DNA of 64,000 bases from Terebella lapidaria (Eukaryota; Annelida; Polychaeta; Terebellida; Terebellidae), in contig OX424569.1 in NCBI GenBank assembly GCA_949152475.1, forward strand, positions 30,487,950 to 30,551,949, written 5' to 3'. The notes beneath the pieces are model-generated. The model did no database searches, had not been told where the DNA came from, and saw nothing but the letters and a program-made list of their open reading frames with translations. A program made the translations under genes and the position numbers. This document shows, in pieces, positions 1 to 64,000 of the stretch. How positions within the stretch are numbered: the first letter of the stretch is position 1; every line of letters begins with the position of its first letter.

Positions 1-1257
1 CATGTCACTCCCATGCTTACTGGACACGATTGGTTCACAAGTTGTGTGATGTTGACCCGGTGTGGTGCAGAGCTTTTCAATTTCACAGTTCACTGTCTTC
101 ATTGTTCAAAATTGCGACTTGCTACTTTCATGGCATTCAATTTACGTTAGCAAACAATATTGTAGTTGCGTTCAGTTTCGTCGTGTTAAATATTGAAATT
201 GGTGGTTTCCGCCCTAAAAAATCCGAAATACTGGGACAATCAATGAGTATGTTTTGAAATAAATGACCATTTCCCTGTTGCATGGTTCTGGGTCTATGTG
301 TTGCATCACATAATTCCATGTTATGAAACAGGATATTGATTCATTGCGGGATTGTGTGGCATTGATAAATGTAGTATATGATGAAATTTTATATTGGACG
401 GACTTCATGAAATTGAATATTGGACGGACTTCATGAAAATAAATTTTGAAAGTGAATCAGCCAAGCCATGTGCATTTTATTGCCTTGAATGAAGGAGAAG
501 TGAATGTGTATGTACCTGTTCATGTTTATGGTTTGTAAATTCTATTCTTTAAATATCTATGACATGTTTTGCGATTCCTGTTCAGAGCAATGTGACCCAA
601 CGCCTCTCCGATCATGACCCAATATGTTACGTGCCCACTGAATATTTATTTCATGATCGATGCTATGAAAGTGGGAGATTTTAAGATGATCTCCCATGGT
701 TTGCCGTCGACGGACGACTGATGGTACTGACACATATGATTCTTCTTTATCACACACGGGACTAGCTGAATTTCCAGGGAATGGGAGCTTGGCACTTTCC
801 GTTGCGGATCAATTTGGATAGATTTATTAAATTAATAATTGGGTGTTTTCAGGACCACCCACTTTGCATAATACATGTACGGCGATTTTCGTTGTTGTTG
901 TTGTTGTTGACCCCACACGCGTTTATCAGACCATCACGGAAAACATTAAGTGTGTATACGCATATGACGGAAGCAATCATCAGGCAAACACTCATGTTTC
1001 ATCATGAATCGCATCAAAGGTTTAATCGACTTTGTGAAACATTGTTCAGAAACAGGAATCGCCTACCTGATAAAACTAAAGTATACCTACAATATCAAAT
1101 GTTAACAAGATTGGTTAATGGTTTGATTAATATGTTTGATTCAATGCAGCTGAATGATAACGTATTTTATGTAATACTGTTCCTCTAATGAAGGAGAATG
1201 TCCAGGTTTTTCAGGTCTCATCGTGATTTATTATGAATAAATGTAAGTATCAATCTA
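1..1257 (+). repeat. Repeat module A, copy 1 (cut by window edge)
   Basis: This block realigns, with scattered substitutions and small indels, to 6051-7290. Shared landmarks are the opening GTCACTCCCATGCT, the two GGACGGACTTC boxes (around 398 and 424) and the TTGTTG run near 895. The copy begins inside the module, since copy 2 has related open sequence before 6051. Shorter, more diverged stretches of the same module lie at 24960-25270 and 27840-28150. It ends where the second copy is interrupted by the LINE, so 1235-1260 is the empty site for that insertion. Nothing identifies its origin. Confidence 0.85.
781..1188 (+). pseudogene. Open frame in module A, copy 1 (unidentified)
   Basis: An ATG-started frame of 135 codons. 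The C-terminal half (motifs such as FNRLC, YLQYQML and LINMFDSMQL) is also open in the second copy at 6762-7211. I recognise no family. Most differences between the two copies change the amino acid, which is what neutral decay predicts, not a protein under constraint. No promoter or splice context is evident. It may be a fossil exon of the gene from which the tandem array arose, or an accidental open frame. Confidence 0.25.
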
Positions 1258-3660
1258 TTACTACCGATAAAGCCAAATTTTGATGATTCCAATAACAAAC
1301 GTAAAATACAACTTTTGCAATAGAAACAAAACCCGACCAAATACTTTATAGCGGGACAAAGGTACACAACCAAGGTACACATGCAATGTCAAAAATATCA
1401 AACTTTTTCGAAAAATAACTATTAATGTAAAAATGTGACCTGATCGATATTAATACATATGATAGCTATGTTATGTACAGAACCACGAGTATATATTATG
1501 TACAAAACAACAAACGTGTCCGTACCACGAAATTATGTACAAAACCACAAAAAATATTTCATTTCTGTTGACACATTGAACAATGTTTTAGCTTCAAGAC
1601 AATTCGTACATTCAGCCTACTGTAGATCACCCCGTATTTTAGCATAAACCGGAACGTGTTTCTACTGACGATTACTCCCACGCCCAGACGCTACAATAGA
1701 AGAACGTCATCCGCAAATCCTAATAAAGTAGACCCGATTGTAGTCCAGAACCTTTCAATTTCACAGCCCACCGATTTCTCTCTCCACAATTGAGGTTATC
1801 TTTTATGCAATGCTGTGAAATTGTCATAGCTAGCCACAACAGAATAGTTTGAACTCAAGCTCGACCTGTATTTGGCTTTAATTTATAAGAATTCATTTAT
1901 GAATAACTCTTCTCGAGAACACCATTTGATGTGAATATACAGCCTGTGATTTTTCTGAATAATTTCCGGAATCTTCCAACGCATTGGTATCACCATTAAC
2001 ACTCTTATCATGGAGTGAATAGTACTTCGATTTTGGTAATCCAGTTTCATTATTGACAGAAAGAACAACATATTTCAAAACTAACAGCAAACACATTTCT
2101 TTCAGTTATTGGGACATAAGGTCAGCAAGTGTCAATTTAAAGCTGCTTATTGCCAAAGCAGTTGGCGATATAAAAAAGTCCTTTGAATATATGGTGGTAA
2201 AATGGTGCTACTGACATATCTGGGGTCGGCACATGATTACTGATATGCAATGTACCTAGACTGGAATAATAAAAGTCTCATTGCATACAGGCAATGGTAT
2301 TAGTTATTTTTTTGTTAATGACACATATATGGTGTCTCGAATGCGTTCTTATGAATCAAACTAAAGGAATCATAACGTGCTAAAGCAACATACAACACAT
2401 TATATTGTTATCCATTTGGTCAGATAATTTTGCACGCATTTGAGCATTTATTGTCATTTAATATTATCCTGTTTGTGAATTCAATGAAGTTTATTACCTG
2501 GCACAAACGGAATTCAGATAAGGTTAACCCTACACTTACTCGACCAAATAAAATTAAAGCAAAGGTCCTGGTCGATCAATAGATCATGTCTGGATTTTGG
2601 AGAGGATGGGTGTCAAGAAACAAATTCGATATATGTTAGACATTGATGCGAGCTCGAATTTATTGTCTTATGTAATGTTACTACAGTAAAATATATATCT
2701 GCAGGCCTGAATATTCCTCACTTTACAGGGAAAGCGAAGCAAAACCACTTATTTGATGGCATGGAAGATATTTTATTAAGGATTTTTTCACAGAACCAAA
2801 ATATCTTGATTTGTGAGCCAAAATAGGAGTATGGTTACCATGACAATGAAAATTTTGACAGATTCGTGGGTTATTTGCATTATATACTTGATTGCAAGGA
2901 TGAAACACGCTCAACGGCTAACAATGTGTTTACATTTAGAGTAATTAAAATCTAATTAAATGAAACCCAATCGATGACGTCATGCATAACTAATGAGCTG
3001 CCTCGAGTACTCCCAGAAGAGCAAAACAAACATGAGCATAACTTCGGAACAAATCAAGATATTTTGGTTCTGTAAAAACTATCGAATTCCTTGCAAACAG
3101 ATCAATCATACTATCAAATAGGTTTTTTGCTTCGCTTCCCCTTTAAACTATTGGTAAAATGTCAGGAGAAAATAAATAAGTTATTTTGTCCCTGGAACGT
3201 GAATGTTTTCATTGTGCTTAAGGCATACACGATTATATCACGACTTCGGTGGACACTGCTTTACTTTCGTCATATCCGAATTGACCAACTGTGCAACATC
3301 CACTATTTCCAGCATTATCTTGGAAGTGATGTCCCACAAGAAGCTCTCGTTATCCTCAAAGATCATCGATGATTTGAACACCAGCGGTCATTGCAATAAA
3401 ATGATACATGAGACAAAGGAAAACGGGAACACAAAGAGAACCAGGGATTATATTGCACTGTCAAAGATGGTAATTCGTATGATACATCAAAGGCAATTAA
3501 GTGATTTTATGTCGAACATCCATTATTTAATAAATGATCACTAATAATTGAGTTGAATTAATGCTATGTGATTCGTCGAGTGTGAATTGTCATTAGTTGT
3601 ATGCTTAAAATAAATTGAACCAATGATACACGATTGACATGTCATTTCATGTGCATATTT
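1258..3660 (+). repeat. Repeat module B, copy 1
   Basis: Co-linear with 21445-24594 and 25423-27469. Shared landmarks are a segment containing CCCGTATTTTAGCATA (about 1630), CAATTTCACAGCCCACCGAT (about 1755), AATTTCCGGAATCTTCCAAC (about 1961), the CGACCAAATAAAATTAAAGC box (2541), and a coding-looking stretch at 3203-3544 with the motif QEAL.LLKDH. It lacks the foldback element of copy 2 and the G-rich insert of copy 3. It therefore supplies the empty-site sequence for both. Confidence 0.85.
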
Positions 3661-4180
3661 CGATAAATATTCCGAGTCATCAAGATCTTCCCCACCTGGG
3701 CCCCCTATGGAAGTCGTCCCCGAGGCCTGACTGGGCTTTACCCGAACAGGGACAAGGAGTTCATGGCGTGAGCTCACCTGTCGTGCTCAGTCTCTGGACA
3801 ACTCCGGCCACAAAACATGTGGCCACAGTACCTATAGTCGAGTCGTGAGCACGAGAGATGACTTAACAGCCACTGTTACAGTATAGTGGATAAGAGGATT
3901 AGAGAGCGAACAAGAATGTGTTTAGAAAGAATCTCCTGCCAGGATCTTTGGGCAAAATCGCCACACTATTTTTTGTACTTTTTTCTGGCCAATTCCCGAT
4001 CGTATGGTGTACGACCGATGGCCGTAGGACGAAAACTCTCCATTATCGCCTGATGTTGAAAAATTGGGGGTCACGATTTTGTTTATTTTTGGCCAGCGAC
4101 GTTTAAGTGCAAGATAATACATATGATATATGAGATAATATATGTTCCATGCAGTACATAGAACGCTGAACGCTTCTGAA
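3661..4180. other. GC-richer insert in module B, unidentified
   Basis: Downstream of CATATTTCGATAAAT the sequence departs from the other module B copies and becomes noticeably richer in G and C (roughly 3680-3860) before returning to AT-rich sequence. I see no terminal repeats, no coding frame of conviction and no microsatellite tail. It could be a degraded SINE or a piece of another element. Confidence 0.4.
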
Positions 4181-5771
4181 CGATACACGATTGTATGAAA
4201 TGATTTATTTATAACTGTTCAATTGATAATGGTTAAATGACATAAATTTGTCTAGCTGAAAACGTACTTTTTTTATGTTGTGTATTAATGTTTGGTACTT
4301 TACAGTATCTTATTTTGAATCGTAATAAATCACTGGCATTGAGTAGGTTTGTGTTTAATGTCTATATTGAATTCATAAATACTTAGACAAAAATTAGTTC
4401 CTGTACAATAAATTTGTGTCCAACTTTTGTAAAGAAATTTGATCCATCGTATGCTTCTCCGATGATGACTCAATATCTCAAGTGAACACGGAATGCCCAC
4501 TAGATGGTCACTGATATGAGAGTCTGAGAAACAGACTTCATGGCGTCCGCTTGCGTAATAATGATGAACTCAGCATGATTTCCAAGGGGTTCCTCTTTGC
4601 CTGGTGATCGATATGCCTGATATATCGATATTTCATCATGAATAACAGCAAAAGTTGATGTCAAATTTGTATAAATTGTGTTCAAAAGCAGAAAGCACAG
4701 ACTGGAAAGAACACCACAGCATCAAACGCAATTAAACGATGCCGAAATGATGAAATTGATGTGTGTTATATCTGTTTGTCTAGCTGTATGACATTGGGTT
4801 TACATGGCATACCAAATCTATGAAATAGTAAATGTTCAAGTAGTTGTAGTAAATGTCGAAATAACAATATAAAATCTGATGTTTCCACACAACGGACCTC
4901 TTTCAGCTGACGATTACGCCCACTTCGCTAGAGAAACGTCATCCACAAATCTCAATAAGCACGACCGAATTGTGGTTGAGATCCTTCCAATTTCACAGGG
5001 CACTGATTTCCTCTCCACAATTGTGGTAGTATTTTATTCAATTTGTGCAATTACTTTTGCTGGCAACAACAAATTTGCTCAAACCCGAGATTTGGCTTTG
5101 GCATTGTACTTCTCGTGCACTGAAAATGTTTTTTGGCTCAACCACTGTGAAGAACACCATTCGATGTAGGAATACACGCTATAAATTCATGGAATTTTGG
5201 ATTCGCCCTTTGCAATGCCTTTATTATTCACATTAAAAAAAAAACAATTCAAAACTTTTTTTCACAGCGTTATATTTTACCCACGTAAGTTCAACCAATG
5301 CCAATTCAAAGATGCCTATCAAAAATGTTTATGTATACCCAAGCACCGTATTAGTTCATATTACGTCTAGATATAAGTAGGCATGGATATTCCATCGATC
5401 CAATCCAAATAGTATACATATATACTGAGGGTATAATGTCAGGCAACAATGTCCGTTACGGTGCTCCGGGAAGGCGAACTTTCCTGTCCAACATGTATTG
5501 AGGTGTTGAGGAATATTTAATATTATTTCACCTATATTCAGGTTACAACAAGAAGCGCTCGCTCTTCTCAAAGATCATCCGATCGTTTGTTACAACAGGG
5601 ACCATTTGGATTCGAGTAATATATCAGACAGAACAAGATGGAAAATACAATTGGGAAAGACATATCTAGCGACTTTTTTGCACTGTCAAAGATAATAACT
5701 CATTTCATGCATCATTCACAATTTATGAATTTGGTGACTCGAAACTCACATTGGTTGCTAAGAAATGATGA
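4181..5771 (+). repeat. Strongly diverged A and B module remnants
   Basis: Parts of this stretch still align to module A (4440-4500, compare 600-660) and module B (4879-5170, compare 1655-1860; 5540-5700, compare 3330-3500), but at much lower identity. The 4879-5169 frame is open here (motifs DDYAHFA, IVV, QTRDLALA), whereas the equivalent stretch in better preserved B copies has in-frame stops. That suggests an ancestral coding sequence decayed independently in each copy. The protein family is not recognised. Confidence 0.5.
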
Positions 5772-6050
5772 TTGTTTATTGCACGAGTCGATATGATGTC
5801 AGATTTTATTAATATTTCTGATAAATACATTTTGAACATTTTCATTCATGGAAATGTTTTATGGTCAAGCCCGCTTTTCGCACAGCGATTCCCAAATTGT
5901 GCCAGATTGACCGACTCCATATCTTTCCCTAAGAGCTTAGCATGGTCAGCCAAAGCTACATTCAGAAACATTTTCAGTGGGAGAGCCATTTTCAACGTGA
6001 CATTGTGCGTTTACAAAAGGGCTATAAGATGCAGCGGTCTACTCGATGAT
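5772..6050 (+). other. Open stretch upstream of module A copy 2
   Basis: An open frame begins at 5772 and runs into module A at 6051, reaching 6215. The corresponding part of copy 1 would lie before the window start, so it cannot be compared. There is no recognisable domain. Confidence 0.3.
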
Positions 6051-7290
6051 ATTGTCACTCCCATGCTCACTGGACACAATTGGTTCACAAGTTGTGTGAT
6101 GTTGACCCTGTGTGGTGCAGAGCTTTTCAATTCCACAGTTCAATGTCTTCACTGTTCAAAATTGCGACTTACTACTCTCATGGCATTTAACTCACGTCAG
6201 CGAACAATATTGTAGTTGCGTTCAGTTTGGTCGTGTTAAATATTGAAATTGGTGGTTTCCGCCCTAAAAAATCCGAGTTACTGGGACAATCAATGAGTAA
6301 GTTTTGAAATAAATGACCATTTCCCTGTTGCATGGTTCTGGGTCTATGTGATGCATCACATAATTCCATGTTATGAAGCAGGATATTGATTCATTGCGGG
6401 ATTGTGTGGCATTGATAAATGTAGTATATGATGAAATTTTATATTGGACGGACTTCTTGAAATTGAATATTGGACGGACTTCATAGAAATAAATTAAAAA
6501 TGAATCAGCCAAGCCATGTGCATTTTATTGCCATGAATGAAGTGAATTTGTATGTACCTGTTCATGTTTATGGTTTGTAAATTCTTTTCTTTAAATATCT
6601 ATGACATGTTTTCGATTCCTGTTCAGAGCAATATGACCCAACGCCTCTCCAATCATGACCCAATATGTTACGTGCCAACTGAATATTCATTTCATGATCG
6701 ATGCTATGAAAGTTGGAGATTTTAAGATGATCTCCCATGGTTTGCCGTCGACGGACAACTGATGGTACTGACACACATGATTCTTCTTTATCACACTTGG
6801 GAGCTGAATTTCCAGGGAATGGGAGCTTGGCATTTTCCGTTGCGGATCAATTTGGATAGATTTATTAAATTAATAATTGGATGTGTTCAGGACCACCCAC
6901 TTTGTATAATACATGTACGGCGATTTTCGTTGTTGTTGTTGTTGTTGTTGACCCCACAAGCGTTAATCAGACCTCCACGGAAAACCCAAGGTGTGTATAC
7001 GCATATGATGGAAGCAATCATCAGGCAAACACTCATGTTTCATCGTGAATCGCATCAAAGGTTTAATCGACTTTGTGAATCACTGTTCAGAAACAGGAAG
7101 CGCCTACCTGATAAAACTAAAGAATACCTACAATATCAAATGTTAACAAGATTGGTCAATGGTTTGATTAATATGTTTGATTCAATGCAGCTGAATGATA
7201 ACGTATTTTGATGTCATACTGTTCCTCTAATGAAGGTAAATGTCCAGGTTTTTCAGGTCTCATCGTGATTTATTATGAATAGATGTAAGT
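6051..7290 (+). repeat. Repeat module A, copy 2
   Basis: Aligns along its whole length to 1-1250. The right end (GAATAGATGTAAG, 7277-7289) corresponds to 1235-1247 of copy 1. There copy 1 continues directly into module B, while here a LINE intervenes and module B resumes at 21445. Confidence 0.85.
6762..7211 (+). pseudogene. Open frame in module A, copy 2 (unidentified)
   Basis: A 149-codon open frame whose last ~130 codons match the 781-1188 frame, with about a dozen mostly amino-acid-changing differences in the best aligned part. It contains a leucine run from a TTG microsatellite and then a basic region. No family is recognised, and it is most likely a relic. Confidence 0.25.
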
Positions 7291-7343
7291 ATTATTATGA
7301 ATAGATGTAAGAATAGATGTAAGCTCTGCACCACACAGGGTCA
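7277..7343 (+). repeat. Complex 5' junction of the LINE
   Basis: The target motif GAATAGATGTAA(G) occurs three times (7277-7289, 7299-7310, 7311-7323), whereas the unfilled site at 1235-1247 has one copy. Positions 7321-7343 are the exact reverse complement of 6103-6125 in the neighbouring module A. Such filler fits template switching while the LINE's 5' end was being attached. Confidence 0.75.
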
Positions 7344-7410
7344 TTGCTCTCTTTTATCTTGCACTGTTCATCGTTTTCCCCTGAAGTCTGGGTGACTTCA
7401 ATGCACCAAA

Positions 7411-7937
7411 ATGGATATAAGACACGTGCTCGTTGGATGGTGTATTCTGGTGTCCATTTCGTCTTTGGTTTCTGCACAAACTTTGCCAGAATGTGACCGT
7501 TTAATACAGTATACAAGGGACGAATTATTCGCCATTAAAGCCAAGCCATGGGCTAATCCGTCACGCAGTGAAAACTCGACCCTACCTAAGGAAATTAGAC
7601 GCAGAAAGCGAGGATCAAGGGCCGGTCTGGGGAGACGGCTACGGTCGCGCAAACACAAGCTATACCTGCCATCAGTTATTATGGGGAACGTTCAATCAAT
7701 TCGGAATAAAACAGATGAATTAGCAGCCAACTGTAGATACCTGCGAGAATTTAGAGACATTTCCTTGATGTCATTTTCTGAGACATGGCTTAGGAATACT
7801 GACCCCGACTCTCATGCTGCCATTGATGGATATAAACTACTTCGTGGGGACAGAGTACTCGAAGATGCGGATAAGAAAGGTGGAGGGGGCGTGTGTGTCT
7901 TCGTTAATGACAAGTGGTGCCATCCGAACAATGCTAG
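7411..7937 (+). pseudogene. LINE ORF, N-terminus and start of APE endonuclease (interrupted)
   Basis: Starts at ATG 7411 with a hydrophobic N-terminal segment (residues ~6-22), then a basic linker (~60-85). The beginning of an apurinic-like endonuclease domain follows, with NVQSIRNK (N motif), SETWL (catalytic Glu motif) and a Gly-rich GGGGVCVFVN strand. The frame runs on past 7937 to a stop at 8091, but everything after codon ~175 is LTR sequence. The domain resumes at 18903. In related LINEs this enzyme nicks target DNA to prime reverse transcription. This copy is dead because of the 11-kb insertion and a later frameshift. Confidence 0.85.
7934..7937. repeat. Target-site duplication, left (CTAG)
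   Basis: CTAG directly before the 5' LTR matches CTAG directly after the 3' LTR. The restored site reads through the LINE endonuclease codons N-N-A-S-I-K in one frame, which confirms the ends. Confidence 0.85.
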
Positions 7938-8237
7938 TGTAGTAGAAACAGCTAGTAGAAACAGCAAGTGCTGCCACCTGGGGAATATAAACGAAATTTA
8001 TCAAGTATTTAGTGCTGCCCCTATCGACTATAACCTCCGTCATCCCCCGTACGGTGCTGCCCCTGTGGGAGGAACACGAGATACAGGGTAGAAGAACGCC
8101 AACCCCCGAGAAGAACGGACCGGATCTCCGCTGCTGCTGATCGTCGCTGTGTCGGAGCCGCGGATTGCCGTTCTTGATTCCTTCTTCTCAACTTGTCACT
8201 GGTATTTATCCAAGTATTATAAACCAGTTATACTATA
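7938..8237 (+). repeat. 5' LTR
   Basis: 300 bp, apparently identical to 18603-18902. Ends are near-inverted (TGTAGTA at the left, TACTATA at the right); the right end is TA where CA is usual. A TATA-like TATAAA lies at 7986-7991 and could drive transcription. I find no AATAAA inside the LTR. Confidence 0.95.
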
Positions 8238-8239
8238 TT

Positions 8240-8253
8240 TGGTGTCAGAAGTG
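8240..8253 (+). other. Primer-binding site, tRNA-Leu type
   Basis: TGGTGTCAGAAGTG begins two bases after the LTR. It is complementary to the 3' end of animal tRNA-Leu including CCA. The next bases (ATTCGA) also match the TΨC-arm complement after skipping GG, extending the interaction. tRNA-Leu priming is known for several Ty3/gypsy lineages. Confidence 0.8.
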
Positions 8254-9376
8254 ATTCGAGCGCCTGTATAGTAATTATCAGTGACACTTAGAAAATATTT
8301 TTGCATGGAAAATTTCCATGTGCTTTCACTGGTAACTTAGTGAAGCGTGACGAAAGGCCACCTAAACGTCCCGTATTGATTTTTTTTCACGGGCTTTGCA
8401 TTGCCGGGCCCTGTAATTGACTGGACAGTAGTCTAAAGTGTATAGCTCGTGTACATAAGGCACGCGCGCCGGATTAGAGAGTTGTATAATTTAGCTTGTC
8501 CTGTCTTCGACATGGGACGGGCTGTCACTGTAAATTTACAGTAACAGTTAGTTTACTCAGAATTTTGCCATTATCAGTTTGTTTCTGTCTCTGTCATAGC
8601 ACAAACTGTACTATAATTAGAAAGTTTTTTTTTTTTCACTTAGCATTGTGCTCAGTGTACATCAGCATATTTGAGTGATTTATAAACTGAACCAATTCTA
8701 GTTTGTAGATTACGTTAGTATAAAAAGTTAAACATTTCTGGTATATTGTAAATTTTTCAAAACAACTTAGTTTTCACTAAATTGTAGTGGATCTAATTTA
8801 ATCTTCAATATTTTGAAGTGTATTTTGAGTCAGATATTTCTGTCCAGAATATAAAATAGATCTACATCTGTTTTTTTTTTTCTTATCTCATATTATACAT
8901 CTAAAAACTATTTCGGCAACTAGTCTATTAACGATAGATTAGTATTAATTTTTCAATTTTATAAATTTTGGAAATAAGTTAATTTTGAAAATAATTTAAA
9001 ATTTTCCTAAATAAAACTTTACATATTTTCATCTTGGGTATTTAGTTTATTTTACCTCATCACTTCCGGGTTTTGACTTTGTCTCAGATATTATCATCTT
9101 AGATAATTAGGGGTAGGAGTAGTGTGTATCTACTATATAATATCTGATATTACATACATTTTCGTGGTACTGCGCATTCGTTATATTGTGGATTTGCAAC
9201 TTCGTGCTTAGTCAGATTCACACTAAAGTGTGAACTTATAATATTATAGTATTCAACTGGTAAAATAATACATTATTTTCAATTTAACAAAATCAGTACG
9301 TCCTGTAATTAGATAAGACATCTAACACAAGTAACTAACACGTCGCTGTGAGCACACTCACGCAAGCAATTTCGAC
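8254..9376 (+). other. Long untranslated leader of the LTR element
   Basis: About 1.1 kb of mostly AT-rich sequence with T-runs (8627, 8873) and several upstream ATGs but no coding frame with conserved features. It should contain the packaging signal and any splice donor for a subgenomic RNA. A weak candidate donor is CTGGTAACTT near 8330, which I cannot confirm. Confidence 0.6.
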
Positions 9377-9859
9377 ATGGTGCTGATTGATTTAAACACC
9401 GCCACACTTGATGAGCTGAAAAGCATAAATGGCATTGGTGATGCTCGGGCCACAGCGATTCTTGGTCTACAATCATCAAGTCCGATAAGGATGCCTCAGT
9501 TGGTAGCCGCCACAAACCTGCCAGCCAGATTTTTCCAAGATCTCATCAGTGATTGCAAGATTGTCGACATCCCTGTTGATGTGGCAACTGATCCATCAAT
9601 TCCTGGTGCACTTGCTCACACCATGGAAGACCCACGGGATGCTGATTTTTCACCACTCCCCGTCCCGCAGTCACAGCACATAGATGCTCGTGATGAGGAA
9701 CTTCGAAGGAAGACGGAAGAAGTCAACTACTTGAACATGATGTTAGAACGTCAACAACAACAGATGGCGTACGATATGGGTATCGCTCTTCAACGCCAAA
9801 AAGATGAAATCAAGTACCAGCTGGAACTTCAAAAAAAAAAGAATGGAAGAGGAGTTTGA
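9377..9859 (+). CDS. gag: Gag N-terminal part: helix-hairpin-helix plus coiled coil
   Basis: 160 codons from ATG 9377, which has a good start context (G at -3 and +4). Residues 4-30 (DLNTATLDELKSINGIG and onward) form a ComEA/PsbU-style helix-hairpin-helix, a nonspecific DNA-binding fold unusual at the start of a Ty3-type Gag. Residues ~105-158 are Glu/Lys/Arg/Gln-rich with a probable coiled coil. The frame ends soon after a run of ten A's (9831-9840). The coiled-coil composition continues without a break in the +1 frame, the next ORF. The two frames are therefore parts of one Gag, linked either by slippage on the A-run or broken by a one-base indel or sequencing error. Confidence 0.8.
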   Translation: MVLIDLNTATLDELKSINGIGDARATAILGLQSSSPIRMPQLVAATNLPARFFQDLISDCKIVDIPVDVATDPSIPGALAHTMEDPRDADFSPLPVPQSQHIDARDEELRRKTEEVNYLNMMLERQQQQMAYDMGIALQRQKDEIKYQLELQKKKNGRGV

Positions 9860-12185
9860 GTATCAGAGGGCACTGAAACTTCGAAGATCTAAAGACTCTT
9901 CAGCCTCTGATGCTTCACATAGGAGTCGTAGAACTGTCCTGAGACAATCTGTCCAACAACACAAAATCCAGCAGCCACCTCCACCACCGCCACAACCTGT
10001 TGACGCTGTCTGCGCGATCCAATCACATCCGAATGTAACCTCAACTGATCAAATTGACGAAATACAGGAGGTCAACACAAAGGAGATTGAGACATCACCT
10101 ACAGGAGTGAAAATTGACAGCAGGAACTCCCAGGAGCGCTTCATAGACCAAATGTTACGCTCAACAGTTTATAATGCAGTTCCTCCAGAGTCCAAATTAC
10201 CTCTCCAACAGAAACTGGGCTCAGATCCACAAAACCTTCAGCAGATACAAACAGTTGTTGCCCAACACGTGACTCAACCTGAACACGGTCCAGTGTTTCA
10301 GGGCGTCAGCGCTCCCCAGCCACCACTGAGTCACAGTAGTCCAAAAGTAACAAGTGATCAATCACCTTGGCATGGTATGAACCAAAAGTTGGAGAAAGTC
10401 TTCAACAAATGGCAACATGAGGGTGGACTTGGTCTCAAGCAGGAAGGGAATATCCAACCATCCACAAATTATCTGCCCAGCTCCAAGCTTGATACTCGTT
10501 CACCAAAGTGTGATCCAGGCTTGAGTTTCAACCAAAGATCTGCTGGTCGCCAAGACGATAAATCGAAACATTTCAATACACGTCACCATGAAGATCTGCT
10601 ATGGTCCGGCCACCAAGATGTGAAACCTAGCCGGTCAACTCGAAGCCGCTCTGTCGCTCGTCATCTGCACAGATTCAGCTCCAGCCCACAGTCGTCTGAC
10701 ACAGAAGCTGAACAAAAGCCGAGAGCTTCAATCAATGCTTCCACCCGTCGAAGAAGATTCAGCACTTCTGAATCTACCTCAGATTCAGAAGGTCATGATA
10801 GCATTCATCATAGGTTGAGACGTGCAACCTCAGACACAGGAAGATCTCGAAAGTCAAGGTCAAGACGGGATGATTATCAGGATCGTCACTACTCAACCTG
10901 GCAACTTCGTCAAGACAGAGGTCGAGATCGTCAAGACAGAGGTCCGCATCGTCAAGATGGAGGTCGGGATCGTCAAGTTCGAGAATGGGATCGTCAGGAT
11001 CGAGATAGGGACCTAGGTCATCAAGATCGTGATAGAGATCGTCGAGATCGCAATGAAGGTCGAGATCATCGAGATCGTCAAGACTGGAATGGAGATCAGG
11101 GCCGAGATCGAGAACGCAGGCACCATCACGGCCAGTACCGACATAATTCCGATGATGAGTACCGTCATGGTCATCACCATGATAGACGTTTCAGACCAGG
11201 AAATCGAGGTCCACCGCCACCAAAGATGTCTACCTTTGAGGGAAAACCCAAAGACTGGGAACCTTTTTTCTTGCAGTTCAAGAACACAGCTCGAATGAAT
11301 GACTGGACACGACCAGAGAAATTGGAAAGACTGTTGACTAGTCTGAGAGGACCAGCCATCAAATTTGTTTACACAAAGCCAGCTGTAATCCGTCGGGACT
11401 ACAAGATGTTGGTGGAAGTGCTAACGGAAAGGTATGGTCAGATAGACCCACCCAAGTCCATACGGAAACAACTCCTTTCCATCCGTCAGGAGGAAAATGA
11501 AACCCTAGAAGATTTTGCAGATAGGGTCCTGACCATGACTTTCGATGGCTACCCTTCTGCTGATGATGACCTGGCACAGTCGATAGCAGTGGACAACTTT
11601 CTGAAAGGTTGTAAGGAGAGAGGCGCTGTATTCATGACCCTGGGAAAAGAGCCACAGACGGTCCATGAAGCCTTGACCAGCCTGAAGCGAACTCTTCACA
11701 ACCAGAAAGTGGTGACACAATCCAAAACTTATTCGACTCGACAAGTGAGCTTCGACTTAGGTTCAATGGGACTCGAAGACAGCCCAAAGGTACAAGCAGT
11801 GGGAAACAGCACTGAAAGTAGAAAAATGGAACAATTAGTCCAACAGTTGTCGTCCGCTATGACTATTGGATTTGACAAAATGAACCAACTACTAACTCGC
11901 CACATGAGATCCCCAAGTCCATCACCAGTTCGGGATTCTCGAAACCGAGAACTGGAGCGTCGAGAGAATACTGCAAGAGACCTTCAACGGCAAGGCTCCA
12001 GATTCAACTCGAGATCACCATCACCAACTAGGAGCTACAATGGTAAAATGGTATGTTTCCATTGCCAACAACCAGGACACTTTGCGAGGGAATGTCCCCA
12101 AAAGCGGGAAAAGTCAACCTCACCGATCCGGTCACCCGATTCCATCACAGGGAATGGAGTTTTAAACTCCAAAGAGCTGAAGTAG
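9804..12185 (+). CDS. gag: Gag main part: Arg-Asp repeats, capsid, CCHC zinc knuckle
   Basis: 793 codons from ATG 9804 to the stop at 12185; the true entry is probably through the A-run at 9831-9840. In order: the rest of the coiled coil (to ~25), a proline run near 60, Ser/Arg-rich segments (~270-350), a striking Arg-Asp dipeptide tract with His-rich end (~366-470), a Ty3-type capsid domain (~475-640, starting MSTFEGKPKDWEPFFLQF), an SP/RS-rich linker, and one knuckle C-X2-C-X4-H-X4-C at 751-764. The Arg-Asp tract resembles RD motifs of RNA-binding proteins, so extra RNA binding is plausible. Its 3' end overlaps pol by 133 bp in a different frame. Confidence 0.9.
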   Translation: MKSSTSWNFKKKRMEEEFEYQRALKLRRSKDSSASDASHRSRRTVLRQSVQQHKIQQPPPPPPQPVDAVCAIQSHPNVTSTDQIDEIQEVNTKEIETSPTGVKIDSRNSQERFIDQMLRSTVYNAVPPESKLPLQQKLGSDPQNLQQIQTVVAQHVTQPEHGPVFQGVSAPQPPLSHSSPKVTSDQSPWHGMNQKLEKVFNKWQHEGGLGLKQEGNIQPSTNYLPSSKLDTRSPKCDPGLSFNQRSAGRQDDKSKHFNTRHHEDLLWSGHQDVKPSRSTRSRSVARHLHRFSSSPQSSDTEAEQKPRASINASTRRRRFSTSESTSDSEGHDSIHHRLRRATSDTGRSRKSRSRRDDYQDRHYSTWQLRQDRGRDRQDRGPHRQDGGRDRQVREWDRQDRDRDLGHQDRDRDRRDRNEGRDHRDRQDWNGDQGRDRERRHHHGQYRHNSDDEYRHGHHHDRRFRPGNRGPPPPKMSTFEGKPKDWEPFFLQFKNTARMNDWTRPEKLERLLTSLRGPAIKFVYTKPAVIRRDYKMLVEVLTERYGQIDPPKSIRKQLLSIRQEENETLEDFADRVLTMTFDGYPSADDDLAQSIAVDNFLKGCKERGAVFMTLGKEPQTVHEALTSLKRTLHNQKVVTQSKTYSTRQVSFDLGSMGLEDSPKVQAVGNSTESRKMEQLVQQLSSAMTIGFDKMNQLLTRHMRSPSPSPVRDSRNRELERRENTARDLQRQGSRFNSRSPSPTRSYNGKMVCFHCQQPGHFARECPQKREKSTSPIRSPDSITGNGVLNSKELK
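9831..9840 (+). other. A10 run joining the two gag frames
   Basis: Ten A's at the point where coding potential passes from the 9377 frame to the 9804 frame. A net +1 change (one A fewer, or slippage) connects them. Homopolymers are sites of polymerase slippage, biological recoding and sequencing error, and the sequence alone cannot separate these. Confidence 0.6.
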
Positions 12186-15100
12186 GAGGCCAACTTTCAG
12201 CTCTACCTCCAAAGTGCCTCACAACAGGACCTGAAGCTCCCATTAAGCTAGAAAATGATGAGGTTATTAATCACATGTCTCATGCTGATACCGTAGGGAT
12301 AACTGTTGCGGCTTCGCCTGCACAAGCCTTCTCTTGTGTCACAAATGATTCTTGTGATTCAGTTGTTGACACCACAGGGACTGTTGCGGCTCCGTCTGCA
12401 CAGGCTCCGCTTGGTGTCACAAATGATGTTTGTGATTTTTCCTCGGGTAACGGTGGATATGCCATTAACAACATCCACGAAGTCACAACGTCAACACCAC
12501 ATTGGACAATGACTGTTCCGGTGATGATAAATGGCGTCAAGTTATCCGCCGTAGTCGACACTGCTGCTGAGATAACTTTGATCAACAACCGTATGGCTCA
12601 ACGCCTACACCTAGATTTGAGGTCTTCAGTCGATTTTCCAATGAAAGGTGCATTCCATGGCTCCGATTCTACTGGACGACTTGTAAAAAGCGTCAGGCTT
12701 CAGCTGGGTTGCCACACCTATCCATGGGATGTAGTAGTCGCTAATATCCATGAAGACATGTTACTTGGTTGCGATTTTTTGAAATCACACTCTGCTCAAA
12801 TAGATTTTCTGAAGAACGTTTTGTCTATCAACAATGACATAATTGTGGCGGAAAGCAAAGTTGGTCCTGGTGGGACCAAAGTCTTGATCCAACGTGTGGT
12901 ACTGAAGCGTGGAATCGTGGTACCGCCCAATAGCATGAAGGTCGCTATAGGTCATCTTCCATCAAAACCTACTGACTCCCTTGGAATCATCGCCATTGAG
13001 CCGATAGGTGAACATCATCAACTTTTGATACCCAGGATGGTTTCTCGATTCCAGCCGGAATTTCCGATTTGCCTTTGTAATAGTACCAACAAGTATATTC
13101 GACTAAAAGTTCGACATCAGATTGGCACGTGTGAAGAGGTGGAGGCCATAGAGGGTGACCAGAGGGTGGATTCTGATTCTGATGCGGCGTCTCCCGATGC
13201 TTCTGAAGACGCAAATCTGCTGTCTCTGCGCCAACCTGAAATGATCTGCCAAATTTCTACCAAGGATGAAGTGTGTGAATCGACAGTGCCTGCACATTTG
13301 CAAAAGTTGTTTATGGACAGCTGCACTGAGCTGGATGAGCCCCAGTCTTCACGAGTTGCAAAACTGCTGACTGAGTACTCAGATGTTTTTTCTAAACATG
13401 ATTTTGATTTAGGAAGATTTTCAGAAATCCAACACCGCATAGACACTGGTGATGCTGCTCCTGTCCGTCAACGGATGCGCCGAACACCAATGGGTTTTGA
13501 GCAGGAGGAAGAACAGTGTGTTAACAAAATGCTAGAAGCTGGGGTGATCAAGCCTTCACAGTCAGAGTGGGCATCCGCTCCAGTGCTGATAAGGAAGAAA
13601 GATGGCAGTGTTCGATACTGCATAGATTATCGCCAGCTAAATGCAAGAACGGTGAAGGACGCTTTTCCTTTACCACTGATTGAACAGTGCTTCGACAGTT
13701 TGAGAGGAACACAATATTTCAGTACTCTGGACCTCTCATCAGGGTACTGGCAAGTTGCTATGCATCCTGATGACCGACACAAAACTGCATTCATCACAAA
13801 ATCGGGTCTCTATGAGCATGTTAGGATGGGATTCGGTCTCTGCAATGCCCCTGCCACGTTTCAACGAATCATCAATCTAATTCTCCGTGGAATGATTTGG
13901 AAGGAGGTGTTGGCATACATCGATGATGTGATCGTGATGGGTAAAACCTTTGAAGATCATATAAAGAATCTTGAAAGAGTATTTCAACGCTTTCGGACCA
14001 GCACCCTGAAACTGAAACCTAGAAAATGTGTCCTCATGAAAACTTCCGTTGAATTTCTAGGCAAGAGGATAGGGCGAGAAGGAATCAGCGTTAGCGACTC
14101 CAAAGTCAAATGTGTGCAATCTTGGTCCCGCCCTCAAAACAAGAAAGATGTGGAGTCTTTCTTAGGCTTTATGAATTATCATCGAGAATTTGTGCCTCAA
14201 TTTGCTCAACTCAGCATTCCTTTGTATGCTCTCACTGGCAAAGGTACCTTCTCCTGGGGACCAGAACAGGAAGAAGCTTTTCAGACACTTAAAACCAAGG
14301 TAGTAGAGGCTACAGTGCTGAGATATCCAGATGATGAAGGACTATTCATCTTAGACACAGACGCTTCTGATGTAGCTGTGGGAGCTGCTCTTTCACAAGT
14401 ACAGAATGGTAAGGAAGTGCCCATTGCCTTTGCCAGCAAGGTCTTGAATGGTCCACGGCGGAAATACTGCACAACAAGGAAGGAACTTTTAGCCGTGGTC
14501 GCTTTCACTCGACACTTCCGTCATTATTTGCTAGGTCGCAAATTCATCGTCCGCACAGATCATCATAGCTTGGTGTGGTTAACTAGATTTCGCCACCCGG
14601 AAGGACAACTCGCCAGATGGTTAGAAGAGGTCAGCCAGTTTGACATGACAATCCAGCATCGAGCTGGGAGCAAACATCAAAATGCTGATGGTTTGTCACG
14701 AATTCCAGATGAGCTAACTCGCTGCGATTGTTATCAAGCCGGACAAGAATTGACGGACCTACCTTGTGGAGGTTGTAGTTATTGTGCCAGAGCACATCGA
14801 CAATGGGCTCGTTTTTCTGTTGAAGTCGATGACGTAATTCCCCTCGCAGTTCGAAGTGTATCAACCGTTGCAACTGTCAATAACGTCTATGGCTGTGACT
14901 TTCAGTGTGTATCTTCTGGGGGGTCTCCCGATCCCAAGGAGGATAGTTCATTGAGTGTTCAGCCTACTACATTGTCCTGGAAAAATTATCGGTATGCGTG
15001 TTCAGGTGGGTCTCCCGATCCTAATGAAGACGCCACACTGAGGATTCGGTCAGTCACAATAGACTCAGAAGAATCGGGGAATGTTACTCTCTCCTCGTAC

Positions 15101-16462
15101 ACCAGCGATGAACTGAGAAAATTTCAGCTAAACGATACAGACATCAAGCCAGTTCTTGTATGGTTGGAGGGGGAGAGTGAGCCAACATCAGCTGAATTAT
15201 TCCTGAAATCACCAGCGACCAAGCGACTATGGACCTGCAAGTCACATCTGCAATGTGTGAATGGAGTGTTGTATTACCGCTGGGAGGGTAATATCTCATC
15301 AAAACTCAAGTTGGTCGTACCGGTCAATCTCAAGGATGAGGTACTCCACCTTTGCCATGATATTAAGTCAGTTGGTCACCTAGGACAAAACAAAACTTTG
15401 GAACGTCTGAAGCGATCATTTTTCTGGCATAACATGACCATTGATTCAAATCTTTATGTGAGAAGCTGTGCAACCTGCAACCAGAACAAGAAATCTTCAC
15501 GTACCCCGAGGTCAGGACTATCAACATTTCATGCTGGCGCTCCAATGGAACGATTGCACATAGATATGATGGGACCGTTCGTCGAGAGTTCCAGCAAGAA
15601 CAAATATATCCTGATGATTGTGGATCAATTCACGAAGTGGGTCGAATGTTTGGCTGTACCGGATCAGTCTGCAGAGATGACGGCATCAACTCTAATTGAC
15701 AATTTCATCACACGGTTTGGGGTTCCTGGCGAAATACATTCTGATCAAGGCAGAAATTTTGATGGGAAACTTTTCAATGCTGTATGTCGTCTCTTGGAAA
15801 TAACTAAGACACGAACCACACCTTATCGACCTAGTTCCAATGGCCAGGTAGAACGCCACAATCGCACAGTGCTGCAGTGCATTCGCTGCTATGTAGGGAG
15901 TAAACAAAAACATTGGGATCGTGATTTACCCTTGATCGCCATGGCCATACGAAGCACCATCAACAGGAGTACCGGATTTACTCCCAACTTCCTGATGTTG
16001 GGTCGAGAGATCTCTATCGCAGAAGAAGTGTTGGGTATGCGCAACATTAACTCTGATAACGATGATAGTATGCCAGACTATGTTCAGAAGCTACTGTTAC
16101 GGATGAGGAAAGCTCATGAAGTAGCTCGAACAACACTACAAAACGAACAACGAGTTCAGAAGAAATACTACGATCTTCGCCAAAGGCATACTGACTTCGA
16201 CAAAGGTGATCTAGTATACAAACTCGACACATCCAGCAAAGTTGGACAAAGCAAGAAGCTCCGACATGTTTATGTCGGACCATATCTGGTGACCGAGGTC
16301 ATATCACCAATTCTGTATAGAATTGAGGATCGCAAGGGAAGTATGTCATTCACCACGACCGCCTCAAGATTTGTCGGGACAGAGCCATTCCCTTGTGGAT
16401 TCGGAAGCTCCGTCACCGACTATTGGAAGAAGAATCGTTCTCAGAGGAAGAGGGTAGTCTAG
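12053..16462 (+). CDS. pol: Pol polyprotein: protease, RT, RNase H, integrase
   Basis: 1,469 codons, entered from gag by a -1 shift within the 12053-12185 overlap; I see no canonical slippery heptamer in the correct phase. Protease: DTAAEI with catalytic Asp ~169 (A replaces the usual G of DTG). RT: D525 in CIDYRQLN, D560 in LDLSSGYWQ, YIDD at 622-625. RNase H: DTDAS with D768. A Cys-rich spacer (~875-900) follows, then the integrase HHCC finger (H1102, H1109, C1139, C1142), the DDE triad D1171, D1231, E1267 with D-X35-E spacing, and a GPY module at 1409-1411. All catalytic residues are present. It copies the RNA, trims the hybrid and inserts the cDNA. The short motif SPD recurs in spacers. 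Confidence 0.95.
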   Translation: MFPLPTTRTLCEGMSPKAGKVNLTDPVTRFHHREWSFKLQRAEVGGQLSALPPKCLTTGPEAPIKLENDEVINHMSHADTVGITVAASPAQAFSCVTNDSCDSVVDTTGTVAAPSAQAPLGVTNDVCDFSSGNGGYAINNIHEVTTSTPHWTMTVPVMINGVKLSAVVDTAAEITLINNRMAQRLHLDLRSSVDFPMKGAFHGSDSTGRLVKSVRLQLGCHTYPWDVVVANIHEDMLLGCDFLKSHSAQIDFLKNVLSINNDIIVAESKVGPGGTKVLIQRVVLKRGIVVPPNSMKVAIGHLPSKPTDSLGIIAIEPIGEHHQLLIPRMVSRFQPEFPICLCNSTNKYIRLKVRHQIGTCEEVEAIEGDQRVDSDSDAASPDASEDANLLSLRQPEMICQISTKDEVCESTVPAHLQKLFMDSCTELDEPQSSRVAKLLTEYSDVFSKHDFDLGRFSEIQHRIDTGDAAPVRQRMRRTPMGFEQEEEQCVNKMLEAGVIKPSQSEWASAPVLIRKKDGSVRYCIDYRQLNARTVKDAFPLPLIEQCFDSLRGTQYFSTLDLSSGYWQVAMHPDDRHKTAFITKSGLYEHVRMGFGLCNAPATFQRIINLILRGMIWKEVLAYIDDVIVMGKTFEDHIKNLERVFQRFRTSTLKLKPRKCVLMKTSVEFLGKRIGREGISVSDSKVKCVQSWSRPQNKKDVESFLGFMNYHREFVPQFAQLSIPLYALTGKGTFSWGPEQEEAFQTLKTKVVEATVLRYPDDEGLFILDTDASDVAVGAALSQVQNGKEVPIAFASKVLNGPRRKYCTTRKELLAVVAFTRHFRHYLLGRKFIVRTDHHSLVWLTRFRHPEGQLARWLEEVSQFDMTIQHRAGSKHQNADGLSRIPDELTRCDCYQAGQELTDLPCGGCSYCARAHRQWARFSVEVDDVIPLAVRSVSTVATVNNVYGCDFQCVSSGGSPDPKEDSSLSVQPTTLSWKNYRYACSGGSPDPNEDATLRIRSVTIDSEESGNVTLSSYTSDELRKFQLNDTDIKPVLVWLEGESEPTSAELFLKSPATKRLWTCKSHLQCVNGVLYYRWEGNISSKLKLVVPVNLKDEVLHLCHDIKSVGHLGQNKTLERLKRSFFWHNMTIDSNLYVRSCATCNQNKKSSRTPRSGLSTFHAGAPMERLHIDMMGPFVESSSKNKYILMIVDQFTKWVECLAVPDQSAEMTASTLIDNFITRFGVPGEIHSDQGRNFDGKLFNAVCRLLEITKTRTTPYRPSSNGQVERHNRTVLQCIRCYVGSKQKHWDRDLPLIAMAIRSTINRSTGFTPNFLMLGREISIAEEVLGMRNINSDNDDSMPDYVQKLLLRMRKAHEVARTTLQNEQRVQKKYYDLRQRHTDFDKGDLVYKLDTSSKVGQSKKLRHVYVGPYLVTEVISPILYRIEDRKGSMSFTTTASRFVGTEPFPCGFGSSVTDYWKKNRSQRKRVV

Positions 16463-16746
16463 ATCTGGGTGACATCTTTAGTGGGTCTCCCGATCTGGAT
16501 GAAGATGTCACACCGGTACAACTACCTGTGGACGAGAGAGATGTTTCAACCCTGAGTAACACCTTTAATGGGTCTCCCGATCCTGAAGTTGTTACACGGG
16601 TACAGCCACCTGCCAGAGAGTATAACCCTGCAAGTGACGCTCACATACAGGAAGGGGATTTAGCCAAACTCTTTAACCAACCTACCTTCACGAGGACAGG
16701 ACGCCAGATTAAACCACCTCGTCACCTACAAGATTATTCAGTGTAA
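16393..16746 (+). CDS. C-terminal tail of Pol in a shifted frame
   Basis: This open stretch has no ATG at all, so it can only be expressed by frameshift from pol (net -1 somewhere in 16393-16462). It is acidic and contains two SPD units encoded by the same GTCTCCCGAT decamer that occurs inside the main pol frame. It ends with TRTGRQIKPPRHLQDYSV, a composition typical of Ty3-type integrase C-termini. The ancestral Pol therefore probably continued to 16746. The break is a recent lesion, an assembly error or a recoding site. Confidence 0.75.
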   Translation: MWIRKLRHRLLEEESFSEEEGSLDLGDIFSGSPDLDEDVTPVQLPVDERDVSTLSNTFNGSPDPEVVTRVQPPAREYNPASDAHIQEGDLAKLFNQPTFTRTGRQIKPPRHLQDYSV

Positions 16747-16818
16747 ACGGCGACTATTTAAGATCCAAAATACTAACCATAGAGTTAAGAATATCCAATT
16801 ATCTAAATATTCCAAAGT

Positions 16819-16830
16819 AAAAGTTTTCAG
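16819..16830 (+). promoter_or_regulatory. Candidate splice acceptor before the TatD ORF
   Basis: AAAAGTTTTCAG sits ten bases before an ATG in strong context (AACATGG, 16841). Branch-like CTAAAT lies at 16803-16808. In env-bearing gypsy elements the third ORF is expressed from a spliced RNA with the acceptor in this position. By analogy this could yield a TatD mRNA. No matching donor is identified with confidence. Confidence 0.45.
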
Positions 16831-16840
16831 AAACAACCAA

Positions 16841-16945
16841 CATGGAAGGCGACTGGCAGGACCAGCTGGACTATGAGGAGGAGATGCCAGAGGAGGGAGT
16901 TTCGACCTCCGTCGGACAAAGTAGAGGAGGACCTCAAGCGTCCTA
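16841..16945 (+). CDS. Upstream ATG frame overlapping the TatD ORF start
   Basis: A 34-residue acidic frame (starting MEGDWQDQLDYEEEM) with the better start context, out of frame with the nuclease and ending in TAG at 16943-16945. It may be the original N-terminus of the nuclease, disconnected by a small indel, or a regulatory upstream ORF. The composition (acidic, then Ser/Thr) would lead naturally into the Glu-rich stretch of the main ORF. Confidence 0.4.
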
Positions 16946-18324
16946 GCACGTCTGAGGAGGCGGGTCCCTCGAAGAAGAAAAAGAAGAAGCCCAAGCGACA
17001 GGAATGTCCCATATGCCAGACCTTGACGCGAAACCGGCTTCGTCGGCATGTAGAGGAGGCCCACCTCCCCTGGTACTATGACCCTCACTTGTGCTGCTGG
17101 ACCTGCGAGAAGAGCTACTTCTGTGTGGGTCTTTTGAAGAAACATCATGGCCCTGACCAGCCTGGGCATGACAGGGAGTCCCTCCTAACCGATGAACACC
17201 TTCAGCGCTGGTGCCGCCTCATGTGTGGGTTTTTGACACATATCGCCTTTCTCTTTGGCAAGACCACGCCAGAGGGACTGCTGGAGATGGTCCAGAAACA
17301 GGGCCTACATCCGAGTCATCTGCCACTGACGGAGCAATATCAACTGCAGTACCGGATGTTCGACAGGTATTACCAAGCTACAGAAGTTGGTGTCTGCCGA
17401 GTGGATCCCCCGAACAGAGCGTCCAGTCTACTCCATTGGACCATCACTACCCAGCTGTTGGCGCGATTGCCTACAGAGGCTAGATCCGACTTACGAACGT
17501 ACATGCAGTCGGGGCCTCGTCAGTGGGGCTTGAGGTTGGAAACTGTCGACGCTCATTGTCATCTCGACAAGATGTTGTCTTCCAGATACCCTGGAGTGGA
17601 TGAATTGGCAGCGGATCATCAGGGACGTGGCCTCAGCTGCTGGAGGATGTTATGCTGTTTGGCATTTCCAAGCCGGTGGCTCCGTCTACCTACCTTGGAG
17701 AAGTCGGACAGTATCCTCTTCCAGATGGGGCTGCACCCCAGAGTTGCTGACCTGCCAGTGTCTGACCAAATGTTTGATGACTTAGTAAGGTTACTGCGCC
17801 ATCCCCGATGTGTTGCGCTAGGAGAAGTCGGCCTGGACTACGGCCACAGTGATCAACCAGCCCGAAGATGTCAAAAACTTTTCCTGGCAAGAATTCTACC
17901 CGTAGCTGTTGAACACAAGAAACCGGTGGTCATCCATGCCCGTCAAGATAGTGACCCCGACGAGGTCTACCAGGATGTGCTGGACATCCTTCAACAGCAT
18001 GTACCAGCTGGACATCTCATCTATTTGCACTGCTTCGCTGGAAGCCTGCGCCAGGTGTCAATGTGGACGAAAGCGTTCCCGAACTGTTATTTTGGGTTTG
18101 GGTCGAAGATCATCGACAACAATTCAGGGGAACTCGCCCAGACTCTGCAGGAGTTGCCGCAAGATCGGATCCTTCTCGAGAGTGATGCCCCCTTCCTACT
18201 TCCCCACCCCTGGGCACTGAGGCCCGTAGTGGATGTGATCGCTCGAGCACGCAATCTAGCGCCAGTCATGGTCTGCGACCTAGCCAAGCAGAATGCCTGC
18301 CGGCTGTTTGGGATAGCTGAGTAA
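16873..18324 (+). CDS. Zinc-finger TatD-family nuclease carried by the retrotransposon
   Basis: 483 codons from ATG 16873. A basic patch (KKKKKKPKR, 34-42) is a likely nuclear localisation signal. Two zinc-finger-like units follow: C45-X2-C48-X10-H59-X4-H64, and C75-X2-C78 with H91/H92. After a linker of ~130 residues comes a TatD domain: VDAHCHLD (H228, H230), GLHP, ALGEVGLDY (E318), VVIHAR (H355), YLHCFAG (H386), LLESDAPFL (D438). All six expected metal ligands are present, so the nuclease is probably active. TatD/TATDN proteins are metal-dependent 3' exonucleases and endonucleases on DNA, with R-loop roles reported for TATDN2. The ORF lies between the pol tail and the PPT, on the element's strand, in the env position. 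It is G/C-richer than flanking repeats. The likely origin is a captured host TATDN-like gene. Its role in the element is unknown. Confidence 0.93.
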   Translation: MRRRCQRREFRPPSDKVEEDLKRPSTSEEAGPSKKKKKKPKRQECPICQTLTRNRLRRHVEEAHLPWYYDPHLCCWTCEKSYFCVGLLKKHHGPDQPGHDRESLLTDEHLQRWCRLMCGFLTHIAFLFGKTTPEGLLEMVQKQGLHPSHLPLTEQYQLQYRMFDRYYQATEVGVCRVDPPNRASSLLHWTITTQLLARLPTEARSDLRTYMQSGPRQWGLRLETVDAHCHLDKMLSSRYPGVDELAADHQGRGLSCWRMLCCLAFPSRWLRLPTLEKSDSILFQMGLHPRVADLPVSDQMFDDLVRLLRHPRCVALGEVGLDYGHSDQPARRCQKLFLARILPVAVEHKKPVVIHARQDSDPDEVYQDVLDILQQHVPAGHLIYLHCFAGSLRQVSMWTKAFPNCYFGFGSKIIDNNSGELAQTLQELPQDRILLESDAPFLLPHPWALRPVVDVIARARNLAPVMVCDLAKQNACRLFGIAE

Positions 18325-18593
18325 CTTAGTGCGTATGGTTCTCTGTCGTTGGTTCTCGTCTCCGTTATGATTATCAATGATGGAGAGCAATCATCTCATA
18401 TTTCATCGCTTTCGGCTGTTGGTCAGTTGTCTCCGTCATGACTACTGACAGCTGGGGGTGAACTCATTGAACTCATTTATCACCCTTGTGAATAGTTGTA
18501 TATACTGTACATATAGCCAAGTTGGGCTCTAGTTTCATTTGGGGAACTTCAACATAATCTTTATGGAATAAACACAACCTAGTTTTTCAAAAC
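18325..18593 (+). other. 3' untranslated region of the LTR element
   Basis: 269 bases between the nuclease stop and the PPT, with no ORF. It includes an AATAAA at 18568, shortly before the PPT. Confidence 0.7.
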
Positions 18594-18602
18594 GGGGAAG
18601 GG
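18594..18602 (+). other. Polypurine tract
   Basis: GGGGAAGGG abuts the 3' LTR. It is the expected RNase H-resistant primer for plus-strand synthesis, and the position fixes the LTR boundary at 18603. Confidence 0.9.
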
Positions 18603-18902
18603 TGTAGTAGAAACAGCTAGTAGAAACAGCAAGTGCTGCCACCTGGGGAATATAAACGAAATTTATCAAGTATTTAGTGCTGCCCCTATCGACTATAACC
18701 TCCGTCATCCCCCGTACGGTGCTGCCCCTGTGGGAGGAACACGAGATACAGGGTAGAAGAACGCCAACCCCCGAGAAGAACGGACCGGATCTCCGCTGCT
18801 GCTGATCGTCGCTGTGTCGGAGCCGCGGATTGCCGTTCTTGATTCCTTCTTCTCAACTTGTCACTGGTATTTATCCAAGTATTATAAACCAGTTATACTA
18901 TA
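18603..18902 (+). repeat. 3' LTR
   Basis: 300 bp, read base by base against 7938-8237 with no difference found. Followed immediately by CTAG (18903-18906), the target duplication, and then the remainder of the LINE endonuclease. Confidence 0.95.
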
Positions 18903-18906
18903 CTAG
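18903..18906. repeat. Target-site duplication, right (CTAG)
   Basis: Matches 7934-7937. The flank resumes the LINE reading frame. Confidence 0.85.
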
Positions 18907-20527
18907 CATTAAAAGCTACTCCTGCACTCAGAATCTCGAACTGTTGTCAGTCAACCTACGGCCGTACTATCTACCTAGGGAGTTTTCTCATGTGATATGC
19001 TGCACGGTGTACGTCCCCAGTCGAACCGTTGCTGCAGCAGCAGCTGTTGAGCTGTGCCAAGCGATACACGACATCGAAACCAGATCTCCTGACGCCTTCA
19101 TTATAGTGAACGGGGACTTTAACCACTGCACTTTGCGCAAGAGCACGGTCCAGTACTACCAGCAAGTGTCGTGTCCGACGCGGGGGGAGGCGACTCTGGA
19201 TAAGCTGTACACGAACGTCAGAGACGCGTACAGAGCCGTTCCCTTGCCCCACCTGGGAGACTCCGACCACAACCTGGTCCTGCTCGAGCCGAAGTACCGC
19301 CCAGTTGTCCAACAGCAGCGACCCAAAACCATCCAGGTCCAGCGCTGGAATGACGACGCATGGATTCAACTACAGGGAGCCCTCGATGACACTAACTGGG
19401 ATATTTTCATAGACAGTGAAAAAAACATTAATGATTTAACGGTGTGTATAGGTGACTATATCAACTTTTGTTCTGAGATAGCTGCTCCACCCAAAGAAAT
19501 TAAGGTGTATGCCAACAACAAGCCATGGATAACTGCAAGGGTAAAGAACATTATCAATCGTAAGAAAAAGGCCTTTGGGGAGGGCAACAGAGAAGCAGTT
19601 AAAACGATACAGAAGGAATTGAAATATGCAATCAAACGAGAAAAAAATTTGTACAGGAATAAGGTTGAATCAAAGTTCTGTAAAAACAACATGAAGCAGG
19701 TGTGGCAAGGAATGAGATTAATGAGTGGTTATGCAAAGATCAGCAATAACACGGGTAATCTACCTCAGTCGTCTTTTGATTATGCTAATGAACTAAACTC
19801 CTTTTATAATAGGTTCGACACCCATGACTTTGCCAGCGAAATTGAGACCATGCATGAACGACTCTCAAATGAACAATCTGGTGAGTCGTTTTTAGAGGTG
19901 ACAGAAAGCCAGGTACGTCAACAATTAGCTAAGCTAAACCCAGTAAAAGCAGCAGGGCCCGATAACCTGTCACCACGTATCCTAAAAATGTGTTCCAGTC
20001 AGTTGGCATATATATTTGCCTACATCTATAACATATGCATAAGCACACAGCAAATTCCAGATATCTGGAAAAAATCGGTCATCATACCTGTACCTAAGCG
20101 TAACATTATCACGTGTAACAATGACTTGCGACCAGTGGCTTTGACATCTGTACCAATGAAAGTATGTGAGCGACTTGTTTTAAACTACACAAAGTCTATT
20201 GTCAGTAATTACTTAGACCCTCACCAGTTTGCTTACTTAAGTAACCGTAGCACGGATGACGCAATTCTATATAAGCTTGATGTGTTGTACTCACATTTGG
20301 AAAACTCCAGACACGGTAATACTGCTAGGGTCATGTATTTTGACTTTTCCTCGGCGTTTAATACCATCCAACCACATGTCCTTTGTGAAAAACTTTTAAG
20401 CATGGAAGTACCACATAGCTTAATACGGTGGATATTGAATTACCTAACAAACCGCACACAGGGTGTCAGAGTATCCATGGAGACACACTCGAATATCATG
20501 GTATCTAATACGGGCTCGCCACAAGGT
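18903..20527 (+). pseudogene. LINE ORF, endonuclease C-terminus and first half of RT
   Basis: Continues the frame of 7411-7937. Endonuclease motifs NGDFN (around 19110) and SDH in LGDSDHNLV (around 19262) complete the catalytic set. A linker rich in Lys and Arg follows, then RT motifs AAGPDNLSPRILK, YFDFSSAFNTI (catalytic Asp near 20342) and NTGSPQG (around 20520). Just after SPQG the frame is lost by a one-base deletion relative to the expected G-T-V-L-A-P, and coding continues in the next feature. The frame upstream of 18903 is LTR and not part of the protein. Confidence 0.9.
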
Positions 20528-21303
20528 ACGTCTTGGCACCGTTCCTATTTACTTTGTATATGGCTGACATCCGTACAACAAACAAAGCATGTCCTATTGT
20601 AAAATTTGTTGACGACACAGCACTCATTGGTTTGATCACAAATGAAAATGACCACTTGTATAAATCAGAAATTGTACGTTTCACAGAATATTGTAAAAAC
20701 AACTTCCTTCACCTGAATGTACAAAAAACCAAAGAGCTAGTAATTGATTTTAGAACAACTAAACGCACGGTACCAGAAAACATTGTCATCGATGGTACAA
20801 CTGTTGAACGAACTACAGAATACAAATATCTCGATATTACATGCAACGATAAACTTAATTGGGCAAGTCATGTGGATAATATCATCAAAAAAATCAACAC
20901 TCGCATGTATTGTCTTAGAAAACTGAACTCGTTTGGTGTTCGTAACACTATATTGCTTTCTTTCTATGACGCCGTCATTTTTAGTGTGTGGAAGTACTGT
21001 ATAACTGGTTGGGCAGGAAACATATATTGTGGGGACCGGGATCGTATTGATCGTCTCATTAGACAGGCACAAAAGGTTATCGGTTTACCTCTGACTTCCT
21101 TCAACGAGGTTTACGATAAATGTGTCCAGGCTAAGTCCTCCACCATCTGGAGTGACGCGTCCCATCCCCTACACAATAGTCTAGTATCGTGTGTGATACC
21201 TCGTAGCGGGAGGGTGAGGTTGCCTGCCATGAGGACTAATCGATATGCCTCTTCATTTATTCCTTGTGTACTCAAGCAACACAACGGTGGATTCCATCGT
21301 TAG
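20528..21303 (+). pseudogene. LINE ORF, second half of RT after a frameshift
   Basis: Begins with LAPFLFTLYMADI, the expected continuation of the SPQG block. It contains KFVDDTALI (catalytic FVDD at 20605-20616), a thumb region with LNVQKTKELVIDF and YLDITCNDKLNW, and ends in TAG at 21301-21303. There is no initiator ATG at the start, so it is a frameshifted continuation, not a separate gene. Together with the LTR insertion this makes the LINE copy inactive. Confidence 0.9.
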
Positions 21304-21414
21304 CATGCCCATTACCATGTACATAATTATTATACTGTATGTATTTTGTTATATTGCACATTGCATAACAATGTATGGACCTTCAAATTTCCGCTCTGTC
21401 GGATCAATAAAGTA

Positions 21415-21445
<31 letters not shown>

Positions 21446-22190
21446 ATCAATCTATTACCACCGATACAGCCAAATTTTGATGAATCCAATAACAAACGTA
21501 AAATACAACATTTTGCAATAGAAACAAAGCCCGACCAAATACTTAATAGCGGGACAAAGGTACACTACCAAGGTACACATGCAATGTCAAAAATATCAAA
21601 CTTTTTCGAAAAATAACTATTAATGTAAAAATGTGACCTGATTGATATTAATACATAATAGCTATGTTATGTACAGAACCACGAATATATATTATGTACA
21701 AAACAACAAACGTGTCCGTACCACGAAATTATGTACAAAACCACAAAAATATTTCATTTCTGTTGACACATTGAACAATGTTTTAGCTTCAAGACAATTC
21801 GTACATTCTGCCTACTGTATATCACCCCGTATTTTAGCATAAACCGGAACGTGTTTCTAACGACGATTACTCCCACGCCCAGACGCTACAATAGAAGGAC
21901 GTCATCCGCAAATCCTAATAACGTCGACGCGATTGTGGTCCAGAACCTTCCAATTTCACAGCCCACCGATTTCTCTTTCCACAATTGAGGTTATCTTTTA
22001 TGCAATGCTGTGAAATTGCCATCGCTGGCCTCAACAGAATAGTTTGAACTCGAGCTCGAACTGTGTTTGGCTTTCATTTAAAGCAACTATGAATAACCCT
22101 TGTTGAGAACACCATTTGATTTGAATACACAGCCTGTAATTTTTCTGAATAATTTCCGGAATCTTCCAACGCATTGGTAGCATCATTCAC

Positions 22191-22961
22191 TACGGAAGCG
22201 TATTGCTATCAAGGGTGTAAAAAATATTATCTCGTACGTACGACTTATATCTCGTACATATGACTTAATAACTCGTACGTACGACTTATTAAGTCGTATG
22301 TACGACTTATTAACTCGTACGTACGACTTGTTAACCCGTACATACGACTTAGTATGTCGTACATATGACTTATTAACTCCTACGTATGACTTATTAACCC
22401 GTACGTACGACTTAATAAGTCATACGTACGAGTTAGTAAGTCATACTTATGAGATACTAAGTCATACGTACGAGTTATTAAGTCGTAAATACGAGCTAAT
22501 AAGTCGTACATACGACTTAATAAGTCGTATGTATGAGATATAACTCATACGTACGAGATAAGAAATTTAATGCACTTGATAACAATACGCTTCCGTAGTA
22601 AAACATATTGTTATCAAGTGTGTAAAAATGTATCTCGTACGTATGACTTATATCTCGTATGTACGACTTAATAACCCGTACGTATGACTTAGTATCTCAT
22701 AAGTATGACTTACTAACTCGTACGTACGAGTTAATAAGTAGTACGTACGAGTTAATAAGCCATACGTATGACTTAATAAGTCGTACGTATGACTTAATAA
22801 GTCATACGTACGAGTGTTAATAAGTCGTACATATGACTTAATAAGTCGTACATACGACTTATTAAGTCATACGTACGACTTATTAACTCGTACGTACGAC
22901 TTATTAACTCGTACGTACGAGATACAAATTTTTACACACTTGATAGCAATACGCTTCCGTA
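22191..22961. mobile_element. Foldback element with palindromic 21-bp minisatellite
   Basis: 771 bp with terminal inverted repeats beginning TACGGAAGCGTATTGCTATC (the TIR continues to a poly-A box, ~33 bp). A 6-bp duplication ATTCAC flanks it (22185-22190 and 22962-22967). Copies 1 and 3 of module B lack the element and read ATTAACAC or ATTCACAC at this site. Inside are two sub-elements (22191-22597 and 22598-22961), each closed by TIR-like ends, filled with 21-bp units built around CGTACGTACG and ACTTATTAAG, which are themselves palindromic. The superfamily is uncertain. Confidence 0.85.
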
Positions 22962-24130
22962 ATTCACACCTTTATTATGGAGTGAATAGTACTCCGATTT
23001 TGATAATCCAGTGTCTTCATCATTAACAGAAAGAACAACATATTTCAAAACACCAAACACATTTCTTTCAGTTACTGGTTTTTATTCACAGACATAAGAC
23101 TTTGTCAATTCAAAGCAGCTTATTGGCAAAGCAGTTGATGATATAAACAAAGTCCTTTGAATATATGGTGGTAAAATGGTGGTACTGATATATCGGTATT
23201 AGTTAATTTTCGTTATTGACACATATGTTGTCTGGAATGGTAGATACCAATAGTTATTGCTGATGGGTCATTGTGTGTGTGTGTAGGGGGGGGGGGTCTT
23301 ATGAATCAACCTGAAGGAATCATGATGTGCCACAAGTAACATACAACACATTACATTTGTTACCCAATTGGTCAGGTAATTTTGCACGCATTCGGGCAGA
23401 TTGATTGTCATTCAATATTATCCTGTGTGTGAATTCAATGAAGTTTATTACCTGTCACAAACGAAATTCAGATAAGGTTAAGACCTACACTCACTCGACC
23501 AAATAAAATTAAAGCAAAGGTCCTGGTCGATCAATAGATCATGTCTGGACTTTGGAGAGGATGGTTGACAAGAAACAAAATCGATATTTGTTAGACATTG
23601 ATGCGAGCTCGATTTTATTGTGTTATGTAATGTTACTGCAGTAGAATATATATCTGCAGGCCTGAATATTGCTTACTTTACAGGGAAAGCGAATCAAAAC
23701 CACTTATTTGATAGCATGGAAGATCTTTTATCAAGGAATCCGATGGTTTTTACAAAACCAAAATATCTTGATTTGTGGGCCAAAATAGGAGTATGGTTAC
23801 CATGACATTGAAAATGTTGACAGATTCGTGGGTTATTTGCATTATATACTTGATTGCAAGGATACAACACGCTCAATCTAATTAAATGAAACCCAATCGA
23901 TGACCTCACGCATAACTAATGAGATGCCTCGAGCACTTCCAGAAGAGCGAAACGAACATGGGCATAACTTCGGAAAAAATCAAGATATTTTGGTTCTGTA
24001 AAAACCATCAGATTCCATGCAAACAGATCTATCAAGCTATCAAACAGCTATTTTTTGCTACGCATATCTTCTAAACTATTGGTATGATGCCAGGAGAAAA
24101 TAAATAAGTTATTTTATCCCTAGAACGTGA

Positions 24131-24469
24131 ATGTTTTCATTGTGCTTAAGGCACTTAAGGCGGTGGACACTGCTTTACTTTCGTCATATCCGAATTGACC
24201 AACTGTGCAACACCCAATATATTCAGCATTATCTTGAAAGAGATGTCCCACAAGAAGCTCTCTTTTTCCTAAAAGATCATCGATCATTTGAACACCAGCG
24301 ACCATTGCAACAAAGTGATACATTAGACAAAAGAAAACGGGAACACAAAGAGAACATAGTATCCAGAGATTATATTGCACTGTCAAAGATGGTAATTCGT
24401 ATGATGCATCAAAGGCAATTTAGTGATTTTATGTCAAACATCCATTATTTAATAAATTATAACAAATAA
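24131..24469 (+). pseudogene. Coding-looking relic in module B, copy 2
   Basis: A 112-codon frame from ATG 24131. Its homologues at 3203-3544, 27040-27320 and, more diverged, 5540-5760 keep similar peptide motifs (QEAL, LKDH, ALSKM) in spite of frameshifts. The strength of peptide similarity to the most diverged copy suggests descent from real coding sequence. The family is not recognised. Confidence 0.35.
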
Positions 24470-24594
24470 TTGAGTTGAATTGATGCTATGTGATTCGTCG
24501 AGTGTGAATTGTCATCAGTTGTACGTATGCTTGAAATGAATTTAACCAATGATACACGATGGACATGTAATTTCGTGTGCATATTTCGATAAAT

Positions 24595-25422
24595 TTTGAT
24601 TCCATACCACCATCATTACACGATTTTTTTGCAATTAACCGAAGCTGTGTCCCGTGTGGTTCAGGTTAAATTAACGGGTATTATCAACACCTTGGATAGC
24701 CCATTTACCTGTGATTCTTATGGTTTGCCTATGAGAGTTTATTATCAATTTCACCAGCTCGATCCCTGCGGAGTCGTTTCCATCATCTGTCAGATCTATT
24801 ACCATCTGCATGTAGATGACCAGGTATTTATTTCTTTACTTGATGACAGCGTGTAAAGTAATTATAGAGGACCTCATCATAAATATTTATGTACATTGCT
24901 GATTGTCCTGTATCTGAAAAAAAATCAACAAACTCACACCTACATATGACAGACTTGATTCTCTAGTTCGACGATGTTGACCCGGCCGTGGTGCAGACCT
25001 TTTCAATTTCACAACCCACTGTCTCCACTGTTCGAAATTGCAACCGCGCTTCTTTCATTGTATTCATATTACCATTTCCAACAATAGCGAATTTGTTGTG
25101 TCAGCAACTGATTACTTGGCAGTAGTTGGCTTTGAATTGCGTTTTTTTACCCTTCAGAACTCCGAATCCTAGGGAAATTCAAGATGAAATTTGAAAAAAA
25201 GCAAACCAAATGCATGTCAATATTCACTAGCAGAGGCTAGTATGGAGTGGAAATTTATATTTTTTCCAAAACAGAATGTTAAGGCGACACTGTAGTTTGA
25301 TAGGCAGATTACTAATGATTGACCGAGTACAAATTAGTGCTCAACACAGAAGGGAAAACATATATGGTGCTCGCAACTTTCGTCTCACAATCAATATTTT
25401 TAATGTGTTCAATCATTGGTGG
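24595..25422 (+). repeat. Repeat module C, copy 1
   Basis: Aligns to 27470-28304. It contains an open stretch (about 24620-24856; motifs GIINTL, QLDP and ICQIYYHLHV) found again at 27526-27735, then a module A-like segment (24960-25270). Confidence 0.8.
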
Positions 25423-27469
25423 AAATTGATTGAAATTGATACACATGATAGCTATGTTATGTACAAAACCAGAAAAAAAAATTTCTGCATACACACTGGA
25501 CAATGTTTTAGCTTCAAGACGAGACAATTCGTACATTCTGCCTACTGTAGATCACCCCGTATTTTAGCATAGACCGGAACGTGTTTCCACTGACGATTAC
25601 TCCCACACCCAGACGCTACAATAGAAGGACGTCATCCGCAAATCCTAATAACGTCGACCCGATTGTGGTTCAGAACCTTCCAATTTCACAGCCCACCGAT
25701 TTCTCTCTCGACAATTGAGGTTATCTTTTATGCAATGCTTTGAAATTGCCATAGCTAGCCATATTAGAATAGTTTGAACTCGAGCTCGACCTGTATTTCG
25801 CTTTTATATTAAGCAACTTTGAATAACCCTTATCGAGAACACCATTTGATGTGAATACACAGCCTGTAATTTTTCTGAATAATTTCCGGAATCTTCCAAC
25901 GCATTGGTATCACCATTCACACTCTTATCATGGAGTGAATAGTACTTCGATATTGGTAATCCAGTTTCTTCATAATTGACAGAAAGAACAACATATTTCA
26001 AAACTAACAGCAAACACATTTTATTTCAGTTATTGGGATATAAGGTCAGCAAGTGTCAATTCAAAGCTGCTTATTGCCAAAGCAGTTGGTGATATGAAGA
26101 AGAGGCATTTGGATATATAGTGGTAAAATGGTGGTACTGACATATATGGGGTTGGCACATGTATACTGATATGCATTGCAGCTAGGCTGGAAAAATGAAA
26201 GTTTTATTGCATACATGCAACGGTATTAGTTAATTTTGTTAATGACACATATGTTGTGTGGGGTGGTAGTTACCAATAGTTGTTGATGATGGGTCATTGT
26301 GTGTGTGTGTGTGTGAGGGGGGGGGGTGTTCTTATGAGTCAAACTAAAGGAATCATGACGTGCCACAACATACAACACATTACATTTGTTACCCAATTTG
26401 TCAGGTAATTTTGCACGCATTTGGGTAGATTAATTGTCACTCAATATTATCCTGTGTGTGAATTCAATGAAGTTTATTACCTGTCACAAACGAAATTCAG
26501 ATAAGATTACACTTACTCGACCAAATAAAATTAAAGCCAAGGTCCTGGTCGATCAAAAGATCATGTCTGGACTTTGGAGGGGATGGTCGACAAGAAACAA
26601 AATCGATATATGTTAGACATTGATGCGAGCTCGATTTTATTGTGTTATGTAATGTTACTACTGTAAAATACGGATATCCTTCACTTTAAACTAGAGGTAT
26701 AATGTCAGGAGAAAATAAATAAGGTATTTTGCACATGAACGTGAATTGTGCTGAAGGGACCGGTCATTATTCATCAGGTGGAGGGGGGGGGGGGCTGTCA
26801 TGTTCAACATTATTGAGGGGGGTGGGGGTCATACTTTTATTTTCAATTGAACTGGGGAGGGGAGGGGGAGGTCGGAGTTTGAATTTGAGTTATTTTGATA
26901 AAATCTGAATTTTGAAATAGTGAATTAGGTGAAAACAATTCACTCAACATGGACTGATGGTTCATTGGAGTATACAACAAAATTACACTTCTTGTCACAT
27001 TAAAGGCATACACGATTACATCACGACTTCTGTGGACACTGCTTTACTTTCGTCATATCCGAATTGACCAACTGTGCAACACCCAATATAATCAGTATTA
27101 TCTTGGAAGTGATGTCCCACAAGAAGCTCTCGTCATCCTCAAAGATCATCGATCATTTGAACACCAGCGACCATTGCAATAAAATGATACATTAGACCAA
27201 AGAAAACGGGAACACAAAGAGAACAAAGTATCCAGGGATTATATTGCACTGTCAAAGATGGTAATTCGCATGATACATCAAATTCAATTTAGTGATTTTA
27301 TGTCGAACATCCATTATTTAATGAATTATAACTAATAATTGAGTTGAATCAATGCTATGTGATTCGTCGAGTGTGAATTGTCATCAGTTGTACGTATGCC
27401 TGAAATGAATTTAACCAATGATACACGATGGACATGTCATTTCGTGTGCATATTGCGATAAATGTTAAT
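25423..27469 (+). repeat. Repeat module B, copy 3
   Basis: A third co-linear copy, shorter, with a G-rich insertion at 26753-27000, a GT/G tract at 26297-26329 and the CGACCAAAT box at 26518. It provides the empty-site comparison for the foldback in copy 2. Confidence 0.85.
26753..27000 (+). mobile_element. G-rich insertion (about 250 bp)
   Basis: Interrupts module B between GTGCT and TAAAGGCATAC, which are adjacent in copies 1 and 2. It starts GAAGGGACCGGTCATTATTC and contains runs of 12, 6, 5, 4, 4 and 5 G's within 100 bases, then an AT-rich half. There are no clear inverted ends. It is probably a small non-autonomous dispersed repeat and a strong G-quadruplex candidate. Confidence 0.6.
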
Positions 27470-28304
27470 TCTATAACATTGACAATTCACCATTACACGA
27501 TTTTTCTTTACAATTAACTGAAGCTGTGTCCAGTCTGGTTCAGGTTAAATTAACGGGTATTATCAACACCTTGAAACGCCCATTTACCTGTGATTCTTAT
27601 GGTTTGCCAATTAGATTTTATTATCAATTCCGACAGCTCGATCCAATCGGAGTTGTTCTCATCATCTGTCAGATCTATTACCATCTGCACGTAAATGACC
27701 AGGTCTTTATTTTTTTACTTGATGACAGCGTGTAAAGTAACATTAAGGGACCTCATCACAAATATTTATGTACATTGCTGATCGTCTCGAAAAAAAAAGT
27801 TAGCACACATTCACACACACATATGACAGAATTGATTCTCTAGTTTGACGATGTTGACCCGGCCGTGGTGCAGACCTTTTTCAATTTCACAGCCATTGTC
27901 TCCACTGTTCGAAATTGCAACCGCGCTTCTTTCATTGTATTCATATTACCATTCCCAACAATAGCCAATTTGTTTTGCCAGCAACTGATTACTTGGCAGT
28001 GGTTGGCTTTGAATTGGGCTTTTATACCCTTCACCAGAATTCCAAATCCTAAAAAGATCGGAGATGAAGTTTAAAAAAAATATGCATATCAATATTCAGT
28101 AGCAGGGGCTAGTATGAACAGGGAATTTATATTTTTTCCGCAAAACAGAATGTCAAGCCGTACACTGTGGTTTGATAGGCAGGTTACTAATGATTGACCG
28201 AGTACAAATTAGTGCTTAACACAGAAGGAAAAACAAATAGGTGCTCGCAACTTTCGTCTCCTCACAATCAATATTTTTAATATGCTCAATCTTTGGTGGA
28301 AAAT
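27470..28304 (+). repeat. Repeat module C, copy 2
   Basis: Matches 24595-25422 with substitutions and indels; the right end stops at the foldback element at 28306. Confidence 0.8.
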
Positions 28305-28305
28305 G

Positions 28306-28493
28306 CAAGTTCAACACAAAGTCTCATATATGATTTTGGGCTATAACTTCCTTCAGGATAGAAAGATAGAAATATAAAATTTGGTGAAAAAATATGGTTT
28401 TGTGCCAAATGGAAACATAAAATTCCAAATTGGTCCGATTGATCCTAAATGAAGTTATGGCCGAAAATCATATGAGGTTCTGTGTTGAACTTG
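28306..28493. mobile_element. Short foldback/MITE-like element
   Basis: 188 bp starting CAAGTTCAACACA and ending with its complement TGTGTTGAACTTG. The inverted arms extend for about 50 bp at roughly 85% match, leaving a short AT-rich centre. Module C copy 1 lacks it. I find no clear target duplication and no coding capacity. Confidence 0.7.
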
Positions 28494-29199
28494 AGTATAA
28501 TATACATTGAACGCAGTCATCCCTGCACATGTACACTGAATTACGGTGAATAGACGTCATTGTTCCTCAACACATATATGAACACATGTTCATTTTTACG
28601 CTTAAAACCACAAACGTGTCCGTACCGCATATTCGCACTTGTAGCATGCATGAGACGAATAATATTGACTCATCCTGTCTAAATACGAAAACTGCTAGTG
28701 ACTATTGTCAGGCAATAGAATGGATATTGAATTCTAAAAATTACTCAACTCCTAGCGCGCTATATTGATGAGTGTAAATATATTGTGATACTTTTATGTA
28801 CATAATACGACTCAATTGGTATAATTTTATTTAGGTTTTTTCCATTTATAAAATATTCAATCATTTATTGCGAAAATAAAATGAAATTCTGGACCGGTGT
28901 TTGTGTTCATGTAAAAATAATAACGACAGATTACACACGTACCCCCACAAAGTTTTCGTTGCACATTGTGAAGATCCAAACGTGAAGGGATAACTTATTA
29001 CTGGCAGCGTCTACATTAGCTTCCTTCTTGATCTGGCCAATACTTTCGCCTGAATCACACCCGACTCATATCAGACACCGGTCGTTGGCAGCCTGACTTG
29101 CACGGAACCAGTTTACACGCATGTACTCGACACATGGACAGGGATTCTGTACGTGGATCCAGAAACGAATTTACTCCCAACACTATAGCATGGTAGGTA
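28494..29199. other. AT-rich sequence, no gene seen
   Basis: Contains a 60-codon open frame at 28586-28768 sharing a TTNVSVP-type stretch with module B (near 1510). No other feature is supported. Confidence 0.4.
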
Positions 29200-31850
29200 G
29201 TAAACTTCCGAGTAGAATTCCGTGTTTTCTGCTGTAGAATTTCAGTTTTTATCCAGGCCTCATTCTCCATTATTTCAAAAGTGATAATCCCTCTACTCGT
29301 TTGATGACGGACGGACAACAGTTGTACAGCGCTTCAGGCGATGAAGTTTGCCTAGTATATTGAACATGTACCAGCAATATCTCTTTGCGAGAGCACGCGT
29401 ATGTGGGACATGCACTGACACAACATTCATGTATCAGCGTGGGATCTATAACAGCAACTAGAGTGGGCATTGCCGTAACTTTAATGGGGAATCAAGTCCG
29501 ACTTATGGAGACCACTACTTTATGGTTGTCCAATAGTATTTACTGAGGCACCAATGGTGTTGTGGCTTTGGTACATAAATTGAGGAGTTTTTAGGTTACC
29601 AACCGTTTGCCTATTGTATACATGTTAAATTCTCGTATGCTTTATAACTTAATATTGGGATTAGGAAATGAAATATGCCGCATATTATCGTGACCTTTGA
29701 CCTAATTTTCAAGATCACAACATAAAATGGCTAATATCTCGCTTACTATTGACCTTACAGCATAGGAATCAAATGTTAACATGTAGGAAATGATATATGC
29801 TGAATATTGTCATGACCTTGAATATGACCTTTGACCTCTATATTAGGTTATGTAGTAATCCTAAATGCTTCCACGTGTGAACATGCTAATTTTTTTCATA
29901 AAAGACATAAACAAAAAAATCCGCCCGCCTGCACTTTCCAACAGTGAATGAAGGACTTCAGATCGTATGACAGCGGTTTGGCCCAGAACAGCAGTTTGTT
30001 TAGTATGATAGCACGAAAATAAGATACAATATTTCGCTAAATAAAATTTTGCACAATATTTTCTCGAAGGAATACACAATCGAAATCATCTGACTGCACA
30101 AATGGGTACATATACGTTCACGTGCATCACGAGGCAGTGGTAGGTCATCTACGAAACTTTGAGGTACATTCCCAAAATATGCCCGCGGGTGGAAAATTGT
30201 GAACGTTCGTGACGTTCACACAAGAACATTTATATATATATGTCCAATAATGACTAATCCTATGCTGGCGGAATTAATTTCGGAGTCACCCGTGAGAATC
30301 TGAATTATTTTGAGAATTCTTAGGTATCAGTGGGTTTGGCATTTTATACAAACCTGATTATTTGATGTTGAATGCAGATTATTGTTGTATCGGAATCAGA
30401 ATGTCTTCCTCTTTCTGGTGTAAAAAATAATTACTAGTGTAAAAAATAATGACGAAGATATGGACATTTCAATGATTTATACATGGGCCTCAAAAACGCA
30501 AAGAAAATGCAACTCCAGCTAGCCAGAGGTCAAAAGATAATGCAATTCCAGTAAGCAAAGGGTTATTAATATCGTCAAACACTGTTGGGTGTTTTTATCG
30601 AGTGCTTCCTGACATGTCATAACACCTAAATAGAGGTCAGACACACTATTTTTTATGGCTGGATTTTGTCTGTCATGAGGTTAATTAACCGACCCCAATG
30701 CGCCAAGCCGTGAGAGATGAATAGCCGCGACATCGTACGACTGACATCATAAACTGTAACATCAAATTGATTTATTTGTTCCATATTAACAAATAAAATA
30801 TTGAGTATGCGTATCAAATATTAAATACACGTAATAAATGATTAAATACGTGCATTTAATATTGAATATGCGTAATAAATGATAAAATATGCATATAAAA
30901 TATTAAATATGCGTATAAAATATTTAATACACTTAATAAGTTATTAAATTTGCGTAAAAATATTAAATACGCATATAAAATATTAAATACGTGTAATAAA
31001 TGATTAAATATGCGTATAAACTATTAAATATACATATAAAATATTAAATATGCATAATAAATGATTGAATACACGTATAAAATATTAAATACGCGTATAA
31101 AATGATTAAATACGTGCCACAGATATTTAAACTTTAATTAAAAAAAGAAACAATGTCCTATGCAAGCCATCGTAGTATTCGGTATCTAATGTGTTTTTTT
31201 GTCAAATGTAAAACGTGTATCATTCAATATTTCTTGCATGCAAATTATTTATTGTTAGAATTGTTGGTAAAACTAACGGTAATTAATTTACTCTCAATAG
31301 TTAAAATTACACCCAGCAAGGAGGGCTGGTATAATTCAGCACGTTTAAAATAAAAGTAACCAATATTTCAAGAGAATAAACTCCTGCATTTCTCAACGAC
31401 CCTCCATCATTTACATGTATTCCCCAAACGGGTAGTTGACTGGAGTTATACTTTAGACAGAAGGCTTAAAAAAAGTACATTGCATGCTAAGTGGGGCAAT
31501 GTATGCAACGACGGCCCGATACTGCCAAGATTGATCACTTGGTCAATATATCACCCGGGAATTACTGCATCAAAATTGTTTAAAATAAGTGAATGCATTA
31601 TTATTCATCAAATGTGAGTTGTCGTGCTTAATTTCAAATTGGTTGGAAGTGTACTGTCCAAACCCACATACAAATATATACGAATAAATCATGAAAAGAT
31701 TCAATGCCTACAAAAGAAAACCGGAGCTCGTTATTTTAGGATCGTGGTTTCAATACTAGTAATATTATTGACAAATGGTACTATCATGCACTATTGTGAT
31801 TTCCAAATTATATTGGTATTTTGTGACCGATTTTTTCCCTCAAGCTGAAT
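29200..31850 (+). repeat. Repeat module D, copy 1
   Basis: Discontinuous alignment to 32790-35050. Paired segments are 29210-29520 with 32800-33170, 30115-30790 with 33540-33910, and 31150-31850 with 34500-35040. The last pair shares AATGTAAAACGTGT and TTTCTTGCATGCAAAT. Identity is low, so the duplication is old. An AT minisatellite sits in this copy only. Confidence 0.65.
30790..31115. repeat. AT-rich minisatellite (about 20-bp units)
   Basis: Some sixteen imperfect units of the type ATTAAATACGCGTATAAAA, with TACGCGTA or TATGCATA palindromic cores. It is inserted between sequences that are near neighbours in module D copy 2 (near 33890). Like the 22.2-kb foldback, each unit is self-complementary. 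Confidence 0.75.
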
Positions 31851-32387
31851 AGAGATGTAGCAGAAATACATATTACGAAAATGATAACAGGATATGCATT
31901 TGTAGATGTAGTCATACAGCTACATTATCTTACTGAATAATAGAGATGAACATGTCGATCACATGCCAGAACATCCCCTCCCCATTCCCAACTTAACCAT
32001 CGGCTCCTTCGCATCGCCCCACCCAAACCCATACTCCTGAGCTCCACTGCTTCTGGATTTTTATTTACCGCGGCCTAACGTGAAGATAATTTGGCATATC
32101 TACAGCTGGTGCCACTTGAGGCAGCATGACCGAAATTACCGATGCAGGGCCCGCTAGATGGCCCAAGACTCACCAGCCACGCGCGCCAACCACCACATAT
32201 ATCCCATCATTGAAGTGAAGCCTGAAGCTGAGCCGGGCTTTAAAAAAACAGAGCCTTTTTCATGCTATGTGGCAGCTTCCTGGCCTCTCCAAAGTTAAAA
32301 TTCAATAGAAATTCACTCAAGTTACCCTATACTAGAACATATTTAAACACTTTTTTTCAAATGGGGGTGTGAATGTCTATCGCGCTC
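31851..32387. other. Partly GC-richer unidentified sequence
   Basis: 31970-32260 is markedly richer in C and G than its surroundings and has no counterpart in the other module D copy. I see no terminal repeats or coding frame. It could be a SINE-like insert. Confidence 0.35.
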
Positions 32388-32771
32388 TTACCCCTTGGGT
32401 CCGCCTATGTTGAAATCCCAATAAATCGAGGTGATCCCCGCTTTGTGGCACTGATGAGTAAATGTATCCTGATATTTGGTCAGTTGATGTGCTCTTCGTA
32501 AAACAACTTGAATCTGACGGTCTGGCGCAGTCTCTCCTTTCGGCAATAATAGGGCATTAACACTGATGGGTAAGCGCTGGATCTTGCCTACGTATATCCC
32601 GGATGATCTGTCCATGTCTGGGAAAAGTCTTTTTTCTGCTAAGTTTATCCTGTCCACAAGGTCCGGCGGGCAGTGGTAGGTCATCCCAGATAAAGAACAA
32701 TGGGTGCACGCCAAGCCTGCCTTGGGTTGTTTGCACAGGAGAATATTTTGGGAACTGCTCATCAATTGCAT
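32388..32771 (-). CDS. Unidentified 127-codon open frame
   Basis: ATG to stop on the minus strand, with balanced amino-acid composition, two Cys-rich spots (ACTHCS, YHCPPD) and a central GIYVGKIQRLP. The opposite strand has several stops over the same stretch. The local G+C is higher than in the neighbours, again hinting at real or recently real coding. I recognise no family. It may be an exon or a fragment of a mobile-element protein; no splice context was established. Confidence 0.35.
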   Translation of the reverse strand: MQLMSSSQNILLCKQPKAGLACTHCSLSGMTYHCPPDLVDRINLAEKRLFPDMDRSSGIYVGKIQRLPISVNALLLPKGETAPDRQIQVVLRRAHQLTKYQDTFTHQCHKAGITSIYWDFNIGGPKG

Positions 32772-32789
32772 AGATTTCTATTTCAAATT

Positions 32790-35050
32790 ATGGGCCCCGG
32801 GATAAAATTCCCTGTTTTCTGTGGAATTTCATATTTTTATCTACATTTACTACGTGTAAGTCGTTATTCTTACAAACGTGCTAATTCATACTCCTTTGAT
32901 ATGACGGACGGAAAAAAGGTGACTGGTTACACACACTGTACAGCGTTTCAGTCGGTGTACTTTGCCCAGTGTATTCCATATTGTACCACCACTATCGCGT
33001 CGGCACAACGCTAGTACCGTGGGCCTGTGATTGACACCACAATCATGTATCAGCTTGGGTTTTATAAGTGCAACTATCGGGAGCCGCGCCTTAACTTTTC
33101 GAAGAATGGTTAAGAGCTAAAGCATGGCTTGGTGTTTTTGACAATCAAGTCAAGATTTATGGCGACCACTAGTTACTGTGGTTCAACAGTGATGATTGTG
33201 TTGTCACAACATGTCACATCGAAAACAATTTGAATAATGTAATGTAGCGCGTAAGGAATGGGATAAGATTGGTCATGACTGGAAATTAATGCTGATAGTA
33301 GGAAATATTTATTTGCCGCTTTTAATTTGTCAATGAATTTTTTTTAAACATTACAATGACACCTATTTAGGTAATAAATAGCGAAGAAAAACGTGAAACT
33401 GTCAAAAAAAGTACATATGTTGAAAAATTTGACAACAGGAGCATACAAAATATTTTTAAAATAACATCGTAGCAAAGTAGAGCTTAACCCAATTTTTACT
33501 CAAAAAGAACATACCCTCGACATTATCAGACTATGAAAATGGATACAGATATGTTACAGCGACTAGACAGTGGTAATATATATTGAATATTGTGAAGTGC
33601 ATTCGAAACATATGCACGTAGCTTGAAAGTTTGTGAATGTTTATGATGCTACCACGAAGAACATTCATGAAAATATATCTATGTCCACGAATGACTAATA
33701 CCGTTTCCACCTAAGATTGCTGGTTATGCAAATAGAAGCCAGACACAATATTTCATCATGATTTTTATTTGTCGTGAGGTTAATTAAGCAACCCCAATGC
33801 ACCATTGTCCAATGCAGTGATAAGTGAATAGCCGCGACATTTTGAACTTACGATTGGCATCATAAACCGTGACATCAAATTGATTTATTTGTTTCATACT
33901 TCGAGCAAGATCAATTATTGCATTATTGTTTTGCTCCATATATTCCCCGCTGCTCGTCACTGACTATAAGGGTTGACTTATAGATGAAGATGACAATAAA
34001 ACTGACATTCTCTCCACCAAATCAAATTAACAAAATGGGGTTGGCCAACCACGGATCCGCGTCTAGACTTAACGAGAAAGATGTCGATAAATCACTCATA
34101 AGTTACACTCGTACGTGTGCTTACACATACGTCAGTCACCTAATTTTCTCTGAAAATTTATGTCATAATGATTTGGGTTTTTTTGCAATAAACAAGCGCA
34201 ATATCCCATGTCCACTCCCATGCTTTGACTAGTATTTCTAACAGTATGTACCACACTACAGACATTCATTTTAATGTACATGAATAATTTCGGTGTATAA
34301 CATAGGTCCTTTAGTGAAAAGGAAATCAAGCGTGTTTTCAAGAACTTCAGGAAGATTGTCAATTTCCTACCCAACAAGAGATCGTACACGAGAAACACCT
34401 GCCTGCGTGGGTCAAGCAAAAAAAAAACGACATGATTTCCTGTTCATGATTATGTTATGATGTATGCGTGTAAAAAAATATTATAATATATTCAGGAATA
34501 TTGTATTCGGTAACTAATGTTTTTTTTTGTCAAATGTAAAACGTGTGTCATCCAATACATGTATTTCTTGCATGCAAATATTTTTTGTAGAATTGTTAGT
34601 AAAACTAACGGTGACTATTCTATTCTCAATAGTTTCATTACACCGAGCAAGGAGGAAGGCTGAAAAAATTATTGCACGCAAAGGCGGGCAATGTATGCAA
34701 CAACAGCCTGATACTGTCAAAATTGATAATTTGGTTAATATATCACCGGAGAATTACTGCAGATTTTTTTTTTAAATACGTGAATGGAGCATTCACCTAT
34801 CATGAAAAAAAATCTGCAGTAATTCCTTACGCATTATTATTCATCAAATGTGAGTAGTCCTGACTAATTCCAAATTGGCTGCAAGTGTACAGTACATACC
34901 CACATACAAATATATACGAGTAAATCATGGCAATATTTCATGCCAATAAAACCAAACCGTGGCTCCTTTTCGAGGATCGTGGTTTCAAAAATATAATAAT
35001 ATTAATTGTCAAATGGTATTTTTTATTTTTGGTACGATATTACCGTAATG
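32790..35050 (+). repeat. Repeat module D, copy 2
   Basis: The counterpart of 29200-31850. A box CAATCATGTATCAGCTTGGG (about 33041) recurs at 29430 and, weaker, at 35163, suggesting a third remnant to the right. The ACCAAATCAAATTAACAAAATG box (34016) links module D to module B and to the right-hand array. Confidence 0.6.
34751..34825. repeat. Perfect 21-bp inverted repeat with nested hairpin
   Basis: Arms 34751-34771 and 34805-34825 begin with GAATTACTGCAGA and its complement. The loop holds a second hairpin (GTGAATG, CATTCAC). Module D copy 1 has the left-arm sequence once (31560) and no inverted partner. The right arm looks like a locally templated inversion. Confidence 0.8.
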
Positions 35051-36640
35051 ACCAAAGACAGGGATTGTGATATTTTGCTCCGCAAGAGTACCCTGAGACA
35101 CACAACGCCCTCTCCGGATCGTGGGACAACATAACGCGTAAGTGGGTCACTTAGTAACACCATATTTATGTATCAGCTCAGGTTCCTTAGGCACGATTAG
35201 CGACAGCATAAAGTCAACACTATGACTAGAAATTGACATCCGTAACTAGATTGCGGAGAACATAAGTTCTTATTTTCGGGACCACGAATGAACGTGGTTA
35301 AAAGTTGATACCTACATTATCGTGTATAAAAAATTCCTTAAATGTCATATTCCTTTGATATGAATATTCAGGTTAATAGTGCGTTCTGTTTATGATACAC
35401 AATTTTCGAAATAGTCCTTTTCTCCTCATACTAATATCATACCCATTTGATTATTTGATACAAATATTCGATAGAAAAAAATCATTTATATACTATATAT
35501 GTGTGTTATTATATTGGTGAATGGAAAAAAATCACCTATTTGCTTACACTTATTCATTACTTGTTCACATGCAACACACACTCCAAAATATTACCTATGT
35601 TGAATATTTTTTCCTAAAGTCGATACCAGTTTAAAGTGTGCTTATTGAGAAGCCTTGGTTCGATACCACAATATCATCTATCATATCATCTAAGCCGAAC
35701 CAATATTAATTCAGGCTGCCTTATTTGTTCCCTTTTCACAGTCGACTGTGCGTGACATGTTCCCATATAAAACTTTCTATCCAGTGCCAATAAAATTGTT
35801 GAATAAAAAATGGGATATTTTTTGTTTGTTTGATCATATCATCATCTAATTGGTCCATACCATTGCCCAATGTCATTCAGGTTCATCGCCTTGAATGTGA
35901 TTTTGTGTGTTGTTTTATCAACGAACATTGCCATTCTGAACTAATTCGCATGGATATTGCCCTGATTGCACCCACATGATACAAGTACGTCAAATACCGT
36001 TCTCACGAATATTTGTGTCACACCATTACTAAAAAAAAAATAGTACTTCGTATCAAGTAATCAGCCCCGAACTTCTGGCCAGATTGATCATTATTCCCGG
36101 CCCCTCAGGGCCGGGTATATGTGATTGTCGTTGACCTCACCCTATGTATTTCCTTCTACCGACTTCTCCATACGACTCTCTCACATTCAGCATACACTGG
36201 TGTTGGTTTCGCGAATATGAAATAGAAGCCGATATATTCTGTTAAGCTGATACAAAAACACTGCTAATAACAATGTTGAAACAACAATCATCATATGGCA
36301 ATGGGAACTAATGTTTTAAATTAGATTGCATGTCGAATGCGCAAGTGCAATTTCCGATTATCCTGCCAGTTATCTTAGAACTCACAAAGTATGACCGCTC
36401 CAATTGTGTGGTTATAATTACTGTAATTACTTATAATACTACGCCAAGAAGTAACCACCAGAAATATGTTGTATTGCAGGGGTTGACAAGGACGAATTAC
36501 CTTTGAGCATTTTAGACAATAGTTTAAAATACTCATTCCGAATTATTTCGATTATGCTGAGCTTATCAAGCTATTTCTCTCGAGACGACCAGGGACTATT
36601 TGTCGCAGCGCATGTGCATGTGTATGTGTAGGCCTATGTG
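35051..36640. other. AT-rich sequence, no gene seen
   Basis: Contains a weak third copy of the module D box (35155-35190) and a compact GC hairpin at 36096-36115 (CCCGGCCC, loop CTCA, GGGCCGGG). Nothing else is supported. Confidence 0.5.
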
Positions 36641-36960
36641 ATCTATGAATCTAGGCAGAGTGTAGGCAGAGTAGGCCCCTAACATTCAGAGCGGAGCTCC
36701 GCATCGTTTGGACTGCCAGAGAGTGTACACTCTGGCTTCAATGGCTCGACTGCCCGCATATATGCAACTCCTGAATGATCCCCCCCCCCTCACCTCCCCC
36801 CTACCGCTCGAAACATCATACAGGGAGGGGAATACACGGCCTATACATCTACGGCTATTTGTCCGGCCTGACGCCTGTTATCCCGACTACTATATTCGTG
36901 GTAAGTTGAACGGATAGCGAGCGATTCCACCTTGGACATACGTTGCGCGCTATTTTGCGG
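36641..36960 (+). other. CpG-richer patch with candidate first exon
   Basis: A locally G+C- and CpG-rich stretch in AT-rich surroundings. An ATG frame from 36741 runs 58 codons to 36917. Within it GTGGTAAGTTG (36898-36908) is a good splice-donor match, so a short 5' exon ending near 36900 is possible. A C-run (36780-36789) adds low complexity. There is no downstream exon that I can tie to it, and no homology is recognised. Confidence 0.3.
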
Positions 36961-37633
36961 GCTTCGCTGTATTCTGTGAATTGTACTGTATATGTACAAT
37001 TTGATTTTACTGACTCAATTACACCGTTTTCACTGATATTATTGCGATGTTAAATGGTAACGTGGCATACTTCATCTGGGTGTCAAATGGCAAATTCTTG
37101 CAGAATTTCAGATCTCTACTCGAGAATTGAAAAAGCTGCCAATCTACCCCAATGTTAAATTTCAGTCTCAATTTTGTATATATGCCCAGCTAGGGGCCTA
37201 GTGTGCAGGAACTACATATTTATTCATTGTAATAGGCCTGCACGTATATCAAATCCTGCCACCTGTTTATGAATATTTAAAGGGAGTGAAAATTGTTTTA
37301 TCATTCATGATAGGCTGTTATGTCCTATCGATATTTTCTTGCATATCTTCTGGAAGGGGTTAGACCTGATTGTGGAAAGTGTTAAATAAAGGCGCTTTGT
37401 GTGTACCTATAGTGATGTTTACAGGATATTGGTAATGCGGCATGTTAAACTAGAAGGTAGATTCTGGGGCCACTTATGGAACTGGAATTCAGTAGGAGCC
37501 GACGGCACTGGCGATCTGACAAGGATACGGTACATCTAAACAGACTTGGGGAGATAACTTGGCTGAGGACGTACACAATTTCCCGCATCAGTTACTTTAA
37601 TGTGACTGATTGTCTGACTTTCTATATCAACTG
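36961..37633. other. Unannotated sequence
   Basis: No repeat partner found within the window and no convincing frame. A 68-codon frame at 37476-37682 overlaps the inverted repeat that follows and is not supported. Confidence 0.4.
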
Positions 37634-37758
37634 GGCCCAAGTATCATACACTGCGCCTTCCTCTAAATTCAATAAGGATTAAAAAGGTGACAGACGGATT
37701 AAATGGCATTCATTTAGTGGACGAGTAGTATTAAGGCGCAGTGTATGATACTTGGGCC
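37634..37758. mobile_element. 125-bp element with perfect 26-bp inverted ends
   Basis: Arms 37634-37659 and 37733-37758 (starting GGCCCAAGTATCATACACTG) are exact reverse complements around a 73-base centre. A perfect stem of this length suggests a young MITE or a recent foldback event. No target duplication is visible (flanks CTG and ATG). Confidence 0.75.
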
Positions 37759-37906
37759 ATGAAGGGCATAAATATTGGTGCGACTTATTCATATGGAAAT
37801 AAGCTGTTCAACCAGGTTTTATGGGATAACTTCTTACAATGTGAACTCGACAATCATCATTGTGAGTCCATGGAAAACATGCACACATAAAAGGGCCGGG
37901 TTTTCT

Positions 37907-37930
37907 GCCATGTTTTTCTAAAAACATGGC
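37907..37930. repeat. 11-bp near-continuous palindrome
   Basis: GCCATGTTTTT and its complement are separated by two bases. It lies shortly before the GA tract, and both could be replication-fork obstacles. Confidence 0.6.
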
Positions 37931-37986
37931 GTTATACTTGTATACAATTGTCTTGGTCCATCTATTTCATGATGCTCATTACTGGC

Positions 37987-38041
37987 CAGAGAGAGAGAGA
38001 GAGAGAGACAGAGAGGGAGAGAGGGAGAGAGAGAGAGAGAC

Positions 38042-38094
<53 letters not shown>

Positions 38095-38098
38095 AGAC

Positions 38099-38131
<33 letters not shown>

Positions 38132-38171
38132 GAGAGAAGAGAGACAGATACAGAGAGAGAGAGAGAGAGAG
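37987..38171. repeat. (GA)n microsatellite
   Basis: About 185 bases of GA dinucleotides with occasional CA or GG interruptions. Long Arg-Glu or Ser-Leu frames across it are artefacts of the repeat. Confidence 0.95.
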
Positions 38172-41100
38172 CAAGCTGCCTACCCCTAGTCATAATTCAG
38201 ATATAAATCAGACTGGCGGCTGCTCGACCAAATCAAATTAACAAAATGGGACTGGTCAATCATGGGGTCGTGTCTGGATTTGATGAGGAGGTTTCAGACG
38301 GTAATAGTGCTATATATTTCAGCCTCATTCACATATATATTATAACAAAATAACACCAACTAACATACAATATGGTATTGCAGACAATCATATGTTGATC
38401 ACCCACATCATCTGTTGTCTCTTCGCGACTTGTCGTGTTCAAAAAAAGATTGTTGTAGAAAAAAGTGTTGTTGTGGAAATATTTCGATTCACGATATAAA
38501 TTGGAATCCCAACAAAGATATCACCACATTGCGGTCGTGTCGTTTCTGTTGAAGGTAATTTCCTTCACGACATGTTTGCCCCATCACACCTGCGAGTTTG
38601 TATAATAACAGTAGCGTGGACCAACTACAGATATAGAGGCTGATGACGAAAATACTTGGCCGTTTCCGGTTTGAGTGACCGACAGTTCGGTCCCGACAGT
38701 TTCTTGTTTACTTTATGAATGAAGAAGTCATCAAGGACAACTGGGTGGTTCATGAAACCGTATAATTTTATTACAAATCCAAATAATGTAGTGAATAGGA
38801 ATAAAACATTCATATACATTCCAACATGAAGCTCATATGACATTCCTGGGAAATACAATTTTATTTCCGCGTGTGTGATAGATAATTCTTTGGGCTTGGC
38901 GTATCTCTATAATTGCAAAATAGATTTAAAAAGGCAATTGTGCAGCTCCCCAAAAGGCTACATAGTTGGCATTATCCTGCCTTGATGAATTTGCCTTTCT
39001 GCAAAACCCGCAATTCCCTGGGATAATCCATCAATTGTTCCACACGGGGGTAATTGATATCGCGTGATACATTACAAAACTGTACGTATCACACACAGAG
39101 ATGATGGTAATAAAAAGCCATAATGCATAAGTTGATCAATAAATCATCGCAGAGTAAAATCATCATAGGCCTACAATTAGTGTAGCCAAATTTGCAGCAA
39201 AATTTGTTCCATCTGATCAGTGCAATGTGATCCATCTAATGTGAGTTGTCATTACAAAATTCACATCGGGTGCAAGCGGATGGTTCTGTACAATCAATAG
39301 CAAAATAGTTACTCATGTGTGTTGAAAACATAAGCATGTGATTTGCTTTGAACATGATATTAATACATGGAACATTGTCAGAATAATATTTAAATTACTA
39401 TGTCATAAAAAAAATGACATATTCATTAATATATTCCATTAAATGGGCCTATAAGTTCACGTACACGGTTCGTTACAACAGTCAGAACATTGATTTATTA
39501 GTATACGTTTGCCCGAATTTGATCACAACCCTTTTCAATTCCATAGGCTACTGAATATTGATACAACTTTCTGAGATTGTGTGTGCCATACAACTCCATT
39601 AAAGGTATCATTGTGCTACCAATAACAGCAGGTCAATTCGATTATTAGCAACATACCCTCGAGCAACACGAATGATTAGCTGTGGTTTTATGAACGACAA
39701 CAACTGAAGGTTTTAACATAATTCATTTATGTCCTTAAATTGTGAAATGTTGAACTGAGACTTGTAAGACGTGTGTTGAGTTCAGCCCGTGATCTATGAG
39801 CTCAGCAATATTGATCTCCCATAACTGTGAACCGATACCCATACCTTAGACAAGGAGGGTTCCGAGGGAACCGGAACCTTTCGGCCAAATCGAATTATCA
39901 AAATGGAAGTGGTCATTCAAAATATCTTGTTTAACGTTGGGAATCTGCGGTGACGTTTATCAACATTTGAAAGTTGTGCTATTGTAGGTAAATGTATGAA
40001 CCATTATATTTATTAAATATATCAATCCAACTATCAAAAATATGAAACAATGATTACAAATACTATTGGTATAATTGGGAATATCTTTGAGTAGTGGTAA
40101 TTTTTACATTTATATAAACATGGAAACAATACCCAAGTATAGAGTATCCAAGCAAACAAAACCTAGTCCATTATACAATATTAAAGTCCGGTGTCAGGCA
40201 AAATCTAGAAATTTTCACGGAACTTCACGAAAAAAAGGAGAAAATTTTATGGAACTCCATTAATTATAGATAATTCTATCCAAAATATTATTCAAGTAGC
40301 GTTGTTTGTTGTTATCAGATATGATATGCTGACCTGTTATAACATTACTTGTTTTATTTGTAGTGAATTAGGATGACAAAAAACCACATATATATACAGG
40401 CAGGTTATTCACCACATTGCACTTTTTACAATGGTTTGATCAACTGGTGCTTATCCCGATTTTCAATTCAATCTATTCGCTGCCTCAATGAGATGGTACA
40501 TCTCATGTGTATACTGTTATTCGCCTGACTCCAGGATGGTCTCAGTTAGTTTAAAGACGACCATGTGGCACTGAATTGTTTGTTCTAGATCGACGAGTGT
40601 CGAACTGTAGTTCTGTGGGAACACAATTTGTTCCACTGTCTGAGCAGATTTGGCTCTTTTCGAATACCACACAGAAGAAACTCATCTTGTATTCACGCTT
40701 GACACCAATGACATTTTATTCCAGGTATTGCTGATAAAACACATAATTTGTTAATAAGTTTACCAAATTTCTATCATGTTTACATGATAAAGTACTACGT
40801 ATCCAGAGAAATGTGTATTATGATTTTACGGATGTATATTCGATAATGCATGTATAAAAATGATTGATCCCATCAAAACATGTTAATAATACAAAATTCT
40901 TCAGGCTAGATCGTTGATATGCACTTCGTATGACCCTAAATTTCTCGAAGATTCGATTTGAATTTCACGGTTGGGAATTCTCGAGTTAGATTCGAACAGC
41001 TTTCTTTGAAATTGCTACCAACATAATCTCAATAATGATAATGAACCTATTCGTGTGATAGTTATCAATACACATATCAGCAGAGTGATGCTTCTTGCTA

Positions 41101-41286
41101 ACAATCGCTAAATATTATTCCATGTTAATGATAGCAGTTTCCAGATGTGCTGATGACATATTTGCCTGCAGACTTCTCCACAGTTTTCACGTTATCGTAC
41201 AAATGATCGCCAGTGGAGGACTTCTGAACAACTAGCGTGAGGAGAGTGTCATGCGTCTTCGCACGTTTCTTACAAATTGCATTTCG
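38172..41286 (+). repeat. Degenerate array unit, left of the tandem duplication
   Basis: Carries diverged copies of boxes seen in the following 5.36-kb units: ACCAAATC at 38225 and GGCCAAATCGAATTATCAAA at 39884 (compare 44090), TTCCACTGTCTGAGCAGATT at 40631 (compare 45504), and AAATTGCATTTCGTTGTCAC at 41275 (compare 46001). The site near 40050 is the empty counterpart of the pogo-like element at 44335. Short frames here are not convincing as genes. Confidence 0.6.
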
Positions 41287-42326
41287 TTGTCACCCTGAAC
41301 ATCGCGTAATATGGTTATAGGAAAAGAAATGAACACCAGGGCACATATGTCACAAGGATGATCCCCTGACCATGAACCCAGGATGAAATATGGCAGTGGA
41401 AAAGTTTCGCCAACATACTGATTGTCGTTTAATCGTTATCGAAGTGTCTACTAATTTTTTTTTCCCTGAAGTTGATTTGTAGGATTTCATCACATTGTTT
41501 ATGACTTCTGACAAAAAACAATCCCAAATGATATCAATATCATCAACCTAAAATATAAAAATTATCATAACATCTTTTTGTTGGTAATTCTGTAATGATG
41601 ATCGTTATTTCAAGTACATTCATAATGTGAATATATTTTATAATATTTTTGTGCAAGATTCATTATCATTTATAGAAACCAAAAGCTATCTTAAAATGTA
41701 CCGATATTTTACCATTGATGAAAGGAGATTGATAATATTTAGTGAGTATTTGAATTTTTCATCAAGTTTGATCGTGACTATCATACTATTTATATTCAAT
41801 TGTCATACCTCTTGCTGTTCTGCAAAAACAGACCTACCCCCCCCCCCATGTTTACCTTTACCATGTTTACGTCAATCAATCATGGCTATACCAAAGGCCA
41901 CAACACTCACACATCCACAGGCCACTCCTGTACATTGAAATGTAATTACATCACATTTTATGCATCATAATTATGCTAAATGCATTTAGCAGGATATGTT
42001 CTCCTTATGATACAGAGGTTGCCTCTGGAGACATATTCCCTCTAAGTTGAAAGTTACAACATTAGGTAGCGAAATTTGAATATATTTTTTTGATACTGAA
42101 TGTAGTAATTTCAATTGGCAATGTTCTGATCTTCGATAGCATATACTTTGTGGTACCAGGAATGAAGCAACACCAAGAGCATAACCAAGTCTTATTCCAG
42201 ACCACACTCTTGCAACATATATCAATTATATTGTAAGCTTCAGATGGTGTGCCCTAGGGTCAATATTCCATTTATGAGCCTTGCAGGACCTGAGGGAATT
42301 ACGACTGGAAATCCCAATTTCGTTTA

Positions 42327-42656
42327 TTGTTCAATGACCGGATTCGTCTCACTAATTCAATTAAACGTCGTCTGGCTCTGAGAGGTTGGCCAGAGAGTAA
42401 TCGAGATTCGCAAATGTATCAGTTTATGAGTCTTTCACCAAATAAATTACCCACGAAAGGGTATGCAGTTCATCGAGTCTCAGTATGGTGTTTGGAATCT
42501 AGCAGCATAGTACAGGTATTCCATTGGATACTGACTGTGGATGTGTTTCATACGGCCAGTGTCACATCCGTTTATTATAATAAAAGATGTGCACGACCAC
42601 TTTGTCTGAAAAAGTCTCATGAAATTTTATTGGCTCATGAAACCCAGGTAATGTAG
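42327..42656 (+). pseudogene. Open frame in duplicated unit, copy 1
   Basis: Open for about 110 codons but opened by TTG, not ATG. It ends just after CACCCAGGTAATG-like sequence that resembles a donor site (ACCCAG, GTAATG). More diverged versions of the first ~40 codons exist near 56185 and 62123. Unidentified; a relic exon is possible. Confidence 0.25.
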
Positions 42657-44334
42657 TTTCTTCTCACTTTCTGTTTATAGTTTGAAATAAACGTTTGACG
42701 TTAAGTACGTTTCGTGACATAAAAAATGAAAAAAAAGAGAACTTCAACTTTACACAGAAAACCATTTCCAGGGTTTTTGTATATTAAATTTGAGACCTTG
42801 TATAATTTTGTTTTTCAAAACTCGTGTTAGTTTCTTAAATTCAATTTCTCGTTTCAATTATGTTAAATTACTATGTTCAATATGTAGCACATATATTAAT
42901 TGAATACTCAAAACAGCACTATGAATGTAAAGTTTTATACACTTCATTCAATGTTTTGTTTATTTATTTATACCAAATCCGATTTGGACAATTCACCCTA
43001 TTCAGCCACATATCACTTGCAGTACATGGAAGGCTGCCCAGGCACTATTGGACATGAGGGTCGAAGGAAAACAAATCACCACATTCGCCAGGACACACGT
43101 GGTGTAACATAAGTGCCCAGACTGGACGCAGCTGGCAGACAAAGAAGAATCTCAGGGAACAAAATGGGAATTGTCGTTGGGGTTTCTAATATCATTCACC
43201 AAATCAGAAATGCTTTTCGTTTGATCAAGAATTGCTTCTTATTGTGCATAGCTATTGTATGAACATCATGAATGACATCATAACATGTAGTGTACCCTAT
43301 TATGAGACACGAAGCACAATGATGTGACATTGATATATGCCATACTCTGATACTGCAGAGAAGAATTTATCAATATGTAGGGCACGTGCTCTAATCTGAA
43401 ACATAACTTTGTTAATGAATGATATGTTTTCTTAACAAGGATACGTCAAGTGGCCAGAGTTGCGATCTTTTCAATTCCGAAAGTAGTACAATGTACTGCT
43501 GAACCCTTCAGCCACCGTATCCTACCATGCATGACGTATTTCATAGTTCATTCTGAAATGAATAGATTGCACTTCGAAGTCCCTGTTGATATGACCTGAC
43601 TGCTATTTTTGTGGCTTTTCTGGATTGTAACTTTGCTATAAATCAGGTGGAGTTTGAGTGGATTACTCCAATGAAACCATCCATATAGCTGTGATCAGAA
43701 CCGTGATCACCAGACGGTAAACTGACGTGTTGATTTATGTGTCTGATCCAATGGTATCATACACATAAATGGATCGCCGACTTAACCGCACTTGCCTGTG
43801 ATATAACCGGTATATGACATCTACTGCTAAAATGTGGCCATGTCCTCAGTGCTGGTGATAATCAGTTGGCATCATCATACCAAATGCTTGAACAGCACAG
43901 ATGCGTACCTGTCATTATGTGATATATCATAATATATATCAACATATATCCTGGCCTTTCCCTTGTTGAAAACGGAGATAGTGAGCGATGTTGTGACTTC
44001 AGCATGTGATCTCAGAAGACCGTTATTGATCACACGTAACTGTGAACTGATACGTATACTTTAGACAAGGAGGGAACTGAAACCTTTCGGCCAAATCGAG
44101 TTATCAAAATGGAATTGGCCAGTTGAGATGTCTTGTTTTATGTTGCAAATCTCCAATGACGTTTTCAATACCTGGGTGTTGTGGCGTCGTAAGGAAATGC
44201 AATTTGGAACTTGAACCCCATACGTAGTGAAAATATCAATCCATCTATATATGATTATAATATAAACCCTGACTACAAACATTTCTTGAATATATATCAA
44301 CCCAACTACATATGGTTATAATATGAAACATATA

Positions 44335-45152
44335 CAGTGTACTCTGCCGAAAACGGCTCTTGTATATCCATTCTGAAAACCGGCCCTATTCCTGTGACCC
44401 AACCGGCCATATCGTATTGTCCAAACCGGCGTTACCCAAATAATTCAACTGTGGCGTCTAAATTGCAATCAGCCATACTTCACCGGATCAGAGACCGATG
44501 TCAAAGGCTGCGCTTTAGTCACACGTCTTTGTATACAACGGCATCAGCAACATGGCGCTCACAAATTGTAATTAACAACAACTAAACTTCGTCAGTTAGG
44601 GGTCGTTTGAAGAATGCATGATTTACCTGACATGATTTTTCGAATAAATCATTGCAAGCTCATCACTGGGGTGACACGCATTGTTCAAATTGATTATTAA
44701 TCAGTACATGCTATAAACGCAGACAACAATTCTATGACATCATGCAATCTTGTCTCACTATGTATATTCTGCGATTGTTTTTAAGATGTGATAACAGCAA
44801 AAGATTATAATGATGTCAATAGAAAACCTACAAATAATAATCAATTGACTCGAATTATTTACTTGGATGTTCTGCAATAAATCCATACAGATCTCACCTA
44901 TAACCAATAACATGCTAGTAATACTAACTACGCCGATGTTCATAAAGTGTGTAACTACATGTACTTGAAATAGCTGGCCGGTATTTAGTTACGTTATGTT
45001 GTGCAACAGTGAAAAACGAAGTCGGTCGGTATCTGCATATCGGGTGGCATGATCGATATTCTCTCTCTTCAGACTCTTGATAAACCGGCGCTCTGTCCAT
45101 ACCGGATTTTCCCCCTGGTCCCCTGGAGATCCGGTTTATACAGAGTACACTG
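44335..45152. mobile_element. pogo-like non-autonomous element, copy 1
   Basis: 818 bp, flanked by TA on both sides, with ends CAGTGTACTCTG and complement CAGAGTACACTG. Subterminal regions are full of AACCGG/CCGGTT boxes, a style seen in pogo/Tigger-type Tc1/mariner elements. No transposase frame is present. The diverged unit at about 40050 lacks it. Confidence 0.8.
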
Positions 45153-47696
45153 TAATACATTGACTTCATACACTATTAGTGTAATTGAGAAGTAGTCTCT
45201 TTTGATCTATTGACCCTGGTCAGTTATAACATTACTCAAGTCACTTGTAGTAAGTGAGAATGACAGGAAAAGACACAATATTTGGCATACTGATGTTTAT
45301 GTGTGTCATAACACTCCATTCCATTACAGTATTTGATCGACAAGAGTCCCTCGGCTACCTAAATGAGATCAAACCTGTTGCTTTTGTATGTTGTTAGGAG
45401 TATGTTCTCAATTGATTTTGACCATGTGCCGATACTGGATTGTCTTTGATATCCACAAGCTGCGAGTCAGTCAGGAACTGTAGATCGTTTGGAACATAAT
45501 TTGCTCCACTGTCTGAGCAGATTTGGCTTGTTTAGCAAAATCCACACCAATGAACACGACCATCTTGTGATCGCCGTACAGCAATGACATTTAGGTCGGT
45601 ACAGCGACCTGGAATATTATTCTAGTGTTGATATAAAGAGTTTTATAAAAAAAAACAAAAACCCTGACAAACCAGCTCAACACAACAACACCAAGAATAC
45701 CACTGTTTGATTTCAAGAGTTTTCTTCGATCCAAAAAGGTGTGAATACCTTCCACTTGATCTCAACAAGAATATTAAACCTACTTATGGGATAGTTATCA
45801 GTACATATATCAAAAGAGGGACATTATTGGCCAACATCAACAATATCTTATTGCAAGCAAACATTCTCTTTCAGATCTACTGATCACAAATCTGGCCACA
45901 TTTTTCTCTTACACATCGTTGTCATGTCGACAGGACTCACAATTGACTTGCATGGTGGGACTGTCCTGTGTCATCGCCTGCTTCTTCCAAATTGCATTTC
46001 GTTGTCACGTTAAACATTACGTAATATGGTTATCGCCAAGAATGAACACCATGACACATATTTCACAAGGATGGCTCCCTGACCGTGAACCCAGGATGAA
46101 AGATGGTGAACAACTTATTTGCAGATATTTGTGAATATATTGCCATTTTCGGAGCAAATGTGCATCAAATGTCATTCCGGGTTTTTTTACTTTGATGTTG
46201 GTTCCCTGAATTGCAACCAGGTATTCGCGAATTTTACCCAGAATCGAAACCGAATATTAGGAAAATGTTCAATGTATTCTGTATCACAGCATGACAGTGA
46301 CATGTTTCATCTGTGAACCAACGATATGGAGCGTTACCAGAAATATCGAGAATATAGATTCGGGTATTGTGAGAAGATGTTGATTATTGTGACTGTTTCT
46401 TTCCAGTCATCATGCAATCGAACGCAGCACACTGTGACTATTTCAAATTATATGACCTTCCACTAGGGTATTGATTGAAAAGTCTCAGCTATTTTATTAG
46501 ATATCGATTGTATTTACCGATTTAATATTTATTGATTAGGTTGGATGTTGCTTCAGCCTTTTATGCTCCTTTGTCCTGCTTGCCGGACCAACTACGATTT
46601 ACTTTTTGTCATGCACTCCATGTTATTTTTGTCTCCCATGCCCCAGTCAGGTTGTCACGCTGAACATCGCGTAATATGGTTATAGGAAAAGGAATGAACA
46701 CCATGGCACATATGTCACAAGGATGATCCCCTGACCATGAACCCATGATGAAATATGGCAGAGGAAAAGTTTCGCCAACATACTGATTGTCGTTAATCCT
46801 TATCGAAGTGTCTACTGATTTTTTTTTGTCCCTGAGGTTGGTTTGTAGGATTTCATCACGCTAAATGACTTCTGACAAAAAACAATCCCAAATGATATCA
46901 ATATCATCAACCTAAAATATAAAAATTATCATAACATCTTTTTGTTGGTAATTCTGTAATGATGATCGTTATTTCAAGTACATTCATAATGTGAATATAT
47001 TTTATAATATTTTTGTGCAAGATTCATTATCATTTATAGAAACCAAAAGCTATCTTAAAATGTACCGATATTTTACCATTGATGAAAGGAGATATTGATA
47101 ATATTTAGTTAGTATTTGAATTTTTCATCAAGTTTGATCGTGACTATCATACTATTTATATTCAATTGTCATACCTCTTGCTGTTCTGCAAAAACAGACC
47201 TACCCCCTCACACCCCCCCACCCCCATGTTTACCTTTACGTCAATCAATCATGGCTATACCAAAGGCCACAACACTCACACATCCACAGGCCACTCCTGT
47301 ACATTGACATGTAATTACATCACATTTTATGCATCATAATTATGCTAAATGCATTTAGCAGGATCTGTTCTCCTGATGATACAGAGGTTGCCTCTGGAGA
47401 CATATTCCCTCTAAGTTGAAAGTTACAACATTAAGTAGCGAAATTTGAATATATTTTTTTTGATACTGAATGTAGTAATTTCAATTGGCAATGTTCTGAT
47501 CTTCGATAGCATATACTTTGTGGTACCAGGAATGAAGCAACACCAAGAGCATAACCAAGTCTTATTCCAGACCACACTCTTGCAACATATATCAATTATA
47601 TTGTAAGCTTCAGATGGTGTGCCCTAGGGTCAATATTCCATTTATGAGCCTTGCAGGACCTGAGGGAATTACGACTGGAAATCCCAATTTCGTTTA

Positions 47697-48026
47697 TTGT
47701 TCAATGACCGGATTCGTCTCACTAATTCAATTAAACGTCGTCTGGCTCTGAGAGGTTGGCCAGAGAGTAATCGAGATTCGCAAATGTATCAGTTTATGAG
47801 TCTTTCACCAAATAAATTACCCACGAAAGGGTATGCAGTTCATCGAGTCTCAGTATGGTGTTTGGAATCTAGCAGCATAGTACAGGTATTCCATTGGATA
47901 CTGACTGTGGATGTGTTTCATACGGCCAGTGTCACATCCGTTTATTATAATAAAGGATGTGCACGACCACTTTGTCTGAAAAAGTCTCATGAAATTTTAT
48001 TGGCTCATGAAACCCAGGTAATGTAG
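47697..48026 (+). pseudogene. Open frame in duplicated unit, copy 2
   Basis: The same frame as 42327-42656 with a single amino-acid difference seen, reflecting the recency of the duplication and not selection. Unidentified. Confidence 0.25.
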
Positions 48027-49699
48027 TTTCTTCTCACTTTCTGTTTATAGTTTGAAATAAACGTTTGACGTTAAGTACGTTTCGTGACATAAAAAATGAA
48101 AAAAAAGAGAACTTCAACTTTACACAGAAAACCATTTCCAGGGTTTTTGTATATTAAATTTGAGACCTTGTATAATTTTGTTTTTCAAAACTCGTGTTAG
48201 TTTCTTAAATTCAATTTCTCGTTTCAATTATGTTAAATTACTATGTTCAATATCTAGCACATATATTAATTGAATACTCAAAACAGCACTATGAATGTAA
48301 AGTTTTATACACTTCATTCAATGTTTTGTTTATTTATTTATACCAAATCCGATTTGGACAATTCACCCTATTCAGCCACATATCACTTGCAGTACATGGA
48401 AGGCTGCCCAGGCACTATTGGACATGAGGGTCGAAGGAAAACAAATCACCACATTCGCCAGGACACACGTGGTGTAACATAAGTGCCCAGACTGGACGCA
48501 GCTGGCAGACAAAGAAGAATCTCAGGGAACAAAATGGGAATTGTCGTTGGGGTTTCTAATACCATTCACCAAATCAGAAATGCTTTTCGTTTGATCAAGA
48601 ATTGCTTCTTATTGTGCATAGCTATTGTATGAACATCATGAATGACATCATAACATGTAGTGTACCCTATTATGAGACACGAAGCACAATGATGTGACAT
48701 TGATATATGCCATACTCTGATACTGCAGAGAAGAATTTATCAATATGTAGGGCAGGTGCTCTAATCTGAAACATAACTTTGTTAATGAATGATATGTTTT
48801 CTTAACAAGGATACGTCAAGTGGCCAGAGTTGCGATCTTTTCAATTCCGAAAGTAGTACAATGTACTGCTGAACCCTTCAGCCACAGTATCCTACCATGC
48901 ATGACGTATTTCATAGTTCATTCTGAAATGAATAGATTGCACTTCGAAGTCCCTGTTGATATGACCTGACTGCTATTTTTGTGGCTTTTCTGGATTGTAA
49001 CTTTGCTATAAATCAGGTGGAGTTTGAGTGGATTACTCCAATGAAACCATCCATATAGCTGTGATCAGAACCGTGATCATCAGACGGTAAACTGACGTGT
49101 TGATTTATGTGTCTGATCCAATGGTATCATACACATAAATGGATCGCCGACTTAACCGCACTTGCCTGTGATATAACCGGTATATGACATCTACTGCTAA
49201 AATGTGGCCATGTCCTCAGTGCTGGTGATAATCAGTTGGCATCATCATACCAAATGCTTGAACAGCACAGATGCGTACCTGTCATTATGTGATATATCAT
49301 AATATATATCAACATATATCCTGGCCTTTCCCTTGTTGAAAACGGAGATAGTGAGCGATGTTGTGACTTCAGCATGTGATCTAAGAAGACCGTTATTGAT
49401 CACACGTAACTGTGAACTGATACGTATACTTTAGACAAGGAGGGAACTGAAACCTTTCGGCCAAATCGAGTTATCAAAATGGAATTGGCCAGTTGAGATG
49501 TCTTGTTTTATGTTGCAAATCTCCAATGACGTTTTCAATACCTGGGTGTTGCGTCGTAAGGAAATGCCATTTGGAACTTGGACCCCATACGTAGTGAAAA
49601 TATCAATCCAACTATATATGATTATAATATAAACCCTGACTACAAACATTTCTTGAATATATCAATCCAACTACATATGGTTATAATATGAAACATATA

Positions 49700-50517
49700 C
49701 AGTGTACTCTGCCGAAAACGGCTCTTGTATATCCATTCTGAAAACCGGCCCTATTCCTGTGACCCAACCGGCCATATCGTATTGTCCAAACCGGCGTTAC
49801 CCAAATAATTCAACTGTGGCGTCTAAATTGCAATCAGCCATACTTCACCGGATCAGAGACCGATGTCAAAGGCTGCGCTTTAGTCACACGTCTTTGTATA
49901 CAACGGCATCAGCAACATGGCGCTCACAAATTGTAATTAACAACAACTAAACTTCGTCAGTTAGGGGTCGTTTGAAGAATGCATGATTTACCTGACATGA
50001 TTTTTCGAATAAATCATTGCAAGCTCATCACTGGGGTGACACGCATTGTTCAAATTGATTATTAATCAGTACATGCTATAAACGCAGACAACAATTCTAT
50101 GACATCATGCAATCTTGTCTCACTATGTATATTCTGCGATTGTTTTTAAGATGTGATAACAGCAAAAGATTATAATGATGTCAATAGAAAACCTACAAAT
50201 AATAATCAATTGACTCGAATTATTTACTTGGATGTTCTGCAATAAATCCATACAGATCTCACCTATAACCAATAACATGCTAGTAATACTAACTACGCCG
50301 ATGTTCATAAAGTGTGTAACTACATGTACTTGAAATAGCTGGCCGGTATTTAGTTACGTTATGTTGTGCAACGGTGAAAAACGAAGTCGGTCGGTATCTG
50401 CATATCGGGTGGCATGATCGATATTCTCTCTCTTCAGACTCTTGATAAACCGGCGCTCTGTCCATACCGGATTTTCCCCCTGGTCCCCTGGAGATCCGGT
50501 TTATACAGAGTACACTG
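49700..50517. mobile_element. pogo-like non-autonomous element, copy 2
   Basis: Duplicate of 44335-45152 with the same TA flanks and the same 818-bp length. It was present before the tandem duplication and carried along by it. Confidence 0.8.
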
Positions 50518-52014
50518 TAATACATTGACTTCATACACTATTAGTGTAATTGAGAAGTAGTCTCTTTTGATCTATTGACCCTGGTCAGTTATAACATTAC
50601 TCAAGTCACTTGTAGTAAGTGAGAATGACAGGAAAAGACACAATATTTGGCATACTGATGTTTATGTGTGTCATAACACTCCATTCCATTAAAGTATTTG
50701 ATCGACAAGAGTCCCTCGGCTACCTAAATGAGATCAAACCTGTTGCTTTTGTATGTTGTTAGGAGTATGTTCTCAATTGATTTTGACCATGTGCCGATAC
50801 TGGATTGTCTTTGATATCCACAAGCTGCGAGTCAGTCAGGAACTGTAGATCGTTTGGAACATAATTTGCTCCACTGTCTGAGCAGATTTGGCTTGTTTAG
50901 CAAAATCCACACCAATGAACACGACCATCTTGTGATCGCCGTACAGCAATGACATTTAGGTCGGTACAGCGACCTGGAATATTATTCTAGTGTTGATATA
51001 AAGAGTTTTATAAAAAAAAAAAAACCCTGACAAACCAGCTCAACACAACAACACCAAGAATACCACTGTTTGATTTCAAGAGTTTTCTTCGATCCAAAAA
51101 GGTGTGAATACCTTCCACTTGATCTCAACAAGAATATTAAACCTACTTATGGGATAGTTATCAGTACATATATCATAAGAGGGACATTATTGGCCAACAT
51201 CAACAATATCTTATTGCAAGCAAACATTCTCTTTCAGATCTACTGATCACAAATCTGGCCACATTTTTCTCTTACACATCGTTGTCATGTCGACAGGACT
51301 CACAATTGACTTGCATGGTGGGACTGTCCTGTGTCATCGCCTGCTTCTTCCAAATTGCATTTCGTTGTCACGTTAAACATTACGTAATATGGTTATCGCC
51401 AAGAATGAACACCATGACACATATTTCACAAGGATGGCTCCCTGACCGTGAACCCAGGATGAAAGATGGTGAACAACTTATTTGCAGATATTTGTGAATA
51501 TATTGCCATTTTCGGAGCAAATGTGCATCAAATGTCATTCCGGGTTTTTTTACTTTGATGTTGGTTCCCTGAATTGCAACCAGGTATTCGCGAATTTTAC
51601 CCAGAATCGAAACCGAATATTAGGAAAATGTTCAATGTATTCTGTATCACAGCATGACAGTGACATGTTTCATCTGTGAACCAACGATATGGAGCGTTAC
51701 CAGAAATATCGAGAATATAGATTCGGGTATTGTGAGAAGATGTTGATTATTGTGACTGTTTCTTTCCAGTCATCATGCAATCGAACGCAGCACACTGTGA
51801 CTATTTCAAATTATATGACCTTCCACTAGGGTATTGATTGAAAAGTCTCAGCTATTTTATTAGATATCGATTGTATTTACCGATTTAATATTTATTGATT
51901 AGGTTGGATGTTGCTTCAGCCTTTTATGCTCCTTTGTCCTGCTTGCCGGACCAACTACGATTTACTTTTTGTCATGCACTCCATGTTATTTTTGTCTCCC
52001 ATGCCCCAGTCAGG

Positions 52015-53929
52015 GGTTTCTTGAGAAATAAACTATTATTATTATTATCAACCATCAAGTCTATCAAAATTTACGAATTGCCATATCACTCATATGGAAT
52101 ACACTACGCATGAAGATTTATATACAATGTTTTTCAGTGCGTTTGCTGTTTATATCAATTCCAATATATGCACTCTGTTGGCAATCCATCCCTCTCCCCA
52201 CTATTGCATGCGAGGCTACCCCAGACAATATTGGGAATGACGCCGGTATCAAAAAACAAATCATGACATTCGCCAGGACACACGTGGTGTAACATAAGTG
52301 TCCAGACTGGACGCAGGTGGGAGACAATGAAGAATCTTGGAGAACAAAATGGAAATTGCCGTTGGGGGTTCTAATATCATTCACCAAATCATATATGCTT
52401 TTCGTTTTACTACGGCGGTATTGTATAGCCATCATGAATGATATCATAAGGCTATATCCGTTTCTTTTGACACACAAACACACTAGTTTCACTAGTGACA
52501 TCGAGATACGTTTCTATTCAATGCGAAAAAGTATTATAATACTAAATAGTGCAGGTGCTAAAATCCGAAAGAAAATTAAGTGTTTCTTGTCATGCATTTG
52601 TATATAATCAAGTAAAGATCTAGTCGAATAATCATGCATAGTTCGTGAACAATAAAGAAATGACATTGACGAAGTTTTGATTCAACTAATATTCAAGGTA
52701 ATTTGATTGTGAATATATGTATCAACATTTCAAAACTATTTATAACCATATATAAAAGTGATAATTACACTGATGGTGTTCTAGTGTAGAAAAATTAAGG
52801 CAAGTTCATGTACAGAAAGTGAGGTCAACTAAGTAAGTATTGCTGTGGTAATTTCGAGCATATTTAATGTTCATTTGTTTTTCAACAAATAATTTTTGTG
52901 CCTTCAAACAGAATAGACCAATGGTTCAAATGCTGGAATTGCTACATATATTATTTGGATGAGAGTGTGAACCTCATTGGCTAAACGTCTTTTCTAGATT
53001 CTTTGCCTCTGATGTCCACATCGTCAGGACAAGCAAAGCAGTATATGCTAAGACATGCATACATGATATAAATCAGCAAATGGTGCATCTTGATGTTTCA
53101 ATTTAATTATTATACGTATGTTGCAAATTATGTCTGGCGATGATGTGAAAAAAAAAAGGGATTATCGTATCAAAACTTCTCCAATTACTCAATCAAAACC
53201 AGTTACTGCAACAACCGCCAGGATATATCATCCTACAAGTGCTTTGCTGAAAACCCTAATATGAGATCCGCTAATCACAATTTCCTGCCTATATTTGAGA
53301 ATTATGGAGTACTAGAATGATACCAGAAACCCATAAGCTAGTTGGGTTTCTTTTACTTTCTTATAAAACTGTGACATAAAACAAAACTTTGAGTCACAAC
53401 GCGAATCACATGTACAGGTTATCCATTTACATTGCATTTGGTTGTAATGTGATTAGTCCCAATTTAGCTGTTTAAGTCATGGTGATGGCTCTCTTATGGA
53501 TGCTGAACATGTTATGCGTTGTTCTCCAACCTTGTTCGATTCGAGGTAGTGGTATCTAAGGCCACACCAAATTGTAAAGTTGATCTATGGATTCTTTCTC
53601 AACATTTTCTATACGGAGAATTTTTTTTTGACAATTAATTATTTCTTCTATGGATTTTTTGACAATAATTTTCTGCACGCTGGAAACTTCTTTACAAATA
53701 CAATTTTGCTTAACGGACTTTCGACTAATATTTTCTATACGGAGGGTATTTTGGTCAAATGTTCCCACTTAGATTGTTATTACAGAAATCACATTTGCAC
53801 CTAAGAGTTTTTATAATGAATTTCACATATATACATGTACCTTAGCGCACAAGTTGCCCAACTCGAAACAAATCTGTGCAAGATATACACATTTCATTAT
53901 GGCCTCTACTCTCTAGGCATCAAAGAGTG
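52015..53929 (+). repeat. Diverged continuation of the array
   Basis: 52190-52390 aligns to 43020-43210 (shared CATTCGCCAGGACACACGTG), so the older unit structure continues. An ATT microsatellite lies at 52029-52047. The rest is AT-rich with no convincing gene. Several short open frames (for example 52317-52607) are judged relics. Confidence 0.6.
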
Positions 53930-53931
53930 TA

Positions 53932-54074
53932 CAGTGGTCCCTGTAAGATAAGATCTCAACTTTTGCAGAGAAAATGAGATCTTATCTTACCATGCTTACA
54001 GGAAGTCTTCTTTCACAGGTTCATCTACATGTTAAATTGACACTCGGAGGTGTCTTATCTTACAGGGACCACTG
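53932..54074. mobile_element. Tc1/mariner-type MITE
   Basis: 143 bp with perfect inverted ends CAGTGGTCCCTGTAAGATAA, flanked by TA duplications (53930-53931 and 54075-54076). An internal inverted copy of the AAGATAAGATCTCA box makes a second hairpin near the left end. No coding capacity. Confidence 0.85.
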
Positions 54075-54076
54075 TA

Positions 54077-57000
54077 ATTTATATAATCAGGTAGAGAACA
54101 GATTGTTAACATACATGATGGTATCAAGGATGGATATTGACTTGAGATATCTCAACAGGTGAGAAATATGGGGAAAGATGTAAGTATTTGTATTGTTAAA
54201 TGTTTTGAGATTGGAAAGTACCATGACACATATTTGATACCAAGAATAGTACAAAACATGCTGAGTACCATATTTTTCTGAATTTTATATAGAACCGCTT
54301 TGCTCGTTAACAATCCAAGATGAAATACGGGTGAAGACGGTGAAATTCAAAAAAAAAATTGATATCGTGGAAGTTCGTAGCGGCGATTTTTTTTTTTTTA
54401 TAAAAAAGTGAAATTCGATTTTTTATAGGCCGCGATTCCATAGACCAACTTTGCAATTTGGTATGGCCTAAACTGATTAATAGGGCAATTTTTAGAACTG
54501 TGCCGGCCTTAAAACAGACGGACTGAACCGCAGTGCAAAGGTGTTCGTCACTGGAACTGTAGTTGGAAGGAAACATAATTTGTTCCGCTGTCTGAGCTGA
54601 TTTGGAATGCCACACCTACAGTCTGGAAGGATTTCATCCGATATTATCTGCTGATATCATGTTGTTGTGGTTATTGGACCGCAACTTTGAGATGTTCTGA
54701 ACAGAGCTAACCGGGCAACCAAACTTAACTTCTAATGATCCACGATTCAAAATTAAATTGCACATAAGGGAAATTATCATTGCTTGACGCAACAGTTTCT
54801 TTGAGACTGGTTGTTCACAAAGTATATATCAATGTATTGACCACGCTATACTTCTACGACCATAACTCCTAAACATTGAACAGTTGGTCATCAAAAAGCT
54901 ACGGTGTATTATGAGTTTGGATCCATTCAGTTGCCACTATCATAGCAGAATTATAATTTACTAGTTGTGAACATGAACTATATCTCAGAGACACCAGGTT
55001 ATCATTTCTTTTAATATCTTGACTTTGGATTACATAACGACACACAAATTGTTTCACTTCCAGTAAAAACGTCCAGAAAGTACATTTCAATAAGAGAAAC
55101 TAATCGACATGCATCATGGGACCGGTGCTTATCGCCAGAGGTTTCGTCCAAATTGCATTTTATTGTCACGTCGAACATCGCGTAATATCATTATAGGGAA
55201 CGAAATGACAAAGATGAGAGCATACTTCACACACAGATGACTCTACGACCGTGAACCCTGGATGAAATATCGTAAGCAAATAGGTTTGCCAATATTTTGT
55301 CAATTTGCGGTAAATGGATGTTGGATGTGATTTTGCTTTCTGTCCCTGACCCTCGTCTGTTGGACTTTACTTCATCGATTGTGCACTACACAATGGTTTG
55401 AAAAATAACAAAGTTATACATAACAGAGAAAAAGAATTATGTATCGCATGTTCAACTAAACTTCTATAAAATATTGCTACTGGAAAGGCAGAAACACATT
55501 ATGCGTGTACTTAATCAGTTTTCAATCTGGAAAAGGAGTTGACAATATAAAATGTAAAATCCTGGAATATGGCATACAGTGGATGTCATAACATCGATAT
55601 ATGTACATGTATGTATCATCCCTATCAATTCAATTACCATACCAATGAAACCAACATATTTTATTTCCCTTTTCCGAAGCATATCAGAAAGTTACTATTC
55701 TACATTACTAAATCATCGGCACACATTTGTGCAGCGATATGCTAAATGAATTGGCATTATATCATGTATGAGATATGACTGATATCCGCTGATAACGGTA
55801 ATTGATTATATTCTAATGATCAATGCATAGAAGAAAGATAATGGATAGACATAGCTTATTTGTTGCCACTCGTGCCTGCTATCCATTATAGACAGAATAA
55901 AGCAACGAATCCAATAATCTGGATTGCAAATTGAAATAGTCACAACTAGAGCTTTGGATATAAATTACAGCCATCACAGCCATTTGGTTTTTACCATTTA
56001 TCACAAAAAGGGACACAACACCACTCAGTATACCCCACGGAAATTGATTGTTATTGCAAGCAACACTCTTTCAACATATATCCAGTATATATAAAGCGTT
56101 AGACGGTTTACCCTAGGGTGAATATTCCATTAACGAACGTTGCAGAACTGGGGGTATCACTATTAGAAGTTCAAAACCCGATAATTGTTCATTGATCGGA
56201 TTCAATTCACTCAATCAACTAAACCTTGTATGAGTCTGAGCAGTTGTCCAGATAATAATTGAAGTTCGCAAATGTATCAATTTATGAGTCTTTGCCAAGT
56301 GTCCACTTCAATATGTGTCATGAAGTTATCTTGGCTAATGTAACCAATGAAATGATTGTTACTCTCACTGAGGTCATTTATCCGTTGGTACATGTATATA
56401 GCTACATAATGATATGAAATGAATGCTTTATCGAATATTAAATTGCTTTCACTTCTTCCAGTCATTTTGCCGCCTATATCAATTCCGATTTGTGCCTCAT
56501 TTTGACAGCCAGTATTGTTTGGTATAACGCCTCAGAATATAATGGCTATGACAGCGGAAAACTAACAAATCACAACATTCGCTAGAACACATGTGTCTCA
56601 ACATAAGGATCCTGACAGGACGCAGGTGGTTGCAATGGAGAACCCGAGGGATCAAAATGGAAATTACCGTCAGGGTTTCTGATTTCATTCACCGAATCTG
56701 TGTTTTGCACGTGAATTGTTTTGTATTGCAGAGAACAATTGCGTGTCCGTCACGTATGATACCATAACAGGACTATATTAGTTCATCACGACACATATAA
56801 CACAATGTTTTGCAATATACATGTAGATAAGTCCATATCTTATACTACCAAAAGTATAGTGGAGATGCCCTTATCTGAAACAGAATTATCCATACCATTT
56901 GTTAATATCAATTGGTGTGTGTAGCAAATAACAGCATGTTCATATGCAAAATGTAAACAAGACAACAAATACCTAATGATAGAATAACCAGCAGAAGTAC

Positions 57001-57233
57001 TTGATGACAGCCATTCAGTAAACACTGCTGTCATAATTTCAAGCAGACGTATTTGTTCTTGTTTGTTTTCGTACCTAATAATTGGTACCACAAAAACATA
57101 AAACCAAAGCCCTAGCAAATATTTACAGCCAACACCACACTGGCGTCATCAAGGGCAGACAGTGAGTAAAGAATAAGTGTTTATACGGTACACTTGAGGA
57201 ATTAGTATACAACTGGCCAACATTTACTCAACA
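54077..57233 (+). repeat. Older degenerate array unit
   Basis: Contains, in the same order as the 5.36-kb units, the TTTGTTCCGCTGTCTGAGC box (54580), the AAATTGCATTTTATTGTCAC box (55152), the box starting GTTCATTGATCGG (56186) and the ACATTCGCTAGAACACATGT box (56574). The 56520-56690 stretch keeps a long peptide-like frame with few stops. No intact gene. Confidence 0.6.
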
Positions 57234-57907
57234 TGGAAGTGAATGGTTCAGGAGGCTATGCCTTGTGTTATAACCTCCGACGTGACAATTATGGCTGTAT
57301 AAGTATATGGTACACCAATGTGTGGTCTGAATAACTGATTTATTTGTTCTAGTTTCTGTGGTAGTTTTTCAAACTACATGTACAACACGTTGTACGGTAG
57401 TTCACTTGAAAATATGTGTTTGGTACCTTAAGAAACACGAGAAACGCTGCTATTCTGATATCAAAATATCAGTTATCAAATTATCAAGACAATTTTTGGA
57501 AAGTCATCGTAATCTTTTCTAAAACAAGGTTTCTTCCACAAGAACAAGCCAACAATAAGTTGGAAGCAAATTAACCCAGGCAACATCATGACCAGAGGGA
57601 AATACTCCACTATCACATGTTGGGCGCACATATCAAGATTATTTTGTAGACTGTAAAATAAATATCAAATATCACATATCTAATATCACATGCCAAAATG
57701 ACTTTGTACACTAGAAAGATTCAATGTGGAGGTAGGCAGCGCATATTAGGCAGGTGACCGCACAACTATGCAAGAGGAATTTCATATTTTCGTGTCGAAT
57801 TGTGGGATGAGTTGTCGGGTGCTTCGGAGGTGTAAAATCGCCACTTGTTTAATATCGATCCTGTTTATTGTTGGTATCACGCAGCAGCTGTCATCCTTAT
57901 TGGCTGA
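57234..57907 (+). repeat. 6.09-kb-offset duplication, copy 1
   Basis: 674 bp matching 63327-64000 at a constant offset of 6,093 bp with about 15 substitutions and no indel seen. The match continues to the window edge, so the duplicated unit is longer than what is visible. Confidence 0.95.
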
Positions 57908-57995
57908 GAAATCACATTCTCTAGCGAAGAGAAAAAGTTACATTAGACGTGCACAGCTCACTTTTTTTCGCATTTCACAACACAATTCAGGATAA
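57768..57995 (+). pseudogene. 75-codon open frame, unidentified
   Basis: ATG-started, with a hydrophobic stretch (residues ~24-46, possibly membrane-spanning) and a basic C-terminus. Its beginning is present at 63861 in the second copy and then leaves the window. It shares a KIATC-type segment with module A near 110. Family not recognised. Confidence 0.3.
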
Positions 57996-58412
57996 ATTAT
58001 AAATGCCTGAGAAATTTGAATATAAAGTTACAAGCATCAACCAATGTACATGTAGTGTATTGGTGATTGAGTTTTAATTCATGGTTGTCGAAATTGACTT
58101 TCTACCAAGGTGTGCAAACCTGGTATAATCGTTTACAATTATGCGAAATGTTGTTTGGATATATCAGTAAACGACCTATGAGGAGATTATATGAACTCGT
58201 TGCTGATATCAGGATATCACATATTCAAAAATGGCCATGAATTATTATTGTTTTACCCTATTGTGAAGAATAAGGTAATCTAAGAATTATAACTTTCCTT
58301 TTAATTTTTCAAGGAAACCCAATATTAACATTCGTAACGGCATTATTGACAACACCGGTGATAGGCCACATGTATTTCGCCCTGTATTTCTATTGTTTGT
58401 AGGTATCGTATC
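57908..58412. other. AT-rich sequence, no gene seen
   Basis: No repeat partner in the window beyond its left end and no convincing frame. Confidence 0.4.
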
Positions 58413-58960
58413 AAGTAAGTAAGTAAGTAATTTATTTCGCACAACACGTTTTTTACAACACCGGAATAAATGTATATCACAAAGTGCAGGACACCAGAAG
58501 AACTGTTAGTTCATCGGGCTGGTGACCTTAGAAACAAGTACAATGGAAAAAATGCAATAAATGGATAAAAACAAAAAGAGAAAATACATTGCATACAGAG
58601 GTGTACACGCAAAATAAATAACAAAACATACATGTTAACGGCAATTCACCCATTATGTACTGATCCAAACTGTATAGCCGCCAATGCTGCCAACAGTTGG
58701 TCTATGATATGTAGAACATGTCAATCGAGTAAGAGTAACAGTAACATATATACATTGCGAACAAGCTTGTGTTGTATGTCTGTGTTTGTGTGGATGTACT
58801 GTTCTGACGATCCAGACGGTTGGGAGCAAACCCTGTATACCGCACTGAACAGGTATGTTTATGTGTGTTAAATAGTGTGTGTCTGTTATGTGTCCGGCAG
58901 TTGAGCGCGGTAAGGTGGGAACAACCTCCGTCAATCACCTGCCGGAGATGTCATGTGTTT
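58413..58960 (-). mobile_element. Probable truncated LINE or SINE, minus orientation
   Basis: Begins with AAGTAAGTAAGTAAGTAATT. Read on the minus strand this is the AATTACTTACTTACTT type of tail common at 3' ends of CR1/L2-like retroposons. The following ~500 bp are GC-richer and distinct from the array. No RT motif is recognisable, and the right boundary is approximate. Confidence 0.45.
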
Positions 58961-61900
58961 TGGTGATGTCTAACAGTGTAATTCACATAGACGAAAACTA
59001 ATACTTTTATTCATGATATATAGTGGATTCACATGAAAGTAAGATTAGCGAAAATCAATGACGCGCCATCAAGTATAATTTTGTTTTGTTTTCAAAGCAT
59101 TGTTCGGGGATCGTTTTAGTAGAAGCGCCATGTTTTAGGGGAAAAATACATGAACTTTGTGAATTAAATATATTGAAAACAATATGTAAATTGAAGAATG
59201 ATGTATAGAATGGATGGATGGTAAAACAAAACTTGAGATACGATGATACGTCCAATACCACTATTATCATTTGTGTGAATATTGATTATTTAGTGCTGAA
59301 AAATACTGTGTTAGTTAATGAATTAAGCTTGAGATGTGCAAATATGTGAAACAATAAGCCATCTCTATTGATGAAACATAATTCCCGTCAATTTTCAGCA
59401 ACATCCCCGGGGAAATTGAACATGCAATATCAGACATTTTCATCATGCTGGAATTGTATGTTACTGTGTGTTCATTCACATCTCACCTTGATCTATGCCC
59501 CATTATCTCTCTATTGATTAGACCCACTGAGTTGGTATTACTGTATTTCAACGGAAAATCCTCTGTGAATCTGATACAGCAGACCCATGGGAAAGTATTG
59601 TAAACATACGCTGCTCCCATGCATTATTAACTACCACGTTAGGCAGCTCGTTGATGGGCGCAAACATATAGACGAACAGCCTATCTTTGGGTTTTTTTCA
59701 CCAGGAACATTATTGAAACTCTCAGTTGCCAAGCCTTGTACTCCGAGTTTTGTGGCATGAATGGTCGTCTGAAAAGTGTAAATAAATAATTAATTTGTAA
59801 TGACACAAGTGGCAAACGGAGTACCGAATATTTAGCAAACAAATATCAGTCCTTTGGAGTCAGAAATATACTGGACTGGAAACAGTCTGTCTCAGTTATC
59901 TATAATAAATATACGTGTAACATCAATATGTGCCGTTAGCAAGCAGCATCTTCATCTTCTGACTGAACATAAATAAATGAACTTGATATGTACGTAGGCA
60001 GCAACAAAACTCACAAAAATGACGTTGCCTAAAATAACGGAATCTCTACAAATTGATTCTATCCCCCTTCTCTCTTCTGCACAAAACATAATATATCTTA
60101 CCAAGTACAGATTGATGTACCATGTTGACAATTGAACGTACACACACTGGACATTCACAAAGTAGACGGACAACGTCACTAGGTTATTAATCAATGAAGA
60201 ACACGTTCAATGGTATTCAACTTTTCTCAGCAACATCATCAAATATTGTTCAGGTACTACTCATACTTAGTCTAGATCATTGGTGGACCCAAGAGCATTG
60301 GGTTTTGTTTCATAATGCAGGGGGTGACACTTCTTATGTCAGTGTGTGTATTCATCAACCAGTATTGGGCTGCCCGGGAATATTGGACATGATGCCAACT
60401 CATCATGACATCCGCCAGCACACACTCATGGTATAACATAAAGGTTCAGACTGGACCGGATGTTTGACTGAAATGAGTCTCCGGGAACGAAATGACAATG
60501 AGGGGTTCTAATGTCATTCACCGAATCTGGTATGGTTTCGCTTTTATGAATCGCTTTTTCATTCATATTCATTCATATAATTATGTATGGTTGCCATAAG
60601 CGCGAATACAGGCATGTTCATAAGTAGAAATTGGCCAAAAAAAATTGTGCTGCTTGTTCCGTTATACTCAATAAGGATAAAAAAAAACACAACATGACGT
60701 TAACTATAACATCGATGCATTGTTTGGCACATTGTTTCTTTGCATTTGCCATAAACATACAGATAAAACGATTCAGAAAGAGTAACTGCCATCCCTGAAC
60801 CCAAAGGATACTTGTATTTAGCGTCGAAATCACATTTTATTGTCACGAGGAACATCCTCTAATATAGTTACATGAAAATAACTGACCGAGATCAGTGAAT
60901 ACTCAACACACATATGACTCTACGCCCATGAACCTGGATGAAGAATTGGATGAACGCTGGATGAAGAAAAGCATGTTGGATGTGATTTTTGGATGTGGGA
61001 ATACTGAGCAATTTAATCCATTGTTGTAGGATATTGAGCAATTCAATCCACAAACTGTCTCATTCCAACTTATTCCAGCTGGCTATAAAAATTTTCTCTC
61101 CACCTAAGGTTACTTGTTGAACTTAGAAGAAAGAGTATCCTGCGATACATGGACCAGGGCAACAAACGGCGCAATCAACAGTGCTAAGTAAGTGTTATTT
61201 TCCAATCATCAGAATCATCAGAATACACCGGCCAGCAAGTTTATTGGTAGAAACCCAAATGTGATGAGATCAAATGATTCCAAAGTCATGTCTATGTTAT
61301 ACAAGATAACGCGTCTTGATGATTCACATAACATTGGAATGATGTTTTCTATGTAAAAAAGAGGATGCTCTGGAGACAAATCACATGTATATGACATTCA
61401 TTTGCATGTGTCCGACCTAACTGTTAAAGTTATTGTGATACATGTTTCGCGAACTCAAACATGGTGTTGTGTATCATTATCCAACCACATTCGATTCGAA
61501 CTATCGGTAATAGCGCTAATTTTCGCAACTGGTATGTTGAGCGTAAGGGCAATCGTGTTCGTTACTAGAACTGAAGTTGGGTGGAAACATCATTTGTTCC
61601 ACTCTCTGAACAGATTTGTATGCCACACCCACAATGCGTGAAAGGAGCTAACTGTATTAGATGGGCAAACAAACTTATTTTCTCCTGATTCAAGATCCAG
61701 AAAAACATTTGCACTTAGTAAGAAAGTCATCAAACCTCAAGCAACGGTTTTCGTCAACATTATATCAATGTAGTGACCATCGTCAACATTCCATAAGCTT
61801 TAATCAAGGGGCGATTAATGACTTACAGTGCACTATGATTCTGGATACATTGTCACCGTACTAGCGAAATTACTATTGTTTTTTCAGTATATTGGAAGTC

Positions 61901-63326
61901 GTTGAACATGATGAGAACAATTCGTTTTGTCAAAGAGATTATCAACCGATTTTTAAAAAAAAACAAGGCGCAAATATATTTATCACACGATCATTGCTAA
62001 TACTTCCATTTCCATATTGTCAATAATGAGTGTATCTCCCAGATGCTGACTTCAGCCTACAGACGTGTCACATTGTGGCACTTTGTGGAACCACAACTGG
62101 GAATTCTAATTTCGGTTGTTGTTCAATGACCGGATTCACCTCACTAATTCAATTAGCGAGATCTCGTCTGAATCTCATCTGAATCTGAGCAGTTGCCCAG
62201 ATAGTAATCGTGGTTCGCAAATGTGCCACGTTATGATGGCGTGGAGAGCAAACACATCATATATGCTTGAAGCTTGCATGGTGTTTGCCCTACTAGTTGC
62301 ATAAAAATTAAAACGTCAAATATATTACATATGTTGTCCAATAAGTAATCGTTGATTGTGTGCATGAATTAATCGCGGACAACCCGATCGATATATTGTA
62401 TGATTTGTCTAATGCAATTAATGAAAACATGTAACTCCTTGAAACATATTCACTCTCCAGTTTCTTCATATGCAAATGTACATGTGTGTACAAACGTGGC
62501 CAGTCATCAGATCACATTTCCATCATTCCGTTCAAGAATTTTATGTATTGGCATCGCTTATCATAACATCAAAGACAGATCAGAAGCCCATAGGTAATTG
62601 TAATATCATGTGAGGTCACGAACGTCACATTTCCCAATGCGATGTTTTTCCTGAAATTACTTGAACCACTATATTACACAGACTAGACGTAATTTCATGT
62701 CTTCTTTATAATGAGGGTCTTGCAGTGGGTGGTGAGCCAAGAGACATCTGGAAGTAGATACTATTTGATCATAGTCATCTACGGATATATATATATATAC
62801 ACATGCCTCATACGTTATCAATTCAAACTTTTCATGAAGGACACTTTTCTTAATAGACGTTTTCGGACAGGCGTATTGAGCCGTTCATGCCGGTGAAAAT
62901 ATCAATGAAACGGTGATCTTGCAAATCAGTTCCGTTCCCGGAATTTCCGCTTAGAATATCAGATTATGTGAGTTTATGTGAGTTTATGATTTATCATACA
63001 AAATTGGAAGAGTCAATCAAACGAGTAGATGAGAAGCAAAGTGGAACTGATGTATCACACAGTTACATAAATGGATTACGTTCGAAGCGTTCAACTGATG
63101 TGAAACATGACGTTCGGAACGTGAAGCACCTGCCACCATCTGTCATGTTTATCAGAAGTCATAAGTTCTGGGCGATAGCAACCAATCAACCTTTGATAGG
63201 CCCAGGAACGCACTGTGGTATGTAATGCAACATTTACGGTTATCCAGAGCGAGCGGAAAGGAACATGAAATTATCTTTATGAGCTGTGGTGCCATCAGCT
63301 TGGCTGCGATAAGTCTAAGTTGTAGT
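58961..63326 (+). repeat. Older degenerate array unit, right
   Basis: Carries diverged boxes at 60395-60440 (ACATCCGCCAGCACACACTC), 60830 (CACATTTTATTGTCACGAGG), 61590 (TTTGTTCCACTCTCTGAACA) and 62119 (GTTCAATGACCGGATTCACC). The order is not identical to the 5.36-kb unit, so local rearrangement has occurred. The short frames (for example 61402-61641 and 62968-63225) have no recognised homology. Confidence 0.55.
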
Positions 63327-64000
63327 TGGAAGTGAATGATTCAGGGGGCTATGTCTTGTGTCATAACCTCCGACGTGACAATTATGGCTGCATAAGTATG
63401 TGGTACACCAATGTGTGGTCTGATTAACTGATTTATTTCTTTTAGTTTCTGTGGTAGTTTTTCAAACTACATGTACAACACGTTGTACGGTAGTTCACTT
63501 GAAAATATGTGTTTGGTACCTTAAGAAACACGAGAAACGCTGCTATTCTGATATCAAAATATCAGTTATCAAATTATCAAGACAATTTGTGGAAAGTCAT
63601 CGTAATCTTTTCTAAAACAAGGTTTCTTCCACAAGAACAAGCCAACAATAAGTTGGAAGCAAACTAACCCAGGCAACATCATGACCAGAGGGAAATACTC
63701 CACTATCACATGTTGGGCGCACATATCAAGATTATTTTGTAGACTGTAAAATAAATATCAAATATCACATATCTAATATCACATGCCAAAATGACTTTGT
63801 ACACTAGAAAGATTCAATGTGGAGGTAGGCAGCGCATATTAGGCAGGTGACCGCACAACTATGCAAGAGGAATTTCATATTTTCGTGTCGAATTGTGGGA
63901 TGAGTTGTGGGGTGCATCGGAGGTGTAAAATCGCCACTTGTTTAATATCGATCCTGTTTATTGTTGGTATCACGCAGCAGTTGTCATCCTTATTGGCTGA
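63327..64000 (+). repeat. 6.09-kb-offset duplication, copy 2 (cut by window edge)
   Basis: Counterpart of 57234-57907. Its left junction is sharp at TGGAAGTGAATG, and sequence to the left differs between the two copies. Confidence 0.95.

Follow-up and report, generated by a model that had tools for sequence, protein, structure and literature searches.

A zinc-finger TatD nuclease gene is a selected, clade-wide third gene of a Ty3/gypsy retrotransposon lineage in the annelid Terebella lapidaria

LTR retrotransposons are thought to need only Gag, protease, reverse transcriptase, RNase H and integrase for their copying, with the host finishing the rest. Additional enzymatic ORFs are nevertheless on record. 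According to the main text of one paper, the Juno and Vesta elements of bdelloid rotifers encode a DEDDy exonuclease or a GDSL esterase as ORF3 in the place of env, the nuclease being proposed to process RNA 3' ends; these ORFs are family-specific, are shared with Penelope-like elements and, by the authors' analysis, show no significant departure from neutrality (PMC5408684). Orchid Ty3/gypsy elements are described in the main text of another as carrying an ORF for a 2-ODD RNA demethylase that is retained across replication rounds (PMC9289625). The CERV protein of the LTR retrotransposon Cer1 is likewise an accessory protein, nuclear and made from a spliced mRNA, but it has exons in common with gag and acts in RNA export, and TatD goes unmentioned in the passages covered (PMC10309623). 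Here we describe Ty3/gypsy elements of T. lapidaria whose ORF3 encodes a zinc-finger TatD protein. They resemble Juno and Vesta in having an enzymatic ORF3 in the env place, and the orchid elements in retaining an extra enzymatic ORF, but the nuclease fold differs from the former, and both enzyme and host from the latter; the two features common with CERV, spliced mRNA and nuclear location, are predictions only for ORF3. A TatD domain is also found in the host protein TATDN2, as described in the part of PMC12709183 covered. Neither PMC5408684 nor PMC9289625 contains the word TatD in its main text, and we found no published TatD-bearing element lineage in the titles and abstracts of the literature on TatD or TATDN2 and elements (mostly open papers, with Repbase outside), where a giant squid paper names TATDN2 in a gene-map legend. 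Within this literature, an LTR element with an enzymatic ORF3 is already known and TatD as the ORF3 enzyme is new, which agrees with an earlier note on this DNA, made from the sequence alone, that knew of no described lineage built this way.

We analysed 64,000 nt of contig C16 (30487950 to 30551949) from the 761.6-Mb genome of T. lapidaria, assembled in 438 contigs. This whole stretch is hereafter called the window; coordinates without a contig name refer to it, and all stranded features described in it lie on the forward strand. A Ty3/gypsy LTR retrotransposon, recognised by its LTRs, primer binding site, polypurine tract, target duplication and pol order, occupies positions 7938 to 18902. 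Its LTRs are 300 bp each and 100% identical (7938 to 8237 and 18603 to 18902) and are flanked by a CTAG target site duplication read at 7934 to 7937 and 18903 to 18906, just as had been noted earlier. A candidate primer binding site, TGGTGTCAGAAGTGATTC (8240 to 8257), starts with TGG 2 nt past the 5' LTR, and a PPT-like polypurine tract, AAAACGGGGAAGGG (18589 to 18602), abuts the 3' LTR. The gag region (9377 to 12185) contains a CCHC knuckle detected by Pfam, and pol (12047 to 16462; an open frame of 1471 aa) shows protease, reverse transcriptase, RNase H and integrase profiles in Ty3/gypsy order. A further frame (16327 to 16746) holds the C-terminal tail of pol, which here is shifted out of the main pol frame and in other copies is unbroken with integrase. 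Gag is interrupted by a frameshift; a programmed frameshift at the gag A-run is unsupported, because a second copy, L127, is interrupted at a different place in gag. By eye, the gag N-terminus (9377 to 9520) contains a helix-hairpin-helix-like motif, DLNTATLDELKSINGIGDARATAIL.

The element is inserted inside a LINE. The 5' flank (7396 to 7937) contains the beginning of the split LINE ORF, which by eye resembles an endonuclease, and the 3' flank (18903 to 20602) carries the remainder, reverse-transcriptase-like by eye; when the flanks are joined without the element, a single continuous LINE ORF of 745 aa results. Upstream of the LINE, near-identical ORF stretches (HFPLRINLDRFIKLIIG...) lie about 6 kb apart at 766 to 1188 and 6726 to 7211.

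ORF3 lies between pol and the polypurine tract as a long open frame from 16807 to 18324 (494 aa in open copies). Its start had been placed at 16841, one base before an ATG at 16842. In the window copy this ATG and the remainder of ORF3 are in different frames, and other copies are open straight from its equivalent. With its N-terminus frameshifted, the window copy itself is not supported as a source of the full protein. ORF3 matches the full TatD_DNase profile of Pfam (PF01026; E 1.2e-46, 159.6 bits, the cut-off being 27), the domain being placed at 17545 to 18312 by Pfam, alignment and structure match. D237, H239, H241, E329, H366, H397 and D449 are invariant among 17 aligned sequences, so the metal ligands of TatD, which we take to be HxH, E, H, H and D, are all present, and the enzyme appears intact as far as can be judged from sequence. 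Ahead of this domain are paired C2H2-type zinc fingers (17005 to 17148), seen as a pattern and in the structural model. In the same 17 sequences C56, C59, H70 and H75 of finger 1 are invariant, as are C86 and C89 of finger 2; the histidines of finger 2 are less clear and no Pfam finger profile exceeds its cut-off. The description of ORF3 as lying in the env position is apt for its place after pol; the only Pfam profiles matched by the protein are TatD and amidohydrolase profiles and none is an envelope profile, a difference from env-bearing retrovirus-like elements with their envelope glycoprotein.

An AlphaFold2 model (pLDDT 86.4) resolves ORF3 into two finger-shaped units, one helical domain and the TatD barrel. 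The PDB entries that match it best are enzymes of the TatD family, YcfH and TATDN3 among them, with TM 0.85-0.87 by target length for the top four, and among viral predicted structures one, from Yasminevirus, reaches E 0.001. A K/R-rich stretch, seen by eye ahead of the fingers, suggests that the protein may be nuclear. As a function we propose that ORF3 would be an accessory nuclease whose substrates are nucleic acids of the element itself.

We searched the genome with the ORF3 protein, scoring 87 of 353 candidates, so that all totals are lower bounds. The window's family occupies at least 11 genomic places, nine of which have a 501-aa stop-free TatD frame; the two that are not open are the window copy and L102, which lacks the N-terminus. 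In all 8 loci inspected, the window's included, a 3' LTR of 99-100% identity follows TatD, and in 7 of the 8 the end of pol precedes it, the exception being L002, where part of pol is missing. Sequence identity among the copies extends as far as the LTR end. LTRs, CTAG duplication, empty site and copies all bear out the earlier note's view of the ORF as element cargo between pol and the polypurine tract, and rule out a neighbouring host gene. At L102 (C8:7199878-7204176), a 5' LTR and primer binding site are fused to the TatD interior, followed by a 3' LTR, an internal deletion that looks like the product of a reverse-transcription jump; a spliced retrocopy is ruled out, since the junction joins the primer-binding-site region to the TatD interior. 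Elsewhere, a 90-bp exact piece of TatD (G000:C12:33319121-33319210) is located upstream of the C12:33327600 copy at a distance of about 8.5 kb, within or beside the element of that copy.

Among the nine open copies of the window's family, TatD carries 14 nonsynonymous and 30 synonymous differences (N14:S30; p 3e-8, with an expected nonsynonymous fraction of 0.72 and transitions weighted 2.5), and the summed pairwise dN/dS is 0.12. The deficit is seen both in variants common to at least two copies (N2:S14, p 1e-6) and in singletons (N12:S16, p 0.001). In the same six copies, those of eight that are open in the C-terminal part of pol, TatD shows N9:S27 versus N16:S20 for that part of pol. Purifying selection on TatD in the window's family is thus strongly supported. 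In family B, four copies gave N2:S7 (p 0.003), and no departure from neutrality was found between the two copies of family C2 (N9:S5) or the two of family E (N5:S2).

The gene extends far beyond the window's family. The protein search returned at least 88 matches, the window's family included, of which 56 of the 88 listed are stop-free frames of 494-604 aa. Besides the window's family, the matches comprise a few decayed pieces with 68-73% identity and many families with 31-46%. A Pfam TatD search of the genome, in which 150 of 216 candidates were scored, gave at least 152 matches. Families with only 27-49% TatD identity hold ORF3 in the same place. The earlier note had asked whether the ORF recurs between integrase and the 3' end of elements, and it does: a same-strand integrase lies upstream of TatD at 15 of 19 other-family loci. 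L117 and L119 have no integrase within the examined flank, and L118 and L121 have gag and the pol tail, with the rest of pol absent. Two further families, L123 and L124, show gag, pol and TatD within one stretch. Similarity among copies ends at a common point downstream of TatD in families B, C2, E and F. When the window's integrase was the query, with the best 138 of 6630 candidates scored, TatD followed within 5 kb in 74 of the 85 listed matches at 49% identity or above (the other 11 being without TatD among the rows listed), versus 1 of 54 below 49%, that one being a second fragment of a 67% locus. These adjacency counts leave out about 20 weak TatD rows, none of which by eye adjoins an integrase match below 49%, and include one row added from the protein search; four of the 54 lower matches, read directly, are without TatD.

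TatD and integrase have diverged together: across seven families their pairwise identities are correlated (Mantel r 0.90, a value reached in 9 of 5040 permutations). Between families, TatD is the more divergent of the two (27-49% versus 54-76% identity), as antagonists often are. ORF3 might accordingly be read as a counter-defence protein that degrades small RNAs of the host, intermediates of its defence or nucleic acids that are sensed, benefiting the element through protection and not through a step of replication, and its nature as a separate accessory protein would be compatible with that. We regard this as unlikely. Purifying selection on TatD is strong within the window's family, and its faster rate may reflect only weaker constraint, the helical domain being 21-43% and the TatD domain 34-55% identical in eight family pairs.

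Family F includes elements that have lost pol. Its copies, assigned by frame length and score, number at least 15, and among the matches listed 6 have an integrase upstream and 9 do not; this lack was established from the scored list for six of the nine and by direct reading for L118, L121 and L122. L122 is complete, with a pair of 100% identical 266-bp LTRs, a frame of 633 aa that includes gag, only the tail of pol and a TatD frame of 534 aa. It is about 98% identical to L118 and L121 across the stretch compared. The TatD genes of the three show N13:S16 (p 0.002), a count that skips the first 60 codon columns, where L121 is frameshifted. The structure of these three elements and this count argue that a lineage of family F multiplied without pol and retained gag and TatD. 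Retention of TatD in pol-less elements may also be due to chance. L122 itself (1443-8466 of its stretch) is inserted in a tandem satellite with steps of about 26 bp, judged by repeat offsets, and its gag start, DINKASVEELQKLPQIGKQKAREIAEI, resembles that of the window element by eye. On the window's own contig, two F elements (G000:C16:30681153 and C16:30691856) lie 10.7 kb apart, possibly as a tandem with a common LTR.

In an unrooted tree of TatD proteins, eight element families and five outside proteins (P0001-P0004 and P0008) form one clade (98/97), which P0005-P0007 adjoin (80/76); the tree of element-borne versus host TATDN proteins that the earlier note had suggested thus came out in favour of its reading. 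With the root drawn at the midpoint only, a split supported at 82/88 sets the element TatDs, these outside proteins and a TATDN2-like host gene, L126, against the host's TATDN3-like gene and six of the seven bacterial rows; P0032, the remaining row labelled bacterial, groups with P0010 (96/72) on the element side. The presence of L126 in the genome is the one point that would favour a one-off capture, or a host gene caught between LTRs by chance. L126 is intron-split, though, as is expected of a host gene, and the fingers and helical domain of ORF3 are absent from the stretch of it that was read, whereas ORF3 is a single open frame, multicopy and within LTRs. The copies, the families, the adjacency to integrase and the N/S counts together refute one-off capture for the window's family and make this explanation extremely improbable; a functionless capture had been expected to leave other copies without the ORF or with dN/dS near 1. 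Decayed cargo is likewise ruled out by open copies, N/S counts and integrase adjacency.

The finger and TatD combination also occurs in outside proteins, among them P0016 of Dreissena polymorpha (a cluster of 20 sequences), in which finger spacing differs. The pol of P0058 has the top integrase identity among 120 listed (62%), and P0058 and the outside TatD P0011, both with a longest contig of 8639, may lie on one contig. Several other Ty3/gypsy pol relatives (P0130, P0136, P0113, P0146 and P0145) have PF01661, PF00628 or PF07496 in the same protein, the first two of which we take to be macro and PHD domains. A phage or bacterial origin was also considered. In phages, tblastn yielded 31 records, none of which covered 80% of the query, and the five listed records match residues 231-494 only, at 28-31%. 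Among viral contigs three loci match the TatD part and none the finger region, and a contig scan found at least 80 bacterial loci with matches within residues 178-494. These comparisons do not support descent of the element's protein from phages or bacteria.

We also examined how ORF3 might be expressed. In 4 of 8 TatD families a YAG, the ending typical of splice acceptors, directly precedes the first ORF3 ATG, compared to 38 of 1280 ATGs at the same loci (p 4.9e-5), and in the other four an acceptor-type AG ends 2-11 nt ahead of the ATG. In the window, a splice-acceptor-like AAGTTTTCAG (16821 to 16830) lies 11 nt ahead of the ATG and scores poorly in the window's family. With approximate matrices, the share of scored segments of the locus doing as well was 0.67 for family A, the window's, 0.26 for B, 0.18 for C1, 0.09 for C2, 0.013 for E, 0.075 for F, 0.10 for H and 0.031 for I. 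The best donor-like site scored 8.2 in the window element and 11.5, within gag, in L122 by an approximate matrix. By matrix score alone the acceptor signal appears moderate. With four sister elements added, the first ATG directly follows a YAG in 5 of 12 lineages (p 1.5e-5), or 6 of 12 (p 5e-7) if the second ATG of L129 is taken; families share ancestry, and these p-values are indicative only. We consider with moderate confidence that ORF3 may be expressed from a spliced mRNA, as env is.

The sister elements, L128 to L131, are Ty3/gypsy elements of lower identity that have an ORF of their own after pol, without TatD and with two finger-like patterns near its N-terminus. YAG abuts the first ORF3 ATG in L130 and the second in L129, and the acceptor scores correspond to shares of 0.027 for L128, 0.087 for L129, 0.018 for L130 and, at its second ATG, 0.139 for L131. 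The ORF3 of L128 is short (108 aa) and overlapped by a longer frame; those of L129 and L130 end in arginine-rich C-terminal tails. Such elements favour a reading in which ORF3 is at root a finger protein that binds element RNA or regulates its export or splicing, TatD being a later, fine-tuning addition. CERV, in the passages covered a spliced nuclear protein required for genomic RNA export, would be its counterpart (PMC10309623). We think this somewhat unlikely: Pfam finger matches in the sister ORFs are all under cut-off, homology between their fingers and those of the TatD proteins is not supported by significant profile similarity (best E 0.098), and the invariance of the TatD ligands across the 17 sequences argues that catalysis matters. 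Two histories are compatible with these elements: TatD was added to an ancestral finger ORF3, or that ORF3 gave way to a gene that already combined fingers and TatD.

The account that we consider reasonably probable as a whole is that a zinc-finger TatD nuclease was taken up once, long ago, as the third gene of a Ty3/gypsy clade and was retained by selection while the clade gave rise to eight or more families in this genome. Uptake and retention are demonstrated by the copies, the tree and the co-divergence, together with the N/S counts in the window's family. ORF3 would be translated from a spliced subgenomic mRNA with its acceptor at the ORF3 start, like retroviral env; binding of nucleic acid by the fingers would keep the two-metal TatD site in contact with its substrate; and the likeliest role of the protein would be that of an accessory replication nuclease, working on RNA:DNA hybrids or 3' ends of the element itself in the late phase of cDNA synthesis or integration. 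This last role, taken by itself, is a tentative proposal that falls somewhat short of probable, and the specific roles put forward in the earlier note, namely cDNA trimming, hybrid resolution and counter-defence, are tentative as well. Equally tentative as the replication role is a stronger form, in which TatD would be a fixed replication gene of the whole clade, finger-guided, made from spliced mRNA and finishing cDNA or integration intermediates, and in which the need for it would not be fully supplied in trans, so that pol-less derivatives still hold gag and TatD. We know of no earlier retrotransposon that relies on an encoded TatD enzyme for replication, and if the stronger form is true this would be the first.

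Our results demonstrate that TatD is a clade-wide, selected gene of this Ty3/gypsy lineage and not a one-off capture. A dedicated zinc-finger nuclease that co-diverges with integrase points to some step of copying worth encoding, and the clade offers a system for asking which step of an element's life needs a nuclease. The contrast between sister elements with a finger ORF3 and those with fingers and TatD may hint at how third genes change by domain gain. In addition, some multi-copy 'TatD' annotations in invertebrate genomes may be transposon genes.
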